This document shows, in pieces, positions 1 through 64,000 of a DNA stretch of 64,000 bases. Within the stretch, counting starts at the first letter, position 1, and each line of letters opens with the position of its first letter. Below the pieces are notes generated by a model, which saw only the letters and a program-made list of their open reading frames with translations, did not search any database and was not told the origin of the DNA. The position numbers and the translations under genes were made by a program. Source of the DNA: Cafeteria roenbergensis. Taxonomy: Eukaryota > Sar > Bigyra > Bicosoecida > Cafeteriaceae. The stretch spans positions 589,135 to 653,134 of the forward strand of contig VLTN01000012.1 in NCBI GenBank assembly GCA_008330645.1, written 5' to 3'.

Positions 1-3000
1 GCCGAGGCGACGCGGTGGCCGGCCTGCGGCGGGTACCCGGGCGCCTGCGCCGACGACGCGCTCCTGCCCAGCGCCATCCAGTCTGGCTGCGCCCGGCGCC
101 GCGCGCACACGGGGCACCGACGGTGCACGGTCACGGGCCCGAAACCGCAGGCGGAGAGGAGGATCTGCGCCGCGGCCTGCGCCCGGGCCACCAGCACGGC
201 GGGGGCCGGCCGGCCCGGGGAGCTGATGTCGCGCGGCGAGGGCACCGGTCCGGCAGAGCCGGGCAGAGCCGCCGCGTGGCCGAACGGGGTGGAGGTGTTC
301 ACGCGGAGCGACGGCGCGGGGCCAGACACGGCCGACGCCGAGGTGATGTCCGAGGGACCGCTCTCGATGCCGGCAGAGCTGCACTGCGAGTCCCGCTTCC
401 GGCGACGCCGCTCGCGGCGCCGGCGCGCCTGGAGCACGGAGCTCGTCTCGGGGTCCGCCGCCAAGGGCGCGCCGGCCGGCCCAGCCGCCTGGTCGGCGGT
501 GATGTCGTGGCCCCGCCACGGCGCCATGGCAGGCTGCCGCACCGTCGCTGGGAGCGAGGCGCCGGTCACGGGCTCGTCCGCCACCAGCGTCTGCGTGGCC
601 GCGCGCGGCCGGCCTGGCGGCAGCGGTACCGGTAGAGCCGATGCAGAGCCGGATCCTTCCACTGCGATGCCGTTTCCAGCTGCGCCAGGGTCAGCAGAGC
701 CGCCTGCCGCGGAGGATCGCGCCACGTCATCGGGGGGGCTGCGGTGCTGCCGCGGGGGCGACGCGGAGGACCCCTGCCTGGCGGGGGTCATCTGCGGGGA
801 CGACGCCGCCCTAGCCAGGGTCGCCGGGTGCACCGGGGGCGAGCCGGCAGCGGAGCCACTGAGGGCAGACTGGGCTGCCGCAGCCGCAGCGGAACGGGCG
901 CCGGCCGACGGGGGGGCGGCAGAGCCGGCGATGCCGTCGCTCGAGGTCCAGCTGGCCGCCCTGTTGCCCAGCCCCCTGGTCATGCTGCCCGCCCGCGACC
1001 TGCCCAGGGGCTGGCGGGCCGCCGCCTCCGCCCCGCCCCCGACGACGTCTGCCTCGGAGCTGTCGCCGCTGTCGGTGCAGTCCTCCGTGTCCGTCGTGTT
1101 GACGTCGTCGTCGGCGAACTCGTGACCCTCCCACAGCGCGTCCAGGTCGTCGCCGTCGTGGAACGCGGCCATGCTTGCAGGGAGCCGCTGGTCCTCGAGC
1201 AGGTTCTGGAGCGGCGGCGCGAGCGTGTTGTTCGACCCGAAACCCGTTTCGTCGGACCTGTAGCTGCCCCCGCCCAGCGAGCGCCTGCCCGCGTCGTCCG
1301 TGCCGTCCGCGCTTGGGTCGGCAGAGCTGCCGCCGTCGGACTCGCCGCCAAACGTCTCCCCGGGCGCAGCGCCCGCCGAGGGGGGCGGGCGAAGCGCCCC
1401 GTCTGCCGGGACCGGCAGCGCGCCCGACGGCGAGGGAGCACCCGTCGCCGCGGCCGGGACCGAGCCGAACGAGGCGGCGTGGCCGATGCCCCCCTGCACC
1501 GCCAGCGAGGACGCGGCAGTGTGAGCGGCCGCGCCGGGGGCGGCGGTCGGGCCCTGCTCGGCCCCGCCCGCGCCGGCTGCGCGGCCCCCCCCGCCCCCGG
1601 ACTGCGCCCGGGCCCTGGCCCGGCGCGCGGCCTGCTGCTCACCCTCGCTGCCGCTCTCCGTGACAGAGCTGTCCTCCTCAGTGGCCACCAGCCCGGGCAT
1701 GACGGGCGGCATGGGCGGGCCGCGCAGCTGCGGGACGTCGCCGGCAGAGCTGGACCGAGCGATGCCGGGGGAGCGGGGGAGGCCGGAGCCGGGCGAGCCG
1801 TGGGCGCGGGGGGGGCTCGCGTGGCCGGCCGGCGGTGCGGAGGACTGGGCGCGGGGGTGGGCGCGGGGGTGGGCCATGCCGTGCGAGCCACCGTCGGAGG
1901 CGGTGCTGTAGGCGCGGGGACGGGCCGTGTGAGGCATGGCCTGCGACCCGCCGACTGCAGGGTCAGAGGCGGCCGCCGACGCAGGGCCCCCGGCGGGCGG
2001 CGAGATGTCCGTTGCGCCGCTGGGGTCATCCGCCTTGCCGGAGCTGCTGGTCGTGCTGCGATGGTGGTGGTGGTGGTTGCTGTGGTGGTGGTGGTCGTTG
2101 CTGTGGTGGTGGCCTTGCGAGTCGGCAGCTGCGGACGCGGGTGCAGCGCTGGCCCCCGTGGCCGACGCGGGGCTCGGTCCCGCGCCCGTGGGGGCGTGCA
2201 CGGGCGCTGGCTTGGCCGGCGCGCCCGTGGAGCGGGAGAGGTCTTCGTGCAGGAGCAACCGCCGGCCCATCTCGACCTTGCCGGCGGCGGTGCGGGCGTC
2301 GTCCGCCGCCAGGGCTGCGCGCGCGCCTGCGCTCAGCTGGCCGGGGCCGGCCCCCTTGCGGAGGCGTCGGCGGGAGGAGGACGGCCCGCTGTGGGCGGGC
2401 CGGAACGCCGGGGAGGCGATGGCGCTGGCGGCGGACAACGCTGCCGCCGCCTGCGTCGCTGCTCCGGCCGCGGACGACCGGGAGCCGCCGCCAGCGCCAG
2501 CGCCGCCACCGCCGCCGGGGAAGCCGCGGCGCAGCGACGCGCCCGCGGGGGAGGAGGTTACGCGTGAGTGGCCCGCGGGTGAGGCCGCCATGGGATCCAT
2601 GAGACCGGCCTGACGCACCGCCTCAGCGAGCGCATCGGGGGAGAGGACGGAAGCCGCGCGGGTGTACGCTGCGGCCAGCGCGCCGGAGAGGGCCGAGTTG
2701 CCCGGCAGGCGCGGGGGCGGGCCGGAGCGGGGGGAGGGGGTGGCGGGGCCTCCGGGCTGCTGCTTAGCGCGCAGCGCCGCGTGGACGCCGCTGCTGGTGG
2801 GGTCAGCTGACGCGATGAGCCAGGCGCCGGCTCGTGGGTCCCAGGCCGCGAAACTGCTCTTGTCGAAGGGCATGCCCGTGACGGCGCAGTGGCAGAGAGC
2901 GACGCGGCAGTAGCTGCAGCGAAGGCAGCGGAGGCCACCGAGCGAGTCGTCGGTAGAGCCGCCCGAGGCAGAGGCGGCGCCGCGAGCCACGGCGGTGGAG

Positions 3001-5719
3001 ATGCTGCGGGAGGCTGGTCCGCTGGCGGCAGCCGCGACGGCGGCGGCGGCGGTGCCCGGGGCGGCGGCGGACGAGGCGGCTGCTGCTGCGGAGCCCGCTG
3101 AGGCGGGGGCGCGGGCTGCTGCCGAGAGGGCTGGTGCTGCTGTGGCTGGCGGGGGGGCAGCGGGCAGAGCGGAGGGGGCGCTGGCCGCCGCGGCCGCCGA
3201 CGTCGCAGCTGACGCGGCGGCCGGAGCGGTCGCGGCGGCCGGCTTGGCGCCCGTGCCTTGTGGCAGGGGGGCCCTCGAGCCGCGCACCGCCGATGCCGGG
3301 GCGCTGCGCGTGTGGGCCTGGGCGTGGGCCAGAGCGCGGGCGCCCGGGGTGAAGGCTTGACCGTTGCCGGCAGCGGCGCCGCGCGCGGGGGTGCTGAGCG
3401 GCTCAGCGCCAAAGTACCACGGCGGGCGGAGCGCCCCCGCTGCCCCCAGGTACAGCGCCTCATCTTCGTCGTCGTTGTCCTCATGGGGGCGCGGGCCGGG
3501 GGTCGGGCGGGCTGCGGCTGGCGGCGGCGCCGCTGCCGCCGCGCCCGCGGCTGCCTCGCCCGAGGGCTGGCACAGCTTGGACCGTCTGCCCGCGCCGGCG
3601 GCGGGCCTGGGGCCGGGCCGCGCCGCAGGCTCCCCGTCCGGGCCGGTGAGCGAGTGCTGGCTCAGCGTGCGCGCGATGTCCTTGAGCTGGATGAGGCGCG
3701 CCGTGTGCAGAGCGGGGGCGTCGAGGGCGCTCCTGCCCAGGGCCGCGGAGGGCCCCACGCTGGGGGGAGGGCCCGCCTTGGGGTCACCGCTTGCAGGCGG
3801 CGGGGCGGCTGCGGCGGCGGCTGCGGCGGCCGCTGGCGGCTGCCCTGCGCCCATGCCAGCACCGCCGTTGGTTGCGGGGCGGTGGTGCTTGCTGCCTGTC
3901 TGGGGCGGGTTGGTCAGGACAACGTGGTCCTCGTCCGCGTCGTCGCTGTCGCCGCTTGACGCGCCGACGATGGCGAGCTGATGGGCACGCCTGCCTGCCT
4001 CGCCTGGCAGGGCGTGCGCGTCGTCGCCCTTGTCCGACGAGTAGGGGAACACGGCCTCCAGGAAGGCCATCACCTCCGGGGCGTCGTGCAGCCAGCGCTT
4101 GAACGCCTCGAACCCTAGGCGCGCGCTCTCGTCCCCGCGGACGCCGCACTCGCGGAAGGCGCGGTCCACCAGCTCGGACACCCATCGCTCCGAGGAGCGC
4201 ACGAGGCGCGAGGCGGTGCGCAGGTCCCGTGCCTCCCGCGCCTCGGAGCGAGCCACTTCCCGCGGCGTGGCGGCGAGCGCCGGGGCACCGCGGGGGGGGC
4301 CCAGGGCCGAGGCGCCGGAGCGGGGGGTGTCTGCCGCGGAGCGCGTGCTCTCGCACGGCGTGAAGGCGCCGTCGCTGTTGTAGCCCGTCGACGCGTCGGC
4401 GGGACAGCAGGCGTCAGAAGGCGGGTCGCTGTCGCTCGCCTCCGAGAGCGGCGTGTCCATGCCCCCGCGCGGGCGGGCCGACCCCGCTGCCGCGGCGTGC
4501 TCCGCTGCAATGATGCGGAGTTCCGTGGCGCCGCTGCGGCCGGCGCGACCGCGCGCTTCCGGCGCCGGCTTTGACGCCGCCTCCTTCCGGCCAGAGTGCG
4601 TCACAGACCGCAGCACAGGGCGGGGCAGGTGGTGCAGCAGCGTGCGCAGCTCGGCCCGCGACACGGAGCCGTCCCCCGACAGGTCGTGCACCTCAAAAAT
4701 GAAGCGCATGCGGTCGTCCACGGAGCCGCGACAAACGCGCGCCAGGCCCACGATGAACTCCTCGTAGTCGACGGCCCCGGTCTTTTTAGTGTCGAACATG
4801 TCGAAAAGGCGCTCTGCGGGGGGCGGGTGGGAGGGCAGCGCGGAGCGCGAGGGCGCGAGCAAACACAACAGCAGATGGCTTATGCGGGCGGTGCGGAGGA
4901 ATCGCCTTCTGCGCTCGTCCTGCTGCAGCGCGCCAGCCAAGCAGCTCACCGCCGAGGAGCCCCGGCCAGGGAAACGCCTTGAGGAAGGTGTGCTTGTCGA
5001 TCGTGGTGCCCGGGCTTCGCTCAGACAGCTCCTGCGGAGACGGGGCATTGCGGGGCAGCGCGAGACAGCGTGGCAGTCCGCCCGAGCAGATGCCAGTGCG
5101 TTTCCCCGCCTGGCGGATTGCCCACGCCGGGACCCCGACGGGCCCTGCTCGCGCAGCGAGCGGCCTGGCGGCTTCCCAGCGGCGAGCTGAGGGGGCGGGG
5201 CAGGCACGTGGGGCGAGCGCGGCGCGACGAGGGCGGCCGTCGGAGCCGCGCCTGCTCGTCGTGCGACGGAACGCCGCAGACCGCGCCGGGCCGCTGGGCG
5301 ACGAGCGCCCGCCGCCTGCACCGGGAAGGGGAGGTCCGCGCTGCCCATACGTGCCCGGGGCGGCGGGGCCCGTTGTAGTCAGCAGGCTCGGCCTGGGCCG
5401 GCCCCGTCCTTGCCGGCAAACCGGCCGTGTTTTGGCTTCCGCATCCCTCACATTGAAGGTGGACCTGAGCACGGTCAGCTCCGACGCCGTGACTGCGAGG
5501 CGCAGGGAGGCGGGCGGGGTGGCACAGCTGGTCTCGCTCGGCGGCGCGCCCTGCCAAGGGGCGCGGCGGGGGGAGCCCGTGGCGCCGACTGGCTGCTGCA
5601 GGCGCCGGCCGCAGTTGCAGCCCGCCGTCCACTCCGCGAGCCTCGGGCCGCTCACACTGCGAGACGCCGCGCCGAAACTCATCGGACCCGATGCTGTCGC
5701 GGGTCGCCGCATTGCCCAT
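1..5719 (-). CDS. N-myristoylated EF-hand protein with giant disordered tail (3' end beyond window)
   Basis: Four exons read: 5719-5656, 5492-5452, 5031-4950 and 4813 to beyond position 1. Each boundary has a GTGAG donor and CAG acceptor, and the phases agree. The start MGNAATRDSIGS is a classic N-myristoylation signal (Gly2, small residue at 6). Two EF-hands follow: DTKKTGAVDYEE at about residue 67 and the canonical loop DLSGDGSVSRAE at about residue 105, so Ca2+ binding is likely. Exon 4 stays open for about 4.8 kb and encodes a Ser/Ala/Pro/Gly-rich, presumably disordered region. That region holds a Cys cluster (CLRCSYCRVALCHC, near 2920) and a His-rich run (near 2050-2110). A second Cys pair (CPVCARRR) lies near 100. 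Family knowledge: MGN plus EF-hands occurs in calcineurin-B-like and protist TLDc proteins. Any TLDc domain would lie off the left edge, so function is unassigned. The large exon is not a simple complete ORF because it enters by splicing and exits the window. Confidence 0.75.
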
Positions 5720-6144
5720 CCGGTGGTGGTGCCCCCGCTTGCTTTGCGCGGCGGTGCGGCGCGCTCGTGTGTGCCGCGTGCAGCGCGTTCGATTGGCGGG
5801 CGCAGGGCAGAGCCTCGCGCCGGCCGCGTGGTGCGCCGTGCGCCTTGCCAGCGGCCCTTCCCTGCAGCGGCGAGGCAACGAGGCTTCCCAGCGCATCCTG
5901 GAGCGCCAGCAGTGTGTCGTGCCTGCTGAGGGGTGGCTTGGGGGCATTCGGCGCGTGCGCCACCTGTCACACGCGTGCGCTTCGGCGCTGGCAGCGCTTG
6001 CTTGGAAAATCGCACGCACAGCAGCGCAGCGGGGCGCGATTGGCAGCGCACACTCCGGGAAACAAAACGCACCCTACCGACACGGAGAGCAGTGTTGGTT
6101 CCGGCACATGCGAGCGAAACACATTCGCTCAGCGCCCCGCCGCC
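5720..6144. other. intergenic, 425 bp, between two minus-strand genes
   Basis: This lies between the Rab stop codon and the start of the EF-hand gene. It presumably holds the Rab 3' UTR and the promoter of the EF-hand gene. I see no coding exon, RNA gene or repeat. The long open frames here continue antisense to, or out of, the neighbouring genes. Confidence 0.4.
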
Positions 6145-7274
6145 TCAGCAGCACCCCGATCCAGCAGCCGGCTTCTCCGCACCGTCGTCGTCGTCGTCGG
6201 TGACCCGCACCGTCCGACCGCCCTTGCCCGCGGGCGCCGAGCTGGCCGCCGCTCTGGCGGCCAGCACGCGGTCAGTCAGCTGCTGGAACAGCTCGTTCAC
6301 GCCCGCGCCGCTCCGGCAGCTGACCTCGACGAAGGCAGCGGCGCCCACGGACTCCGCCAGCTCGCGCCCGCTGGCCTCCGTCACCTGCCTCCGCGCCGCC
6401 AGGTCGGCCTTGTTGCCCACGAGCAGCACCGCCACGCCGTCCCCCACGCGGCCTCGCAAGTCCCGCATCCACTGGCGCACGTTCTCGAGGCTCTCGCGCA
6501 CCGTGATGTCGTACACCATGACCACGCCCTGCGGGGGACGCGGGCGGCGGGGCGGGCGGAGGCGGCAGGGGGGCAGCGCTGGCGGGGCGCGGGGAGGGGG
6601 GGGGGGGCGGGCCGTCTGTTGCGCCGCCGGCCTCACGCTCAAACAGCCTCCAGCGCGCGCTGCGTGCAAGGTACAAGGTGGCCGTCGGGAGTGGCGCCGG
6701 CCTTGGCTCACATCGGACCCCTTGTAGTACCCCGCGGCCATGGAGCGAAACCGCTCTTGCCCGCTGCGGACGCGCAACCGAGAAAAACCACACCCGAGCG
6801 CGGGCAGCGCGACGTCAAGCCAGGCGGTGTGCGCGGGAGGGCCCTCGCTCGGCCGACCCACGCGCACGAGCCGCCCCCCTTCCCCCTCCCAGAGAGCCGG
6901 GGCGTCAATCTCGCGGAGTGCGGCGCGCTGCGGCTCACGCGGTGTCCCAGACAGTGAGCTTGACGGGCGACCCGCCGCTGTCGATCACCTTGGTGGCGTA
7001 GTCGATGCCGATGGTCGAGGTCATTCTGCGCTTGGCGCCAATCGGAGTCCCGCCGCGGGCTGGCGTCGGGGCAGCGTCGCAGCGGCGCGGCAAGTGCTTG
7101 GGCAACGGCCGAGCAGGCCGGGCTGCCGAGGCCGCCAGAGCGAGCCAGAGGACCACCTCACGAGGGGCTGAACTTGTTGTCAATGAACCGCTTCATGATG
7201 GAGCTCTTCCCCACCCCGGAGTCGCCGAGCATCAGGATGCGCAGCGAGACCTTGGGCTCCGCGGCGGCGGCCAT
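6145..7274 (-). CDS. Rab-family small GTPase, 4 exons, C-terminal GCC
   Basis: Exons are 7274-7162, 7025-6939, 6763-6712 and 6528-6145. All introns are GT-AG (136-183 bp) with matching phases, giving 211 aa. The G motifs are complete: P-loop GDSGVGKSS, switch I TIGIDY, WDTAGQERF, and NKAD for guanine specificity. The usual SAK (G5) is replaced by VSCRSG. The C-terminus is acidic and ends SGCC, a double-Cys geranylgeranylation site, so the protein should cycle on and off membranes in vesicle traffic. Splicing joins the conserved YYKGSD to GVVMVYDIT, which supports the model. The Rab subclass cannot be fixed by eye; it is nearest the Rab1/8/18 type of sequence. The start lies 272 bp from the divergent start of the next gene. 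Confidence 0.92.
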
Positions 7275-7546
7275 CGCGGAACTGCACCTGCAACGGCGCC
7301 ACGGACTGGGAGGCGGGGCGGAGGCAAGGCGCCGTGTGGACTGCGCGCGCGGGCTCCCGGCGCCCTCGCCTGGCGAGCAGCCGCTGTCCGTGTGCGCCCG
7401 CGCGGCAAGGACCACGGCCGCCCGTCGCACGCACGGAAACACCTATTTGGTCCGCACCGCTCTGCCGAGAGAACACCGCCGCAAACTCGCCACGTGGGGC
7501 GAGGTGGCACTCCCGGCCGCTCCGCAGCGGACCGTTCTGCGCCCAG

Positions 7547-9184
7547 ATGGCTGACGCCGAGCCGAACCCACCGGGAGCGGCGGCCACTGGTTCTGCCGCA
7601 GTGGAGGCGGTCTCGGAGCTGGCTCGCGGCGTTGCGTCCGTGCCGGCCTCCTCCGAGCTTGTGGCTGCGTTGAAGGGGCTGCACCAGCGGGTCGCCCTGT
7701 CGCCCAACGTCCTCCAAGCGGCCGAGGACGCCGCGCACGTTGCATCCATCATCATGGAAATGCGCAAGCCAGGCGGCGAGGCCGTCGGCCCGCGGGTTGC
7801 ATTTCCCCTCGTCCTGCTCGAGAAGCTTGCGGAAGCGCACGGGGACGACGCCCCGTGGCTCGCGGCGCAGGTGGGAACCGCCCCGCCAGCTCCTGTTCTG
7901 GAGGCCAGCCCCGAGGCCCAGGCTGCGTTCCGGCGCGCGCAGGCGGAGGAGCGCCGAATGCTCTCTCGCCGAGGCGCCGTGTCGGTCGCGGCCGACGGCG
8001 ACGACGGCGGGGGCCAGCGGCGCGGCAGGTTCGCCATGCCCGCGCCCCGCGGCCCCGTTGCCGTGGCCATGCTCGTGGCGAGCTCCGCTGTGGCGGTGGG
8101 GGCTATCGCGGCACTGCTCGCGTCCGGGGGGGGCAACTACGCCACCGCAACGCTGCTCATGGCCGCAGGGGCGATCATAGTCGACGCGCTGCTCGTCACG
8201 CGCATGATGTGCACACACGACCCCGCCGCCGTCGATCAGTCCGCCAGGGGCGCCGGGAAGCGGCCCCGCCCCCACGGCGACCCCGCCGCCGCCGATCAGC
8301 CCGCCAGGGGCGCCGGCAGCGCCGAGGCACCGGCCACCCCTGCCCGCCCGTCCCCCGGGACCACCCTCCTCCGCCGCCGCGCCGCCGCCGCCGGCGCCGC
8401 CGCAGCCGCCGCAGCCGCAGCTGACAGCCCCACCAGCGCGGCCGGCACCCCCGCCTCTCTCGCCAGCACCGCCATCGGGCCGTCGCCCGCGCGGAGCGCC
8501 TCCCTCTCCCCCGCCACGGCCGCTCTCATCGCCCAGGAGGCGCGGGCATTCATCGAGCAACGCAACACGCGGCGGGAGGCCGTTGCTGCAGCTGTGGCTG
8601 CGGACCCGCCGAGCGAGGCCGCGCAAGCCGCGGACGCAGCGACAGCAGCAGCAGCAGCAGCAGCAGCAGGGGGGGGAGGGGCAGGGCCAGGAGCGGGAGC
8701 AGACGCAGCTGCCGGTGACGCTGTCGGCAACGGCGCCGCTGCTGCTGGTGATCGTGACGGCGCTGCTACCGCTGGTGATCACGACGGCGCTGCTGCTGCT
8801 GGTGATCGTGACGGCGCTGCTACCGCTGGTGATCGTGACGGCGCTGCTGCTGCTGGTGATCGTGACGGCGCTGCTACCGCTGGTGATCGTGACGGCGCTG
8901 CTGCTGCTGGTGATCACGACGGCGCTGCTGCTGCTGGTGATCGTGACGGCGCTGCTACCGCTGGTGATCGTGACGGCGCTGCTGCTGCTGGTGATCGTGA
9001 CGGCGCTGCTACCGCTGGTGATCGTGACGGCGCTGCTGCTGCTGGCGAGCACGGCGCCGACGACGACGTCGCGGGCGAAGGGGCAGAGGAGAGCTCGGCG
9101 CCACGGAGCCCTCGTGCCTCCCCGCCGCCGCTGACGGAAGACGGGTGGGAGGTGGTGCACTCGCCGGAGCGCGCCCCTCGCTGA
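7547..9184 (+). CDS. two-TM ER protein, Vma12/TMEM199-like, with 9-aa repeats
   Basis: 545 aa from the ATG at 7547; the frame is open further upstream but without a better ATG. An N-terminal helical region ends in a charged stretch (SPEAQAAFRRAQAEERRM, about residue 124). Two adjacent hydrophobic segments follow (about 168-187 and 194-215). Charged helix plus TM hairpin resembles Vma12/TMEM199, the ER-resident assembly factor of the V-ATPase Vo sector. The match is by eye only. The tail is far longer than in that family: Ala/Pro-rich, then 11 copies of a nine-residue unit of type GDRDGAATA / GDRDGAAAA, then a conserved-looking end, LTEDGWEVVHSPERAPR. DGWEVV fits the acidic-W-x-x-V form of an Atg8-interacting (LIR) motif. 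An ER-phagy receptor or unrelated hairpin protein is therefore possible too. Confidence 0.6.
   Translation: MADAEPNPPGAAATGSAAVEAVSELARGVASVPASSELVAALKGLHQRVALSPNVLQAAEDAAHVASIIMEMRKPGGEAVGPRVAFPLVLLEKLAEAHGDDAPWLAAQVGTAPPAPVLEASPEAQAAFRRAQAEERRMLSRRGAVSVAADGDDGGGQRRGRFAMPAPRGPVAVAMLVASSAVAVGAIAALLASGGGNYATATLLMAAGAIIVDALLVTRMMCTHDPAAVDQSARGAGKRPRPHGDPAAADQPARGAGSAEAPATPARPSPGTTLLRRRAAAAGAAAAAAAAADSPTSAAGTPASLASTAIGPSPARSASLSPATAALIAQEARAFIEQRNTRREAVAAAVAADPPSEAAQAADAATAAAAAAAAGGGGAGPGAGADAAAGDAVGNGAAAAGDRDGAATAGDHDGAAAAGDRDGAATAGDRDGAAAAGDRDGAATAGDRDGAAAAGDHDGAAAAGDRDGAATAGDRDGAAAAGDRDGAATAGDRDGAAAAGEHGADDDVAGEGAEESSAPRSPRASPPPLTEDGWEVVHSPERAPR
8643..8669 (+). repeat. (CAG)9 microsatellite inside coding sequence
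   Basis: Nine uninterrupted CAG triplets. In the gene's frame they are read as GCA and encode poly-alanine in the disordered tail, just before the 27-bp repeat array. Confidence 0.9.
8747..9043 (+). repeat. 27-bp coding tandem repeat, 11 units
   Basis: Eleven head-to-tail 27-bp units encode nine residues each, alternating mainly between GDRDGAATA and GDRDGAAAA; two units have H for R (GDHDGAAAA). Units differ by one or two bases (CGT/CAC and ACC/GCT changes), indicating recent amplification. The array is bounded by GAAAA upstream and GEHGADD downstream. Confidence 0.9.
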
Positions 9185-9871
9185 GCCGCTTTGGGGCCTT
9201 GCATAGGCTGTGTTTGGCGTAGCTCAGCAGTGCGTTGGCTGAATGAACGCGCCGTGGATGCGTGCCACGCAGATGCGACCAAGCGCGAGCAAGCCAGCTG
9301 TGCGCGGCTCAACAATGACTTCCCGGTCAAAATGAAATCGGCAATGCTTGCGCTCAAAGCCACTCGCGACTAGTAGGCGGGGCAGGATGGGTCGAGCCCA
9401 ACCGAGCGGCCATTCAGCGAGAGGTTTCAACGCGTGTTGCTCCCACGGCTGAATTCTCCACTGCCTGGCTGAGGCTGAGCAAGTCAAACGCATTGCGCGG
9501 GTGCTGCAAGCGGGTGCCTGTTCTCTGAGTGTTGCCATGGTCACTTGGTTGCTGAATTGCTCTCCCAACCCCTCCCCCGCACTCACAGTCGTGGTCGTCG
9601 CGAGCCAACCATGCCCCTCGCCGCTGCATGCCCCGCATGAATTGCCGCGCCAGCGGTGTGTCGCCGCAGGGGCCGCGCACCGGCGAAGGAAGCTCGCGTT
9701 GGGCGTTCCGCTTCGCAATCGCACCCATTCCCCAATGCAGCGGTCCTGCGTGTCCGTCTCTTCCGGGAACGGCGGAGCGAGGCGTCCTCCGCCCCCCTGC
9801 GCCCCGGGCACGCAGAAGCGCCGGTAGCGAGCGGTTCAGCGCATCCAGCCCTGGACCACCGCGAGCGGGGT
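9185..9871. other. convergent intergenic region, 687 bp
   Basis: This lies between the 3' ends of the Vma12-like and thioesterase genes. No coding exon is supported. Its right end contains a partial copy of the last codons and stop of the thioesterase gene (see the repeat at 9835-9903). Confidence 0.45.
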
Positions 9872-9903
9872 TCAGCGCAGCCAGCCCTGGACCACCGCGA
9901 GCG
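9835..9903. repeat. 33-bp tandem duplication of the thioesterase 3' terminus
   Basis: Copy A (9835-9867) and copy B (9871-9903) are 33 bp each, separated by 3 bp, with one mismatch (9844 versus 9880). Copy B holds the last ten codons (ALAVVQGWLR) and TGA of the thioesterase gene on the minus strand. Copy A, downstream of that stop, repeats them with Leu changed to Met, including a second TGA. Confidence 0.9.
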
Positions 9904-10798
9904 CGTCGCGCAGCTCCTTCATGTTGGCGCCGTGGTCGAGGCCGGCGTAGACCTTGCGGGAGACGGCGCCCGCGCCCTCGAAGCCCTCGCGCGACTTGGT
10001 GACCTGCTCCTGGGCGTCGGCGCCCCACTCCGGCAGCACCACGCCGTCGCTGTCGCCGTGGCAAAAGTGCACCGGGATGGTCTTTCCGGCGTCGGTGGCG
10101 CCCTCGAGGGCGGCCTCGAGCGCGGGGAGGTAGCCGGAGAGGACGAGGCACCCGGCGAGCGCCTTGCTGCTCTGCATGGCCGTGAACAGCGACAGCGCGG
10201 CGCCCTGGCTGAAGCCCGCGAGGACGACGCGGCTGTGCGGGACCTTCCCGTCCTCGGGCTCGTCCCCGTCGGTGGCGAAGCGCGCCACGATGGCCTCGAT
10301 CTCCTTGCGGGAGTCCTGGATACCGTCCGAGCGCTCCTTGGACCGATCGGCCGCCAGGGACCGGATGTCGTACCAGGCGGGCATGGGCATGCCGCCGTTG
10401 AGCGTCACCGGGCGGGTCGCCGCCGTGGGGAGCACGATGCGGGTGTAGGGCATGGCGGGGGCGAAGACATGGACGGCGGCGTCGAGCCAGCCCATCGCGG
10501 TGTCGCCGAGGCCGTGCGAGATGACCAGCAGGCCGCTGACGGGCGAGCCGCGGGGCTCGAGAATGACCATGGGCCGGCCCTCGTCGCCCTCGCAGGGCTC
10601 GACGGACACCTTGTGGGTGGGGAGGACTTGCGCGGCGCGGGCCGCGGCTGCCATTGCGTGGTCGACGGTGACCTCGTAGAAGGAGCTTGAAGCGGCGCAA
10701 GTGCCAAAGGCGCACACTCCGGCGAAGAGGTGCGAGAGCGCGCGGCGGGGTGCTGCGACTCGAGCGGTTCTGCGCAGCGCCGACTGCACGCGGAGCAT
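9872..10798 (-). CDS. acyl-protein thioesterase / carboxylesterase (APT1/LYPLA type)
   Basis: 308 aa from the ATG at 10798. This is an alpha/beta-hydrolase of the phospholipase/carboxylesterase family that removes palmitate from S-acylated proteins or hydrolyses lysolipids. Features: the oxyanion segment LLVISHGLGDTAMGW; the nucleophile elbow GFSQGAALS (Ser in GFSQG); Asp in HGDSDGVV; and His in LDHGANMKEL, giving a complete Ser-Asp-His triad. The first ~45 residues (MLRVQSALRRTARVAAPRRA...) are Arg-rich without acids and are followed by a hydrophobic stretch. They may be a mitochondrial presequence or signal anchor absent from cytosolic APT1. The frame remains open well upstream, but homology starts after this ATG. 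The 3' end is tandemly duplicated. Confidence 0.9.
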   Translation of the reverse strand: MLRVQSALRRTARVAAPRRALSHLFAGVCAFGTCAASSSFYEVTVDHAMAAAARAAQVLPTHKVSVEPCEGDEGRPMVILEPRGSPVSGLLVISHGLGDTAMGWLDAAVHVFAPAMPYTRIVLPTAATRPVTLNGGMPMPAWYDIRSLAADRSKERSDGIQDSRKEIEAIVARFATDGDEPEDGKVPHSRVVLAGFSQGAALSLFTAMQSSKALAGCLVLSGYLPALEAALEGATDAGKTIPVHFCHGDSDGVVLPEWGADAQEQVTKSREGFEGAGAVSRKVYAGLDHGANMKELRDALAVVQGWLR

Positions 10799-11109
10799 GC
10801 AGAGGCGCGCCGGGGGGTGGGGGGGGGCAGGGCCGCTGGTGAGCGATGGCCGAAATGCTGCGCGCCCGCGCGCCGGCCCATAGTCAGCGCAGAGTTGGCG
10901 GCGCGGTCGGCAGAGGCGCTCGCTCAGAGTTGCCCGATTGACGCGGGAGTGATCTGGGAGGCCTGTGTCGCACCCCGCTTTGCGCCGAAAACCCCGCCCG
11001 TCGCTGGCCCAATTCCCCCGGGAGCGGGGAGTGCGCCCCGGGTACTGGCCACCTGCGGAGGCCTGCCGCGGTCGCGGGCGCGTCCCGCGCTGGCGGCACG
11101 GCGGAGGCA
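10799..11109. other. divergent intergenic region, 311 bp
   Basis: This separates the start codons of the thioesterase (minus) and the CaaX protein (plus). By arrangement it should contain both promoters. No TATA-like element or repeat is obvious in this GC-rich stretch. Confidence 0.35.
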
Positions 11110-11937
11110 ATGGCCACGGAGGGAGGCGCGCAGGCCGGCAGCCAGCGTGCCGATTCCCGAGTTGAGCCGGGCCGGTCCGCCTCCTCGGGCGCCGGCGAGG
11201 CTGCCGAGCCGCAGCTAGTGCCCGTCGCAGCCGCGGCGAGCAGTGGCGGCGGTGCGGGGGCAGGCGCAAGCAGCCAGCCTGCAGCGGCTGCCCGCAGCAG
11301 GGGCGCCAAGCCAAAGACAGAGTCGGTTGCGGACGCCCCCTCGCCAGAGCGGTCCCGGGCGCGCCCAAAGGACCGGGCCGACGGCCGCAAAGGGCAGGGC
11401 GGAGGAGCAGGGCTGTCGCCTCCCCCCTCGGCGTCGGGCGGCCCGGGGTACGACCACGGCGGCGCCGCCGCGGACCGCGCGACGACGAACGGACGCGCCG
11501 GCAGCCCTGCACAGCACAGGCACGACCAGGCCGCCGGGCACAGCGCCAAAGTGCGGCCGGCAGCCGGCCCTCGCGGCGCCTATTTCCCGGCGGACGAGGG
11601 GCACTTGCGGGACCCGGGGGCGATCGATATGCTTGGGGGCGAGGCCCAAGCAGACTTGCAGGGCGCAGACGCTCCAGGTCAGATTTTGTCAGGGCCAGAG
11701 GCCTACCTCCCGCACCAGCTGGGTCCCGAAATGCAAATGGGCGGCGTGATCCCCCCGGCGTACGGGCAAGGGCCAGCAACCACGTTTGCGGTGCCGGGGC
11801 ACGGCACGCGCGTCACCTGGTCCGACGAGATGGGAAACCCGCTGGCCGAGGTCTTTTACTCGGCGCACCTGCACTACAGCTCCGAGTGGCGCATGGACGA
11901 GGCCGAGCACGGCAGCGTGTGCTGCACTGTTATGTGA
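11110..11937 (+). CDS. disordered protein with RVxW motif and C-terminal CaaX box
   Basis: 275 aa, single exon. Residues 1 to about 160 are low-complexity (Ala/Gly/Ser/Pro/Arg). The C-terminal ~80 residues look constrained: HGTRVTWSDEMGNPLAEVFY, then the end GSVCCTVM. RVTW preceded by Gly-Thr fits the RVxF/W docking motif for protein phosphatase 1. The last four residues, CTVM, form a CaaX box with Met at X, which favours farnesylation. The preceding Cys could be palmitoylated. A membrane-tethered PP1 regulator is therefore a reasonable but unproved idea. I recognise no named family. It is divergent from the depalmitoylating thioesterase. Confidence 0.7.
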   Translation: MATEGGAQAGSQRADSRVEPGRSASSGAGEAAEPQLVPVAAAASSGGGAGAGASSQPAAAARSRGAKPKTESVADAPSPERSRARPKDRADGRKGQGGGAGLSPPPSASGGPGYDHGGAAADRATTNGRAGSPAQHRHDQAAGHSAKVRPAAGPRGAYFPADEGHLRDPGAIDMLGGEAQADLQGADAPGQILSGPEAYLPHQLGPEMQMGGVIPPAYGQGPATTFAVPGHGTRVTWSDEMGNPLAEVFYSAHLHYSSEWRMDEAEHGSVCCTVM

Positions 11938-12494
11938 GCCGCGGCGCCGCCTCCCCGCTGGCGGCGCCGCGGCCGGCCAGGGGAGGAACTCCCCACCCTC
12001 GTCGCACCTTTCGCGAGCGTTGCCGAGGCCCCTCTGCCCGCTTCTGCCGGCGCCACCGTCCGAGCCTGCCCTCCCTGCTGCTGTCCTTCAGCCCCCCCCC
12101 CGGGCCCGCGGCTTTGGCGATGCAAGCCGGCAGTGTCTGCTCGTGGCGGGGCGGGTGGGGCTGCTCTTGCTTGTGGAAAGGAGCGCGCGGCGGCGAGGCG
12201 ACGAGATGGCGCTCCCTCGTTTTTCGTGGGTTTGCGGCAAGTTTGTGTGCTTTGTTCCTCTGAGTTGAGTGGGCGCGCCCGCCCACGAGTGCGTTCGGCC
12301 TTCCCAGAACAGGTTCTTCGTGTCCCGAGCTCGTCCGTCGGCGAGTGCGAGTGCGCGCGCGCGCACCCAAGCCACGCAGCCGCCTTGATGTTGATTTCTA
12401 AGAGACTGCTTGTCAGGGTGGTCGCGAGACCCGCCAAGACAACGCGAGACGCGTCAAGACAACGCACCCAAACGCGCCCGCGGCGGCGAACCCG
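11938..12494. other. convergent intergenic region, 557 bp
   Basis: 3' flanks of the CaaX gene and the channel gene. It contains a C-rich stretch near 12092-12110 and an alternating GC/TG run near 12350-12365. I see no gene. Confidence 0.4.
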
Positions 12495-14258
12495 TCACCC
12501 AGTCGCCTCCCCCGCGGCGTCGCGGCCCCACGCGCCGCGCCTCGCCACGCCGCCCTCGTCGCCAGCCGCGTTGGCCATGCCCTCGGGGCCCGCCTCGTGG
12601 CCGATGCGGCCGGCGTCTCCCAGGCCCGGCTCGCGCGGCTCGGCGCTGAAGACGCCGTCGCTGGCGTGCGAGTACCCGTCTGTGTCCCCGTGCCCGCGCC
12701 GCAGCAGCGGCTGAGCGGGCGACGCCCCCCCCGACGCAACGCCGCCGGCGCCGCGCAGCCCCGGCGCTCTGGGCTCCAGCTCCGCCACGCGCTGGACCGC
12801 GCAGCAGCACAGCAGAGGCCACCACCCCGCCCGCTCGGCGCCCGGGCCAAGCGTGAGGATGTCCGCATCGCGGCCGCGAACCGTCGCCGTGCCCTCCGCG
12901 TGCGCGGCCGAGGGCGGCAGCGGCCCCCCCGTGAGGCCGGCACGCCGGTCCGCCTCCGCCTCCGCAAGCGCTGTGGCCCGCGACGCGTAGCACTGCCGGG
13001 GGCAGCATGCGTCCCCGCACTCGTCCATGGCAGCGCAGGCCCTCGGGACGCTGGCGCCGCGCCGCAGCCATGCCGCGTACCGTCTCGTCCACCACCGCCC
13101 AGACGCGCCCCCGGCCGGCCAGGGAATGCCCCCGGCGGACGGAGGCGCGCCCGCCGCCGCCGCCCTCCCCGCAGCGACGGTGGACCCCTCTTCGTCCTCG
13201 TCCTCCGCCGCCGCCGCCCCTGCAGCCGCCGCCTCCTCGTCCTCCTCAAAGGCGGCGCCACGAGCGCCCCGGGAGTCCTCCCCGTCCCCGCCGCCCTTGC
13301 CGCCCTTGCCCCACGGCCTGTACTGCGAGGGGTGGCGCCCCGTGAGGTCGTGGTAGAGGCTGCCTCTGCCCGCGCACCAGCGCAGGAGGTGCATCATCAC
13401 GTCGAAGGCGCCCGTGCCGAACACGAGGCCCATGATGCCACCGAGCTCCGCCCCCAGGTCCAGCAGCGAGTACCGCGGCAGCTCGCTGATGACCGTCTCG
13501 GTCATGGAGCCGTAGTGGAACCCCATCACCACGGTCTGGTCGGGGTCCCCGAAGGCCTCGCTGAAGTTGGACACGCCCGAGACGGTGTCGCGCGCCTCGA
13601 ACTGGGAGTCGGACGTGCCGTTGAGGAAGGTCTGCGTCAGGCGGCGCATCCGGAAGAACTTTGGCTGCCCCGGGGAGGCCAGAAGCACGTTGGAGAGCTC
13701 CTGCGGGCAGGTCTTGCCGTGCTCGCACTGCGGGTGCAGCGACACGTGGACCCCGACGAAGCGCGAGGTGGGCGGGTACTTGTCCCGGTGGATGCGCAGC
13801 ATGATCATGAGCGTGTCGGCCAGCCCCGTCTTCTCCGTGGTGTAGAGGCTGCCGTTGAGGTGGTTGTTGAACGCGAGGCAGTGCGGCATTCCAGGCGGAA
13901 CCACGGCGGCGCAGCGCGTGGTGGCGTTGGAGACGTACGAGCCGCACCAGACCCGCTCCAGCGGGACGTGCGGGGCCATGTTGCACACGGTGATGGCCGG
14001 GAAGGGCAGGTTCTCGGCCGCGCGCATGTGCACGGCCGTCGTCGGCTGCTCGTGCTGCATTTCGCCAGTCCGCCGGATCAGCACGCTGGTCATCCACGAC
14101 GTCAGGATGATAAACCCCGTCAGGGCCACGCTGCGGTCGCGAGGGGGCGGCGCGGGGGGCAAGATGGGCGCTGCAACTCGAGCCCGCACGCGCACACCTG
14201 CCCACCTTCACAGCGGCTGCCGCCCACAGCAAGACTGAGACGCGCAAGTAGTGACCGC
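12495..14258 (-). CDS. DEG/ENaC/ASIC-like (amiloride-sensitive) cation channel; 5' exon(s) unresolved
   Basis: Main exon 14130-12495 plus a well-phased upstream exon 14258-14198. At least one further 5' exon is needed, because no start codon lies in these two. TM1 is VALTGFIILTSWMTSVL. Right after it comes AAENLPFPAITVCNMAP, the family signature of ASC channels (FPAVTICN). The extracellular part has several Cys and Asn-X-Ser/Thr sites (NATT, NGSL, NGTS, NFSE). TM2 is LLDLGAELGGIMGLVFGTGAFDVMMHLL, matching the family's LxDxGGxxGLFxGAS pattern, with GTG where the G-x-S selectivity filter sits. A ~290-residue Ala/Arg/Cys-rich cytoplasmic tail follows. The protein should form trimeric Na+-type channels at a membrane. 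A candidate first coding exon (TKLVWLPADADLWLDRL, near 14325-14385) did not join in phase. Confidence 0.8.
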
Positions 14259-14928
14259 CTGCAAGCGGCGCCTTGCACGGCCGGCTGCAGCCTCCCAGGG
14301 CGGCCCCTCTCACGCTGCGATCAGCCGGTCGAGCCACAGGTCGGCATCCGCCGGCAGCCACACCAGCTTGGTCCGCTCCCGAACGCGGCCTTCGCCGCGC
14401 CCACCTCCTGGCATCTCGGCCCTCCTTGCCAGGCCGGTGCGGAGCGCTGCAGGGGTGGTCGCGCGCGCGCCCTTGCGGCCGCGGCTCCGGGCAGAGCCGC
14501 AGAAGGCCATCGTCGTGACGACTGACGCAAATATGACAGCGCCCCCCCGAAAAGGTCGCTCCGCCCACAACAGGCCGCCGGCCCGAGAGGCGGTCGCGAC
14601 CAGCCCGGGAGCTGGGGTGCTGGCTGTGCCGCCGTCGCCTGCAGCGACTGTGCGAGCGCGGGCATGCGTTTCGTGCGTGTTTGCGCGAGAGCACCCCAAC
14701 CTCTCTGCGCAAAGCCGAGCCAAATCTGTTTGGTCCGTGCCGCCGCCGGGGCGCTGGCCCAGCCGCCTTGCCCAAGCGTATCCACACTTGCGGGCGCGCG
14801 GGCTCCAACACGGGGCGCCAGAAGGCAGCAGAGCGCGCGCCATAGGGGTGTGTCAGCGCGCGCTGGGGGCAGACACGCACAGGACGCGCGGCCGAGCACC
14901 AACGCATGCTTGTGAAGAAAGCCTAACC
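14259..14928. other. 670 bp upstream of the channel gene, probable 5' exon(s)
   Basis: This region probably holds the missing 5' exon(s) and promoter of the channel gene, plus the 3' flank of the DUF4336 gene. The minus-strand segment near 14325-14385 ends at a GTGAGA donor and could be coding. Its phase does not fit the next exon, so it is not annotated as CDS. Confidence 0.3.
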
Positions 14929-16026
14929 CTACCCAGAGGGGGCCCCGACCGCCTTTTCCGCCGCGTCGAGGCCCAGCTCCCACATGGCCTTGAACGCCGG
15001 CATGGCATCGCCTCCGTCGTCCGGCACGAAGGGCACGGAGGCGTGGGCCCCCGCGAGCCGCTCCGCGGGGGCCCAGCGCCTGCACATGCGGTCGACCGAC
15101 TCCCGCACGGCTGCGGCGCTGCCCGTTTGGACCACGCGGTGCGTCCGGTACACGGGCAGCTCTGGGCGGCGGAAGGACCCGGCCGGTTTCGTGAGCTTGA
15201 ACCAGAGCCTGCCGAACCAGCTGGGCTGCTGCTCAGCCGGGGCCCCGGCCGCGTAGCCGGTGTAGGCCGCGTCGGCAGCAATGAGCGTGCGCGTGGGGCC
15301 GTGGAAATGCACAATCTCGTTCATGGCCTGCGGGGCGCCCTCGAGCAAGCAGCCCTCCAGCTCGTCGCAGATGGAGTGGAAGAAGCGCTTCTCGCAGCCC
15401 ACGGCGGCGGAGGCGTCCACCAGCGGCAGCACCTCCTGGTCGGGCATCTTGTCCTGCAGCGACTCGCCCATGGCGCTGGGTGCCCCCATAACCGTGGCGG
15501 CCGGGAACAGCGCCGTCCACTGCTCCGCAAACAGCCAGTGTTGCAGGTTGGGAGCCACGACACATCCCACTGCGCGATCCGGCTCGAGCCCGCTGGCGAG
15601 GGCGATTTCGCGAATGGCCGATTGCGCGGCGGCGGTGGCGGGCGCCGGGGAGATCAACACCAGGCAAGGAGCTCCGTCGCCGTCAGTGACGCCAGTGCTC
15701 GCCAGAACAATGGCCATGGTGGTGTCGAGCACAAATGGGGCCGGCTCTCCAGCACGCAGTCGCTCCACAGCCTCCGCTTCCTCCGCAAGCTCCTCTTTCG
15801 TGCTCTCCTGCCCGTCGGCCGCCGCGTCCAGCACCCATGGCTTGGCGTCAAGCAGGCCGAGCAGCCGCGCGCGCAGACCCGAGTACGTCAACCCGCTCGA
15901 TTGCCCCTCGCCGAGGTGGAACCAGCCCTTGAGCAGCCACAGGCCCTTGCCGCACGGAACGAGCACTTCCGGGCGGGTGTCGTCGGCCGTGCCGCCGCAG
16001 CAACAATCGCTCTCGCTTGCCGCCAT
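14929..16026 (-). CDS. DUF4336 family protein
   Basis: 365 aa from the ATG at 16026; the frame extends to 16167, but only from a GTG, so the ATG is preferred. The N-terminus is Cys-rich (SDCCCGG). Family-like landmarks are LWLLKGWFHLGEG near the start, CVVAPNLQHWLFAEQWTALF in the middle and MNEIVHFHGPTRTLIAADAAY toward the C-terminus. These correspond to the APNxxHHxF and NExxFFHRPSRTLI-type motifs of DUF4336, a family distantly related to metallo-beta-lactamase-fold proteins. The biochemical function is unknown. No signal peptide or TM segment is seen. It is divergent from the mitochondrial gene at 16284 with 257 bp between starts. Confidence 0.78.
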   Translation of the reverse strand: MAASESDCCCGGTADDTRPEVLVPCGKGLWLLKGWFHLGEGQSSGLTYSGLRARLLGLLDAKPWVLDAAADGQESTKEELAEEAEAVERLRAGEPAPFVLDTTMAIVLASTGVTDGDGAPCLVLISPAPATAAAQSAIREIALASGLEPDRAVGCVVAPNLQHWLFAEQWTALFPAATVMGAPSAMGESLQDKMPDQEVLPLVDASAAVGCEKRFFHSICDELEGCLLEGAPQAMNEIVHFHGPTRTLIAADAAYTGYAAGAPAEQQPSWFGRLWFKLTKPAGSFRRPELPVYRTHRVVQTGSAAAVRESVDRMCRRWAPAERLAGAHASVPFVPDDGGDAMPAFKAMWELGLDAAEKAVGAPSG

Positions 16027-16283
16027 TCGCCCCGGGCTGCTCCCGGTTGTGCGCCCGCCGGAGGCCAGCTGCAACCGAACTATGGCCCTCAGATGTGCCG
16101 GCTCTGCCCTGAGTTGCGCCCGCAACTGAGGGCAGCGCCGTCGTCGTCGCTTGCGCGTCCCGGCCACGCCCGTCCCCGGCAGGCCCCGAGGCGGCCGCGC
16201 TGCTGCTCCGGCCCGCGTTTGCGAGGACCGCCAACTCGGGCGTCCGTGCGCTGCGCGTCGAGCTTGCCTCGTCAGGCGCCGTG

Positions 16284-18392
16284 ATGCTGTCCCGCGCAGG
16301 GCGCTTCGCCGGCGCGCCAGCCCGCGCCGCTGCCGGGCTGGCCCGCCCGCGCGCCGTCCGCGCGCCCGCCGTGGCGGTGCGTCGCTTTCACGCGGCGAGG
16401 GCTGCGCGGAGCGACGCGGGGGCCAAGAGCGGGGCGACCAAGGCGGCGGCCGAGGCCGCCGAGCCCAAGCAAAAGGCCAAGGACAAGTACGAGCCCACGG
16501 CCCTGGACACGGTGGCAGACTTTGTGTTCGACAACCCGGGCCGCATCATCGGCGGGCTGCTCGCCGTGTTCATGGGGTACGTTCTCCGGTCGTGGATGGA
16601 CGACACGGAGCGCGGCGGCCACGAGGAGGCACTCGACGCCGAGCGGCTCGTGTCCGGCCCCGAGTGGCGCGACCTGCGCGCGCTCAACAGGCTGACCGCG
16701 GCGGAGTTCTCGCGCATCGTCGCGCACTGCCTGGAACTCTTCCCCGAGGGCGAGGCCTCCCCGGACGACTTCCTGTGGGTGGTGGACGCGGCGCTGGCCG
16801 AGCTGCGCGCCGAGCAGGCCGACCTGGAGGCAGAGCAGGCCGCGGACAGGGCCCGCGCGTCGGCGGTCGAGGCCCGTCGCGGGGAGGTTGCCCAGCGCGA
16901 GCTGGAGCGCCGCCGCCGCCTGGCCCAGCTGCGCGCCGCCGAGGCCGAGGAGGCGGCGGAGCGTTCCCGGGCCTGGCTGCGCGCCGTCACGATGGGCCTG
17001 CTCGGGGGCCCCGCGCCCGGCGAGTCCGGCAAGCAGGGATCCTCGCTCGGCCCCGGCGGCGCCCCCGCGGCCCACGGGGGCGGGTCAGGCGCCTCCTTCG
17101 GCGCCGACGTCTACGCCGACGAGGAGGAGGCAGAGGCCGTGACGGAGCCCTGGACGGCAGCGGCGGCCTTCCCGGGCGCGGCCGGCTCGCCGGATCCCGC
17201 CCAGGAGCCCTCGCCGTCGGGGGGCGGCGGCAGGTCCGCCGAGTCCCTGCGCCAGGCTCTGGCCGCATGGGAGGCCGCCCTGCCTGCGATGCCAGACCCG
17301 GACATGGCAGCCGACATGGCGGCGCAGCTCCGCCGCGCCGCCCTGCCCCCCGCCTCCCTGCGTGACCGGCACGTGATGGAGCGCCTCCTCGTCAGCGTCG
17401 CCACGGGCCAGCGGCGCGGCGACGCCGGCGCTGTGGACGGCGCAGGACTGCCCTCCGCCCCCCAGCCGGCGGGCATCCTCCTCCCCGTCATGCGCCTGGT
17501 CCGGCGCGCCGAATCCCTCCTGCGGGGCACCGGGCCAGACCAGAGCAACGGTGCCGCCGTCGGGGTGGACACCTCCGCCGCCCGGCGCGACACCCTGCCC
17601 CTCCCCCTCCTGCTCACCGCGCTGCTCAACCTCGTCGACGAGGGCGCCGACGGCCGCATGGACCTCCTCCTCGCCCTGCACGCCGACACCCACCCCCTGC
17701 TCGCGGGCCCCGCCGCCGCCGTGGCCCTCCCCGCCGGCTACGCCGCCGCCCAGGTGGACTTCCGCCGCCGCGCAAGGTCCCTCGGCTTCGCAGGCACCTT
17801 CCGCGGGGACGCCAGCGACGACGTCCGGTCCGTTGCGCCGGAGACGCGCGCCGCTGTTGACGGCGTGGAAGCCGACGCCGCTGCCGCGGCAGCCGACGCG
17901 GCACACGCAGCCGACGCCGCCGCGGCCGCTGGCGCCGACGCCGCCGACGCCGCCCCGGCTGCCGCGGCCGCAGTGGCGCGCGCAAGCGTGTTCGAGAACG
18001 CCGAGGCCGCCGCCGAACGCCTCAAGCTCCGGGATTCGCCCACCGACCCCGCCGCGCCCCCGAGGCGGCCCCCCGTGTGCCCGGCCGTGCTGCGGCAGCG
18101 CGACGTCACCTCTGCGATCGCCGCGCTGCAGGCCACGTGGCAGCTCTCCCCAGTGGGGGGCGTGCAGCGCGCGCGCTCATGGCCCGTCCCCGAGTGGCGC
18201 CGCCGCGACGCCGCCGCCAGCATCAGCGCGGCGTGCGCCGCCCAGAGCATCAAGCCGCTCCCCGCGCCTGGCACCGGCGACGCGGCCCTCTCCCGCGCCG
18301 ACGCCATGCGCCTGGTGTGGAGTGACGACGTGTGCCCCTGGGGCGAGTGTCGGCACGTGCGTGGCCCCATCATGGCAGCGGTCAGCGACTGA
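16284..18392 (+). CDS. predicted mitochondrial membrane protein with coiled coil
   Basis: 702 aa from the ATG at 16284. The N-terminus (MLSRAGRFAGAPARAAAGLA..., many Arg, no acidic residue until after RRFHAARAARSD) is a strong mitochondrial presequence. One TM segment (RIIGGLLAVFMGYVL, about 86-101) follows a conserved-looking stretch (TALDTVADFVFDNPG). A 60-residue Glu/Arg/Ala coiled coil lies at about 170-230, then Gly/Ala-rich linkers. The last ~100 residues are more ordered and end in DDVCPWGECRHVRGPIM. One TM plus coiled coil would suit an inner-membrane scaffold facing the matrix or intermembrane space. No family is recognised, so function is open. Confidence 0.7.
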   Translation: MLSRAGRFAGAPARAAAGLARPRAVRAPAVAVRRFHAARAARSDAGAKSGATKAAAEAAEPKQKAKDKYEPTALDTVADFVFDNPGRIIGGLLAVFMGYVLRSWMDDTERGGHEEALDAERLVSGPEWRDLRALNRLTAAEFSRIVAHCLELFPEGEASPDDFLWVVDAALAELRAEQADLEAEQAADRARASAVEARRGEVAQRELERRRRLAQLRAAEAEEAAERSRAWLRAVTMGLLGGPAPGESGKQGSSLGPGGAPAAHGGGSGASFGADVYADEEEAEAVTEPWTAAAAFPGAAGSPDPAQEPSPSGGGGRSAESLRQALAAWEAALPAMPDPDMAADMAAQLRRAALPPASLRDRHVMERLLVSVATGQRRGDAGAVDGAGLPSAPQPAGILLPVMRLVRRAESLLRGTGPDQSNGAAVGVDTSAARRDTLPLPLLLTALLNLVDEGADGRMDLLLALHADTHPLLAGPAAAVALPAGYAAAQVDFRRRARSLGFAGTFRGDASDDVRSVAPETRAAVDGVEADAAAAAADAAHAADAAAAAGADAADAAPAAAAAVARASVFENAEAAAERLKLRDSPTDPAAPPRRPPVCPAVLRQRDVTSAIAALQATWQLSPVGGVQRARSWPVPEWRRRDAAASISAACAAQSIKPLPAPGTGDAALSRADAMRLVWSDDVCPWGECRHVRGPIMAAVSD

Positions 18393-18973
18393 CGCGGCCG
18401 CTGCAGCCGAACGAGAAAGCAACAAGCACGGAACACCAGACACAAGCACGGAACGGCAGCCTCAAGCACGGAACACCAGCCACAGCGACGATGCTGGTCC
18501 TGACACCGCCCCCGCTGACCCCCCGGCCCCCGATGAACCGCGCGCGCGGTCAAGCCCTCCAGTGTGGATTGCTGCTCGCATACTCACACGCACAAGCATG
18601 CACAAAGGTCAGTGATAGCTCCACACGCGCTCGCTGCTTGCATGTATCTACCGCCCCCAGCAAAGGCCTGCTGCCCAGAGAGGCGGTCGTGCCACCGGTG
18701 GGGGGCCTAGCAGACACCCCGCCCGTTTCCGCTCCAGGCGTGCCGGCCCTTGCAGCCAGTGTCGGCGGCCTCGCCGCCACCAGCCGCCAGCTAGTTATGC
18801 AAGCGCCAGCCTGATGTGCGTGCGCGGGCGAGTGTGACGGTTAGAGCGGGCCGGGGGGGGGGGCAAGGGGCGCTGCGATGGCGTTTGCGCGCCGCGGGAG
18901 GGCATTCGGGCGGGCAAACGTTTCGCCGGCCGGGCTGTCGCGCAGATCAAATTGGGCCAGAGCAGGGGGCAGC
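18393..18973. other. convergent intergenic region, 581 bp, with 20-bp repeats
   Basis: 3' flanks of the mitochondrial-protein and GlcNAc kinase genes. A short direct repeat starts 31 bp after the upstream stop (see 18423-18482). A G-run lies near 18850-18860. No gene is supported. Confidence 0.4.
18423..18482. repeat. 20-bp-period direct repeat, 3 copies
   Basis: The 12-mer CAAGCACGGAAC occurs at 18423, 18443 and 18463, exactly 20 bp apart. Spacers are partly similar (ACCAGACA / GGCAGCCT / ACCAGCCA). The repeat is non-coding, in the 3' flank. Confidence 0.85.
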
Positions 18974-20519
18974 TCAGAGCGCGGGGAAATCAGCCAGCGT
19001 GGTCGTGGTGTCGGAGTAGTCGACCGGCAGGCTCACCCCGGCGGCCTGCCGTGCTGCCAGGCTGGCTGCGCCGAGCGCCGCCGTCACCCGCAGCCGCACG
19101 AGCCGCACCCCGCACCGCAGCCCCGCGCCCTCGACGGCGCCCGTGCCGGCAGAGGGGTCCGCCTCCGCGGCGCGCAGCGCCTTGGAGCGCGGCCCGTCGA
19201 CGAAACCGGGCTGTCCCGGCATCGCCAGCGCGATGGGGTCCGCCCGCGCCGCGGCCTCAAACGTCCCGGCCATGAGGTCGAACGCGTGCCACACCGAGCC
19301 CACGGCCACGACCACCACCTCTGGCACGCCGGCCGCGCGCATGTGCGGCGCCAGCGTGCGGACCACGCCGCCCAGCTGCCGCCCCGCCGCCTGGAACGCC
19401 TCCACTGCGATCGCGTCGCCCTTGTCTCGCGCCAGCGCCGCCAGCGGTTTCGCGAGCGCCGCCACCCTGGACTTGTCGAAGCCCTCGCCGTAAAAGTCTG
19501 CCAGCAGCTGGGACTTGGTCGATCGCCCAAGCTCTGCGCAGGCCAGCGAGAGCACGGGCCGGGGGTCCGGTGGCGTGACCCCCGGAGTCTCGTCGAAGCC
19601 GTCATCGGCCCTGAACGCCGCCGCAAGCGCTCGATGGACGATCCAGTAGCCGCCCGCCTCGTCTCCCAGCATGTGGCCCCAGCCGCCGCACCTGTACGCG
19701 CGGCCATCGGGCAGAAACGCCTCGCCCATGGTGCCTGTGCCGCAGATGAGGACGAGGCCGCCCGAGGGCGCGGCGGTGAAGGCTGCGCCCACGGTGTCGT
19801 TGCCGATGACTAGGGCGCTGGCCCGCGGCACGAGCGACGGCCTGGCGGCCATGATGGCGGCGCGGAGGCGGACCTGGTTGGCCTCCTCGGCGCAGCCGGA
19901 CACAGACAGCCCGGCGGAAGCGAGGGCGGCGGTGGCGTCGGCGCTGGCGGGGCCGGACCCAACGGGACCGTTGGCCGCCGCGCGAGCGAGGAGGGCGGCC
20001 AGCGCGGGGTCGGCGGCGGCCTCCGGGCCGGCCTTGGCCTGGTCGAACGCGCGGTCCACCAGGTCGATGACGCGCGCACAAGCCACGTCCACGCCCACCA
20101 GCTGCGTCGGGGAGCGGGGAGACGATGGCGGGGGCGCAGCAGTGGCCAGGCATCGGCGCCTCGCTCAGGCGCGAAGCGCGGCCGCTGCCGCCGTCGAAGC
20201 AGTGTTTTGGCGCCTGTGCGCTGAGCTGCGATGCACGCCTGTGCCACACTGCACTTTCGCCGTGCGCCCCGCCGCGGCGGCAAGCGCGCCTGCACTCACC
20301 CACGGGTTGGACGCCTTGCCGTTGACAGTTGCAAGGATGCGCGCCTTGGAGTCAACGAGGCAAAAAGTCGTCTGCGTGCCCCCGCTGCGAGGCATTCATG
20401 GCGTGGAAGCGAGAAGCGGAGCCGCGCTCGCAGCCGGCAGCGCGCGCCCCCCGCGACGGCTGCCTCCCGCGAGCGACGGCAGTTGCGATCCCAGGGCGTG
20501 CTCACCCCTCGAGACCCAT
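18974..20519 (-). CDS. NAGK: N-acetyl-D-glucosamine kinase, 3 exons
   Basis: Exons are 20519-20506 (14 nt), 20384-20300 and 20101-18974; introns are 121 and 198 bp; total 408 aa. Splicing creates MGLEGGGTQTTFCLVD, the phosphate-1 loop of the BadF/BadG/NAGK sugar-kinase fold (GxxGGGT), then NGKASNPW joined to LVGVDVACARV. Exon 3 carries LICGTGTMGEAF (phosphate-2) and CGGWGHMLGDEAGGYWI, nearly the NAGK signature. The enzyme phosphorylates N-acetylglucosamine to GlcNAc-6-phosphate for amino-sugar salvage in the cytosol. Exon 1 holds only four complete codons and two bases, a micro-exon that automated prediction could miss. The exon-3 frame alone starts at GTG and lacks the P-loop, so the spliced model is clearly better. 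Confidence 0.92.
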
Positions 20520-21076
20520 GTAAAGCTCCAGCGCGGACGAGCACTCCGCAGTCGCCGCTGGCGCCACCGCTGGCCCGTCCGCGTCGAGATGCCGCGCAAG
20601 CGCCCAGAGCCCCGCTCCCAGAGCAAAGGCCCCAGCCACAAGCGGGCCCGATGGATTTGGAACGCTCTCCGCCATCGGCAGCCAGCCAGATCCTTTCCCC
20701 GGCTTGCAAGCCCCCGTGCAACAGGGCGAATGCTGCCGCAGCTTTGGAGCAATGTTTGCGGCCTCCTCAATATTGCCGCAGTGCAACTCCGGTCCGCGCA
20801 GCCCCCCGGCCCCGGAGGCCGGCCGCGAGACCGACGATGGCGCCGCAATCCGGGCCAGGGGCCCAGGCGGCTATTGTTGTGCCAGGCTCGCGGGGAGTGG
20901 GCGGCCCTGCGCCGGACGGCGCTGCCCCGTTGTGATATTTCTGCCGCGGACCACGTGCGCGTTGCCAGAGCGCGCAGAGGCGCCCAGTCGCGACACGTCC
21001 GCGCCCGGCGCGCAGCTGCGCGCGCCACTTGGGACTCTGCGTCCCCGCCCCTCCCCCTCGGGCCCCTCGCGCGGGC
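20520..21076. other. divergent intergenic region, 557 bp
   Basis: This lies between the GlcNAc kinase start and the Rad7-like start and presumably holds both promoters. No coding exon, RNA gene or repeat is recognised. Confidence 0.35.
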
Positions 21077-24000
21077 ATGCCCGGCCGCCGCGTCACTCGA
21101 AGCAAGCGGGCGCGGGAGCGCGAGGCCGAGTCGTCCGGTGACGAGGCCGGGAGCCATGCCGAGCCGGCCGCCCCCGAGCGCCGCTCGCGCCGGTCCCGCG
21201 CCCCGCGCCAAGAGTCGCCGTCTTCGGACCGATCCGGGTCGACTGCGAGTCCCGGGGCCGAGAGCGCGAGCGACGATTTCGCGTCTGCCGCAGTGACGTC
21301 CGCGCCCCTGACCAAAGGCGCAGCGCGCATGGCCGCGATGCGAGAGCGGTTCAAGGACATCGCCACGCGCAGGGCTGCCCACTTTGCCAGGGGTGGCGGC
21401 GCGGCGGAGCCCAGGCCGCGCAGGAAGCGGCCGGCGCGCAGCCCGGCAGCTGGTGCCACCGGCGGCGCCTCGGCCGATGCGTCCGGGGCAGGCGGCGGCG
21501 TCGACGACGAGGAGGAGGAGGAGAGGGAAGCAGACGGCGGCGGCGGAGGGGGCAGCCGTGGCGGCGCTCCCCCCGGTGCCCAGAGCGTTGCGTCCCGCTC
21601 CCGGGGCCGTCGCTCGATCGATGCAGCCGGCGCCGCGGCTGCCGCTGGTGCAGCTAGCGGCGGCGGAGACGACGACGGCGATGACGGCGCCAGGCCGGGG
21701 CGGCGGGCTGGAGGCCCCACGGCCGCCAGCGCCGCCAGCGACTCGGACGGCGACGGGTCGACCTCCTCCGCCAGCGAGCCGGAGCCAGAGGGGGGCGCGT
21801 GGCCTGGCCCGTACGCCACAGCGGCGCGCCTCATCCGGCAGCGAGAACGCGCTCTCCGGCGGCGACGGCGGCGCCAGCGGCGCGCCGCCGCCTCGGGCAC
21901 GGACGTCGGCCCCGATCCGGACTCGGCGGAGGCGCAACGGCAAGCCGACCCCGACGCCGCGAGGGTTCCGCTGCCGCCGCAGTGGATGCCGGCCGACGCC
22001 GACACGGCCGCTGCCATCGCCGCCGAAACCGCCCGCGCCCGGCACCGTGCCAGTCAGGGCGAGGGGGCGACACGCCGTCGCGGCGCCGTCGGCCTCAGCC
22101 TCTCCCAGGCCGAGCTGGCCCCGCTGCCGGCCGGGGAAGGCGCCGTGCCGTCGCTCCAGTCCCTGTGCGTGGCTCTGCTGGCGCAGTTCGCCGACTGTAT
22201 CGAGTCGCTGGGCCCGGTGCCCGACGGCCCGCGCCGCCGCCTTGCCTGGGGTCTGGCCCGGGCGCGTAAGCTTGACGCGCAGGCGCTGGCCCTGCTGGCA
22301 GCGGCGCCGGCCACGTCGCTCTGGGCGCCCGACTGCTCCTTGATAGAGGACGTCGACCTGATTGCAAGCCTCAAGCGCGCCCCCGCGGGCGGAGCGCAGG
22401 CCGGTGCCGCGGAGCTGCTCCCCGAGCTGGCGGCGCTCGACGCGCCCCACGTGCCTGCCCCCGCCGGGCAAGACGGCGAAACCGCGTTTGGCAGGGTGGC
22501 TCCGCTGCGGAGCGTGAGCCTCGGCGCCGTGGGGCGAGGCATGACTGACCGCGCCGCGAGGGCCCTGGGCCCCGCGCTGGCCCCCGCCATCGAGGACCTT
22601 CATCTGGGGGCCCCGTACCGCCTCGACGACGCGGGGCTCTGCGCTCTGCTGGGGTCGACGCTGCCCACCTCCCCGGGGGCCCCCCGCTTGCGGCAGCTGT
22701 CGCTCACGGCCGCCTCCTCCGTCAGCGGCTCTGCCATGCGGGCTCTGCCGGCTCTGCTGCCGGCCTTGCAGCGTCTGAGCCTCGACGGGTGTCTCAAGGT
22801 GGGGGACGGGGCGCTGTCAGCCGACGGCGGCGCAGACGGGAGGCGACACGGCGCGGAGGCTGGGTCCTCTGCATCGGCGTTTCTTCCGGCAGAGCTGCTG
22901 GCAGGATCCGGGACAACCGTCACGGTCGCGCCGGGAGCCGTGGTTGCGCTCGGTCCGCTGGCCGCGCTCTGTGCCAGGCCCGCGGGGGTCACCCACCTGC
23001 GGCTTGTGCGGCTGCCGCTGCTGTCAGACGCAACGCTTGCGCCCGCACTCGCGGCCGGGTCAAGCCGGTTTGTGGCCCTGGAGCTGGCAGAGCTGGCGCT
23101 GGTCACTGACCGGTCGCTGATGGCACTCGCTGACCCGTCGCTGGAGGCGGCCGCGGCGGCCGCGGGGCCAGGCGCCGTCAGTGGCAGCAGTGGTAGCCAT
23201 GGTGAAACCAAAAAACACAGCAACGGCAGCAGCAATGGCAGCAGCAGCGGCAGCAACGGTGCCAGCGGCAGCGGCGGCAGCAGGGGGGGCGCAGCGGCCG
23301 GCCCGCCCATGGGCCGGCTTCGCAGCCTCGTGCTCTGCCGACTGCCTCGCGTGTCGGATACGGGCTTGCTGGCGCTTGCTGATGAGAGCGCGTCGCAGCC
23401 AGACGGCGGCGACACGGACGCCGAGGACTCTGCGCGGCGCCGGCCGCTGGCGCTGCGGCAGCTGCGGGTAGAGCACTGCGCTGGCGTCCGTCGGGAGGGC
23501 ACGCTGGTGTGTCTGCTGGAGGCAGCGGCTGGGGCCGGCGCCGCCGGTGCGGAGCTTGCCGGCAGCGCCGCGGCCCACAAGGCGTCGTCGTCGTCCTCGT
23601 CCTCCTCCTCTTCGGCGGCGGCGGGGGCGGCGTCTGCAGAGACAGCTGCCGCGCCGGCCCCGGGTGTGCCGCCTCTGTCGCAGGCGTGGGCCCGCGGCGT
23701 GGCTGCGGCCGGCGGCGCGAGGGCGAGCGCGCGGGCTGCCGCGGCCTTGTCAGTGGCGCTGGAGGTGGCCTCCGCGCAGGCGCCCTCGCAGGGGCTGCGC
23801 CAGCTGAGCATGGCCGGCGGCGGGCGGGCGGCGGGCCGCGCGGCTCTCGCAGCCGCGGGCAAGCTTCACGGAGCCTCGCTGGAGGAGCTTGACATTTCAA
23901 TGTGCCGCGAGGTGACGGACGACGACGTCGGGGCGCTGTTGGACCAGTGCCCGCGCCTTCAGCTGCTCGAGGTGTGGGCGAACACCCAGCTGGCGGGAGA

Positions 24001-24253
24001 GGGGGCGGCCGACCCGCTGGCGATGCACACGCGCGCACTCGCAGCTCGGGTGCTGGACAGCTGCGAGCCGGCGCTGGTTGCCGAAGCGGCCGCTGCGCTG
24101 GGCTGCTCGGCCGCGGAAGCGGACGCCGCGTCCATGGCTCCTGCGCTGCGCGGGCCGCGGATCGTCGGCCGCCCGGGGGCGCGTGTGCCCAGACCCGTGG
24201 AGGGCAAGGGCGAGTCGGCGGGAGCGCCCGACTGGTCGTGGGCGGACGCGTGA
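21077..24253 (+). CDS. Rad7-like leucine-rich-repeat protein
   Basis: 1058 aa, single exon, starting MPGRRVTRSKRARER. Residues 1 to about 300 are basic/acidic and disordered, with likely nuclear-localisation clusters. At about 359, SLQSLCVALLAQFADCIESLG followed by RARKLD, SLWAPDCSLIED and the LRRs matches the Rad7/Rhp7 layout (SLQ-LC-x-I, distance, then LRRs with DCS). Cys/Leu-type repeats (LRQLSLTAASSVSG, LQRLSLDGCLKVGD, LEELDISMCREVTD, LQLLEVW) run to about residue 970. They are interrupted by Gly/Ser-rich insertions at about 702-738 and a Ser run at about 836. Yeast Rad7 with Rad16 acts in global-genome nucleotide excision repair and in an E3 ligase. Which role applies here is inference; an F-box/AMN1-type LRR protein is the alternative. 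Confidence 0.75.
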   Translation: MPGRRVTRSKRAREREAESSGDEAGSHAEPAAPERRSRRSRAPRQESPSSDRSGSTASPGAESASDDFASAAVTSAPLTKGAARMAAMRERFKDIATRRAAHFARGGGAAEPRPRRKRPARSPAAGATGGASADASGAGGGVDDEEEEEREADGGGGGGSRGGAPPGAQSVASRSRGRRSIDAAGAAAAAGAASGGGDDDGDDGARPGRRAGGPTAASAASDSDGDGSTSSASEPEPEGGAWPGPYATAARLIRQRERALRRRRRRQRRAAASGTDVGPDPDSAEAQRQADPDAARVPLPPQWMPADADTAAAIAAETARARHRASQGEGATRRRGAVGLSLSQAELAPLPAGEGAVPSLQSLCVALLAQFADCIESLGPVPDGPRRRLAWGLARARKLDAQALALLAAAPATSLWAPDCSLIEDVDLIASLKRAPAGGAQAGAAELLPELAALDAPHVPAPAGQDGETAFGRVAPLRSVSLGAVGRGMTDRAARALGPALAPAIEDLHLGAPYRLDDAGLCALLGSTLPTSPGAPRLRQLSLTAASSVSGSAMRALPALLPALQRLSLDGCLKVGDGALSADGGADGRRHGAEAGSSASAFLPAELLAGSGTTVTVAPGAVVALGPLAALCARPAGVTHLRLVRLPLLSDATLAPALAAGSSRFVALELAELALVTDRSLMALADPSLEAAAAAAGPGAVSGSSGSHGETKKHSNGSSNGSSSGSNGASGSGGSRGGAAAGPPMGRLRSLVLCRLPRVSDTGLLALADESASQPDGGDTDAEDSARRRPLALRQLRVEHCAGVRREGTLVCLLEAAAGAGAAGAELAGSAAAHKASSSSSSSSSSAAAGAASAETAAAPAPGVPPLSQAWARGVAAAGGARASARAAAALSVALEVASAQAPSQGLRQLSMAGGGRAAGRAALAAAGKLHGASLEELDISMCREVTDDDVGALLDQCPRLQLLEVWANTQLAGEGAADPLAMHTRALAARVLDSCEPALVAEAAAALGCSAAEADAASMAPALRGPRIVGRPGARVPRPVEGKGESAGAPDWSWADA

Positions 24254-24473
24254 TGCGTGTGAGCCTGCTTCGCGCCTTTGCACAGCCGCTTCTCGCCACC
24301 ACAACCCCAAACAGTGAACGTTTGCGCAGCGCACCGCGGTGCCACGCAGCGCCTCGCCCCAGCACGGCCGTGGCAGCTGCCGCGGCCGCACAGAAGCCGC
24401 CGCTCAAAGCAGAGCTTCGCGGAAACGCGCGGACGACCACTTGCCAGGGCCTGCGGTCGCCCTCGTCGGAACC

Positions 24474-25067
24474 ATGGCGACTGTGGCAGCCGGTCCCGCG
24501 GCAGCGCGCAGCGCGCGGCGCAGGAGTAGCCTCATGCGGCGGGACACCGCGGACCGCATCTCGAACAAAATTCACGCCGCCCTGTGGGTCGTGGGCGCGG
24601 TGCTCACGCTGGTGTACACCAAGCTAGTGGACGTGGTGCTTGCCAGCCCGCTCGTTGACAGGTGAGCATGGTGCTTGGCGCCACCCAGCCCGTTCGGAGG
24701 TCGTTGCGCCCAGCCTCGCGGCGCTTGGCGCTCGAGTCGGCCGCGGCAACGGGAGAGAGCAGCGCGCGCCGCATGTTGGCTTGCACCCCCCCGCAGGCTG
24801 TGGTTCAACCTCGGCGTCGTCTGCTTCGTCGTGAGCTTTGGCGTGCTTGTGTACATGACGTTCTGGCTGCGCTACGTGGAGGGAATCTACCTCGAGTGGG
24901 AGGTCGTTTGCCCCAACCAGCTCAAGCTCGGGGCAGTCTCGGGAGCGCTCGCCTTTGTGTTCCTGACCATCGGGCTGTGGCCAGTGTACTCGCTCTTCAC
25001 GGTGGCTATCCTTGGGGTGGTGTTTTTCGGCGGCATGATGCTGACTCACTTCGTACCTGCCTGCTGA
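24474..25067 (+). CDS. TMEM128-like four-TM protein, 2 exons
   Basis: Exons are 24474-24661 and 24797-25067 with a 135-bp GT-AG intron; 152 aa. After a basic N-terminus (ARSARRRSSLMRRD) come four hydrophobic segments: AALWVVGAVLTLVYT, WFNLGVVCFVVSFGVLVYM, LGAVSGALAFVFLTIGLWPVY and SLFTVAILGVVFFGGMMLTHF. Between TM2 and TM3 the loop reads EGIYLEWEVVCPNQLK. Length, topology and the position of W/Y residues resemble TMEM128, a small ER/endomembrane protein of unknown function. The gene follows the Rad7-like gene in tandem after 220 bp. Confidence 0.75.
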
Positions 25068-25395
25068 GGCGCGGCGTGGCTGGCGGCCAGAGCTGAGATG
25101 AGGCGAGGCGAGGCGGCGCTGGCGCCCGAGGTGGGCGGCGGCGCGGGCTGGTGGGAAGCGATGGTCGATTGCATTGCGCCTACGGGAGGGGAGTGGGTCG
25201 TGGCGCGTGCCTGCGGGAGCGCCTGGGTTTGCACGTGTGAGCGGGCGGTCGTGTTGGAGAGAGGCAGCTCCAGGTGCGGCTGCGACAGCATCGGCACTCG
25301 ACTGAGAAGGACGCCCCTCGGTCAAGAGGGCGCGCCACGAAGCCACGCGCCAAGCACTCGCCGCACCCACCACTCTCCCAGGCGCAGGGGCAGCC
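25068..25395. other. convergent intergenic region, 328 bp
   Basis: 3' flanks of the TMEM128-like gene and the Rod-like gene. No gene or repeat is seen. Confidence 0.4.
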
Positions 25396-28300
25396 TCACG
25401 CCATCGCCGCTCGCGCTGCCAGCGCAGACGCTGCGGCCCTCGAGCCCCAGAGGCGCGAGCCGTCAGCACCCGCGCCGGCCGCCGCGGCGGCGGGCGCGAG
25501 CGCCTCGGCCAGGGCCGCGGCGTAGGCCCCAGCAGGCGGCTCGCCGCCTGGCCAGGGGGCGTCCTTCCCGGGGGCCAGCAGCGCGGCGCCGACGGCCTCC
25601 GGGGCGAACGCTGGCCCCGCTGAGAGCAGCGCCGCGGTTGCGGCGGCCGCGGCGGCTGAGACGCCGGGAAGCTCCCACGGCGCAGCTCGGAGGGCCAAGA
25701 CGATCCTGCCGGCGAGGTCGTGCGCGTCGGCACGTGCGTCCAACGGGCTGGAGCCGGCCGCCGCGGCGCCGCTGTCGGGAGATGCGGACGCCGTCGCGAC
25801 GCGGCGGGCGGCCACTAGCCCGCGCGCGGCACCCTCTACGGCGACGGCCCACGCCTCGCCGAGCGAAGAGGCGGCAGCCTTGGCATCCGAGCCAGGACCG
25901 CCACCGCCGCCACCGGAGGCCACGCCGCCGGTGAGAGCGGGTGATGCGATGGCCCGGGTGCGCGCTGCCCTGCGAACGGCGTCCACGGCGTCGCCGTGCC
26001 TGCCCGCGTCCGTGAGAGCGCGGGCCAGCTGCGGCCAGAGGGCAGCGTCGGCCACGCCAGCGTCGGCGAGGAGGCTGGCAGCCACGGCGACGGTGGCGGG
26101 GTCTCGCTGGCGGTCGCGCCACAGCCCGCGGGCCACGCCCGACGCTGCCAGCGCGGTCGTGAGCCGCTCTGCAGGCAGCCTCACTCGGAGCCGCTCGCCA
26201 AGCCACTGGTACCAGAGCCGCGCGGCCATTCCGGCCAGCTCGGCGGCGGTGCGAGGCGGGGGGAGCAAGGCCGTCCCGTCGCCCCCCACTGCGTCGGAGG
26301 CAGCAGCGGCGGTAGCGGTAGCGGCGGCGGCGGTGACAGGAAGCCGCTCGCACACTCGGCGCAGCGCCGCCGCCACGTCGGCCGGGTCGGCTAGAAGCAG
26401 CGCGGTGCGCGCTGCCCGTGAGCGGAGCATCGGGCCGTCGGTTCCGGCAGCGCTCGGCGCCAGGGCCACGGCCAACAGACGCTCCACCGCAGCAAGGGCG
26501 GCGGCCGACGCCTCGGCCGCCTCCGCCTCCGCCTGCTCGTCGCCTGCCCACGCCCGGTCGTCCTCGGCAGACCAAACGGGCTGGCGGGCGGCGGCGGCGG
26601 CTGTCGCCGCAGCGGCGGCCGCCGAGCCAGCCGCCGAGGCCGGCACGACGTATCCAGCGAGGGGCGCGCCGCGTGGCCCAGCACGCGCACAGCCAGGGGG
26701 CGGCCGCAGCAGGAAGGCAGCGCGCCGCTCGAGCTGCGTCTCCCGCAGCGCGGTGGCGGCCAGCGCCGGGGCGAGGCCCGTTGCGCCGGCTGTGACGGCG
26801 CCGGCGTCTGCTGGCAGCTGCGACCCGGGGCCCAGCGGCGGCGTGGCCGCATACGCCTCCGCGACGCGGCGTTGCACCTCAGCAATGTCAACGCCCAGCC
26901 GGTGGGCGGCGCGTGCCGCCAGGGCGACTACGGCCGCGGGAGGGATCGAGGCGGAGCGGCCGCCGGATGCGGCCTCCGCCGCGCGAGCGACGAGGAAGGC
27001 AACCAGCGCGACGGGCTGCGGCACGAGGCGCAGGAGCGCGGCAGCGGACGCCGCGGCCAGCGGGTCCAGAGGCGGGGCCTGGCCCTGGGCGCGAGCGCCC
27101 GCGGAGGACGCCTCCTGCGCGGGTGCCGGCGCCTCTTCGAGGGTGGCCAGGGCCACAACGCCTCGGCCAGCGCGCGGCCTGGGCCGCGGGGGCCTGGCGC
27201 CGGTGCCCCCCGCCTGCGCCGCCTCGTCGCCAGCGGCAGCGGCAGCGGCTGCCGCCATGGCTCGCTCCACGCCCCGGGCGATGCTCTCGGCGGCGTCCCG
27301 CTCGTCCCAGACGGCCGCGCTGCCGCCCTCCCCGGCCAGGCGAGAAGCGCGCGACCGAGCCGAGACGACAGTGCCGCCGTCCTCCGACGCGGCTCCGTCG
27401 CCGAGCCGGGAGCGTGCCGCAGCCTCGGCAGCTTCCGCGTCCGTCCCGGCGAAGCGGCCGGCCCGCGCAAAGTCACGCCCGTCCAGGCGCAGCAGATCCA
27501 CGCGGAGCTCCGCAGCCACGGTCGCGGCGCGCAGCCGCGCGATGGCCCCCTCCGCGAGGCGGAAGGCGTCTCCGGTTTCGCCGTCGTCTGCCCGAGCGGC
27601 GTCCTCGCCCCCCGCGATGCGCGTCAGCCAGTCTCGCCAGTCAGACGCGCAGCGCAGCGCGAGGGCCGTGAGGCGCAGCCGGCACATGGCCAGGGCTTCG
27701 GAAGCCTCCGCGGCCACGGTCTGGGCGGCCAGGGCGGCGCCGCCCACGGCCGCCACGTCGGCGGGCGACGCAGCCGCTCGGTCGAGCCACGGGTCGAAGC
27801 GAGGCCGGCGCCACGCCGGGCCGAGCGCCCCGCCGTCGCCGCAAGTTCCGATGTGCCCGCCGCCCAGCAGCGCCCACATCCGCGCCGACGCAGACGGGGC
27901 CACAAGCTGCGCCGCGGCCTGCGAGAGCACCGCCGGGACCGCCCGGTCGCGCACGGCATCGCAAAAGGCAGTGCCGAGCTGCGGCGTGGGGGCGCAGCCG
28001 GCGCCCTCCTGGGGCGGGGCGGGGGCGCCGCCGCCGTCGACGGCTTGGGCAAGCGATTCCGAGTCGGCGGCTCCGAGGGACAGGGCTGCAGCGAGCGCGG
28101 TGGGCGCGTGGCCGTGGCGGCCCGCTCGCCAGGCCGCAGCGGGCACGCCGTCCGTCCCCGACACGGTGAGCGCGTCGGCCAGCTCCGGGCACAGCGCTTG
28201 GAGCTCCACCCAGTCGCACGGCACCTCGTTGGCCGCTGCTTCCGCCGCGAGGACCCTGGTCTCCGGGTCCCTGACGGCGTCCACCGCGGCGGCCACGTCG

Positions 28301-31300
28301 CTGACGCCCAGGCCGCCGGCCAGGCCTGGGCACGCGGCCTGCGGCACCACCAGCTCCCAGTCGCACTCCACCGCCGGGCCAGCCGCCGCAGCGCCCTCCG
28401 GGGCGGCAGCGCCCGGCGCGGGCAGGAGGGCGGCACGCTCCGCGTCGCTCAGGGCACGAGCAGCGCTGGCTGCCTCGCTGCGGACCAGCGCCTGCCGCAG
28501 CCGCTGCCGGACGAGGGCGCGAGCTGTCCGGCGAGCAAGCGCCATGGCGAGCGCGTCCGCGTCGTCCGGCGTCCCGCCCACGAGCGGGAGGCACCGCGGC
28601 AGCGCCGACAGCGTCAGGTGCCTGCTGAGGGCTTCTACGGGCCGGTCCAGCAGGTGCGTGAGGGAGAGGCGGGAGGCCGCGTCCGAGAGCAACCGCAGGC
28701 CAGCCGACGCCGGCAGCACCGGGGCACGGCGCAGCGCGGAGGAGGCCGTCGCGGCGGCGTCGGCCTGCTCGCTCCCAGCGCCGTCCCAGTCGGCGTCCGC
28801 CGCCTCCGCGACGGGAGGGGGCGCGGTGCCAGCCCCCGCCTGGCGACAGGCGGCCTGCCGCAGCGCGCCCAGCAGCGCGTCCGGCGTCGGCGCGGCGAGC
28901 AGGACGGCGGCGGCCTCCTCCAGGGCGGCGAGGCGCGGGTGCGGGCAGGGCTCCGGGTCGCTGTCCGCGTCGCAGTCGAGCGCGAGCCGCCGCGCCGCCC
29001 ACACTGCCGCGACCACTCCGTGCCCCGCCTGGGACGCGCGCGCCGCTGCGGCCCACGCGGGGACGGGGACCTGCGTCAGGCGGCCCGCGCTGCCCGGCTC
29101 CGACCCGGAGGCGAACCCGGGGCAGGCGCCCGCCGGAGCGAGGATCGCCCACGCGGCATCGGCCAAACGCTGGCCCGCAGGCGTCGTCGGGTCGGCGCGC
29201 GGGCCGTCGCTGGCCCCGGCCGGAGAGCGTGGCAGCGCCCCGCGCTGAAGGAAGCGAGCAGCCACGGCTGCCGCTGCCTCTGGGCAGGCGAGCACGACCG
29301 CCAGCGCCGCGGCCGCCGAGGGGGGCGCCGCACGGCGTGGCGCAGCAGGGCTGGAGAGCAGCACCAGGGCGGCCCTGGCGCGGCCGAGCGACGCGTCCGC
29401 TGGCAGCAGGGCCGCCAGGGCGGAGCAGGCGAAGGCGAGGCGACGGTGGTCGAACGGGGCGATGGCGGCCAGCGACGCGTTGAGCTCGGCCGCCGCGGCG
29501 TCGCTCGGGAGCGCCGCAAGCGCCGCCGCGCAGGGGGCCTCGAACCCCGCGAGCCCAGCGCACGCCGGGTCCGTGAGCAGGGCCCTCGCGAAGGAGGCCA
29601 GGGGGCCGGCAGGGTCGACTCGCTGCGCGCCGGCGAGCACCATGGCGGGGCCCAGCCGTGTGCCCGCGGCGGCCACCAGCGCCTGCGCCACGCGCGCCCG
29701 GTAGGCCAGGCTGTCGAGGGGCTCCGCCTCGGCGTGCTGCGGGCCGCCGTCCTGGCCCGGGCTGAGCACGGCTTGCAGCGGTCCGGCGCCGGGCGACGCC
29801 AGGCCGATGCGGGCAGCAGCCCCTGCGCCTCGCCTGGTCTGGAGGCTGCCGCCGGACGACGGCTTGGTGCTCGCGGTCTGGGTCGAGGCCTCCCCCTGCC
29901 CCCTCGCCCACACGGAGCTGTCCACCGGCACCCCCACAGCCGCGAGCCGCGCCCACCAGCGGGCCGCCCCCGCCACCGCCGCGCACTCGCACGCGAACGC
30001 CGGCTCGTCCCAACACACGGCCGCATCCGCCCCGACGCAGGCCGCGTCGCTCATTCGCTGGAAGGCCGCCTGGACCTTGAGCCGGGAGGCAGACTCGCTG
30101 CGCCCCGCCCCCGACACCGCCTCCCGCGCCGCCGTGGCAGCCGCCCGAATCTCGTCGCGAAGCACCTGCGCTGCGTCCCGCACGGGCACCGCGAGGAGCC
30201 AAGCCAGCGCCGCGGCGCCGTCCGGCCGGCGCGCCCCCATGGCCTCCTTGGCGGCTGCCAGCCCGAGCTCCTCCTGTGCCGCGGCAGCAAGCTCGTCCTC
30301 GGCGGCGGCCGCGACGGCGCCCCCGGCCTCGCCCCCCGCCCCGCCCACGGCCACGCCCAGCGCTGTGGCGATGCTTCCGCCCGCCCGGAGGTGCGCCACG
30401 AGGTCGCGCCTCGCCGACCGTGCCTGCATGCCTGCGACGTCCCACCCCGTGGAGCGCGCCTCCAGGCCGCGGCTCCGACGCCGAGGCTGCCTGCTGGAAG
30501 CAGCGGCCGCTAGCACAGCGCCGCTGTCTGCCACGCACGCCATACGCACCGCCCACGCGACGGGGTGCGCCCACGCCTCGCACGCGCGCCGAGCGCTCAC
30601 GAGGGTCATCGCCTTGGTCATCGCAGGCCCGCTGTCGAGCACCATGCCGCCCTCCCGCCACCACGCGCCGTACGCCACCCAGTCCGCGCGCGGAGCCATG
30701 CCACGCGCGAACCCGCCCGCCCCCGCATCCGCGGCCCGCCCGCGAGGCAGGGGCGGCGGACCCGCTGGGAGCGCGCCCGGCGCCGCTGCCGACGCCGATG
30801 CGGCGCGTGAGCCCCCGCCTCTGGAGCGGCCCCGCGCCCCCGCCCCGGCCTCTTCCGCCGCCGCCCCGCCGTCTGCCTCATCGTCGTCGTCCGCGTCGTC
30901 CTCTTCTCCGAAGATTGCGGACGCGAGCGAAGTCGCCTTGGAGCGCACCCGCCGCCCGTCCGCGGCGTCGCTGCCTGACGCCGGGCCGCGCCCGGCCGTG
31001 CCCATGGCGCGGAGCAGGCGCTCCCCCTCCGTCCCAGCCTGCGCTTGCGCCGCGTCCCCGGCCTCCGCCTCCGCCTCGGCGCGGGCAAGAACGTCCGCCA
31101 CGTCTGTGCGCAAGGCCACCGCGCACGCCACGTCGGCGTTGGACCAGCCGTCCAGGCCAGACGCGACGGCGGCCGCAGGGCCGCAAGCGATGGAGCTTCC
31201 CGCCAGCCTGCGAGCCGCCATGGCCGCGCGCGCCGGCCCCTCGGCCCCCGCTCGCCCTGCTGCGCCGTCGCCCCCGGCGGCGAGCGCCGCGCCAAGCAGC

Positions 31301-34300
31301 GACCGCGCCGCCCGCCTCAGCGCGGCAGCGTCCTGGGACGCACCGGGCTGCGCCGCCGCGGCGCTGACGATGCCGCGGGCGCGAGCCAGCGCGAGCCCCA
31401 CCTCGCCTGCCCGCCGCCCCACGAGCGCGCCGCTCTCTCCCGCTGCGGCCTTGCCGCTGGCCCGCCCGGCAGTCGCCGCGGTCGCCCAGCGAGTGGCCAC
31501 GGCCGCCGCCCCGGCATCGTGCCGGCGCTGCCTCGCCGCCGCGGCCCTGAGCGCGGGGCCGAGCTGCGCGGCCGCTGCGCCAGTGGGGTTGGACCCGGCC
31601 GCCGCGGCCACGCGCGCGAAAAAGGCCGCGTCGCCCGGCAGCCCCCGCCGCGCCGCCGACTCCGCCGCCGTGGAGCGCAGGCCGGCAGTGCCGCCGCCGA
31701 GCATGTCGGCGGCAAGCCGGCTCCGCGCAAGCATCCCGGCGCCCTGCCCCGAGCAGGCCGCGACAGCGGCGAGCAGCCGCCTCCGCCGGGCAGCGGTCGC
31801 AAGCGCGGACGGCTTGGCCGCCGCGAGGCCCTCGCGCAAGAGGCCGCGCGCCACCGACGCCGTCCAGGCCACGGCGTGCGAGCCGGCCGACGTGTGGGCC
31901 CCTGCGCCGTCGGCGACGGGGGGGCACACGGAGCTGGTGGGCGGCGGTCGGGCGCTCGCCAGGCCGGCCAGCCCCGCAGCAGCCGCAACGCGAGCGCCCC
32001 AGCCGGCCGAGTCGCCGCCATCACGGCGCGCCAGGCGAGACGCCGACTCCGCAGCCAGCCACGCCGCGGCGAGGGCTCGCCACGCGCCAGCAGCCGACCT
32101 GGTCTCGCCGGCGTCCAGGGCAGGGGCGCCCGGCAGCACCGCCGGAAGGGAGTGGCGCGCGGCGGCGTCGGCGTCCCACGCGCGCACCACGCAAAGCCTG
32201 CCTGCGTCGGGGGCGGAGCCCTCCGGCAGCGCAAGCGCCCACGCCGCGTCCCCAGCCCCGCGTTTGGCGAGGCTGCCAGCGCGGAGCAGGTCGCCGCTGG
32301 CGCGAGCGAGCAGCGCGGCCCAGGAGGCGGCGGCGGCGGCCTTGGTGCCCCCGGCCATGGCCACGGCGCGCGGGGGGCATTCCGCCTCGAGACTGGCCAG
32401 CGCCTGCGCGCACGCCGTCTCAAGCAGGCTCGTGTCCTCGCCAGCGCTCCAGCCCTCCACCGCGTCGGCCGCCTCCCGCGCCCGCGCCTGCAGCAGCGCG
32501 AAGAGCACCCTTCTCGCAGCGGCCAGCTCCTCGGCGGAAGACGCGTCCTCGGCGGCCGGCTCGGCCGCCGTGGCTGCCACCAGCTCTGCCACGGTCGGAA
32601 GCGACAGGAGCGCCGACCGCACCGCCTCCGCCGCAGCCTCGCGGACGGAAACCGCAGCAGGGTACGCGTCGCAGAGCGCGGCAACGCCCCGGGTTCCCGC
32701 GCTGCCTGCGCCCGCTGCGTCGTCTTTGCCGCAGCAGGCGCCGCTGCTCGGCGTCACCGCCCGTCGGGCTGCCACAGTGCGCAGGAGCGCGCCGGCAGCG
32801 CGGTCAGACAGCAGACGCCGGCTGGCGGCAGACGCTCCGGCTCCGGGCCCGGCTGCCCCATCCGCCCCGTCGGCGTCGCTGTCGTCGTCGTCGCCGTCGC
32901 CGTCGTCGGCGGCTGAGCCATCGGAGTTGCCGGCAGGAGCAGCAGCGCCGCCGCCCTCCTCCTGGTCGCTGGCGTCGTCGCCGCGCAGGTCTGCGTCGGC
33001 AATGTCCCCAGTTGTGGCGGGCCGTTCCTGCGCGAGCAGGCTGCGAATGCGGACAGCCCGCTCAGCGCGCCGCACCGCGCTGGCGGCCTCGCGCCTGCAG
33101 CTCCAGCCCGTCGCCTCAGACAGCAGGGCAGCCATCTGCGGGTGGCTCTGCGGCGTGGCCTCGCGCGCCACGGCGGACGCAACAGTCGCTCGCAGGCCAG
33201 GCGCTGCGATGCTGCGCGCCACTGCGCAGGCGCGCTCCTCTAGCGCAGCGGCTCGGACAGACGCGATGTCGGAGCGCAGTGCCTCGGCGCCCACCGGAAC
33301 CGCATCAGCATCCTCCTCCTCCTCCCCCTCCCCCTCCTCCGACTTCTCCTCCTCCGCTGCCTTGCCACTTCCCTGGCTGGCATCACCGCGGTCCGCTGCG
33401 GCGCCGCCTCCCGCCGCCTCGGCCTCGTCCTCCCCCTCGGACATGGCGGGCGAGTCCAGGGCATCCTGCCTGGTCACCGCGGCCGCCTCGGCCAGCTCCT
33501 CAGCATAGTCGGCGAGCACGCTGTCGGCGTCCACGCCGTGGCGGTCGCACCACGCCCGCACAATGGGCACGGCCGTCGCGCCCAGCAGCGACGCCACGGG
33601 CTCGCGGTCAAGCAGCAGCACCGCCACGCCCGAGGGCCAGTCTGCGGCAAGCTCGGCCAGCGGCACCCTCAGACCGGCGCGCTCTGCGAGGAAGGCCTGC
33701 TCATCCAGCAGGGCCCAGAGGCGCGGCAGCAGCCGCATCGGCGGCGCCTCCGGTCCCTCGTCCGCGGTCACCGCCTGAGCCGCAGAGGCAGCCGCGGCAG
33801 CAGCACCGCCTCCGGCAACGCTGGCCGCATCGATGAGAGCCGCCCACCGCGCAGCAGTGGCCTTGGCTTCGGCAATGAGCGACGCTGCGGACCGGACGGG
33901 ATCGTGCTCGGCGTCTGCAGCCGCCGCAGCCTCCGCCGACGGCTGCTGACCGCCGCGCAGCATCCAGGCGCCAAGCGGCGCAGCCGCTGGCGACGCCGAC
34001 GGAGGCGGAACCCCCGCCGATGATGGGTCGGCCGAACCCTGGCCAGCACTGGCCTGAGCCGCGGCGGCGGCGCCACCGAGGCACAGCTGCCGCCAGCCGG
34101 CGAGGCTTGCTGCTGCCGCGCCAAGGGACCCTGCCGCGTTGGCCGGGGCGCAGAGCTCTCCCGGCGTCGCAGGAGGCTGTGGCTCGGCGTGCGCCGGCGC
34201 GTCTCGCCCAGACGACGCCACCCCCGCGGCCGCGCAGGCCTCGCGCGGCAGCAGGGCCTGGCACGCCCACCGCGCCTCGCTCGGGTCCATGCCCGCGGCC

Positions 34301-36639
34301 TCGCAGCGAAGGGCCTCGGCAACTGCCCACGGCTCCAGCAGGACCGCGTCGCGCTGGTCCAGCAGCGGCAGCACGCTGGAACGCACCCATGGCGCCCAAG
34401 CGGACGGCCTGACCCAGTCTGGAAGGTCCCGCAGCGCGGCGGCCACCGCCCGCGCCCCGGCCGCCGTGGGCTGGCGCTCCCACGCCGATCGCGCCTCCCA
34501 GAGCATGCCTGCGCGAACGAGAGCGGCGGCCGCGCCTGCCCACGAGCCGTCTCGGAAGGACACCCACGCCGCGCGCTCAAAGTCGGCGGCGCCTTGGGCG
34601 GGGGCGTGCGCGCCGCTGGCGCGCCTGCCTGCGGCTGTCATGGCCTCGAACGCCGCCCAGCGCGCGGCGAGGGCAGCAGCGTCGCCGGCCGCTGACTCTG
34701 CCGCGTCTGCGGCCTCCGCTCCGCAGGCGGGGTCCAGCGCGGCCCCCGGGACGCCCGGCCTCCCCCCCTTCGCGGCGGGGGCGTCTCCTGCTGCGCCGGC
34801 CGCGCCAGGCGACTCCTCCGCTCCCGCCGCGGCGCCCGCGTACGCAACCAGGACCTTCATCGTGGCCTGGCACAGGGGCACAGCCTCAGCGCAGAGCGCA
34901 ACTGCAAAGGATGCGTCTCCGGCCGACACGACCTCGTCCAGCACGCCGGCGAGGCGGCGCGCTCGCGAGCGGTCCTCCGCACGAAACCGCTTGGCGTCGT
35001 CCGCCGACGCGCACTCCGCCTCGGCGCGATCCGCGGAGGACCGCATCTCGTGCGCCAGCACGGTGGCCTCGGCCCTGGCCGCGTCGGTGGGGTCGAGCCC
35101 GGCGGCCTCCGCGAGGGCCGCGGCTTCAGATCGCCCCCCCCGCCGCACAGCGGCCTCCATTCTGTCCGCGAGCGGCGTCGGCTCGAGCTGGTGCAGCACA
35201 AGGCACCGAGCGCCCGCGTCGCCCAGCCCCTCGACGCTGCCCAGCGACGCAAGCAGAAGGCGCGGGGCAACTGCGGTCCGGCCGACGACGGGGACCCCGT
35301 CCTCGTCCGCTGCGTCGTCGCACTCGTCCTCGTCCGCCGCCACGTCGATCATCGCAGCGGGCGCAACATGCCCCCCGGCGCTTCCAGGCGCGCTGCCACG
35401 CGGGGGCATGGGCACCGGCGCCTGGGCGACAATGGCAAGGTCGTGCGCGGGGTCCACGTCCGGCTCCTCGAGCGGGGGCGGGCGCAGGAAGCAAGCCACG
35501 CCAGGCGCCCCGACGTCGCCGCTGCGCGTCGCCACAAGCACCTCCGGCTCCTCGAACAGCCCAGCAGCGGCGCCAGAGGCCCAGGCCAGGCCGAGCACGG
35601 GGCCGCAGCCCGGGAGGCCTCTCGCGGAGCCCGCGGCGATGAAGGCCGGCGGCTGGCCGGCGGACGGGCACTCCCACAAGGACACGGAGCCATCGGCGTG
35701 GCCTAGCGCGAGCTGCATTGACCCCGGGCGGAGCGCAGCGGCGACGGGCGCCGAGCTGAGCGCGGCCCTGGGCAGCGAGGCGACGGGCGCGGTGTCGGCG
35801 GCGGATCCGGAGTCGGCTCCCGGCCCCCGGGGAAGGACCCACACCGCCACTGCGACTGGCCCTGCGAGCGCAACCAGCGCGACTGCTGTGCCGGCCTCGC
35901 GCCACCCTGCTGCCATGCACGCCATGGGGCCCTTCATGTGAGCGGACGACGCGTGAAACTGGGAGACGCGGTTGCGGCGCACCACGGCCTTGACCGCGGC
36001 GTCGTCGCGAGCAGCTGCGGCAGCAACCAGCGCGGGAAGCTGCAGCCGCCGCATCACCAGTGCGGCGCCCGAAACCGCAACGGCAACAAGCTCCTCCTCG
36101 GGAGGGCTGCCGCCGCTGCCGGCCGTCGCGGACATGGCCTCTGCCGAAGGGCGCGCGCACTGGATCCCGGCAAAGGCCGACCCAACGGCCAAGCCAGAGT
36201 CTGCTGCGACTGCAGCGGCGGCGTCGCCGCCTTCGTCGCCGGTCGGCTTGAACACTTGCTTCTGCGAGAGCAGCTGGCCGTTCGCCACGAGCAAGCTCAG
36301 GCGTCCAAGGGCGTCGCCCACAAAGGCGCACTGGCCGTCGGCAGACCATGTGGCCGCCTCCGGGGCAGCTCCCAGCCGGACTCTTCTGGAGGGCACGTCT
36401 CCAAGGTGAGCGCCGCTCAGCCGCGGCAGGCCGAACAGATACACGCGGTCGCGCGACAGCGCCACGACGCGGGTCACGGGTCCGCGGCTGCCCCTGGAAC
36501 TACTCGCGGCGGCTGTGCGAACTGCGACCCGGGGGCCGCACAGCGGCGACGGGTCGTCCACAAGGGCCGCCAGCGGCACTGCCTGAACCGCATCCCCACC
36601 TCCTGCGAGCCGCGCAGGCAGACGTCCAGGCACCCGAAA
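25396..36639 (-). CDS. giant Rod/KNTC1-like kinetochore protein (beta-propeller plus alpha-solenoid); 5' exon(s) unresolved
   Basis: One exon of about 11.2 kb encodes roughly 3750 residues, likely entered at a CAG acceptor at 36640 or 36603. The frame itself has no ATG until far inside, so a first exon is needed; ATG at 37004 (MATDGRARTVVAV, then GTGAGC) is a candidate. The first ~350 residues look like a beta-propeller (VVALSRDRVYLFGLP, EAATWSADGQCAFVGDALGR). The run LQLPALVAAAAARDD...FHASSAHMKGPMACMAAG resembles human KNTC1 at the same relative position. The rest is an Ala-rich helical solenoid with acidic linkers (about residue 1103). Rod with Zw10 and Zwilch forms the RZZ spindle-checkpoint complex that recruits dynein. 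NBAS or another propeller-solenoid protein is the main alternative. Human KNTC1 is 2209 aa, so this copy is far larger. Confidence 0.55.
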   Translation of the reverse strand, partial: FRVPGRLPARLAGGGDAVQAVPLAALVDDPSPLCGPRVAVRTAAASSSRGSRGPVTRVVALSRDRVYLFGLPRLSGAHLGDVPSRRVRLGAAPEAATWSADGQCAFVGDALGRLSLLVANGQLLSQKQVFKPTGDEGGDAAAAVAADSGLAVGSAFAGIQCARPSAEAMSATAGSGGSPPEEELVAVAVSGAALVMRRLQLPALVAAAAARDDAAVKAVVRRNRVSQFHASSAHMKGPMACMAAGWREAGTAVALVALAGPVAVAVWVLPRGPGADSGSAADTAPVASLPRAALSSAPVAAALRPGSMQLALGHADGSVSLWECPSAGQPPAFIAAGSARGLPGCGPVLGLAWASGAAAGLFEEPEVLVATRSGDVGAPGVACFLRPPPLEEPDVDPAHDLAIVAQAPVPMPPRGSAPGSAGGHVAPAAMIDVAADEDECDDAADEDGVPVVGRTAVAPRLLLASLGSVEGLGDAGARCLVLHQLEPTPLADRMEAAVRRGGRSEAAALAEAAGLDPTDAARAEATVLAHEMRSSADRAEAECASADDAKRFRAEDRSRARRLAGVLDEVVSAGDASFAVALCAEAVPLCQATMKVLVAYAGAAAGAEESPGAAGAAGDAPAAKGGRPGVPGAALDPACGAEAADAAESAAGDAAALAARWAAFEAMTAAGRRASGAHAPAQGAADFERAAWVSFRDGSWAGAAAALVRAGMLWEARSAWERQPTAAGARAVAAALRDLPDWVRPSAWAPWVRSSVLPLLDQRDAVLLEPWAVAEALRCEAAGMDPSEARWACQALLPREACAAAGVASSGRDAPAHAEPQPPATPGELCAPANAAGSLGAAAASLAGWRQLCLGGAAAAAQASAGQGSADPSSAGVPPPSASPAAAPLGAWMLRGGQQPSAEAAAAADAEHDPVRSAASLIAEAKATAARWAALIDAASVAGGGAAAAAASAAQAVTADEGPEAPPMRLLPRLWALLDEQAFLAERAGLRVPLAELAADWPSGVAVLLLDREPVASLLGATAVPIVRAWCDRHGVDADSVLADYAEELAEAAAVTRQDALDSPAMSEGEDEAEAAGGGAAADRGDASQGSGKAAEEEKSEEGEGEEEEDADAVPVGAEALRSDIASVRAAALEERACAVARSIAAPGLRATVASAVAREATPQSHPQMAALLSEATGWSCRREAASAVRRAERAVRIRSLLAQERPATTGDIADADLRGDDASDQEEGGGAAAPAGNSDGSAADDGDGDDDDSDADGADGAAGPGAGASAASRRLLSDRAAGALLRTVAARRAVTPSSGACCGKDDAAGAGSAGTRGVAALCDAYPAAVSVREAAAEAVRSALLSLPTVAELVAATAAEPAAEDASSAEELAAARRVLFALLQARAREAADAVEGWSAGEDTSLLETACAQALASLEAECPPRAVAMAGGTKAAAAASWAALLARASGDLLRAGSLAKRGAGDAAWALALPEGSAPDAGRLCVVRAWDADAAARHSLPAVLPGAPALDAGETRSAAGAWRALAAAWLAAESASRLARRDGGDSAGWGARVAAAAGLAGLASARPPPTSSVCPPVADGAGAHTSAGSHAVAWTASVARGLLREGLAAAKPSALATAARRRRLLAAVAACSGQGAGMLARSRLAADMLGGGTAGLRSTAAESAARRGLPGDAAFFARVAAAAGSNPTGAAAAQLGPALRAAAARQRRHDAGAAAVATRWATAATAGRASGKAAAGESGALVGRRAGEVGLALARARGIVSAAAAQPGASQDAAALRRAARSLLGAALAAGGDGAAGRAGAEGPARAAMAARRLAGSSIACGPAAAVASGLDGWSNADVACAVALRTDVADVLARAEAEAEAGDAAQAQAGTEGERLLRAMGTAGRGPASGSDAADGRRVRSKATSLASAIFGEEDDADDDDEADGGAAAEEAGAGARGRSRGGGSRAASASAAAPGALPAGPPPLPRGRAADAGAGGFARGMAPRADWVAYGAWWREGGMVLDSGPAMTKAMTLVSARRACEAWAHPVAWAVRMACVADSGAVLAAAASSRQPRRRSRGLEARSTGWDVAGMQARSARRDLVAHLRAGGSIATALGVAVGGAGGEAGGAVAAAAEDELAAAAQEELGLAAAKEAMGARRPDGAAALAWLLAVPVRDAAQVLRDEIRAAATAAREAVSGAGRSESASRLKVQAAFQRMSDAACVGADAAVCWDEPAFACECAAVAGAARWWARLAAVGVPVDSSVWARGQGEASTQTASTKPSSGGSLQTRRGAGAAARIGLASPGAGPLQAVLSPGQDGGPQHAEAEPLDSLAYRARVAQALVAAAGTRLGPAMVLAGAQRVDPAGPLASFARALLTDPACAGLAGFEAPCAAALAALPSDAAAAELNASLAAIAPFDHRRLAFACSALAALLPADASLGRARAALVLLSSPAAPRRAAPPSAAAALAVVLACPEAAAAVAARFLQRGALPRSPAGASDGPRADPTTPAGQRLADAAWAILAPAGACPGFASGSEPGSAGRLTQVPVPAWAAAARASQAGHGVVAAVWAARRLALDCDADSDPEPCPHPRLAALEEAAAVLLAAPTPDALLGALRQAACRQAGAGTAPPPVAEAADADWDGAGSEQADAAATASSALRRAPVLPASAGLRLLSDAASRLSLTHLLDRPVEALSRHLTLSALPRCLPLVGGTPDDADALAMALARRTARALVRQRLRQALVRSEAASAARALSDAERAALLPAPGAAAPEGAAAAGPAVECDWELVVPQAACPGLAGGLGVSDVAAAVDAVRDPETRVLAAEAAANEVPCDWVELQALCPELADALTVSGTDGVPAAAWRAGRHGHAPTALAAALSLGAADSESLAQAVDGGGAPAPPQEGAGCAPTPQLGTAFCDAVRDRAVPAVLSQAAAQLVAPSASARMWALLGGGHIGTCGDGGALGPAWRRPRFDPWLDRAAASPADVAAVGGAALAAQTVAAEASEALAMCRLRLTALALRCASDWRDWLTRIAGGEDAARADDGETGDAFRLAEGAIARLRAATVAAELRVDLLRLDGRDFARAGRFAGTDAEAAEAAARSRLGDGAASEDGGTVVSARSRASRLAGEGGSAAVWDERDAAESIARGVERAMAAAAAAAAGDEAAQAGGTGARPPRPRPRAGRGVVALATLEEAPAPAQEASSAGARAQGQAPPLDPLAAASAAALLRLVPQPVALVAFLVARAAEAASGGRSASIPPAAVVALAARAAHRLGVDIAEVQRRVAEAYAATPPLGPGSQLPADAGAVTAGATGLAPALAATALRETQLERRAAFLLRPPPGCARAGPRGAPLAGYVVPASAAGSAAAAAATAAAAARQPVWSAEDDRAWAGDEQAEAEAAEASAAALAAVERLLAVALAPSAAGTDGPMLRSRAARTALLLADPADVAAALRRVCERLPVTAAAATATAAAASDAVGGDGTALLPPPRTAAELAGMAARLWYQWLGERLRVRLPAERLTTALAASGVARGLWRDRQRDPATVAVAASLLADAGVADAALWPQLARALTDAGRHGDAVDAVRRAARTRAIASPALTGGVASGGGGGGPGSDAKAAASSLGEAWAVAVEGAARGLVAARRVATASASPDSGAAAAGSSPLDARADAHDLAGRIVLALRAAPWELPGVSAAAAAATAALLSAGPAFAPEAVGAALLAPGKDAPWPGGEPPAGAYAAALAEALAPAAAAAGAGADGSRLWGSRAAASALAARAAMA

Positions 36640-37401
36640 CTGGCAGCACGCATTGCAGAGACTGCTTGTTTGTGTGCGCGCAACCCAACGGGCTCGCGAG
36701 GGGGCTCCCCGGCGAGCAGCGCCAAGCAACGGCGAAATGCATCAACCTCCAGCAGGCTCACCGGCGCCGCCAGCTGCATTGGCCTCGTGCGCCTCGGCCT
36801 CGCCCTGCGCGCACAGCGAACACGTCACAGCGCGATGGTGCGGCTTGGGCCAAAGCGCAGCGACGGCTCAGCGGCAGACTGGGCGGCCAGGGCGCAAGCG
36901 GTGGAGCAATCCGACAACGGGCTCCGAGCGCAAGGCGCGCCCCGGGCGAATGAAGCAAGGCTCACGACAGCAACGACGGTGCGGGCTCGCCCGTCCGTGG
37001 CCATTGCCCGGGCTTGAAGGACCCAGGGGCCTGCGAGGCGGGCAGTGACGCGCCCGGCGGACTCTGAGCTGGCCGGCGACGGAAGCGACTCTGCTCGTCG
37101 TCGGGCAGTTGCCCGCGCCGCCGGCATTCGGGCGCGTGGGCCGCGTGCGCATGCGTGGCGCTGGGAGCTTTCCCGACCACGAATCTTGCCTCGCGTCCCG
37201 CAGCGCGAATGTGACGGATTCCTTTGCTTGGCTGTACGCTTCACGTCGGAAGGGGAGGCAGTGCAGGCGCCTTCGGGTGAGCACTCCGCTGCGCTCCACG
37301 GCGCCAAATAGCGTGAGCAACACACTCACGGGCACATGCCAGGCGCGATAACGGCGCTGGCGCGCGGTTCTCAGGCGAACATCGCTGCGGGCGCCGCGCC
37401 C
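36640..37401. other. 762 bp between the Rod-like main exon and the ZIP gene; probable 5' exons
   Basis: The minus strand should contain the first exon(s) and promoter of the Rod-like gene, then the 3' UTR of the ZIP gene. Two phase-compatible but unproved routes start at ATG 37004. One joins a segment ending GCCG/GTGAGC (near 36766) to the acceptor at 36603. The other uses extra exons and would need an implausible 24-nt intron. Confidence 0.3.
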
Positions 37402-38802
37402 CTACTGGTCGTCGTCGTGGACCATGTGCTGGAACAGCGACATGGCCGCGAAGGCGGTCAAGGCCACGGCAAAGGCGGTGGTCTTGCCGAGCGAGGCAGC
37501 CGCTTGGGGCCACAGCTCCTGCAAGCTGAGCAGGAGCATCGCTCCCGCCGCAAATCCGAGTCCGACCGGCAGCAGGGCGGCGAACGTGTCGACAAAGAAA
37601 TACGCCGGAAGCGCAAAGAGTGGCTGCGGCAGCGACGAGAGGATTGACAGCGCTGCCGCGTCGACCAGCGACGTGCCCCTCGGCACAAGCACGAGGCAGA
37701 TGGCCAGGCCCTCAGGGATGTTGTGAACCGCCAGCGTGGACGAGATGACGGAGCCGACCCTGACGCCTTTGGTACCCCCAAACGACACGCCAAGCCCGAC
37801 CCCCTCGGCGAGCGAGTGCGCCGCCATGACTGTGAAGAAGAGCAGCGCGCGCCTGAAGTCCGCCTTGCCCAGAGCCCTGCTTGTCTCGAGCAGCCCCGCG
37901 ACTCGCTCCTCGTCGTCGCTGTCCACGGCTGTCTCGTCCTCCTCCACCACAAGCTCCTCTCCCGAGGCCGCCGCGTCGCCATAGCCGTCGCCGGCCACGC
38001 CCCCCGTCCCCGCGGTGTGGCCCTGCCCCGTCCTTGACCGGTCGACAATCCTGGCCTCCGCAGGCCCCTCGGCGGCGCTGTCGCCGCCTTGGCAGTCTGC
38101 ACCGCCTGCTCCAGACGTATGGCTCTCACCAGGCTGAGGGCCAGACTCGCTTGTGGCGCGGTGCCCGCTGCCGCCGCCGGCCGAGCAGGCCTCGTGACCG
38201 CCGTGCGAGTGCATGAGCGCCTCGGTCACGCGCACGAACACCAGGCCCAGCACGACGCCCACGGCGGTTCGTGCGACGCCCCAGGCGCACGGGTACTTCG
38301 CGCCTTGCTCCTGCGGCCTCGCTGCCGCCCCTGGGGGAGGCAGCGGGGCGTCCGGCTGCTCCGCGCCTGCTCCCTCAAGGACGAGCCCCACGGACGCAGC
38401 GACCATCATGCCGCACGCCACCGCATTGCTGGCCGCAGAGAGCGCGGGCGGGAGGCGGGAGGCGAAGAGGAAGGGCACCACGCCCAGGCCGGTGCAGGCG
38501 GCGGTGATCCAGCCGAACCACAACACAAGCTCCGCTCTGTGCCACTGCACGCCGGAACTCGACTCCGGCGGAACGTCCGTAACGGTGCCGTCGTCCGCTC
38601 CGCGCACGAAAGGCCCGGGTGCTGGGAGCTCCGGAGCCGCGGCAGCGATGCGAGCCGCGGCAACTGCAGTGACCACCAGCGCGCTCAGCACTGCCACGCG
38701 CCCGGCCAGGCTGGAGGGGCGCGAGCGCAAGTCGGAGCTGCGAAGGGGAGGCTTGCCATGGGCGTGCGCCTCGGCGTCCGCAGCGGGGCCTGCAACTGCC
38801 AT
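37402..38802 (-). CDS. ZIP-family divalent metal transporter
   Basis: 466 aa from the ATG at 38802 (MAVAGPAADAEAHAHG). The first hydrophobic helix (VAVLSALVVTAVAAARIAAAA) may be a signal peptide or TM. About eight TM segments are visible. Between the third and fourth lies a variable loop starting MHSHGGHEACSAGGGSGH and rich in acidic residues (VVEEDETAVDSDDEE), typical of metal-binding ZIP loops. TM4 has HSLAEGVGLGVSF and TM5 HNIPEGLAICLVL, the paired ZIP signature whose His/Glu bind zinc or iron. It therefore imports Zn2+ (possibly Fe or Mn) into the cytosol from outside or from an organelle. It is closest to the ZupT/ZTP29-like class by motif. The long open frame upstream of 38802 is not needed. 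Confidence 0.92.
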   Translation of the reverse strand: MAVAGPAADAEAHAHGKPPLRSSDLRSRPSSLAGRVAVLSALVVTAVAAARIAAAAPELPAPGPFVRGADDGTVTDVPPESSSGVQWHRAELVLWFGWITAACTGLGVVPFLFASRLPPALSAASNAVACGMMVAASVGLVLEGAGAEQPDAPLPPPGAAARPQEQGAKYPCAWGVARTAVGVVLGLVFVRVTEALMHSHGGHEACSAGGGSGHRATSESGPQPGESHTSGAGGADCQGGDSAAEGPAEARIVDRSRTGQGHTAGTGGVAGDGYGDAAASGEELVVEEDETAVDSDDEERVAGLLETSRALGKADFRRALLFFTVMAAHSLAEGVGLGVSFGGTKGVRVGSVISSTLAVHNIPEGLAICLVLVPRGTSLVDAAALSILSSLPQPLFALPAYFFVDTFAALLPVGLGFAAGAMLLLSLQELWPQAAASLGKTTAFAVALTAFAAMSLFQHMVHDDDQ

Positions 38803-39380
38803 GGGGGCGGCGGCACGGCGGCGCTGCCTGGTTGAGCTTGCCCTGATTCGGCACGGATGCGGCGGGTCTTCGTGCCCTGCCGAGCGCTCCAGGCCACGCA
38901 TGCAGGCGCCTGTGAGCGCGAAACACCCAAGGCTAGGCCCGGCGCTCGCGGGACGCGCGCGGCGGGGCGGGATTCGCAAGGCTGCAGTTCGGTCGGGGAT
39001 GCCGACTGCGGAGCGCCCAGGCCGTGGCTGCAACGCCTGGCCTCTCGAGCCTGGAGCCCGCTGGCACGATTCAGGCCGGCGCGGCCCGTAGCCTTGGGCG
39101 CGAGTGCGGGCGCGGGCTGCTTCCCGCGCGCGCGAACAGGCCCGCGATGCCGAGGCTTTGCAGATCCGACAGAGGCCGCCACAGCAGCAGAGCTGCGTCA
39201 ACCGCGCGCGCATCGCCGGCGAGTCAGCCCCGCCACGCACGTGCATCGGCTGGATCTGGAGTGGGGGGCAATCGGACACGGCCCCACTTTGCGCAGCGCT
39301 CCCGGATCGGTCCGTGCCGTCTGGCACCGAGGTGAACAGCCCGCTGCACCTGAGTTCGGCCAAGGGCTTGTGCTCACCGA
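38803..39380. other. divergent intergenic region, 578 bp
   Basis: This lies between the starts of the ZIP transporter and D-2-hydroxyglutarate dehydrogenase genes and presumably contains both promoters. No exon, RNA gene or repeat is recognised. Confidence 0.35.
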
Positions 39381-41174
39381 ATGTTCCGCACCGGCGCCGT
39401 CCTCGCGCGCCGCCTGAGCCGCGGCTCCGCACAATGGGTCTCCCGGACATGTAGCCGCAAGGGAGCAGGTGTCGCGGGGCGACTTGCCCTCGCTTCGCAG
39501 TGGCGGGCGCTCGGGCCGCGGCTCTTGAGCAGCAGCACGACGGGCGCCACAGAGCTGGTCCGCGACCTGCGCGCTGCCGTGGACGGGGACGAGAAGGGGC
39601 TGCTGCTGTCGCCGAGTGACATGGGCCCGTACTGCACCGACTGGCTCGGCGAGTACGGGTGCATGGCGCTGGCGGTGGCCCGGCCGCAGACGACGCAGCA
39701 AGTCTCCGCGGTGCTGGCCGCGTGCCACCGCACGGGCGTGCCTGTGGTTCCGCAGGGCGGCAACACGGGTCTCGTTGGAGGAGGCGTGCCTGTGGCTGCT
39801 GGAGCAGAGGTGCTGCTGTCCCTGGACCGTATGACCGGCGTGCGCTCCTTCGACGAGGACGCGGGGGTGCTGACGGTCGAGGCTGGCGCCGTGCTGCAGC
39901 GGGTGGACGAGATGCTGAGGAGCGACCACGGCAGGTGCATGCCGGTGGACCTGGGGGCCAAGGGGAGCTGCACCGTCGGGGGAATCATCGCCACCGCGGC
40001 GGGGGGTGTCCACGCCGTGCGCTGGGGCAGCCTTCACTCCAGTCTCGTGGGCGTGGAGGCGGTGCTGGCGGACGGCACGGTGGTGGACGGCCTGAGCTCG
40101 GCCCGCAAGCGCAACGTGGGCTACCACTGGCCCCACCTGATACTGGGGTCGGAAGGGACGCTCGGCGTCGTCACGGCCGCTGCCCTTCGCGTTCCGCCCG
40201 CGCCCGAGGCGAGGGTCGTGGCCATGCTTGGCTTCGCCGACTGGGACGGCCTGCGCCGCACGGTGCGGCGTGCGCTGGGCTCGCGCGGCCTCGCAGAGAC
40301 CGTGTCCGCTGCCGAGTATCTGGACGCGGCGTCAGTCGACGTCGCGGTGACGTGGGGGGGGCAGCGCGATCCGCTCGACGAGCGGTACCCCTACACGCTG
40401 TTGCTGGAGGCCGCCGGCGCGTCCCAGGCGTACTGCAGCGAGCGAATGGAGGAGGTGGCGCAGGGGGCGCTGGCGGCCGGAGAGGCCATCACCGGCGCCG
40501 TGTCCGCCAGCACGGCGCAAGCCAGGCAGATGTGGGGGCTGCGCGAGGGCGTCACGGAGGCTCTGTCCAAGCGTGGCCGCGCGGTCAAGCTGGACGTGAG
40601 CCTCCCGCTGGAGCGCATGGCTGGGCCTCAGGGCGCCGTCGCTGCGGCGCGAGGACGCCTTCGCGACCAGCTCGACCCGGCGTGGCTCAGCCCGGGGCCC
40701 CGCGGCGCGTCCACTCTGGAGGAAGGCTGCGTGGCGGGGGGCTGGGGGTGCGACGGCACGGACGTCGGCGGGGTCCTGGCCTGCGGGTACGGCCACGTCG
40801 GCGACGGCAACCTCCACCTGAACGTCAGCGTGCCCTCCGCGTGCGCGGCTGACGGCAGGCCGGTGGGGGCCGAGGGCGACACGCTCCGGCGCCCCCCCGC
40901 GTCCTCGTCCGCGGCCGCCCCGCCGCCGTCGCTGGCCGAAGCGGCGGCGGCTGCGCGGGACGCGAGCGTTCCCTTCGTGCCCGAGTGGGTTGCCAAGGAG
41001 GCGGGCATGCGCGGCAGCGTGTCGGCGGAGCACGGCGTGGGCATGTCCAAGCTGGGGTACGCCGGCCTGTCGAGGGGCAGCGGGGAGGAGGCGCTCATGC
41101 GCCGGCTCAAGGCGGCTCTGGACCCCACGAACACGCTGCTTCCGGGCCGTGTGCTGGCTGCTCGGGGGCGATGA
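39381..41174 (+). CDS. D2HGDH: D-2-hydroxyglutarate dehydrogenase, mitochondrial
   Basis: 597 aa. The N-terminus MFRTGAVLARRLSRGSAQWV is an Arg-rich mitochondrial presequence. The PCMH-type FAD-binding half has VVPQGGNTGLVGGGVPV (about residue 124), PVDLGAKGSCTVGG and ILGSEGTLGVVT. The C-terminal cap has GYGHVGDGNLHLN (about 469) and SAEHGVGMSKLGY (about 547), with LDPTNTLLPGRVL at the end. These match D2HGDH better than D-lactate dehydrogenase (DLGAKGS, EALSKRG...KLDVSLPLERM). The enzyme oxidises D-2-hydroxyglutarate to 2-oxoglutarate, passing electrons via FAD to ETF. A Pro/Ala-rich insertion of about 45 residues separates the GDGNLHLN and EHGVG motifs, and another lies just before GYGHVG. 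Both are likely surface loops. Confidence 0.95.
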   Translation: MFRTGAVLARRLSRGSAQWVSRTCSRKGAGVAGRLALASQWRALGPRLLSSSTTGATELVRDLRAAVDGDEKGLLLSPSDMGPYCTDWLGEYGCMALAVARPQTTQQVSAVLAACHRTGVPVVPQGGNTGLVGGGVPVAAGAEVLLSLDRMTGVRSFDEDAGVLTVEAGAVLQRVDEMLRSDHGRCMPVDLGAKGSCTVGGIIATAAGGVHAVRWGSLHSSLVGVEAVLADGTVVDGLSSARKRNVGYHWPHLILGSEGTLGVVTAAALRVPPAPEARVVAMLGFADWDGLRRTVRRALGSRGLAETVSAAEYLDAASVDVAVTWGGQRDPLDERYPYTLLLEAAGASQAYCSERMEEVAQGALAAGEAITGAVSASTAQARQMWGLREGVTEALSKRGRAVKLDVSLPLERMAGPQGAVAAARGRLRDQLDPAWLSPGPRGASTLEEGCVAGGWGCDGTDVGGVLACGYGHVGDGNLHLNVSVPSACAADGRPVGAEGDTLRRPPASSSAAAPPPSLAEAAAAARDASVPFVPEWVAKEAGMRGSVSAEHGVGMSKLGYAGLSRGSGEEALMRRLKAALDPTNTLLPGRVLAARGR

Positions 41175-41545
41175 GGCCACGCACGGGAGCGCGCTCGTGC
41201 TGGCGCGCCATCGCGCCGGTTGCGTTTGCACATTGGAAGCGCGGTGCGCCGGATCGGCACCTTCGTGGCAGGGGCTCGCTCTGTTCCATTGGGCAACAAG
41301 CGGCGCAAGCCAGCTGTGTGTGCAGTCGGTATTGCCCCCTGCGCGGCGCTGCAACACCGGGCAGCAGTGCAGCCTTGGCTCGCACCGAGCATGCTCGGCC
41401 CGGTCGCCGCCCTTGCCTTCCACGCTGTGCTGCCGAGTTGTTTCACGAGCGGACGCCACGCGAGCCCAACGAAAGCCACACACGCGAGGCGGGCCCTTCG
41501 ACAACGGGAGTGCGCTCGTCCCCGCACAGGGCGAGGCCACCGCGA
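41175..41545. other. convergent intergenic region, 371 bp
   Basis: 3' flanks of the D2HGDH and Swi3-like genes. Nothing further is recognised. Confidence 0.4.
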
Positions 41546-42568
41546 TCAAAACTCGTCGAGGTTCACGCCAAGGGCCGCGTAGTCCTCTTCGTCGTCGTCG
41601 TCGTCGTCATGGTCGTTGCCGACCACAACTGCCGCTGCGCCGCTGGCCTGGGCCCGCGCTGCGCCCCCGGACGACGACCCCGCCACTGCCGCTGCCGCCC
41701 GCTCTCGCATGGCCGCCTCGGCCTCCTCAATGACGTCCTGCCCCACGCCGGCGGTCGCTCGGCCAGCGGACGGCGGCGCTCCGTCGGCCGCCCCGCCGGC
41801 AGGCTGCGACGGCGTGGCCGCGGAAGGCGTGCCTGCCGACGGAGGGGCAGCCGCAGGCGCCCCTCGCGCGCTGCTCGGGCCGTTCTTGCTCGGCGTGGCC
41901 CCCTCTACCCGCACCCGGTCGCGCTGCGCCTCCACGAGGTGCGCGTCTGCCTCGCGCATGGCGGCTGCGGCGGCCTTCACTTGCCCCCTCCCGGACATAA
42001 CTGCCAGCCGGGGCAGCATGTCGGCGAGCGTCATCCCCGGGTAGGAGGCCTGCGCCCACGCCCGCCAGAGCGTCGCGCACGCCGCCATGCCCTCCGCCTG
42101 CGGGGATCCGAGGCGCAAGCGAGCCAGGCGCGACAGCACAGCCGGGTCTCGTGAGGCAGCGGACGCCCTCCGGAGCACGGGGCGCAGGCATGGCTGCTCG
42201 GAACGGGCTGGGCGAAACGCCCGCCTTGCCCGCAAGTCCCTCACCTCGCGGCCCTTGGAGGTGCGAATGCGGATGGGCGGGTTTGCGCCTCGCAGCGACT
42301 CGCACGCCATTTCGTGAAGGAGCCCCAGGCCCCGGCGGGACGCCAAGTGGGTCTCGTTGAAAGGGGCACGCCGCCGCTTGCGCGGGCGGAGCGCGGCCGC
42401 GGCGGCCTTGAGGTCGGCCTCGGCCTGCTCGGCCGCGGACAGCGCGGGAGCGTCGCCGCCAGCGCTGTCCGCGCCGGAGGAGCCCGGAGCCTGCCCCTGG
42501 GCGTCCTCGTCGGGGAGCAAGTCGTCAAACACAAGGGCCGCCTCCCCGTCATCGAACAGCCCGCTCAT
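41546..42568 (-). CDS. TIPIN/Swi3/Csm3-like replication fork protection protein
   Basis: 340 aa from the ATG at 42568 (MSGLFDDGEAALVFDDLLPDED). A basic segment RPRKRRRAPFNETHLASRRGLGLLHEM leads into a helical domain (about 69-206). That domain contains LARLRLGSPQAEGMAACATLWRAWAQASYPGMTLADMLPRLAVMSGRGQVKAAAAAMREAD. This fits the Swi3 domain pattern: a short helix, then tyrosine/tryptophan-rich W-x-x-x-x-(F/Y)P, then a basic end. Swi3/TIPIN pairs with Tof1/Timeless at replication forks, aiding checkpoint signalling and cohesion. The C-terminus is Ala-rich and ends in an acidic patch (NDHDDDDDDEEDYAALGVNLDEF). The upstream open frame to 44068 lacks homology and overlaps the neighbouring gene, so the ATG at 42568 is chosen. 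Divergent gap: 189 bp. Confidence 0.75.
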   Translation of the reverse strand: MSGLFDDGEAALVFDDLLPDEDAQGQAPGSSGADSAGGDAPALSAAEQAEADLKAAAAALRPRKRRRAPFNETHLASRRGLGLLHEMACESLRGANPPIRIRTSKGREVRDLRARRAFRPARSEQPCLRPVLRRASAASRDPAVLSRLARLRLGSPQAEGMAACATLWRAWAQASYPGMTLADMLPRLAVMSGRGQVKAAAAAMREADAHLVEAQRDRVRVEGATPSKNGPSSARGAPAAAPPSAGTPSAATPSQPAGGAADGAPPSAGRATAGVGQDVIEEAEAAMRERAAAAVAGSSSGGAARAQASGAAAVVVGNDHDDDDDDEEDYAALGVNLDEF

Positions 42569-42757
42569 GCTGGGGCAGCCCGGGTGGTGCACGAGCGCGC
42601 AGCGCGGTTCAAACCGGCAACCGGGCGAATGTTCGGGCGCTCGCAAGCATTTTGCCCGCGAAGGCGCGCTGGCTCTGCCCGGAAACAGCAGAAAAGGAAC
42701 CACAACTGCGGTAACCACTTGTTCATCCGGAACACTTGCGCAGACTCCCCGGCAGCG

Positions 42758-43873
42758 ATGGCGGACACCTCCGCGACCGACCCCAAGGAGCACCCCACCT
42801 CCCCAGGTGGAAGCGAGGCCGAGGCCCGCGGCGACTACGGAGAGGCGCCGACTGGCGGGTCCGCGGGATCTGCGGAAGGCTCCGAGAAGGCTGGAGGTGA
42901 CCAGTCCGCAGCCGCCTCGGGAGCTGGCTCGAGCAGCGGAGTGATGCAAAGCGTGCAACCTCACGTCGACTGGGCGCGCCGCGAAGTGACGGAGCGCAGC
43001 GCGTACCTCGCAGAGGAGGCCCGGCGCCGGCCGTGGCAGTCTGGCGCGTTTGCGCTGGCCATTTGGTGCGTGATCTGCGCACTGGCCGCCGTGTCCGGGT
43101 CCTGGATCGAGCTGCACGTGAAGACTCCGCTCGGAGACATCTCTGGGCACACGGACCTGTCCAATGTGTGGACGTGCATGCGCCGTGACCGGACGAGCCT
43201 CTTGCCCGGCTACGACTGTGACATTTACTCCTTCCGCGACGCCCCCCGCCTTCTGGACGACCTCGGCGCGGCCACCGGCGCCGCAGTGGCGTTTTGTGCC
43301 ATTGGCTTCATTTGCTGCTTCGCCGCGGCTGCCGTGACGCTGCTTCAGCGCCTGGACCGGGTCGACTTCCTCGGGTCGCTCGCTGGCTCCGTGGGCAGCC
43401 GCACCGGCGCCATCGTGCTGCACGCCGTCGCTGCGTTTTGCTTCATGATCGCCTTCTCTGCCTTTAGCGGCGGCGCCAACCAGGTGCTCGCCGACCCGGT
43501 CAAGGCGCGCCTGCTGGCACGCGGCGCCGCCCCGTCGGCCACGTGGTTCGGGGCCGGCTTCGCGTTTGCCATCATCGCTTGGCTCTCGCACATGGGGTGC
43601 GCTGTGCTGCTGTACATGGTTCCCGAGAGCGAGTTCCAGGGCGGCGGCCCCCGCGCCCCAGCAGTTGGCACAAGCGCGGGCGCCACCGCCGCCGCCGCCC
43701 CCGCCGACTCGGCAGCGGCTGAGCGCGATGAGGAGGCCGCCGCCGGCGACTACGCCCACCCGCTGACGACCCCTGACGATGATGCTGACCGCGATGACGA
43801 GGACACGGCCCGCCCCGACGCCGACCCCGCCGCCGCCCGCGCCGAGGAAGACGACATTGACGTCGCCGTGTGA
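42758..43873 (+). CDS. claudin/PMP22-like tetraspan membrane protein
   Basis: 371 aa. An acidic, disordered N-terminus (~85 aa) precedes four TM segments: FALAIWCVICALAAVSGSW, AAVAFCAIGFICCFAAAAVTLL, IVLHAVAAFCFMIAFSAFSGG and FGAGFAFAIIAWLSHMGCAVLLYM. The first extracellular loop contains SNVWTCMRRDRTSLLPGYDC, recalling the W-x-C...C signature of claudin/PMP22 proteins. The large first loop and small second loop also fit. The C-terminal ~90 residues are acidic and disordered. Similarity may be convergent, and SUR7-type fungal tetraspans are an equal alternative. A surface or vesicle membrane location is likely. It starts 189 bp from the divergent Swi3-like gene. Confidence 0.65.
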   Translation: MADTSATDPKEHPTSPGGSEAEARGDYGEAPTGGSAGSAEGSEKAGGDQSAAASGAGSSSGVMQSVQPHVDWARREVTERSAYLAEEARRRPWQSGAFALAIWCVICALAAVSGSWIELHVKTPLGDISGHTDLSNVWTCMRRDRTSLLPGYDCDIYSFRDAPRLLDDLGAATGAAVAFCAIGFICCFAAAAVTLLQRLDRVDFLGSLAGSVGSRTGAIVLHAVAAFCFMIAFSAFSGGANQVLADPVKARLLARGAAPSATWFGAGFAFAIIAWLSHMGCAVLLYMVPESEFQGGGPRAPAVGTSAGATAAAAPADSAAAERDEEAAAGDYAHPLTTPDDDADRDDEDTARPDADPAAARAEEDDIDVAV

Positions 43874-44116
43874 GCCGCCCTCGGCCGCCCGCCCCGGCCC
43901 CGTGTCCCGTCCAGCGAGTGTCCCGTGTATTGCGTTCGCCCGCACACCCCTGCGGTGTGCTTGACCTGCGTGGCCCCGCTTCAGCTGCCGGTGGCCACCG
44001 CGAACATTGCCTGTGCCCCGCCGCTGCCGCGCGTTGCATTCCGTGCAGCCCGCACGCAAAAGGGGCACGCCAGCGCCGCTGTGTTGCTCGTCTCGTGAAG
44101 CAAGCGAAACCGCCAG

Positions 44117-45982
44117 TCAGGCAACGCGAAACAGCGCGCGGCGGAGGGGACAGCGAGGGCCGGCCGCCGCCGCCCCGCTGGCCCGCCGCGCCCATCGCTC
44201 CTTGTAGTCGGCGGCAGAGCCGCGCGGCTCGGCGGGCCGGCCTGTGGAGGCGCCCCCTGCCTGCTCGGACGGGAGGAGGGGCGCGGCGCGGCGGCGCTTG
44301 TCGGGGCTCGCGCCGTCCGCCACCTCGGCGGGCAGCGGCCAGCGGCCCGCGTCGGTCGCGCCTGGCCCCAGCATGTGGCCGTCGTATGCGGACCCCCACC
44401 ACTCGAAGCAGCGGTCCAGGGCGCTGCAGAGCGCGGGCGATGGCCTCATGAGGCGGTTGAGGCCGCTGCACTCCCGCTTCAGCTCGTTGGCGACCGTGCG
44501 GTGGTTGAGAGCGTCCACCACGGTGGATGAGATGGAGGTGCTTGGCGTCACGAGGTTCTCCGTCTGGTGCCAGAAGTTGCGCGGGTAGAAAATAAACTCC
44601 CCTGGCAGCACCACATCCAGGAAGCACAGGAGGTCCCGCGCGCCCTCCACCGCGGTGTAGTCGGGGAAGAACCCGTCAAAGTCGGCAGCATTGCCGAGCC
44701 TAGGGCGCTGGTCTGGCGCGCACACGTGCCACCGCTTGGCTCCCGACACCTGAAACTGCCAGGAGGCAGTGGCCAGGACGTCCCAGTGGCCGAACATGCC
44801 CGCGCCGCGAGAGCCCGAGAGGAGCATTCGCCAGTGCGACGCCCTCGAGAACTCCTCCGCCAGGGCGTGCGGGGTGCCGGAGCGCAGCCGCAGGCGAGGG
44901 GGCCAGGCGCCTCGCCGGTGGATCAGCGGGGACACCGAGCCGAGGCAGGCGTCGAGCCACGCGTCGTCCGCGGCGAACTGGCGAGGCAGCGGCCCCGGGA
45001 GCGACGCCGTCAGCCGGGGCCAGTCGGCCGAGGGTACGTTCCACTGCACGTAGGCCGCGTCGGGCCGCAGCGCCGACCGACGAAACTTGCCAGAAGGCGC
45101 GTCTAGCTCTGCCAGCGCCTCTGCCAGGGTGGTCAACACCGGGTGGACCTGCACCTCTTGCATGTTGTGCGGGTATGCGTCCGCGGCGCGCCGCCCGAAG
45201 GCCTGGTTCAGGGCCGCCGCCGTCCACGTGGAGGAAGTAACGTTGTCAGACACTGCAGCGCCGCCTGCCGCCGCAGCCGCCGGAGCGGCACTGGCGCCGC
45301 CCGCGACCTCTCCCGCACGCGCAGTGCCTGCCTCGCCGACGCTGAGCATGCGCCGCCGGCGCGAGACGGTGCGATCCTTGGGGGCGCCGTCCCACGCCCG
45401 GCGGGCGTCGCGGGCGGCCTCCTGGGCAAAGGGCGAGTCCCACATGGGCAAGCCTGCCCCCCGCCCTGCCGCGCCAAAGGACCGGCTGCGGCGCGCGCCT
45501 GGGGCGCTGCTGCTGCCGCTGCTGGCGGAGGGAGCCGGGCCGCCAGACTGCGCAGCCGCCTCTCTCCGGCGATGCAGCGCCTCTCTCCAGAAGGGGTCGT
45601 CCGCGGCCACTCCCACGAGCATGAAAGGCATCTCGCCCGAGCGGTACCGCCAGTTCTCCGGCATGCCGAGCTGGAAAAGGGTCAGGCGTGGGAGGCGCCT
45701 CGTCGCATGGAGGCGACGGCCGTCCCACCGGCTGGCGATGTCGGCGGCCACCTCGTCCAGCCTCGGGGCCTGCCAGGCGGTGGCTGCGGTCGCGTTTGCG
45801 TCGCCCGCTGCCGGGCCAGGGCCCTTCACACGGTCCTGGAGCGCGCCCTGCTCCCGTTTCGCCGACCCAGGATGAGGCATTGATGACTGGGCTGCAGCTG
45901 CGCGCCCAGAAAGCAGGCAGGCAGCTGCAACCGCGAGCCAGGCGGCCGCCCAGTGGCGTTCCGGCGGCGGTCGACAGACCAT
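44117..45982 (-). CDS. JmjC-domain protein with N-terminal signal peptide
   Basis: 621 aa. The ATG at 45982 is the first in frame (the frame opens at 45994 with TTG). The N-terminus MVCRPPPERHWAAAWLAVAAACLLSGRAAAA is a signal peptide. The C-terminal half is a JmjC/cupin-8 fold. FGHWDVLATASWQFQVSGAKRWHVC supplies the His-x-Asp iron ligands (HWD, about 398) and the Lys/Trp strand. GEFIFYPRNFWHQTENLVTPSTSISS supplies the distal His (about 471). The iron triad is therefore complete, implying 2-oxoglutarate/Fe(II)-dependent hydroxylation or demethylation. A signal peptide suggests the ER lumen or secretion rather than chromatin. Residues about 150-270 form a Ser/Ala-rich insertion. The substrate is unknown. 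Confidence 0.85.
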   Translation of the reverse strand: MVCRPPPERHWAAAWLAVAAACLLSGRAAAAQSSMPHPGSAKREQGALQDRVKGPGPAAGDANATAATAWQAPRLDEVAADIASRWDGRRLHATRRLPRLTLFQLGMPENWRYRSGEMPFMLVGVAADDPFWREALHRRREAAAQSGGPAPSASSGSSSAPGARRSRSFGAAGRGAGLPMWDSPFAQEAARDARRAWDGAPKDRTVSRRRRMLSVGEAGTARAGEVAGGASAAPAAAAAGGAAVSDNVTSSTWTAAALNQAFGRRAADAYPHNMQEVQVHPVLTTLAEALAELDAPSGKFRRSALRPDAAYVQWNVPSADWPRLTASLPGPLPRQFAADDAWLDACLGSVSPLIHRRGAWPPRLRLRSGTPHALAEEFSRASHWRMLLSGSRGAGMFGHWDVLATASWQFQVSGAKRWHVCAPDQRPRLGNAADFDGFFPDYTAVEGARDLLCFLDVVLPGEFIFYPRNFWHQTENLVTPSTSISSTVVDALNHRTVANELKRECSGLNRLMRPSPALCSALDRCFEWWGSAYDGHMLGPGATDAGRWPLPAEVADGASPDKRRRAAPLLPSEQAGGASTGRPAEPRGSAADYKERWARRASGAAAAGPRCPLRRALFRVA

Positions 45983-46438
45983 CCCAGCGCCCAAGCACGC
46001 GCTCGCGCAGGCTGGAGCGTCTGGGCCCCACGAAGCGGCAGCTTGTTGCGGCTGCTAGAGAAAGCAAACGAGTGGGGCGGGAAGCCGGACGGGTCCGCGG
46101 CCCGCAGGACTCGCTGTGGCGCAGCGGAATCGTCGCCGGTCTGCAGGCCGTCGTCGATCGGAGAGCCGAGTGACTAGCGGCGCTGCTCAGTTCCGCAACT
46201 ATGGCCGAAGGCTCTGCCGGGGGAGGGCGCGCCGACGCCAGCCGTCAAGAGCGGCAGGGCCGGCCGTCGCCGGCGCCGTCGCCGGCTGGCACGGCACGGG
46301 CTCGCTGCCTCCAGCTAGCGGCGGCGACCGCCAGCCCGCCTCTTCGCGCCTCCTCGGCCTGGTCGCGCTGGCGCCTGTGGCATCTGTGCATCAAGGGAGC
46401 AAGGCCTCATTGCAGCGCTCGCCACGGACTTGCGCCCC
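45983..46438. other. divergent intergenic region, 456 bp
   Basis: This lies between the starts of the JmjC and LENG8/Thp3-like genes and presumably holds both promoters. No other element is recognised. Confidence 0.35.
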
Positions 46439-48376
46439 ATGGACCCCGGCGCCGCATCCTGGGTGCAGCGCGTGACCGCCGCTGCCAACGCGACGGGAGA
46501 CCCCGCAATAGCGCACACGACGATGGCGGAGGCGGCGCAGCGCGTCCGCGCGGTGGCAGCCGGCGGCGCTCCGCACAACTGGGGCATCGAGCCCAATCCG
46601 CCGTCGCTGATGCGCCACGTGCGCAACCGGGCGATGCTCGCCGCGGCATCGGCTGGGGGTGGGCCGCACTCGCGCGCTGCGGGGGGGACTGCGCCGCAGT
46701 GGGGAGGGGGGCCGGCGCCTCAGGCAGCCATGCGATTTCCCGGCAGGTCTGGGGTCGTCTCGCTGGTGCCGGGCGCCCCGGCGGTGCCGATGCACCCGTC
46801 GCTGGCGAGCGCGCCGTCGGCAAGCGCCGCATCCATGGGCGTTGCGGGCCTGCAGGACCCGGCTGCGGCTCCTGGTCGGACGGGAAAGCGCGCGCGAGGC
46901 ACCGCGGACGCCGCCGGTGGGGGGCTGCTGTCGCCGGCTGGGTCTGCCGCCGCTGCAGGCCACCCGACCCATGGCCTCGCCAGCACGACCGGGACAGGGC
47001 GCGCCATCCGCTCCAAATCGGCACTCCGGGACCGCGCCGCCAGGTTCGGCCTGTCGTCGCCCGACGCGGCCTCTCGCCCCGCGAAGAGGTCGGCCATGGC
47101 CAAGGCCGCCAAGGGCGGAGCGAGCGGCACTGAGCAGGAAGAGGATGATGGTGATGATGACGCCGACGCTGCGCCGCGATCGCGCAGAGGCAAGCGCAAG
47201 GCGAGGGCGGCCAAGGCTCGCGCCGCGGCCCAGCCGCGGACCGCGTCGGACGACCGCGCAGCTCTTCTCCGAGCAGCGTCGGGCAAGGCGGCCCTGGTGT
47301 CCAAGGCGACGTCGCTCGACGCGCCCGCCCTGCGCGGCATGAGCACGGAGCTCACGAGGCAGTACCTGCGGCTGACGGCGGACCCTGACCCCTCGCAGGT
47401 GCGGCCACCGGAGGTCCTGCCAGCGGCGCTTGCGGCCATTTGCAGGGCGTGGCGCGAGGGAACCGCGACGTACGTCTGGGTGTGCGACCGCCTCAAGGCT
47501 GTGCGGCAGGACATCGTCGTTCAGCGGCTTGTGTCGCCGCTTGCCGTCAGGGCCTACGAGGCGCACGCGCGCATCGCCGCGGAGGTGGGCGATGCCGGCG
47601 AGTTCAACCAGTGCCAGACGCAGCTAATCGGGCTCCACGCAAGCCCTCTCCTGGCGACGCAGGGCCAGTGGCTCGCCCAGTCCAGAGCGGAGTTCATCGC
47701 CTACCGGCTCATATACTACTGCCGCTCCGCCGAGGACGCGGACGCAGAGGCTCTCATCGGGGAGCTTTCGGACAGCGACATGGCCGAGCCGTGCATTGCC
47801 CACGCCCTGAGAGTGCGCCGAGCGGTGGCGATGAGCGACTGGGCCAGCTTCCTCGGCCCGCTCGCCGAGGCGGCGCCGAACAGATCCATCGACCTCATGA
47901 GGATGCTCGCCCACCGCATGCGGGTGGCCGGACTTGCTGCTCTCTGCCAGGCGCTGCGCCCGCGGATTCCGCTTGGCCGAGCAGCCTCGCTGCTGGGCTT
48001 CGGGCCCGCTTGGGCGCCCGTGGCGCGCGGCGCAGGCCTGGTCGAGGCAGAGCTGGAGGCCGGCAACTTTGCCGGCTGCAAGGAGCCTGACACGCGTGCG
48101 GCAGAAGCAGCGCACCGTCTGTCGTCGCCGCTTGCAGTGAGAGCTTTCCGCCGATTTGCGGAGCACTGCGGGGCGTCACTCGTGCACGGCGACACCGCCG
48201 AGCCTGCGCCCCGGCTTGGCGGTGACGCGGCCGCCTCGGACGAGTGGGAGCGGACCCCCGAAGCCCGCTCCCGCAGCTTCCCCACTGACCTCGCCCTTGC
48301 AATCGATTGCAAGAGCTCCGCTATTGACAGCGCCGCCAAGCCGCTGGAAACCCTGCAAGCCAACAGGGTGTTCTGA
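46439..48376 (+). CDS. SAC3/GANP-family protein, LENG8/Thp3-like
   Basis: 645 aa from the ATG at 46439 (three codons inside a frame that opens with TTG). Residues 1 to about 280 are disordered with basic clusters (RSRRGKRKARAAKARAAAQ). From about 283 to 560 the SAC3/GANP/THP3 domain is clear: LTRQYLRLTADPDPSQVRPP, YVWVCDRLKAVRQDIVVQRL, YEAHARIAAEVGDAGEFNQCQTQL. The EFNQCQTQL motif and SxLR-TxxPDPxxVRPxxVL entry mark the LENG8/Thp3 branch, which acts in transcription elongation, splicing and mRNA export, as opposed to TREX-2 Sac3. A Csn12/PCID2-like partner would be expected elsewhere. The final ~80 residues are unconserved. Confidence 0.88.
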   Translation: MDPGAASWVQRVTAAANATGDPAIAHTTMAEAAQRVRAVAAGGAPHNWGIEPNPPSLMRHVRNRAMLAAASAGGGPHSRAAGGTAPQWGGGPAPQAAMRFPGRSGVVSLVPGAPAVPMHPSLASAPSASAASMGVAGLQDPAAAPGRTGKRARGTADAAGGGLLSPAGSAAAAGHPTHGLASTTGTGRAIRSKSALRDRAARFGLSSPDAASRPAKRSAMAKAAKGGASGTEQEEDDGDDDADAAPRSRRGKRKARAAKARAAAQPRTASDDRAALLRAASGKAALVSKATSLDAPALRGMSTELTRQYLRLTADPDPSQVRPPEVLPAALAAICRAWREGTATYVWVCDRLKAVRQDIVVQRLVSPLAVRAYEAHARIAAEVGDAGEFNQCQTQLIGLHASPLLATQGQWLAQSRAEFIAYRLIYYCRSAEDADAEALIGELSDSDMAEPCIAHALRVRRAVAMSDWASFLGPLAEAAPNRSIDLMRMLAHRMRVAGLAALCQALRPRIPLGRAASLLGFGPAWAPVARGAGLVEAELEAGNFAGCKEPDTRAAEAAHRLSSPLAVRAFRRFAEHCGASLVHGDTAEPAPRLGGDAAASDEWERTPEARSRSFPTDLALAIDCKSSAIDSAAKPLETLQANRVF

Positions 48377-49965
48377 CTGCTCGAATCCGGGACGCGCACT
48401 TGTGACCCCGGGTACTTTTTGCCGCTCGCGCTGCCCTGCACCACAGGGACCAAGTCCGGCTGGTCTGTGTGTGTGTGTGTGTACGCAAGTCGAGGTGCCG
48501 CCATACACCGCGCAAGCACGAACAACCGCTTGTCGCCGCGCCGACGCAACTTCCGGCGCTTCCGGCAAAACCGGGCCAGCTCTGCCTCTGGCCAGCCAGC
48601 CAGCTTGTGCCGCCACGGTGAGCGGCCCACTCGGTAGGTGCGCACGCGGGAAAGATGGGGGAAGGGGAGAGCGCGCGGCTCGCGAGGCGCGCGGGCAATG
48701 TGGCTCGCGACACGAGCGAGAACGTCCCCGCCATGCTCTTGCAGCCTGGGGCGGGGGCCTCATCCAGCACAGTCTCGCAGGAGGTGCCCACCTCGGTGCC
48801 GACAAGGTCGGCCGGCGTATAGAGATCCCCTCCCAACTTTTGCGGGCGGAGGACGGCGTCGTGACTTTTGCCGGAACCGGAACAAAGGCTGCGATGGGAC
48901 AGCAAGCCAACCAAACACTCACAAAAAACGCTTGCAGAGTCGCTGCTGCAGCCATGACCGCCCAACACGCAACTGCGCGCGGGTCGGTCGCTGCAGCGCC
49001 CGCCTGCGCAGGCGGGCGGCCACGCGGCGCCTCATTGCCAGGGAAGGCCCGAGGGCTCGGCCGACGCTGCAGGCCGCAGGCTGGCGCGGCAGAGTCGAGC
49101 GCAGCCGACTCCAACAAAAAGCCTCGTCGCTCCCTGAGTCACGCCGCGCTCCCCCCTCCTCTATCCCCCCCCCCCCCCGCCCCTCCCCATCACGCATGCG
49201 GCGAAGTGTGCCGCCTTGAGCGGACGGGGTAGAGGCAGTGCCACGCTGCCCTCTGAGTCGGGCTCATGGCGGGGCCCGGCATTCTTGGCGAGCTGCGGCG
49301 GCGCAGGGCGACTGCCAGCGAGTCGCGCGGCTCGCACCACTGTGTTGGGCCCCAGCGTGGCAAACACTCTTCCAACCAACGGGTCTGCTGCTGCCGCCGT
49401 CCCCCCCGCCCCAAAGCCATCCCACATTGCAGATGCCCACGACTCGACGTCCGGGAACGGGAACGCTTGGCACAATCGCCAGAGGGGCGCAACGTGAGCA
49501 ACCGGTCGCTGGTCTCCAGGCCGACCGCCGCAGCCTCCCGAGCGTGTCGCCGGTGACCTTCCAGCCTCCAGGACTTGCAAAAGTCGCCTCCTCTCATTCG
49601 CACCGTCGGCCACGCAGCATCCCGAGGCGGCCTAAGCCGTGTCCCCCACGCGCGTCATTGCGACCAAGGCGGCAACGCCAAAATGTTCGGACGACGTCCA
49701 CTCTCGCCTGGATGGTTCGCTGCCTCGGCGTCGCGAGAAAGCGAGCCACTCGCAAGTCATCGGCCGAAAACCAGAAGCCCGCCCGCCCCCGAGCAGGCAG
49801 CGCCTGCTTGTCGCCGCGCCACCGTTGGCCCGGCCCGCTGGCCCCGGGGGCCCAGCAGTGCGAGCCTGGACCAGACGTGACCGCATCCTTCGATCGTTGC
49901 TCGCTGGGGCAACGAACACCGGCATTGTGGCCAGAGCGCATCAGCTGGCATCCCGAGGCAAAGAA
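48377..49965. other. intergenic, 1.6 kb, with TG and poly-C runs
   Basis: This lies between the LENG8/Thp3-like stop and the first ATG of the giant receptor. It holds a (TG)8 run (48466-48482) and a 14-C run (49165-49178). A minus-strand open stretch (49161-49613, opened only by GTG) looks weakly protein-like (FPFPDVESWASAMWDGFGAG) but has no start, motif or splice context. An upstream exon of the receptor could lie here. I annotate no gene. Confidence 0.35.
48466..48482. repeat. (TG)8 dinucleotide microsatellite
   Basis: An uninterrupted TG run about 90 bp after the LENG8/Thp3-like stop codon, non-coding. Confidence 0.9.
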
Positions 49966-52900
49966 ATGGCTGCTTCTCCCAGGCCCTTGCCCTGCTGCCC
50001 CTCGGGCAGCAGGGCCAGCGCCAAAGGCTGGCAGCAGGCGCGCTGGGCCAAGAGCCAGCTTGCTCAGCAGCTGCGTTCGTGCCGCTCGCCCCATCGCGCG
50101 CGACCACCGAGGCCACGGCGCGCCCCTCGGGCTGTGGCTGCCGCCCAGGGCGGCCGCACACTATGGCTGGTGGCTTGGGCGCTTGCAGCGGCTCTCGGCA
50201 CCTCGCCGGCACATGGCGCCGCGACGGGCCTTCGCTCGGTGAACCTGCCGATCATGGAGGCGGGAACTGCCGTTCGGATCCCGCCAGCAACGTCGGCGTC
50301 GGGCTACGCCGGCTTCGGATCGTGCTTTGCCCTCATGGGAGATCTTGACGGCAACGGGTTCGGGGACCTCATGGTTGGGCACCGTGGAGCCGGCAGCTTC
50401 GTGGGCAGCGGCGCCGTCGACATTTTGTACCTGGCAAAGGGAGGGGCCGTGAAGTCCCGCGTCACGCACTCCAAAACCGCGGGCGCGTTCCAGTACCGAA
50501 CCAGAGACCTTGACTTGCTCGGTGACGCGTGCGTATGCAGCCTTGACACCGACCTCGACGGCGACTCGTCGACGATCGAGTGCTTCGTATCGGCGACCGG
50601 AGACTGGACGGGAGGGGTGGCCTACGAACGCTACGCCCAAGGCGCGGTGTGGTCTGTGCGGTTCACAAAATCCTCCGGCGCGTCTGCGATTTCGCCGGTC
50701 GCGTTCAACAACGCCTACCTGCCGATCCGCAACCTCGGCTTCGTCAACAACTTCGAGTTTGGGTCGGCACTGGCGATCCTGGGAGGCTCAGCCTCAGCCC
50801 TTCGGCTTGCGGTTGGCATGCAGGGGCACTCAATTGACAGCAACGGGGACCGCGACGGCAAGGTCCACATCTTGACGATATCCTCGTCCGGCCGCGCGGT
50901 GAGCGGAGTCGGACCGGCGCTGTCACGCGAAAGCTCCAACATGCCGTCCGCCATCAAGACGGCATTGTCCAGCTCGCGAGATTTGTACATTGGCGCCGCC
51001 CTGGTCAGCGCAGGGGACATCGACGGCGACGGGTCTCCGGACCTCTTCGTTGGCGCCTTTGGCGTGACGGGAATTCGCACCAAGCAGGGCGCCATCCTCT
51101 TATTCCTGCTCACACCTTCGGGCGACTTGAAGAGCGCAGACCTCTTGCGCTTCCACGAGGACGTCCCAACGATCAGCTCGGTCTACACAGGCGCCGCAGA
51201 TGTCGGCAAGTCCCTTGCGGGCACCGGGGATCTGCTCGGCACGGGCGGCCAAGTCTTCCTGACCGGCCTGCCAATCGCTTACAGTTCGACGACGACGGAG
51301 TCTGGCGGTGTACTCACGTTTGCGGTCGATGGCGCGCAGAGGTTTCCCAACTTCACGGCAGTTCAGCTCAGCACTGGCGATGACAGCGCGTCGTTCAGCG
51401 CGGCGGCGCGAGAGCATGACCAGCTGGGCATGGTCGTCGGCGTTGCTCGGGGCACCCTCGACGGTGGAATCGCGCCCATTCCTGCTGGCGGCGTGTCGAT
51501 CCCGTACTCCAACGGCACGGACTGGGACTCCATCGTCGTCTTGTTGGGCGGCGAGGTCCAGCGGAACGCCGTCGTCCTGGCAGAGCTACGGGTGCAGCGG
51601 CCCTCCCTTGCTCTGCCTCACGCTGCGGGCAGCGGTGTCCCGCTCCACGGGGCTGACGACGGCCCGGCAACTCTCCAGACGGCACTTTGCTGCTTCGCCC
51701 CCCTCCCTGCAGAGTCGCAGCTGCAACTGCCAACGGCGCTTCGCATCACAGCCCGCATCGACGGCCGTGGCGTGCCCATTGACACCTCTGTTCCCCCGAA
51801 CGTTTCGCTCGTCGTCCCTGAGCCAGTCGTTGCGGCCTCCATCCCGCCAGAGTTCGGCCAAGCGACGGCCTATCCAGGCCTCAGCAAGTCCCAGCCGGCG
51901 CTTGTGTCGCCGTCGCAAGGCCTCGTGTCCACCCCAGGAGCTGAAGTTCTGTGTGCTGACGCCGCCTGGGACAAAGTCAGCCCTTCAGGTGTCGAGGCAA
52001 ACCTGACTTGCTCGCCTCCAGGCGGCATCGGACACGGCTTCGCCGTGCGCGTGCGATGGTCAGTTCGTTCCGCCCCGGCCGGACTGCTGACGCGGCACCG
52101 CATCACCACGTCGCATCGATACGTTGCGATGAGTCCGCCGCAGCTGACCGGCTTGGAGCTCCCCCCCGAGCAAAGCCGCTCGAGAAATTTGGACGCCGCC
52201 CCATGGAGCTTCAACGTGACAGGCACTGGGTTCGGGCAAGAGCAGGCAGGGCAGAGAGTCGTCGTGGACGGGGTCCAGTGTCGGCTGACGACCTTTCTGG
52301 GGCCCGGACGGCTGCGATGCTCCCTGCCTCCCAGCCGCTTGGACGCGCGTTCACGCGGATTCGTGACGGTGCGGGTCGAGGCTGGGGGACAGGTGAGCAT
52401 AGGGGGGCTGCCCCTGAGGCTGGCGCCTCCTGGGATCGGCTGCGCGATCATCCCAGCGCCGGCCGCCCAGGGCGAAGCCGCCTCGCTTGACCCAGCGCGC
52501 CCCACCAACATCACCATCGTCGGCCGCAACTTTGGCAACGACACCAGCCTTCGCGTCAGTGGCCTCCTAGTGGGGGGCGCCCCTTCTTCGCCCCTTGTCT
52601 TCATTCCCGAGGTTGGCGCCATCAAAACGGCGTGGGTGGAGTGCCGCGAACCTCGCAGACAGTCCGACACGGTCGTGACCTGCATGCTGCCGCCCGTTCC
52701 GGGCGCGTTTGTCCGCGTCGTGGCGCACGCGATTGTGGAAGATGGCAGTGGAGACGGCGGGGCGAGCAACGAGGTGCCCACGATTCCTGACGAGGGAGAC
52801 GACAGCAGCGGCTTCGCCCCCGTCGGACCCCTGTGCTCAGCCCCCCCAAGCGGCTTCGTGGCGGTTCATGCCAGCTCGGGCGCTTCAGGGGTGGTTTTGC

Positions 52901-55900
52901 CGTTCCGCAACTCGACTATCCTGTCTGTGCGACGGGTGGCATCTGCAGTTGATGGCATTCGCGAGCAGGTTGTGGTTCGCTCGGGGGCGGAAGAGGGGCC
53001 CGTTGTGGAGGTGCTCGCCGGTGCGGCAGCAGTGGCCGAGGCGGCAGCAGAAGAGGCCAGCCCTCTCTCGCCGACGGCGGGAGTCCTGTTTGACGTCCTT
53101 CCATCGGCAGGCGGTGGGACGCTGCTTCTCGCCGGGCAAGGCTTCGGGAACATGTCACTGCTGACCTCCACGAGGGTGATGGCAGCGGGCGGCGACGGCT
53201 CGCTCTTGGCCTCGTCCTGGCGCCTCTTCCTTGTCCCGTCCCCTCGCTTCGTCCTTACCCCCCCCCCTGCAGCCGCAACACCAGAGGCGTCAGACCTGGG
53301 TGCCGCGTGGGCGCTGGGCGGTCCTCGGGCTCCTGCCGGCACGAGCCTCGCCCTCCACCCTGCATGCCCCAACGCGAACCCGCTGCCCCCATCCGAACCC
53401 GCGAGCCCGGTCCTCCCTCGCATCGAAGCAGCAGCCGGCAGCACTCTTGTGCTCGACGACACCCACATCTTGGTGCTCAACTCGCCTGCCGGAGTCGGCT
53501 GGGGATACGTGGCCACCGTGGAAATCGCCACGGGAATCGCGGCAGCCGCCTCAGCAGTGTCGGGGGCAGTACCCCCAGTGAGCGCGGACAAAATCCTTCC
53601 CGTCGGCGTGCCCAGGGGGTCCCTGGCGGAGCCAGAGCACGTTGCCGCCGCAAGATGCGGACTGGCCGCCTCGGCGGGGCAGGAGCCGGTGCCGCCCGTG
53701 CCCTGTGCAGGGTTCCGCCGCCCTGTCGTCAACCTGGCGTCGCCGTCCCGGGGCCTCTCGCAGACAGCGCGCACCACCGTGCTGATCACAGGGGAGGGTT
53801 TCGGCCCCCCCGCCGCTGCTTCCGCCTCGGACCTCCGAGTATGGATTGGCTGCGCCCCTTGCTCCGACGCCAGCGTAATTGATGACACCCGCGTGACTTG
53901 CGTTGCCGAGCTCTCTGCTGGCGTGGACCTGCCCGTCACGGCAGAGCTCGGCGGCCGCATCGACTCCGGGTCAGCGCTGGTGTCTGCCCACCCCGCCAAC
54001 GCCTCCGACAGTCGCGGGGTCGCCTCGTATGCCGAGCCTGCCGTGGCCTCGGTAGTGCCGCCCTACGTCTTGGGCAGCGAGAGCATCACAGCTGGTCCGC
54101 TCGAGGTGTCGGGAGTGAACCTTGGAAGCAGGGCCGACCTTGTCCGCGAGGTCACGGTTGACAACGTCGCCTGCGCCGGGGTGGTGTGGCAGGGGCCAAC
54201 AAGATTGGTGTGCGGATCCATTAACACCTCGCTGCTCGTTGACGGAGTGGTGGTTGTCTCGGTTGCCAACGCACGCAGCTCTGCCCTCGCTCGGGTGCTT
54301 GACGTCGACGCCTACCCGCGGGTGAATGTCGTCGTGTCAGGGCAAGAAGCTCCGGCCTCGCCCGGCCTCGCCGGCACGAGGGTCGTGTTTGACGTGAACG
54401 GGATGGGGCGCGATGCTGAAGTTGACCTCGCGTCCGTCCGCGTCGGCGCCTATCCGTGCGCACGGCCAGAGCTTTCTTCGTCAGGCTCCAGGCTCTCCTG
54501 CACGCTGTCAGGGGGCATCGGCGCCGGGCTCCGCGTCCATGTTCGCACCGCTGCAGGACGCGAAACCGCGCCCAACGGGCTGTTTTCGTTCGAGCCGCCC
54601 GTGGTGACGACAGCTGCACCGCTGCGCCTGCTTCGCGGAGCGTGGGCAGGAACGGGTCCAGCGCCTGCTGACGTCCAGGATTTCAACGTCACCATCCGCG
54701 GACGGGCTCTGGCAGGGCACCGCGTGGCAGGGGCTGGCGTGCCAGCAGCGCCCACTGTGGCGATTGGGGGAATCCCGTGCGCGGTGACGTCGGCAGAGAG
54801 CTTCCCCGGCGCTGAGGACCTCATTGAATGCTCGCTTCCCCCAGGTGCGTGGACGGGAGACTACATCACCGTGACCGCGGCAGGGCGCTCGGCGTCGCTC
54901 AGGGCAGAATTTGCACCTGCGCCTCGCGTGGTGGCCTTGTCAATGCCTTCCAGCCGTCCCACAGCCCAAGGCTGGGAGCTTGGAATCACAGTGGAGGGCG
55001 TGGGTTGGCACAACACCTCTGGACTCGCGTCCGGCGGCGGTTCTGGAGTCGCCTGGGACCCTGCTCCTCCCGACGTCTTCGTCGGAGGAGTGCCATGCGC
55101 CTCTCTCTCCGTGCCGCAAGGGTCGAGCTCTACTGGCGAGGCCGTTCGCGAGTTGCTCTGCCAAGTTGCACCCGGGGCAGGTTCTGGCTTGGCCGTGGAG
55201 CTGGAAACGTCAACAGGCCTGCGCGCCGCTGCTGCGTCGACCGTCTCCTTCGACGAGGTCGTCATCGTGGACGTGCAGCCTCGCGCTGTCCCTCCCGGCC
55301 AGACGAACGCGCAAACGTTCACGCTCACTCTGAGCCCGTTTCCCGCAATGCCCGTCGGAACGGCAGACGCCAGCAGCACGGCTGGCAGTTCCATCCGTCG
55401 CAACGTGTCGCTCGTTTCAGTTGGGGGCGTGGACTGCCCAGTCCAGTCCGTGGAGCTGACAGGCGCAGCTGAGGGAGGGGGCAGTGCGGTCCTCGTCCGC
55501 TGCCGGGCCGTGGTGTCCGAAGCATCACGTTCGGTGGTTGAGGTCGCGCTGACGGGTCCCGTCTCCCGTGCCGGAGATCTCCGCACTGTCGTGATCAGCG
55601 ACCCCAGCGGCTTCCGGCCCTCGTCCCGTCCACGCATTGTATCGGCCGAGCCATCCGACGGGCTCGCTGTCACCGGGGGTGACGTGGTGAACGTCACGCT
55701 TGCATCTGTGGGCGCCGCAGCCGACGTCGTCAGCGCTTTGATGATCGGCGGCAGAGCGGCGCACATTGTGTCGTCCGAGACCGGGGAGGATGCGTCGACC
55801 GGGGAGGCACTCCTCCGACTGCGCGTGCGGACTCCGGTGGGATCGGGGCGTGAAGTGGTGGTGTCTGCACACCTCGTCACAGGACTGGTGCTGGGGGATG

Positions 55901-58900
55901 AGTCCTCCGGTTTGGGCGTGGTGGTGGCGTACGACGCACCGCAATTGTCGTCTGTCACCTGGGCCGAGCCCGGCAGAGCGCTGCTGGCAGGAAGCAACTT
56001 GACCTCCGTTGTCGTGCGCGGCCGCTCCCTCCCGCCGCCAGCGGTCGTTGCAGCGCTGTCCGAGGTGGCCGGCAGTGAGGGTCTGTCGCTCCAGGTGACG
56101 GACGGATTGGGATGGTCGGCCGAGTGCGAGCGCGGACTTCTCGAGGGCGAGAGCGACGAAGAGCTCCGGTGTGCGCTGCTGTCCCTCGTCTGGCCCTTGG
56201 CCGACCTTGGCGAAGCCTCAACTTCGGGCGTCAGGTTCGTCCTGTCCATTGGCGGCTTCACGGCGGCCTCGCCATCACTGCTAGCCATCCGCAGGCCATC
56301 AGTGGTGTTCCTCCTCCCAGCATCGGGGCCCCAGTCCGGAGGCTTCGAGGCAACAGTCAAGGGTTCCGGGTTGGGGTCGCACCCAAGCCAGGTGCAGGCC
56401 GTAACGCTGGCCGGCCGCCCTGCGAAGGTCATTTCCGCGGCAGACGACACGTCATCCCTCACTGTCTCCGTCCCGGCGGGATTCGGCTCGCTCGTGCCGC
56501 TTGAAGTCGTGCTGGCCAACGGCCAGCGTGGCCAGGCAAGCGTGTTTTCGTACGAGTCGCCTCGCCTGTCGCGTGTCTCGCCGTCCTACATCATCCACGG
56601 CTTCCGCGGAACCCTGACAGTCACAATGACCGGCCAGTCGCTCGGCCCCGATGCCGGAGCCGCAGCAGCCATCGTTGCCCACGTCGGCGGCCGTGCCTGC
56701 GACTCGGTTCGGTGGGTCTCGGCGAACGAGGCAGAGTGCGCCATTGACGTCGTCTCCGACGCCCAGTTCCCGCAGCGCGACGCGTCCCTGTCCCTCGCCT
56801 CCGCGGCCTTCCGCCTCGAGGACGCCTTCGACGCAATGGCAGCCCCTTGCGTGGAGATGGTCACACCACAAACGGCCCGGTCTGGCCAAATCCTCCTGGT
56901 GGTGGGCACTGGCTTCGGCCGCGTGGCCGCTGATGTGGCCGACGTCCGCGTGGGCTCCGTCGCATGCTCCGCGTGGTCCATGCAGAGCCCAACCGCGCTG
57001 TCGTGCGTCGTGCCACCAGAGGCCTCTCACCCAGACGGTGGCACGTTTGGGCTGCCTGTGACCGTGACGCTGGCATCCGGATCCAGGAGTGGCGCGCAGT
57101 CTGCGGAACCTGGCGGCTCGTGCGTGGACGTGCTCCCCGGGCCGGGGGGAGGCGTGTCTTCGCCGCCGGGCGTCGCTCCCGAGGCGCTGTTTACGTACGC
57201 CGGTCGCGGGCGGTCTCCTGCCGTGGCGTGCTGGGGCGTCGCTGGCAACCGGCAGCCTGGTTTTGCGTCGTCCGTTCTCGCGTCATGGCGCTGCGTGCCG
57301 TCGGGACTTCAGGCCGCGTTGCCAGAGGAGGAGCTGACGTCAATGGACTTGCAGCTCGAGGACGTGGGCGGCGGCAACGGAACCACGCAGACCATGCCGC
57401 CAGCGGCCATCAAGGCATCGCGAACGGCAGCCGACGCCACCCTCGCTGACGTCGAGGCGGCTGTAGCTCGCGGATTGCCAGAGCCCGCCCGTCTCACGTC
57501 TGTCAGCACCTTTGAATTTGCTGTCTCGGGTGCCCCGGACACCCCGGTGCGCATTCGTGTTCGGCAGCGGAACGCATTCGGCGACGGGCCCTGGTCTGCC
57601 TGGACAGAGCCTGTCCCTGCCGTGTGCGGCGAGGGGCGATACCTGAGAGACGTTGGCCCTGTGTCCACTTGGCTCTGCCACACATGTCCCGTGGGGGCAG
57701 GGTGCGGACCGGGGACGCGGGCCGGGGCGGTAGCCACCGCTCCTGGCCACTGGAGGGTGCCATTCTCGACGCATGGGCTGGGGTTCGGAGACTGCCTGCC
57801 CGCGACGGCGTGCGTTGGAGGCACCGCAGACTCAGGCAACGCGAGTGCTTCCAGACAAGGCGTGCTGGCGGCCGAAATCGGAGGCGCCAGCCGAGGGCGT
57901 GGAAGGTCCCTTCAAGCCGAGGCGCACTGCGCGGCGGGGCACGGCGGGCCACTGTGCGCCCTGTGCGAGAAGGGCTTCGCACTCAGTGGCCAGAAGCGCT
58001 GTCAGCCATGCGGGGAGGGCCCAGACTCGGCGCTTGGCGCTTCAGCGGTTGGGCTAGGGGTGCTGGTGATGGCAAGCCTCGGAGTGTTCTTGGTGGTCAG
58101 GCGCCGAAGGAACCAACGACGGTCAGGCGCGGCCGAAGTTCAGGCCTCTTCCACCACTTCAGAAATGGGCGCGGCGTCGCGGTCTGGCTTCGCCAGTGCC
58201 GGCGCAGGGCTCCGGCCGGCGGCGGCGGCAGCGGTGCACGCTCAGAGAACGTCGGGGCCGAGGCTGAGCCTCACAGCCAAGTTGCCGAGCCCGTGCGAAG
58301 GCTCTGCAGGCACGGAGGCGCACGGTCGCTCGAACCCGCTGCGCGTGGAGGTGCCCTTGGACAGCGGAACGGTGGCCGCCTCGCTGGAGTCGCCCGCGTC
58401 GCCAGGCTGCGCGGCAGCCAAAGACTGGGCCAGTTGGCACGTCGATCGGTCTTCGAGGAGCCTGGACAGCCCAAGCTGGGAGACCGAGTCGACATGGGAG
58501 AGCGTGACGGCGACACAAAGTCCCGGAAGCAGTCGAAGACACAACAGCAAGAGCACCAGCTGGTCAGGTGCCAGCGACGCCGGAGCCGGTGGGTCGAAGC
58601 CGCATCGCTCACGCAGCGCAGGCGCGCGTGCGGCGTCCCAGCGTCGCTCGGTCGTGCCCATGGTCCTCAAATGCTTGGTCAGCTATGCGCAGACTGTGGT
58701 CATCGTCTCAAAGCTGGATGTGGAATGGCCTGCGTCCTTGCTCTCGCTGTTTGACGTCTTTGACGCTTCCTCGTCGGTTTCAGCCGATACCCTGAGCGTG
58801 GACTGCTTGCTGCAAAGCCCTCTGGAGGCGCAGAGTATCGGTGACAGGCCGTTTGTGATCAAGGCTGCTCTTTCGCTGCTTGTTCCGGCCGCCGTGATCG

Positions 58901-60366
58901 GAACCCTGCTTCTCGTGGCAGCCATCGCCTTCCGCGTCTCCCAAGCGGCCAAGCGGCGTGCACGTGCCGCGCAAGGATTTCGGCAGAGCACAGCTCCAAC
59001 GCTTGCCGTCGCCCAGCTGGAGCGAGCCGCCCCCTGCAACAGGTTGGATGCGGCCTCCGATGCCCCCAGCACAGGACGAGCGGAGCCCGCCGCGGGCTGG
59101 GTGCGGAGTGTGCAGACCTGGTCGCTCATCGCCGCCATGCTGCTGACCTTCGTTGTGCAGTCCTCAAGCACCAGAACCGCCCTGCGGTTGCTGACGTGTG
59201 TGGGCATCGGCGACATTGACTGGGAAGTCCAGAACGTGGCAACTGAGTGTGAATACGGCGGTCCGCCGACGCTCCCAGGAGTGCGGTGCGGCGACGGCCG
59301 CGGCGCCATTCTGCAGGCGGCGCAAGCAAACGGTGCTATCCGCCGCCACCTTGCAGCTGATCTTGGAATCGACTGCACCGACCGCGAGGCGCAACCATAC
59401 ATCTATGGCCTGGGACTGACGTCCTTTCTCGCGTACGGTCTGGGCGTGCCGCTTGCGGGCGTCTTGCTGCTCATTGCCTACCGAAAGCGGCTTGACGACG
59501 CTTCGATCCAGGCTCGCCTTGGCTTCCTGTATCTCAGCTTCCGCCCGCACGGGTACCTGTGGGAGAATCTGGTGATTCTGAGGAAGACTCTGCTTGCTGT
59601 CAGCACTGTGTTCCTAGCGCCGCTCGGACCAAGCATTCAAGCCACCGCTTCGTCGCTCGTGCTGGGTGGGTTCATTGCCGCGCAGGCGGCGGCAAGGCCC
59701 TACAAAGCCAAGCTCCTGAATCAAGCAGAGCTTGCCTCGTTGTTGGCCTGCCACGCCACGATGCTGGGAGGCCTCATGCTGGCGGCGGTCTCCCCGGCCG
59801 AGTCGCCGGGGTTCTTCGGCGGCGTTGCTGCCGCTGTGGTTGCTGTGAACGTGGCGTGTCTTGCCATGTTTGCCCGTGCGTTCTTGTGGGCTCTGCACAA
59901 GGACGGCATCGTGTCGTGTGAGGCAGCCCGGGCCACGTCGCTTGGGAGCTGCTGCCGAGCGCGCGGGCCGGCCAGACCCATCAAGGCCACCTCCACCGCA
60001 GGCCTAGGCCAGGGCTGGCGCCAGACGAGTCCCATCGGTAGCGCGGTTCGTCAGCAAGCAACCCCACCGAGCGTGCCGGAGCAACCTGACACCAAAGGCC
60101 TGGGCACCCGAAACCCGACTCTGCAAGCCGGCAGCGCCAAGGCTGAACTTGGCCAGGGAGGGAGCAAGTCTGTGAGGGGCGGACCGCATTCCCCCGTCTC
60201 CAGGCAGGAGCGAGCAACATCATTGCAGAGACAACGCGGCCTCAGGTCGCAGTCTGGGCCAGAAGCTGGCCTCAATAGCACACTTGCAGCGTCCAGAGTG
60301 CGGCGCGATGAAGACGCTGTCGAACGCGCGGCGATGGCCCCGTCGCGACGTCGCAAGGGTGACTGA
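49966..60366 (+). CDS. giant multi-TM surface receptor: FG-GAP repeats, many IPT/TIG domains, Cys-rich module, 7-9 TM segments
   Basis: 3466 aa, single exon, from the first in-frame ATG; the start is uncertain. An Arg-rich lead precedes a hydrophobic signal-like helix (TLWLVAWALAAALG, about 65). FG-GAP/integrin-alpha-like repeats follow at about 115, 263, 340 and 411; two carry Ca2+ loops (GDLDGNGFGDL, GDIDGDGSPDL). From about 600 to 2450 at least ten IPT/TIG-like beta-sandwich units are recognisable by SP-x-GxxxG-x-x-V-x-G-GFG and V-GG-x-x-C patterns. A Cys-rich ephrin-receptor-like module (CHTCPVGAGCGPG, GHGGPLCALCEKGFALSG, about 2560-2680) precedes TM1 (about 2694) and a bundle of further TMs. 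The bundle holds LGFLYLSFRPHGYLWENLVILRK, a segment typical of protist giant membrane proteins. The cytosolic tail (~170 aa) is basic and Ser-rich. It is likely an adhesion or sensing receptor; the ligand is unknown. Confidence 0.8.
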   Translation: MAASPRPLPCCPSGSRASAKGWQQARWAKSQLAQQLRSCRSPHRARPPRPRRAPRAVAAAQGGRTLWLVAWALAAALGTSPAHGAATGLRSVNLPIMEAGTAVRIPPATSASGYAGFGSCFALMGDLDGNGFGDLMVGHRGAGSFVGSGAVDILYLAKGGAVKSRVTHSKTAGAFQYRTRDLDLLGDACVCSLDTDLDGDSSTIECFVSATGDWTGGVAYERYAQGAVWSVRFTKSSGASAISPVAFNNAYLPIRNLGFVNNFEFGSALAILGGSASALRLAVGMQGHSIDSNGDRDGKVHILTISSSGRAVSGVGPALSRESSNMPSAIKTALSSSRDLYIGAALVSAGDIDGDGSPDLFVGAFGVTGIRTKQGAILLFLLTPSGDLKSADLLRFHEDVPTISSVYTGAADVGKSLAGTGDLLGTGGQVFLTGLPIAYSSTTTESGGVLTFAVDGAQRFPNFTAVQLSTGDDSASFSAAAREHDQLGMVVGVARGTLDGGIAPIPAGGVSIPYSNGTDWDSIVVLLGGEVQRNAVVLAELRVQRPSLALPHAAGSGVPLHGADDGPATLQTALCCFAPLPAESQLQLPTALRITARIDGRGVPIDTSVPPNVSLVVPEPVVAASIPPEFGQATAYPGLSKSQPALVSPSQGLVSTPGAEVLCADAAWDKVSPSGVEANLTCSPPGGIGHGFAVRVRWSVRSAPAGLLTRHRITTSHRYVAMSPPQLTGLELPPEQSRSRNLDAAPWSFNVTGTGFGQEQAGQRVVVDGVQCRLTTFLGPGRLRCSLPPSRLDARSRGFVTVRVEAGGQVSIGGLPLRLAPPGIGCAIIPAPAAQGEAASLDPARPTNITIVGRNFGNDTSLRVSGLLVGGAPSSPLVFIPEVGAIKTAWVECREPRRQSDTVVTCMLPPVPGAFVRVVAHAIVEDGSGDGGASNEVPTIPDEGDDSSGFAPVGPLCSAPPSGFVAVHASSGASGVVLPFRNSTILSVRRVASAVDGIREQVVVRSGAEEGPVVEVLAGAAAVAEAAAEEASPLSPTAGVLFDVLPSAGGGTLLLAGQGFGNMSLLTSTRVMAAGGDGSLLASSWRLFLVPSPRFVLTPPPAAATPEASDLGAAWALGGPRAPAGTSLALHPACPNANPLPPSEPASPVLPRIEAAAGSTLVLDDTHILVLNSPAGVGWGYVATVEIATGIAAAASAVSGAVPPVSADKILPVGVPRGSLAEPEHVAAARCGLAASAGQEPVPPVPCAGFRRPVVNLASPSRGLSQTARTTVLITGEGFGPPAAASASDLRVWIGCAPCSDASVIDDTRVTCVAELSAGVDLPVTAELGGRIDSGSALVSAHPANASDSRGVASYAEPAVASVVPPYVLGSESITAGPLEVSGVNLGSRADLVREVTVDNVACAGVVWQGPTRLVCGSINTSLLVDGVVVVSVANARSSALARVLDVDAYPRVNVVVSGQEAPASPGLAGTRVVFDVNGMGRDAEVDLASVRVGAYPCARPELSSSGSRLSCTLSGGIGAGLRVHVRTAAGRETAPNGLFSFEPPVVTTAAPLRLLRGAWAGTGPAPADVQDFNVTIRGRALAGHRVAGAGVPAAPTVAIGGIPCAVTSAESFPGAEDLIECSLPPGAWTGDYITVTAAGRSASLRAEFAPAPRVVALSMPSSRPTAQGWELGITVEGVGWHNTSGLASGGGSGVAWDPAPPDVFVGGVPCASLSVPQGSSSTGEAVRELLCQVAPGAGSGLAVELETSTGLRAAAASTVSFDEVVIVDVQPRAVPPGQTNAQTFTLTLSPFPAMPVGTADASSTAGSSIRRNVSLVSVGGVDCPVQSVELTGAAEGGGSAVLVRCRAVVSEASRSVVEVALTGPVSRAGDLRTVVISDPSGFRPSSRPRIVSAEPSDGLAVTGGDVVNVTLASVGAAADVVSALMIGGRAAHIVSSETGEDASTGEALLRLRVRTPVGSGREVVVSAHLVTGLVLGDESSGLGVVVAYDAPQLSSVTWAEPGRALLAGSNLTSVVVRGRSLPPPAVVAALSEVAGSEGLSLQVTDGLGWSAECERGLLEGESDEELRCALLSLVWPLADLGEASTSGVRFVLSIGGFTAASPSLLAIRRPSVVFLLPASGPQSGGFEATVKGSGLGSHPSQVQAVTLAGRPAKVISAADDTSSLTVSVPAGFGSLVPLEVVLANGQRGQASVFSYESPRLSRVSPSYIIHGFRGTLTVTMTGQSLGPDAGAAAAIVAHVGGRACDSVRWVSANEAECAIDVVSDAQFPQRDASLSLASAAFRLEDAFDAMAAPCVEMVTPQTARSGQILLVVGTGFGRVAADVADVRVGSVACSAWSMQSPTALSCVVPPEASHPDGGTFGLPVTVTLASGSRSGAQSAEPGGSCVDVLPGPGGGVSSPPGVAPEALFTYAGRGRSPAVACWGVAGNRQPGFASSVLASWRCVPSGLQAALPEEELTSMDLQLEDVGGGNGTTQTMPPAAIKASRTAADATLADVEAAVARGLPEPARLTSVSTFEFAVSGAPDTPVRIRVRQRNAFGDGPWSAWTEPVPAVCGEGRYLRDVGPVSTWLCHTCPVGAGCGPGTRAGAVATAPGHWRVPFSTHGLGFGDCLPATACVGGTADSGNASASRQGVLAAEIGGASRGRGRSLQAEAHCAAGHGGPLCALCEKGFALSGQKRCQPCGEGPDSALGASAVGLGVLVMASLGVFLVVRRRRNQRRSGAAEVQASSTTSEMGAASRSGFASAGAGLRPAAAAAVHAQRTSGPRLSLTAKLPSPCEGSAGTEAHGRSNPLRVEVPLDSGTVAASLESPASPGCAAAKDWASWHVDRSSRSLDSPSWETESTWESVTATQSPGSSRRHNSKSTSWSGASDAGAGGSKPHRSRSAGARAASQRRSVVPMVLKCLVSYAQTVVIVSKLDVEWPASLLSLFDVFDASSSVSADTLSVDCLLQSPLEAQSIGDRPFVIKAALSLLVPAAVIGTLLLVAAIAFRVSQAAKRRARAAQGFRQSTAPTLAVAQLERAAPCNRLDAASDAPSTGRAEPAAGWVRSVQTWSLIAAMLLTFVVQSSSTRTALRLLTCVGIGDIDWEVQNVATECEYGGPPTLPGVRCGDGRGAILQAAQANGAIRRHLAADLGIDCTDREAQPYIYGLGLTSFLAYGLGVPLAGVLLLIAYRKRLDDASIQARLGFLYLSFRPHGYLWENLVILRKTLLAVSTVFLAPLGPSIQATASSLVLGGFIAAQAAARPYKAKLLNQAELASLLACHATMLGGLMLAAVSPAESPGFFGGVAAAVVAVNVACLAMFARAFLWALHKDGIVSCEAARATSLGSCCRARGPARPIKATSTAGLGQGWRQTSPIGSAVRQQATPPSVPEQPDTKGLGTRNPTLQAGSAKAELGQGGSKSVRGGPHSPVSRQERATSLQRQRGLRSQSGPEAGLNSTLAASRVRRDEDAVERAAMAPSRRRKGD
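49989..50015 (+). other. perfect 12-bp GC-rich hairpin just after the assigned start codon
   Basis: GCCCTGCTGCCC (49989-50000) is the exact reverse complement of GGGCAGCAGGGC (50004-50015), with a CTC loop. It begins 23 nt after the A of ATG 49966. It could hinder translation from that ATG, or mark 5' UTR if the true start is elsewhere. Confidence 0.6.
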
Positions 60367-61274
60367 GAAGGCACTGCATGGGACTGAAGTGGAGAGAGTG
60401 AAGAGAAGCAATGAGTGCGATGATTGGCGTGTTTGAATCACTGCGGGGTCGTGCTTCACGCCGCAACGCAAGCAACTGCCGCGCGCTGCCTCCCACTTGC
60501 ATCGTCGAAAGCAAGGGCTGCTGCTCAACTCGGTGCTCAGCATCATTGGGGGGAGGGGGCGAGAGAGGCGTGTCGCCACACCACACACTCCACCCACCGC
60601 CTCACTAATCACCAATCCAGCGAGTCCATTCCCGATGAGTCACAGATCGCGCGAACCCGCGTACCCTCTCCAGGGTCCCAAGTCCGGCCCGATAACGTCT
60701 CCGGTGAGCCCTGGTGTATGTGACCGTCAGGAGTTGTGGCCATGCATCTGGCAGCGGCCAAAATGGGCACCTGTTAGGTGTTCGGCGCCAGCGGGCTGGG
60801 AGTGGCGGTGCCTTGCTCGGAGACTGCACCCACGATGGCACTGAAGCCTCGCAAGCCACCTCCCAGCCTGCCGTGGGATGGGCGGGAGGGTCATGAATGC
60901 GGCCTGGCTCTCACACAACCTCAAAGCCGATCGCAACGGGCCGTGGAGTGCTGTGCGAACGCTCGCACGGCACGGAAGGCAAAGCGGAGCGCACGCTGCG
61001 CGCGCCTTGCCGGAGAGCTGCTTGTCCTGGCCGCCAACGCAGGCGGGAAGACGAGAGCTCGGGACAGCTCCTGGGTCACGCCGAGGGCACCCCCAGCACG
61101 CTGCAGGGAAGCCGCGTGGCCCAGGAGAGTGTCGAGACTCTGCCAAGTGGCGCGTCTGTTTTGTCGGGGTGCAATCTACGTCTGCGGACAAACATGCACC
61201 CGCCGGTTGAGTCAAACAAACGAATTGCAGCCCGGCAAACCCGCACTCGCCCGCCAAACCCCGCAGCCGCGGAC
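60367..61274. other. intergenic, 908 bp
   Basis: This lies between the receptor stop and the ankyrin-gene start; both genes are plus-strand. It presumably contains the receptor 3' UTR and the ankyrin promoter. Open frames here have no recognisable motif on either strand. Confidence 0.4.
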
Positions 61275-63599
61275 ATGGCCGCTCCTGCAATGGACACAAA
61301 TGACCTGGGAAAGGCCCTTTGGGAGGCGGCGAAGGAGGGGAACACCGCCGAAGCCAGGAGGCTGCTCGACGAGCGGGCGCCCGTGGACTGGCAGAACGAC
61401 GATGCCGTGAGCTCTTGTTGTCACGGCGCGGTGCCCCGCGTCGCCGTGCCCACTGCGCAGGAAAAAGATTCCCCTTGTTCAGCTTGGAGGGCAGCCGGAG
61501 GTGTGTGTCCGGGACTGCGCCAGGCGACATGGGCAAGCCCGAGACAGCTAGCGCAGTCAGGCTTGGAGACAGCCTGGGCGCGTGGGCTGGCGTGGTCTGC
61601 GGCGCTGCGCGTCAGCTAGGGGGGATGTTATGCGTTCCTGCGTTGTGTGCGGTGAGGGGGGAGCGCCGCGGCGTCGCAGGATGGCACTACGGCTCTCATG
61701 GCCGCGGCACGGCATGGCCACAACGACACGGTGGAGCTGCTACTGGACCGCGGCGCCGATCTGGGGGCTACGGGCAGTGTAAGTCAGCCGTTGGGGGCTG
61801 CTGCGCGACGGGTGGCGCCGGGCGCGACGGGCAGGCGCCGTGGCACAGGGGAGAGCAGCCGGTGCAGCTGGGCGCATGCGTCACCAGAGCAGCGAGGTTG
61901 GCAAGCTTGCATATATCCCGGGGGGGCTGCTATGCGTTCCTGCGGTGTGTGATGTGGTGTGGGGGGTATGAGGCGTCGCAGTATGGCACTACGGCTCTGA
62001 CGGCTGCGGCAGCCGGGGGCTCCAAGGCCACGGTGGAGCTGCTTCTGGACCGCGGTGCCGACCTGGCAGCCAAGGACCGTGTGAGTCAGCCGCTTGGAGC
62101 TGCTGCGTGACTGGCGGCGCCGGGCGTGGCGGCCGAGTGCCGTGCCGCGGTGGGAAGCAGACGGGGCCACTGCCCTCATGGGCGAGGAGGCCCAAGGGTG
62201 GGTGGCGCTGCATGTATGTCGGGGGGGCTGCTATGCGTTCCTGCATCGTGTGGCGGTGGCGGTGAGTGGGTGATGTGGCGTCGCAGATGGGCTATACGGT
62301 GCTGATGGCTGCGGCAGCAAGAGGCCACAAGGACACGGTGGAGCTGCTTCTGGACCGCGGTGCCGACCTGGCGGCCAAGGATTCTGTAAGCCAGCCGCTT
62401 GGAGCTGCTGCGTGACTGGTGGCGCCGGGCGTGGCGGGCGAGTGCCGTGCCGCGGTGGGAAGCTGACGGGGCCACTGCCCTCATGGGAGAGGAGGCCCAA
62501 GGGTGGGTGGCGCTGCATGTATGTCGGGGGGGCTGCTATGCGTTCCTGCATCGTGTGGCGGTGGTGGTGAGTGGGTGATGTGGCGTCGCAGATGGGCTAT
62601 ACGGTGCTGATGGCTGCGGCAGCAAGAGGCCACACGGACACGGTGGAGCTGCTTCTGGACCGCGGTGCCGACCTGGCAGCCAGTGACCGTGTGAGTCAGC
62701 CGCTTGGAGCTGCTGCGTGACTGGCGGCGCCGGGCGTGGCGGGCGAGTGCCGTGCCGCGGTGGGAAGCAGACGGGGCCATTGCCCTCATGGGCGAGGAGG
62801 CCCAAGGGTGGGTGGCGCTGCATGTATGTCGGGGGGGCTGCTATGCGTTCCTGCATTGTGTGGCGGTGGTGGTGAGTGGGTGATGTGGCGTCGCAGGATG
62901 GCAAAACTGCGCTGATGCGGGCAGCGTCCAGTGGCAACAAGGACATGGTCAAGCTGCTGCTGGACCGCGGCGCCGACCTGGCGGCCAAGGATTCTGTAAG
63001 CCAGCCGCTTGGAGCTGCTGCGTGACTGGTGGCGCCGGGCGTGGCGGGCGAGTGCCGTGCCGCGGTGGGAAGCAGACAGGGCCACTGCCCGCATGGGTGA
63101 GGAGGCCCAAGGTCGGTGGCGCTGCATGTATGTCGGGGGGGCTGCTATGCGTTCCTGCATCGTGTGGCGGTGGTGGTGAGTGGGGTACGTGACATCGCAG
63201 GGCTGCCGCACGGTGCTGATGGCGGCCGTGGACGGAGGCCGCGTGGACACGGTGGAGCTGCTGCTGGACTGCGGCGCCGACCTGAATTCCAGGGACATGG
63301 TAAGCCAACCGAAATGGCCGGGCTGGCAGCGCATGCTTTGCATGGATTACTGCCCGTTTTTCTGGCACGGTCGGAGGGACATTAAGCGCCCCAGGATGTT
63401 TGGTTCGCTGTGCACGTCGCGCGCAACGGCTGGGCGGCTCATTGTTGTTGCTCTTTGGGGCCATGATTCGAACGTGCTGCAGTCTGGCAATGACGCGTTC
63501 AACTTCTGCATCAACGATTCTTGCGCAAGGGTGCTTCGAAGTGCGGAGCGGATCCAGCGATGGCACCGCCGCCGCCTACTTGTGATGTGGGAACGCTGA
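61275..63599 (+). CDS. ankyrin-repeat protein with one repeat per exon, 8 exons
   Basis: Exons: 61275-61406, 61680-61778, 61982-62080, 62287-62385, 62592-62690, 62897-62995, 63201-63299 and 63483-63599. All introns are GT-AG and phase 0; total 280 aa. Exon 1 encodes a start and an ankyrin-like helix pair (LGKALWEAAKEGNTAEARRL). Exons 2-7 are each exactly 99 nt and each encodes one 33-residue ankyrin repeat of type GTTALMAAA-x-GH-x-DTVELLLDRGADL. Exon 8 encodes a basic C-terminus (ERIQRWHRRRLLVMWER) and stop. Ankyrin stacks bind proteins; the partner is unknown. Introns 2-6 are 203-206 bp and nearly identical. The symmetric phase means any middle exon can be skipped or added without a frameshift, so isoforms with different repeat numbers are possible. 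Unspliced, every intron breaks the frame. Confidence 0.85.
61680..63299 (+). repeat. tandem array of ~305-bp exon-plus-intron units, 6 exons
   Basis: Exon starts are spaced 302, 305, 305, 305 and 304 bp. Each unit is a 99-bp ankyrin exon plus a 203-206-bp intron. By-eye comparison of introns 62081-62286 and 62386-62591 finds about 8 differences in 206 bp. Exons 62592-62690 and 62897-62995 differ at 28 of 99 positions. Confidence 0.9.
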
Positions 63600-64000
63600 T
63601 GCTCTCAGCTGCCTGCTTCAGAGCCGCCAGCGGAACAAAGCCCTGATTCTGAGCATCGATCAGGGGGCTGAGCATCACCTTCTGGTCGGAGCACCGGTTG
63701 GAGTCCACGTGGGGCTCTTCGGCCGTACCCCTGCTGACATGCATGGACGTTGAGAGGCCGCGAGCGGGTGAAGGACCGACGTTGACCTACATGGCTAAAG
63801 TTCGGCGCGGCGAGGACCACACGGAGTCGCCCGAGGGACGGGAGGGAGGGGTCACACGATCGAATCGAGCACACACGCACCACTCGGGGCGCGTGCGTGC
63901 GGCGGGCACGGGTACGGGGGAACGGCTGGTGAGCCCCACGTGGGCTCGAACCGGCGTGCCCGCCCAGAGGGCGAGCCTGCGAGCGAGTCGGACGGCCCGC
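63600..64000. other. 3' flank of the ankyrin gene to window edge
   Basis: No coding sequence is supported. On the minus strand near 63950 there is a B-box-like GGTTCGAGCC, but a tRNA fold could not be confirmed and would be cut by the window edge. Confidence 0.3.

Follow-up and report, generated by a model that had tools for sequence, protein, structure and literature searches.

Why are the introns of a repeat gene more alike than the exons that they separate? The question is raised by the window (the whole stretch of 64,000 nucleotides of Cafeteria roenbergensis DNA that was analysed), in which an ankyrin gene of eight predicted exons, complete as assembled, lies on the forward strand at 61275-63599. 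The gene model was built by extending an array of six exons in both directions to a start exon and a terminal exon, and splicing in silico returned a predicted product of 280 amino acids made of an N-cap, six repeats and a C-cap. Exon 1 (61275-61406, 44 codons) contains the start codon and the N-cap ankyrin half-repeat (MAAPAMDTNDLGKALWEAAKEGN...) and is followed by intron 1 (61407-61679, 273 bp, GTGAGC..GCAG). The preliminary description of this DNA had reported six exons of 99 bp, each encoding one ankyrin repeat, and these were all recovered: E1 (61680-61778, 33 codons), E2 (61982-62080), E3 (62287-62385), E4 (62592-62690), E5 (62897-62995) and E6 (63201-63299), each of 99 bp, in phase 0 and free of stops, with AG before and GTAAG or GTGAG after. 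The intervening introns, I1 (61779-61981), I2 (62081-62286), I3 (62386-62591), I4 (62691-62896) and I5 (62996-63200), measure 203, 206, 206, 206 and 205 bp respectively, I1 being 26-29% diverged from I2-I5. The last intron (63300-63482, 183 bp) leads to the terminal exon (63483-63599), which carries the C-cap (SGNDAFNFCINDSCARVLRSAERIQRWHRRRLLVMWER) and the stop codon TGA, all on the forward strand.

Since the intron ends are GT..AG, the lengths of the five inter-repeat introns are not multiples of three and six of the seven introns contain in-frame stops, the 99-bp exons are predicted to be joined by splicing. Tandem Repeats Finder identified a single array in the window, with a period of 305, 5.3 copies and a score of 2125. 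Pfam analysis of the spliced protein returned PF12796 (201.4 bits) and PF00023 (173.5 bits), both over the curated cut-offs. No non-ankyrin family exceeded its cut-off, one of the matches being the LRRK2 ankyrin model, and neither a GTPase (ROC-COR) nor an NB-ARC or NACHT domain was detected by Pfam in the window protein.

The comparison of the repeat units confirmed the inverted pattern of divergence. I2 and I3, judged by eye to be about 96% identical, differ at 7/206 positions (96.6% identity), and I4 and I5, judged at about 93%, at 15/205 (92.7%). E5 and E4 differ at 28/99 sites, 21 of them within the first 66 nucleotides, as had been described, and for this pair the exons are significantly more diverged than the introns (Fisher p = 2.5e-6). 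Among units 2-5 the exon excess was significant in 5 of the 6 pairs, the exception being E3-E4 (p = 0.16). The differences in these units amounted to 92/396 in the first two thirds of the exon, 25/198 in the last third and 59/1233 in the introns, so that the last third also lies above the introns, by less than the first two thirds; over the array the second exon half is slightly above the introns (0.153 vs 0.138). Considering all pairs in the window array, synonymous divergence was 0.292, nonsynonymous 0.198 and intron divergence 0.138, the reverse of the relation between introns and synonymous sites that the preliminary description had named as evidence against its own reading.

A search of the genome for further arrays, which had been recommended, returned a family of about 100 related genes. 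A search for genes of light harvesting returned none. In the assembly (36.3 Mb, 167 contigs; GC content 67.6% in the loci examined and 72.8% in the window), a homology search found 104 places with an N-cap query and 96, including the window gene, with a C-cap query, both counts taking in probable haplotype duplicates and a second subfamily. The arrays examined contain 4 to 24 recognised repeat exons each, some of them being cut by the ends of a stretch or a contig. A strict scan of 21 arrays, which required a length of 99 bp, accepted 254 exons. Of the eight others found in gaps of 300-900 bp between these, four were broken by single-base indels, one contained a stop, one had a GC donor, one was truncated and one was intact with a score under the threshold, so the coding frame is well kept. 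An N-cap exon homologue was found by pattern search upstream of 20/21 arrays and a C-cap exon by the motif RW.RR in 10/20. The ratio pN/pS was 0.40 for the N-cap between 19 arrays and 0.68 for the C-cap over 10 arrays, themselves found by the C-cap's own motif.

Locus L014, which is likely to be the second haplotype of L013, was excluded from the bootstrap, the leave-one-out procedure, the rates at DARPin positions, the exon-sharing count, the between-array introns and the caps; it was retained in the whole-exon comparison, the codon profile, the exon-intron correlation, the linkage analysis and the search for a donor of E5. L020, in whose stretch two ankyrin genes are mixed, was for that reason dropped after the whole-exon comparison. 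L033 (C63:181600-188000) belongs to a second subfamily with the same caps, 33-residue exons and introns of about 241-255 bp, lies away from the contig-end group and did not enter the rate estimates; one of its genes has three successive repeat exons that are nearly identical.

The comparison was then extended to the family. Whole exons are more diverged than introns in 14/19 arrays, the five exceptions being L011, L013, L015, L020 and L021. The codon profile of 21 arrays, which are homologous to one another and are not independent samples, gave mean divergences of 0.223 for codons 1-16, 0.102 for codons 17-33 and 0.143 for introns; codons 1-16 lie above the introns in 19/21 arrays (reversed in L011 and L021) and codons 17-33 below them in 16/21, with fourfold sites above the introns in 14/21 only. 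Exon and intron distances show a weak positive correlation (means 0.21-0.40). Nonsynonymous divergence was highest at codons 1, 3, 7, 8, 11, 12, 32 and 33. Bootstrapping by resampling 20 arrays, with these eight codons chosen from the same data, returned a ratio of hypervariable pN to intron divergence of 2.73 [2.26-3.31] and to first-half fourfold sites of 1.80 [1.51-2.20]. Relative to introns, the framework stood at 0.49, first-half fourfold sites at 1.52 [1.17-1.91] and second-half fourfold sites at 0.74 [0.54-1.01]. As the codons had been selected on the arrays on which they were evaluated, the test was repeated leaving one array out. Codons 1, 3, 7, 8, 11, 12 and 33, without 32, were chosen in 20/20 rounds, and in 20/20 they exceeded the introns of the left-out array.

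The location of these codons in the repeat was compared with that of the randomised positions of designed ankyrin binders. A docking study of a DARPin with HER2 describes six randomised positions per repeat, with contacts at the randomised residues 46, 48, 56, 57, 78, 79, 81 and 89 (PMC3602593). At a period of 33 residues these fall on offsets 0, 1, 3, 11 and 12, and phmmer aligned the family repeat with a DARPin free of gaps, placing the five positions at codon 33 and codons 1, 3, 11 and 12. All five are within the seven most variable codons (chance 8.8e-5, for a comparison picked after the codon variability was known). Over 20 arrays their pN was 0.417, whereas introns gave 0.142 and fourfold sites 0.156; this pN exceeded introns in 20/20 arrays and first-half fourfold sites in 18/20. 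The sixth position, which we take to be DARPin 26 and thus codon 24 here, shows no such variability (pN 0.043, exceeding introns in 2/20 arrays), and neither does codon 31, corresponding to DARPin position 33 (0.123, 7/20). With six positions the mean pN was 0.364, above introns in 19/20 arrays (chance 5.0e-4), and with seven it was 0.322, above introns in 20/20. As five positions are variable and the sixth is constant, the match is confined to the beta-turn and helix 1 and does not extend to helix 2.

In the protein, codons 33 and 1 come together at the beta-turn, although an intron of 200 bp lies between them in the DNA, an arrangement that speaks for selection on the protein and not for a single DNA tract. 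Variation at these surface positions is common to ankyrins in general, and the case for selection lies only in the excess over neutral yardsticks. Measured against both fourfold sites and introns, the pN values would indicate diversifying selection at positions of the concave face. The modular binding repertoire anticipated in the preliminary description agrees with this pattern, the hypervariable codons coinciding with the presumed ankyrin binding face. By analogy, the family looks like a natural counterpart of the designed binders: both consist of an N-cap, a number of 33-residue repeats and a C-cap, with five variable positions at offsets 0, 1, 3, 11 and 12. DARPins, however, are laboratory libraries, their sixth randomised position is constant in the Cafeteria family, and the latter shows extra variation at codons 7 and 8.

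The origin of the exon differences was examined in pairs of units with introns at most 1% apart (36 pairs from 10 arrays). In these pairs divergence was 0.246 at hypervariable codons, 0.102 at first-half fourfold sites, 0.034 in the framework and 0.006 in the introns, and 67% of the changed hypervariable codons differed at two or three bases. A value of 0.246 beside 0.006 indicates that the differences arrived as blocks and not by point mutation at the pace of the intron. Linkage between sites declines with distance inside the unit in 13/13 arrays with at least 8 units (permutation p <= 0.002), L013 and L014, likely haplotypes of one locus, both being among them.

A clear mosaic is present in the window itself. 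The first 66 nucleotides of E4 resemble E3 (1/66 differences), while its 3' end and the following intron resemble E2 and I2, I4 being 1.9% from I2. Among the sites of the window that divide the units 2:2, exon sites 2, 3, 7, 14 and 33 group E3 with E4, whereas exon sites 87 and 96-98, together with three intron sites among the first 35 nucleotides, group E2 with E4, placing one breakpoint inside E4 between exon nucleotides 33 and 87. The reading offered in the preliminary description, a fast diversification of exons on an intron scaffold homogenised by gene conversion, fits both this internal breakpoint and the decay of linkage in all the arrays tested. E5 differs from E2-E4 at 20-21/66 positions in its first two thirds and resembles E3 in the last third (1/33). 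The search for a donor of its divergent part found none, the best whole-exon matches reaching 84-85% and the best match differing at 13/66.

The exchange seems to take place mostly within arrays. The nearest neighbour of the first 36 exon nucleotides lies in the same array in a fraction of 0.71 of cases, and that of size-matched intron segments in 0.69-0.72; for whole introns, which are longer, the fraction is 0.91 and for whole exons 0.74. Only 2/199 types of the first 36 nucleotides are exactly common to different arrays. A common donor pool for the exon 5' ends was also considered and was unsupported by these two values, 2/199 and 0.71. The loci L013 (contig C10) and L014 (contig C129) are near-identical, colinear at 98-99% on both sides and different in the content and spacing of their 3' repeats, and they are probably two haplotypes. 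Their comparison revealed 23 mismatches in 6.2 kb, distributed as 10 in repeat exons, 10 in introns and 3 upstream. Seven exon mismatches fall in one exon (six at codons 1-6 and one at codon 29), and the other three in two exons, at codons 11, 14 and 12. Presuming the allelic state and the accuracy of the bases, these haplotype differences are suggestive only as a sign of diversification.

Taken as a whole, we assign a probability of about 0.65 to short-tract recombination between repeat units combined with diversifying selection on the binding face, producing a recognition repertoire. Each gene would encode a solenoid with no other known domain, in which a conserved N-cap and a conserved C-cap enclose one-exon repeats of variable number. 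As the repeat exons are of 99 bp, in phase 0 and flanked by similar introns, misaligned exchange keeps the frame, and misaligned recombination or conversion between units could add, drop, swap or hybridise repeats. Mosaics and linkage decay are seen directly; the recombination event may be of either type. Homogenisation between units would affect the introns and the helix-2 half of the exon, while at the beta-turn and in helix 1, whose positions make up the ankyrin binding face, differences would be kept or favoured by selection. The excess of nonsynonymous divergence at these positions was observed, and their binding role is suggested by ankyrin structure. The outcome would be a repertoire of intracellular binders with different specificities, most likely directed at foreign or changing proteins. 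Constraint is stronger on the caps than on the variable face, suggesting that a common part is joined to a variable binding face, and the constant C-cap, with its RWHRRR motif, might serve as a common docking part.

Defence is the function that we favour, self-adaptors being the main alternative. The same diversification might be used for self, in ubiquitin-ligase substrate receptors or in mating or self-recognition factors; a docking role of the constant C-cap towards a common partner would suit such adaptors, and the window protein has no defence domain. Excess diversification and array turnover would, however, be more usual in conflict with other organisms, and we regard self use as possible but rather improbable. 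When viral contigs were scanned once with the window protein, no match was confirmed. In C. burkhardae, ankyrin domains as a class, not these genes specifically, are listed as enriched among stationary-phase genes (PMC7852580, Table 2).

Selection for diversity would be superfluous if ordinary concerted evolution acted on surface positions under relaxed constraint. Concerted evolution is indeed plain from the linkage decay, and the hypervariable positions are mostly non-consensus in ankyrins. Under relaxed constraint, however, divergence should stay at or below the neutral rate, and the hypervariable pN is 2.7-fold that of introns and 1.8-fold that of linked fourfold sites, the excess rising to about 40-fold in the pairs with near-identical introns; this explanation is therefore considered unlikely. 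Two further explanations concern the introns themselves.

Introns of different arrays diverge by 0.321, close to the N-cap synonymous value (pS 0.351), the fourfold sites of the two exon halves giving 0.400 and 0.189. Along the intron (20 arrays), divergence is 0.20-0.30 in the first ~60 nucleotides and 0.20 at the acceptor end, and mostly 0.30-0.41 elsewhere, one bin reaching 0.47. An artefact of assembly or polishing, in which mis-mapped reads made introns alike that are in truth more diverged, finds some ground in the preparation of the data. The strain BVI assembly was obtained from PacBio reads and polished with Racon using PacBio and then Illumina reads (PMC6972860). Such short-read polishing could have homogenised similar stretches, many arrays lie at contig ends, and single-base indels break four exons. 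An artefact alone would nevertheless give neither a nonsynonymous excess at structurally meaningful codons nor a high divergence in the first exon half with a low one in the second; moreover, the gap persists where introns differ by 5-15%, and introns between arrays diverge at about the synonymous level. We consider this origin very improbable. Functional introns, conserved for regulatory or recombination signals as the preliminary description had also proposed, are the least probable of these explanations and are not needed, since the better conservation between arrays of the first ~60 nucleotides and the acceptor end stands against an overall divergence near the synonymous level, as expected for mostly neutral sequence. 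Those two segments look like the only constrained parts of the intron, and the first ~60 nucleotides are a possible splicing or recombination element.

The distribution of the family in the genome was also analyzed. The window ends at the end of contig C12, and the array lies at most 2.4 kb from it. The best N-cap genes (E below 1e-12) number 44, and 36 of them are on contigs of at least 100 kb. On these contigs 28/36 lie within 20 kb of a contig end, the other 8 being internal, and all 28 are transcribed outwards, towards the end. Over all contig sizes the values were 36/44 within 20 kb and 34/36 outward, and the 20-kb ends of the 167 contigs make up at most 18% of the genome. A weaker N-cap set (28 places, E about 1e-11 to 3e-7, with one more place under 1e-6 left out) showed no bias towards contig ends, 5/21 being within 20 kb on contigs of at least 100 kb and 3/5 of these outward. 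Near several arrays there is a dispersed repeat of 710 bp, with at least 41 full-length places among the 55 matches listed (40/263 candidates scored); its reference copy is L010:7540-8250 (C17:230539-231249), to which full-length copies are 96-97% identical. Counted on those 41 places among the matches listed, 37/38 on contigs of at least 100 kb are within 20 kb of an end and 36/37 point outwards, and the repeat is a possible subtelomeric element. In the window, 60538-60660 on the forward strand, upstream of the ankyrin gene, is about 78-83% similar to the start of this repeat, which at other arrays lies downstream. The contig-end DNA at 63731-64000 (forward strand) is repeated 3' of other arrays and is 86-87% identical to the flanks on C10, C129 and C14. 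Runs of TTAGGG or TTTAGGG were absent from the assembly. Assembly breaks 3' of the genes could produce the gene bias but would leave inward copies of the repeat on the facing contig, and only one was seen; the contig-end group is therefore likely subtelomeric, and much of the ankyrin family is probably at chromosome ends.

Solenoid receptors with shuffled exons are known from brown algae and fungi, and the Cafeteria family is a new form of these that does without the NTPase module. In brown algae, LRR-ROCO GTPases and NB-ARC-TPR genes with shuffled repeat exons have been proposed as immune repertoires (PMC11378527; Zambounis et al. 2012 as cited therein). According to the same source they are likewise stramenopile, with one solenoid repeat per exon of uniform length and phase and positively selected positions on the concave binding face, and shuffled LRR exons also occur in 15 further Saccharina sequences, which consist mostly of LRRs alone and so parallel the ankyrin-only genes of Cafeteria. 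The brown-algal exons, however, are 72-bp phase-2 LRR (or TPR) units joined to a GTPase or NB-ARC domain (PMC11378527), while the Cafeteria family has 99-bp phase-0 ankyrin exons, conserved caps, a contig-end location and measured intron homogenisation, and the window gene has no NTPase module. Fungal NLRs with highly conserved ANK, TPR or WD repeats are described as sharing signs of concerted evolution, repeat-number polymorphism and positive selection at concave-surface positions of the ankyrins, but their repeats stand behind NACHT or NB-ARC and effector domains (PMC4986451), whereas in Cafeteria each repeat has an exon of its own and ankyrin repeats alone make up the window protein. No description of the Cafeteria family was found in the titles and the starts of abstracts of the open-access papers listed on ankyrins in Cafeteria, on ankyrin exon shuffling, on concerted evolution of repeats, on shuffled-exon receptors and on hypervariable or subtelomeric ankyrin families, and the word ankyrin is absent from the main text of two Cafeteria genome papers.

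A further step, which we hold only tentatively and judge to be on the unlikely side, is that about 100 DARPin-like genes at chromosome ends, with variable arrays between constant caps and continual sub-exon recombination, provide anticipatory intracellular recognition, for example of giant viruses, virophages or bacterial proteins, and that clonal lineages may differ by mitotic recombination. If true, this would be an antibody-like logic in a unicellular predator, operating with neither a dedicated recombinase nor an NTPase receptor. The introns would represent a built-in, near-neutral clock beside each variable module, offering a clean natural test of binding diversity in repeat proteins, and shuffled-exon solenoid repertoires would be extended from brown algae to a free-living bacterivorous flagellate. 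As Cafeteria is the host of CroV and mavirus and four sequenced strains exist, the question of defence is directly testable.

Finally, other features were recorded in the window. Directly upstream of the ankyrin gene, 49636-60366 (forward strand) is an open frame of 3576 amino acids with three IPT/TIG matches, one FG-GAP match and a 3' part that, by eye, is membrane-spanning in appearance. On the reverse strand, 25396-36741 is an open frame of 3781 amino acids with no confident Pfam family and a KNTC1 ARM model below cut-off. Further open frames matched Abhydrolase_2 (9872-11812, reverse strand), a ZIP zinc transporter (37402-39984, reverse strand) and SAC3/GANP (46319-48376, forward strand), and a 27-bp tandem repeat of 11.7 copies with 89% matches lies at 8730-9045, within open frames of both strands.
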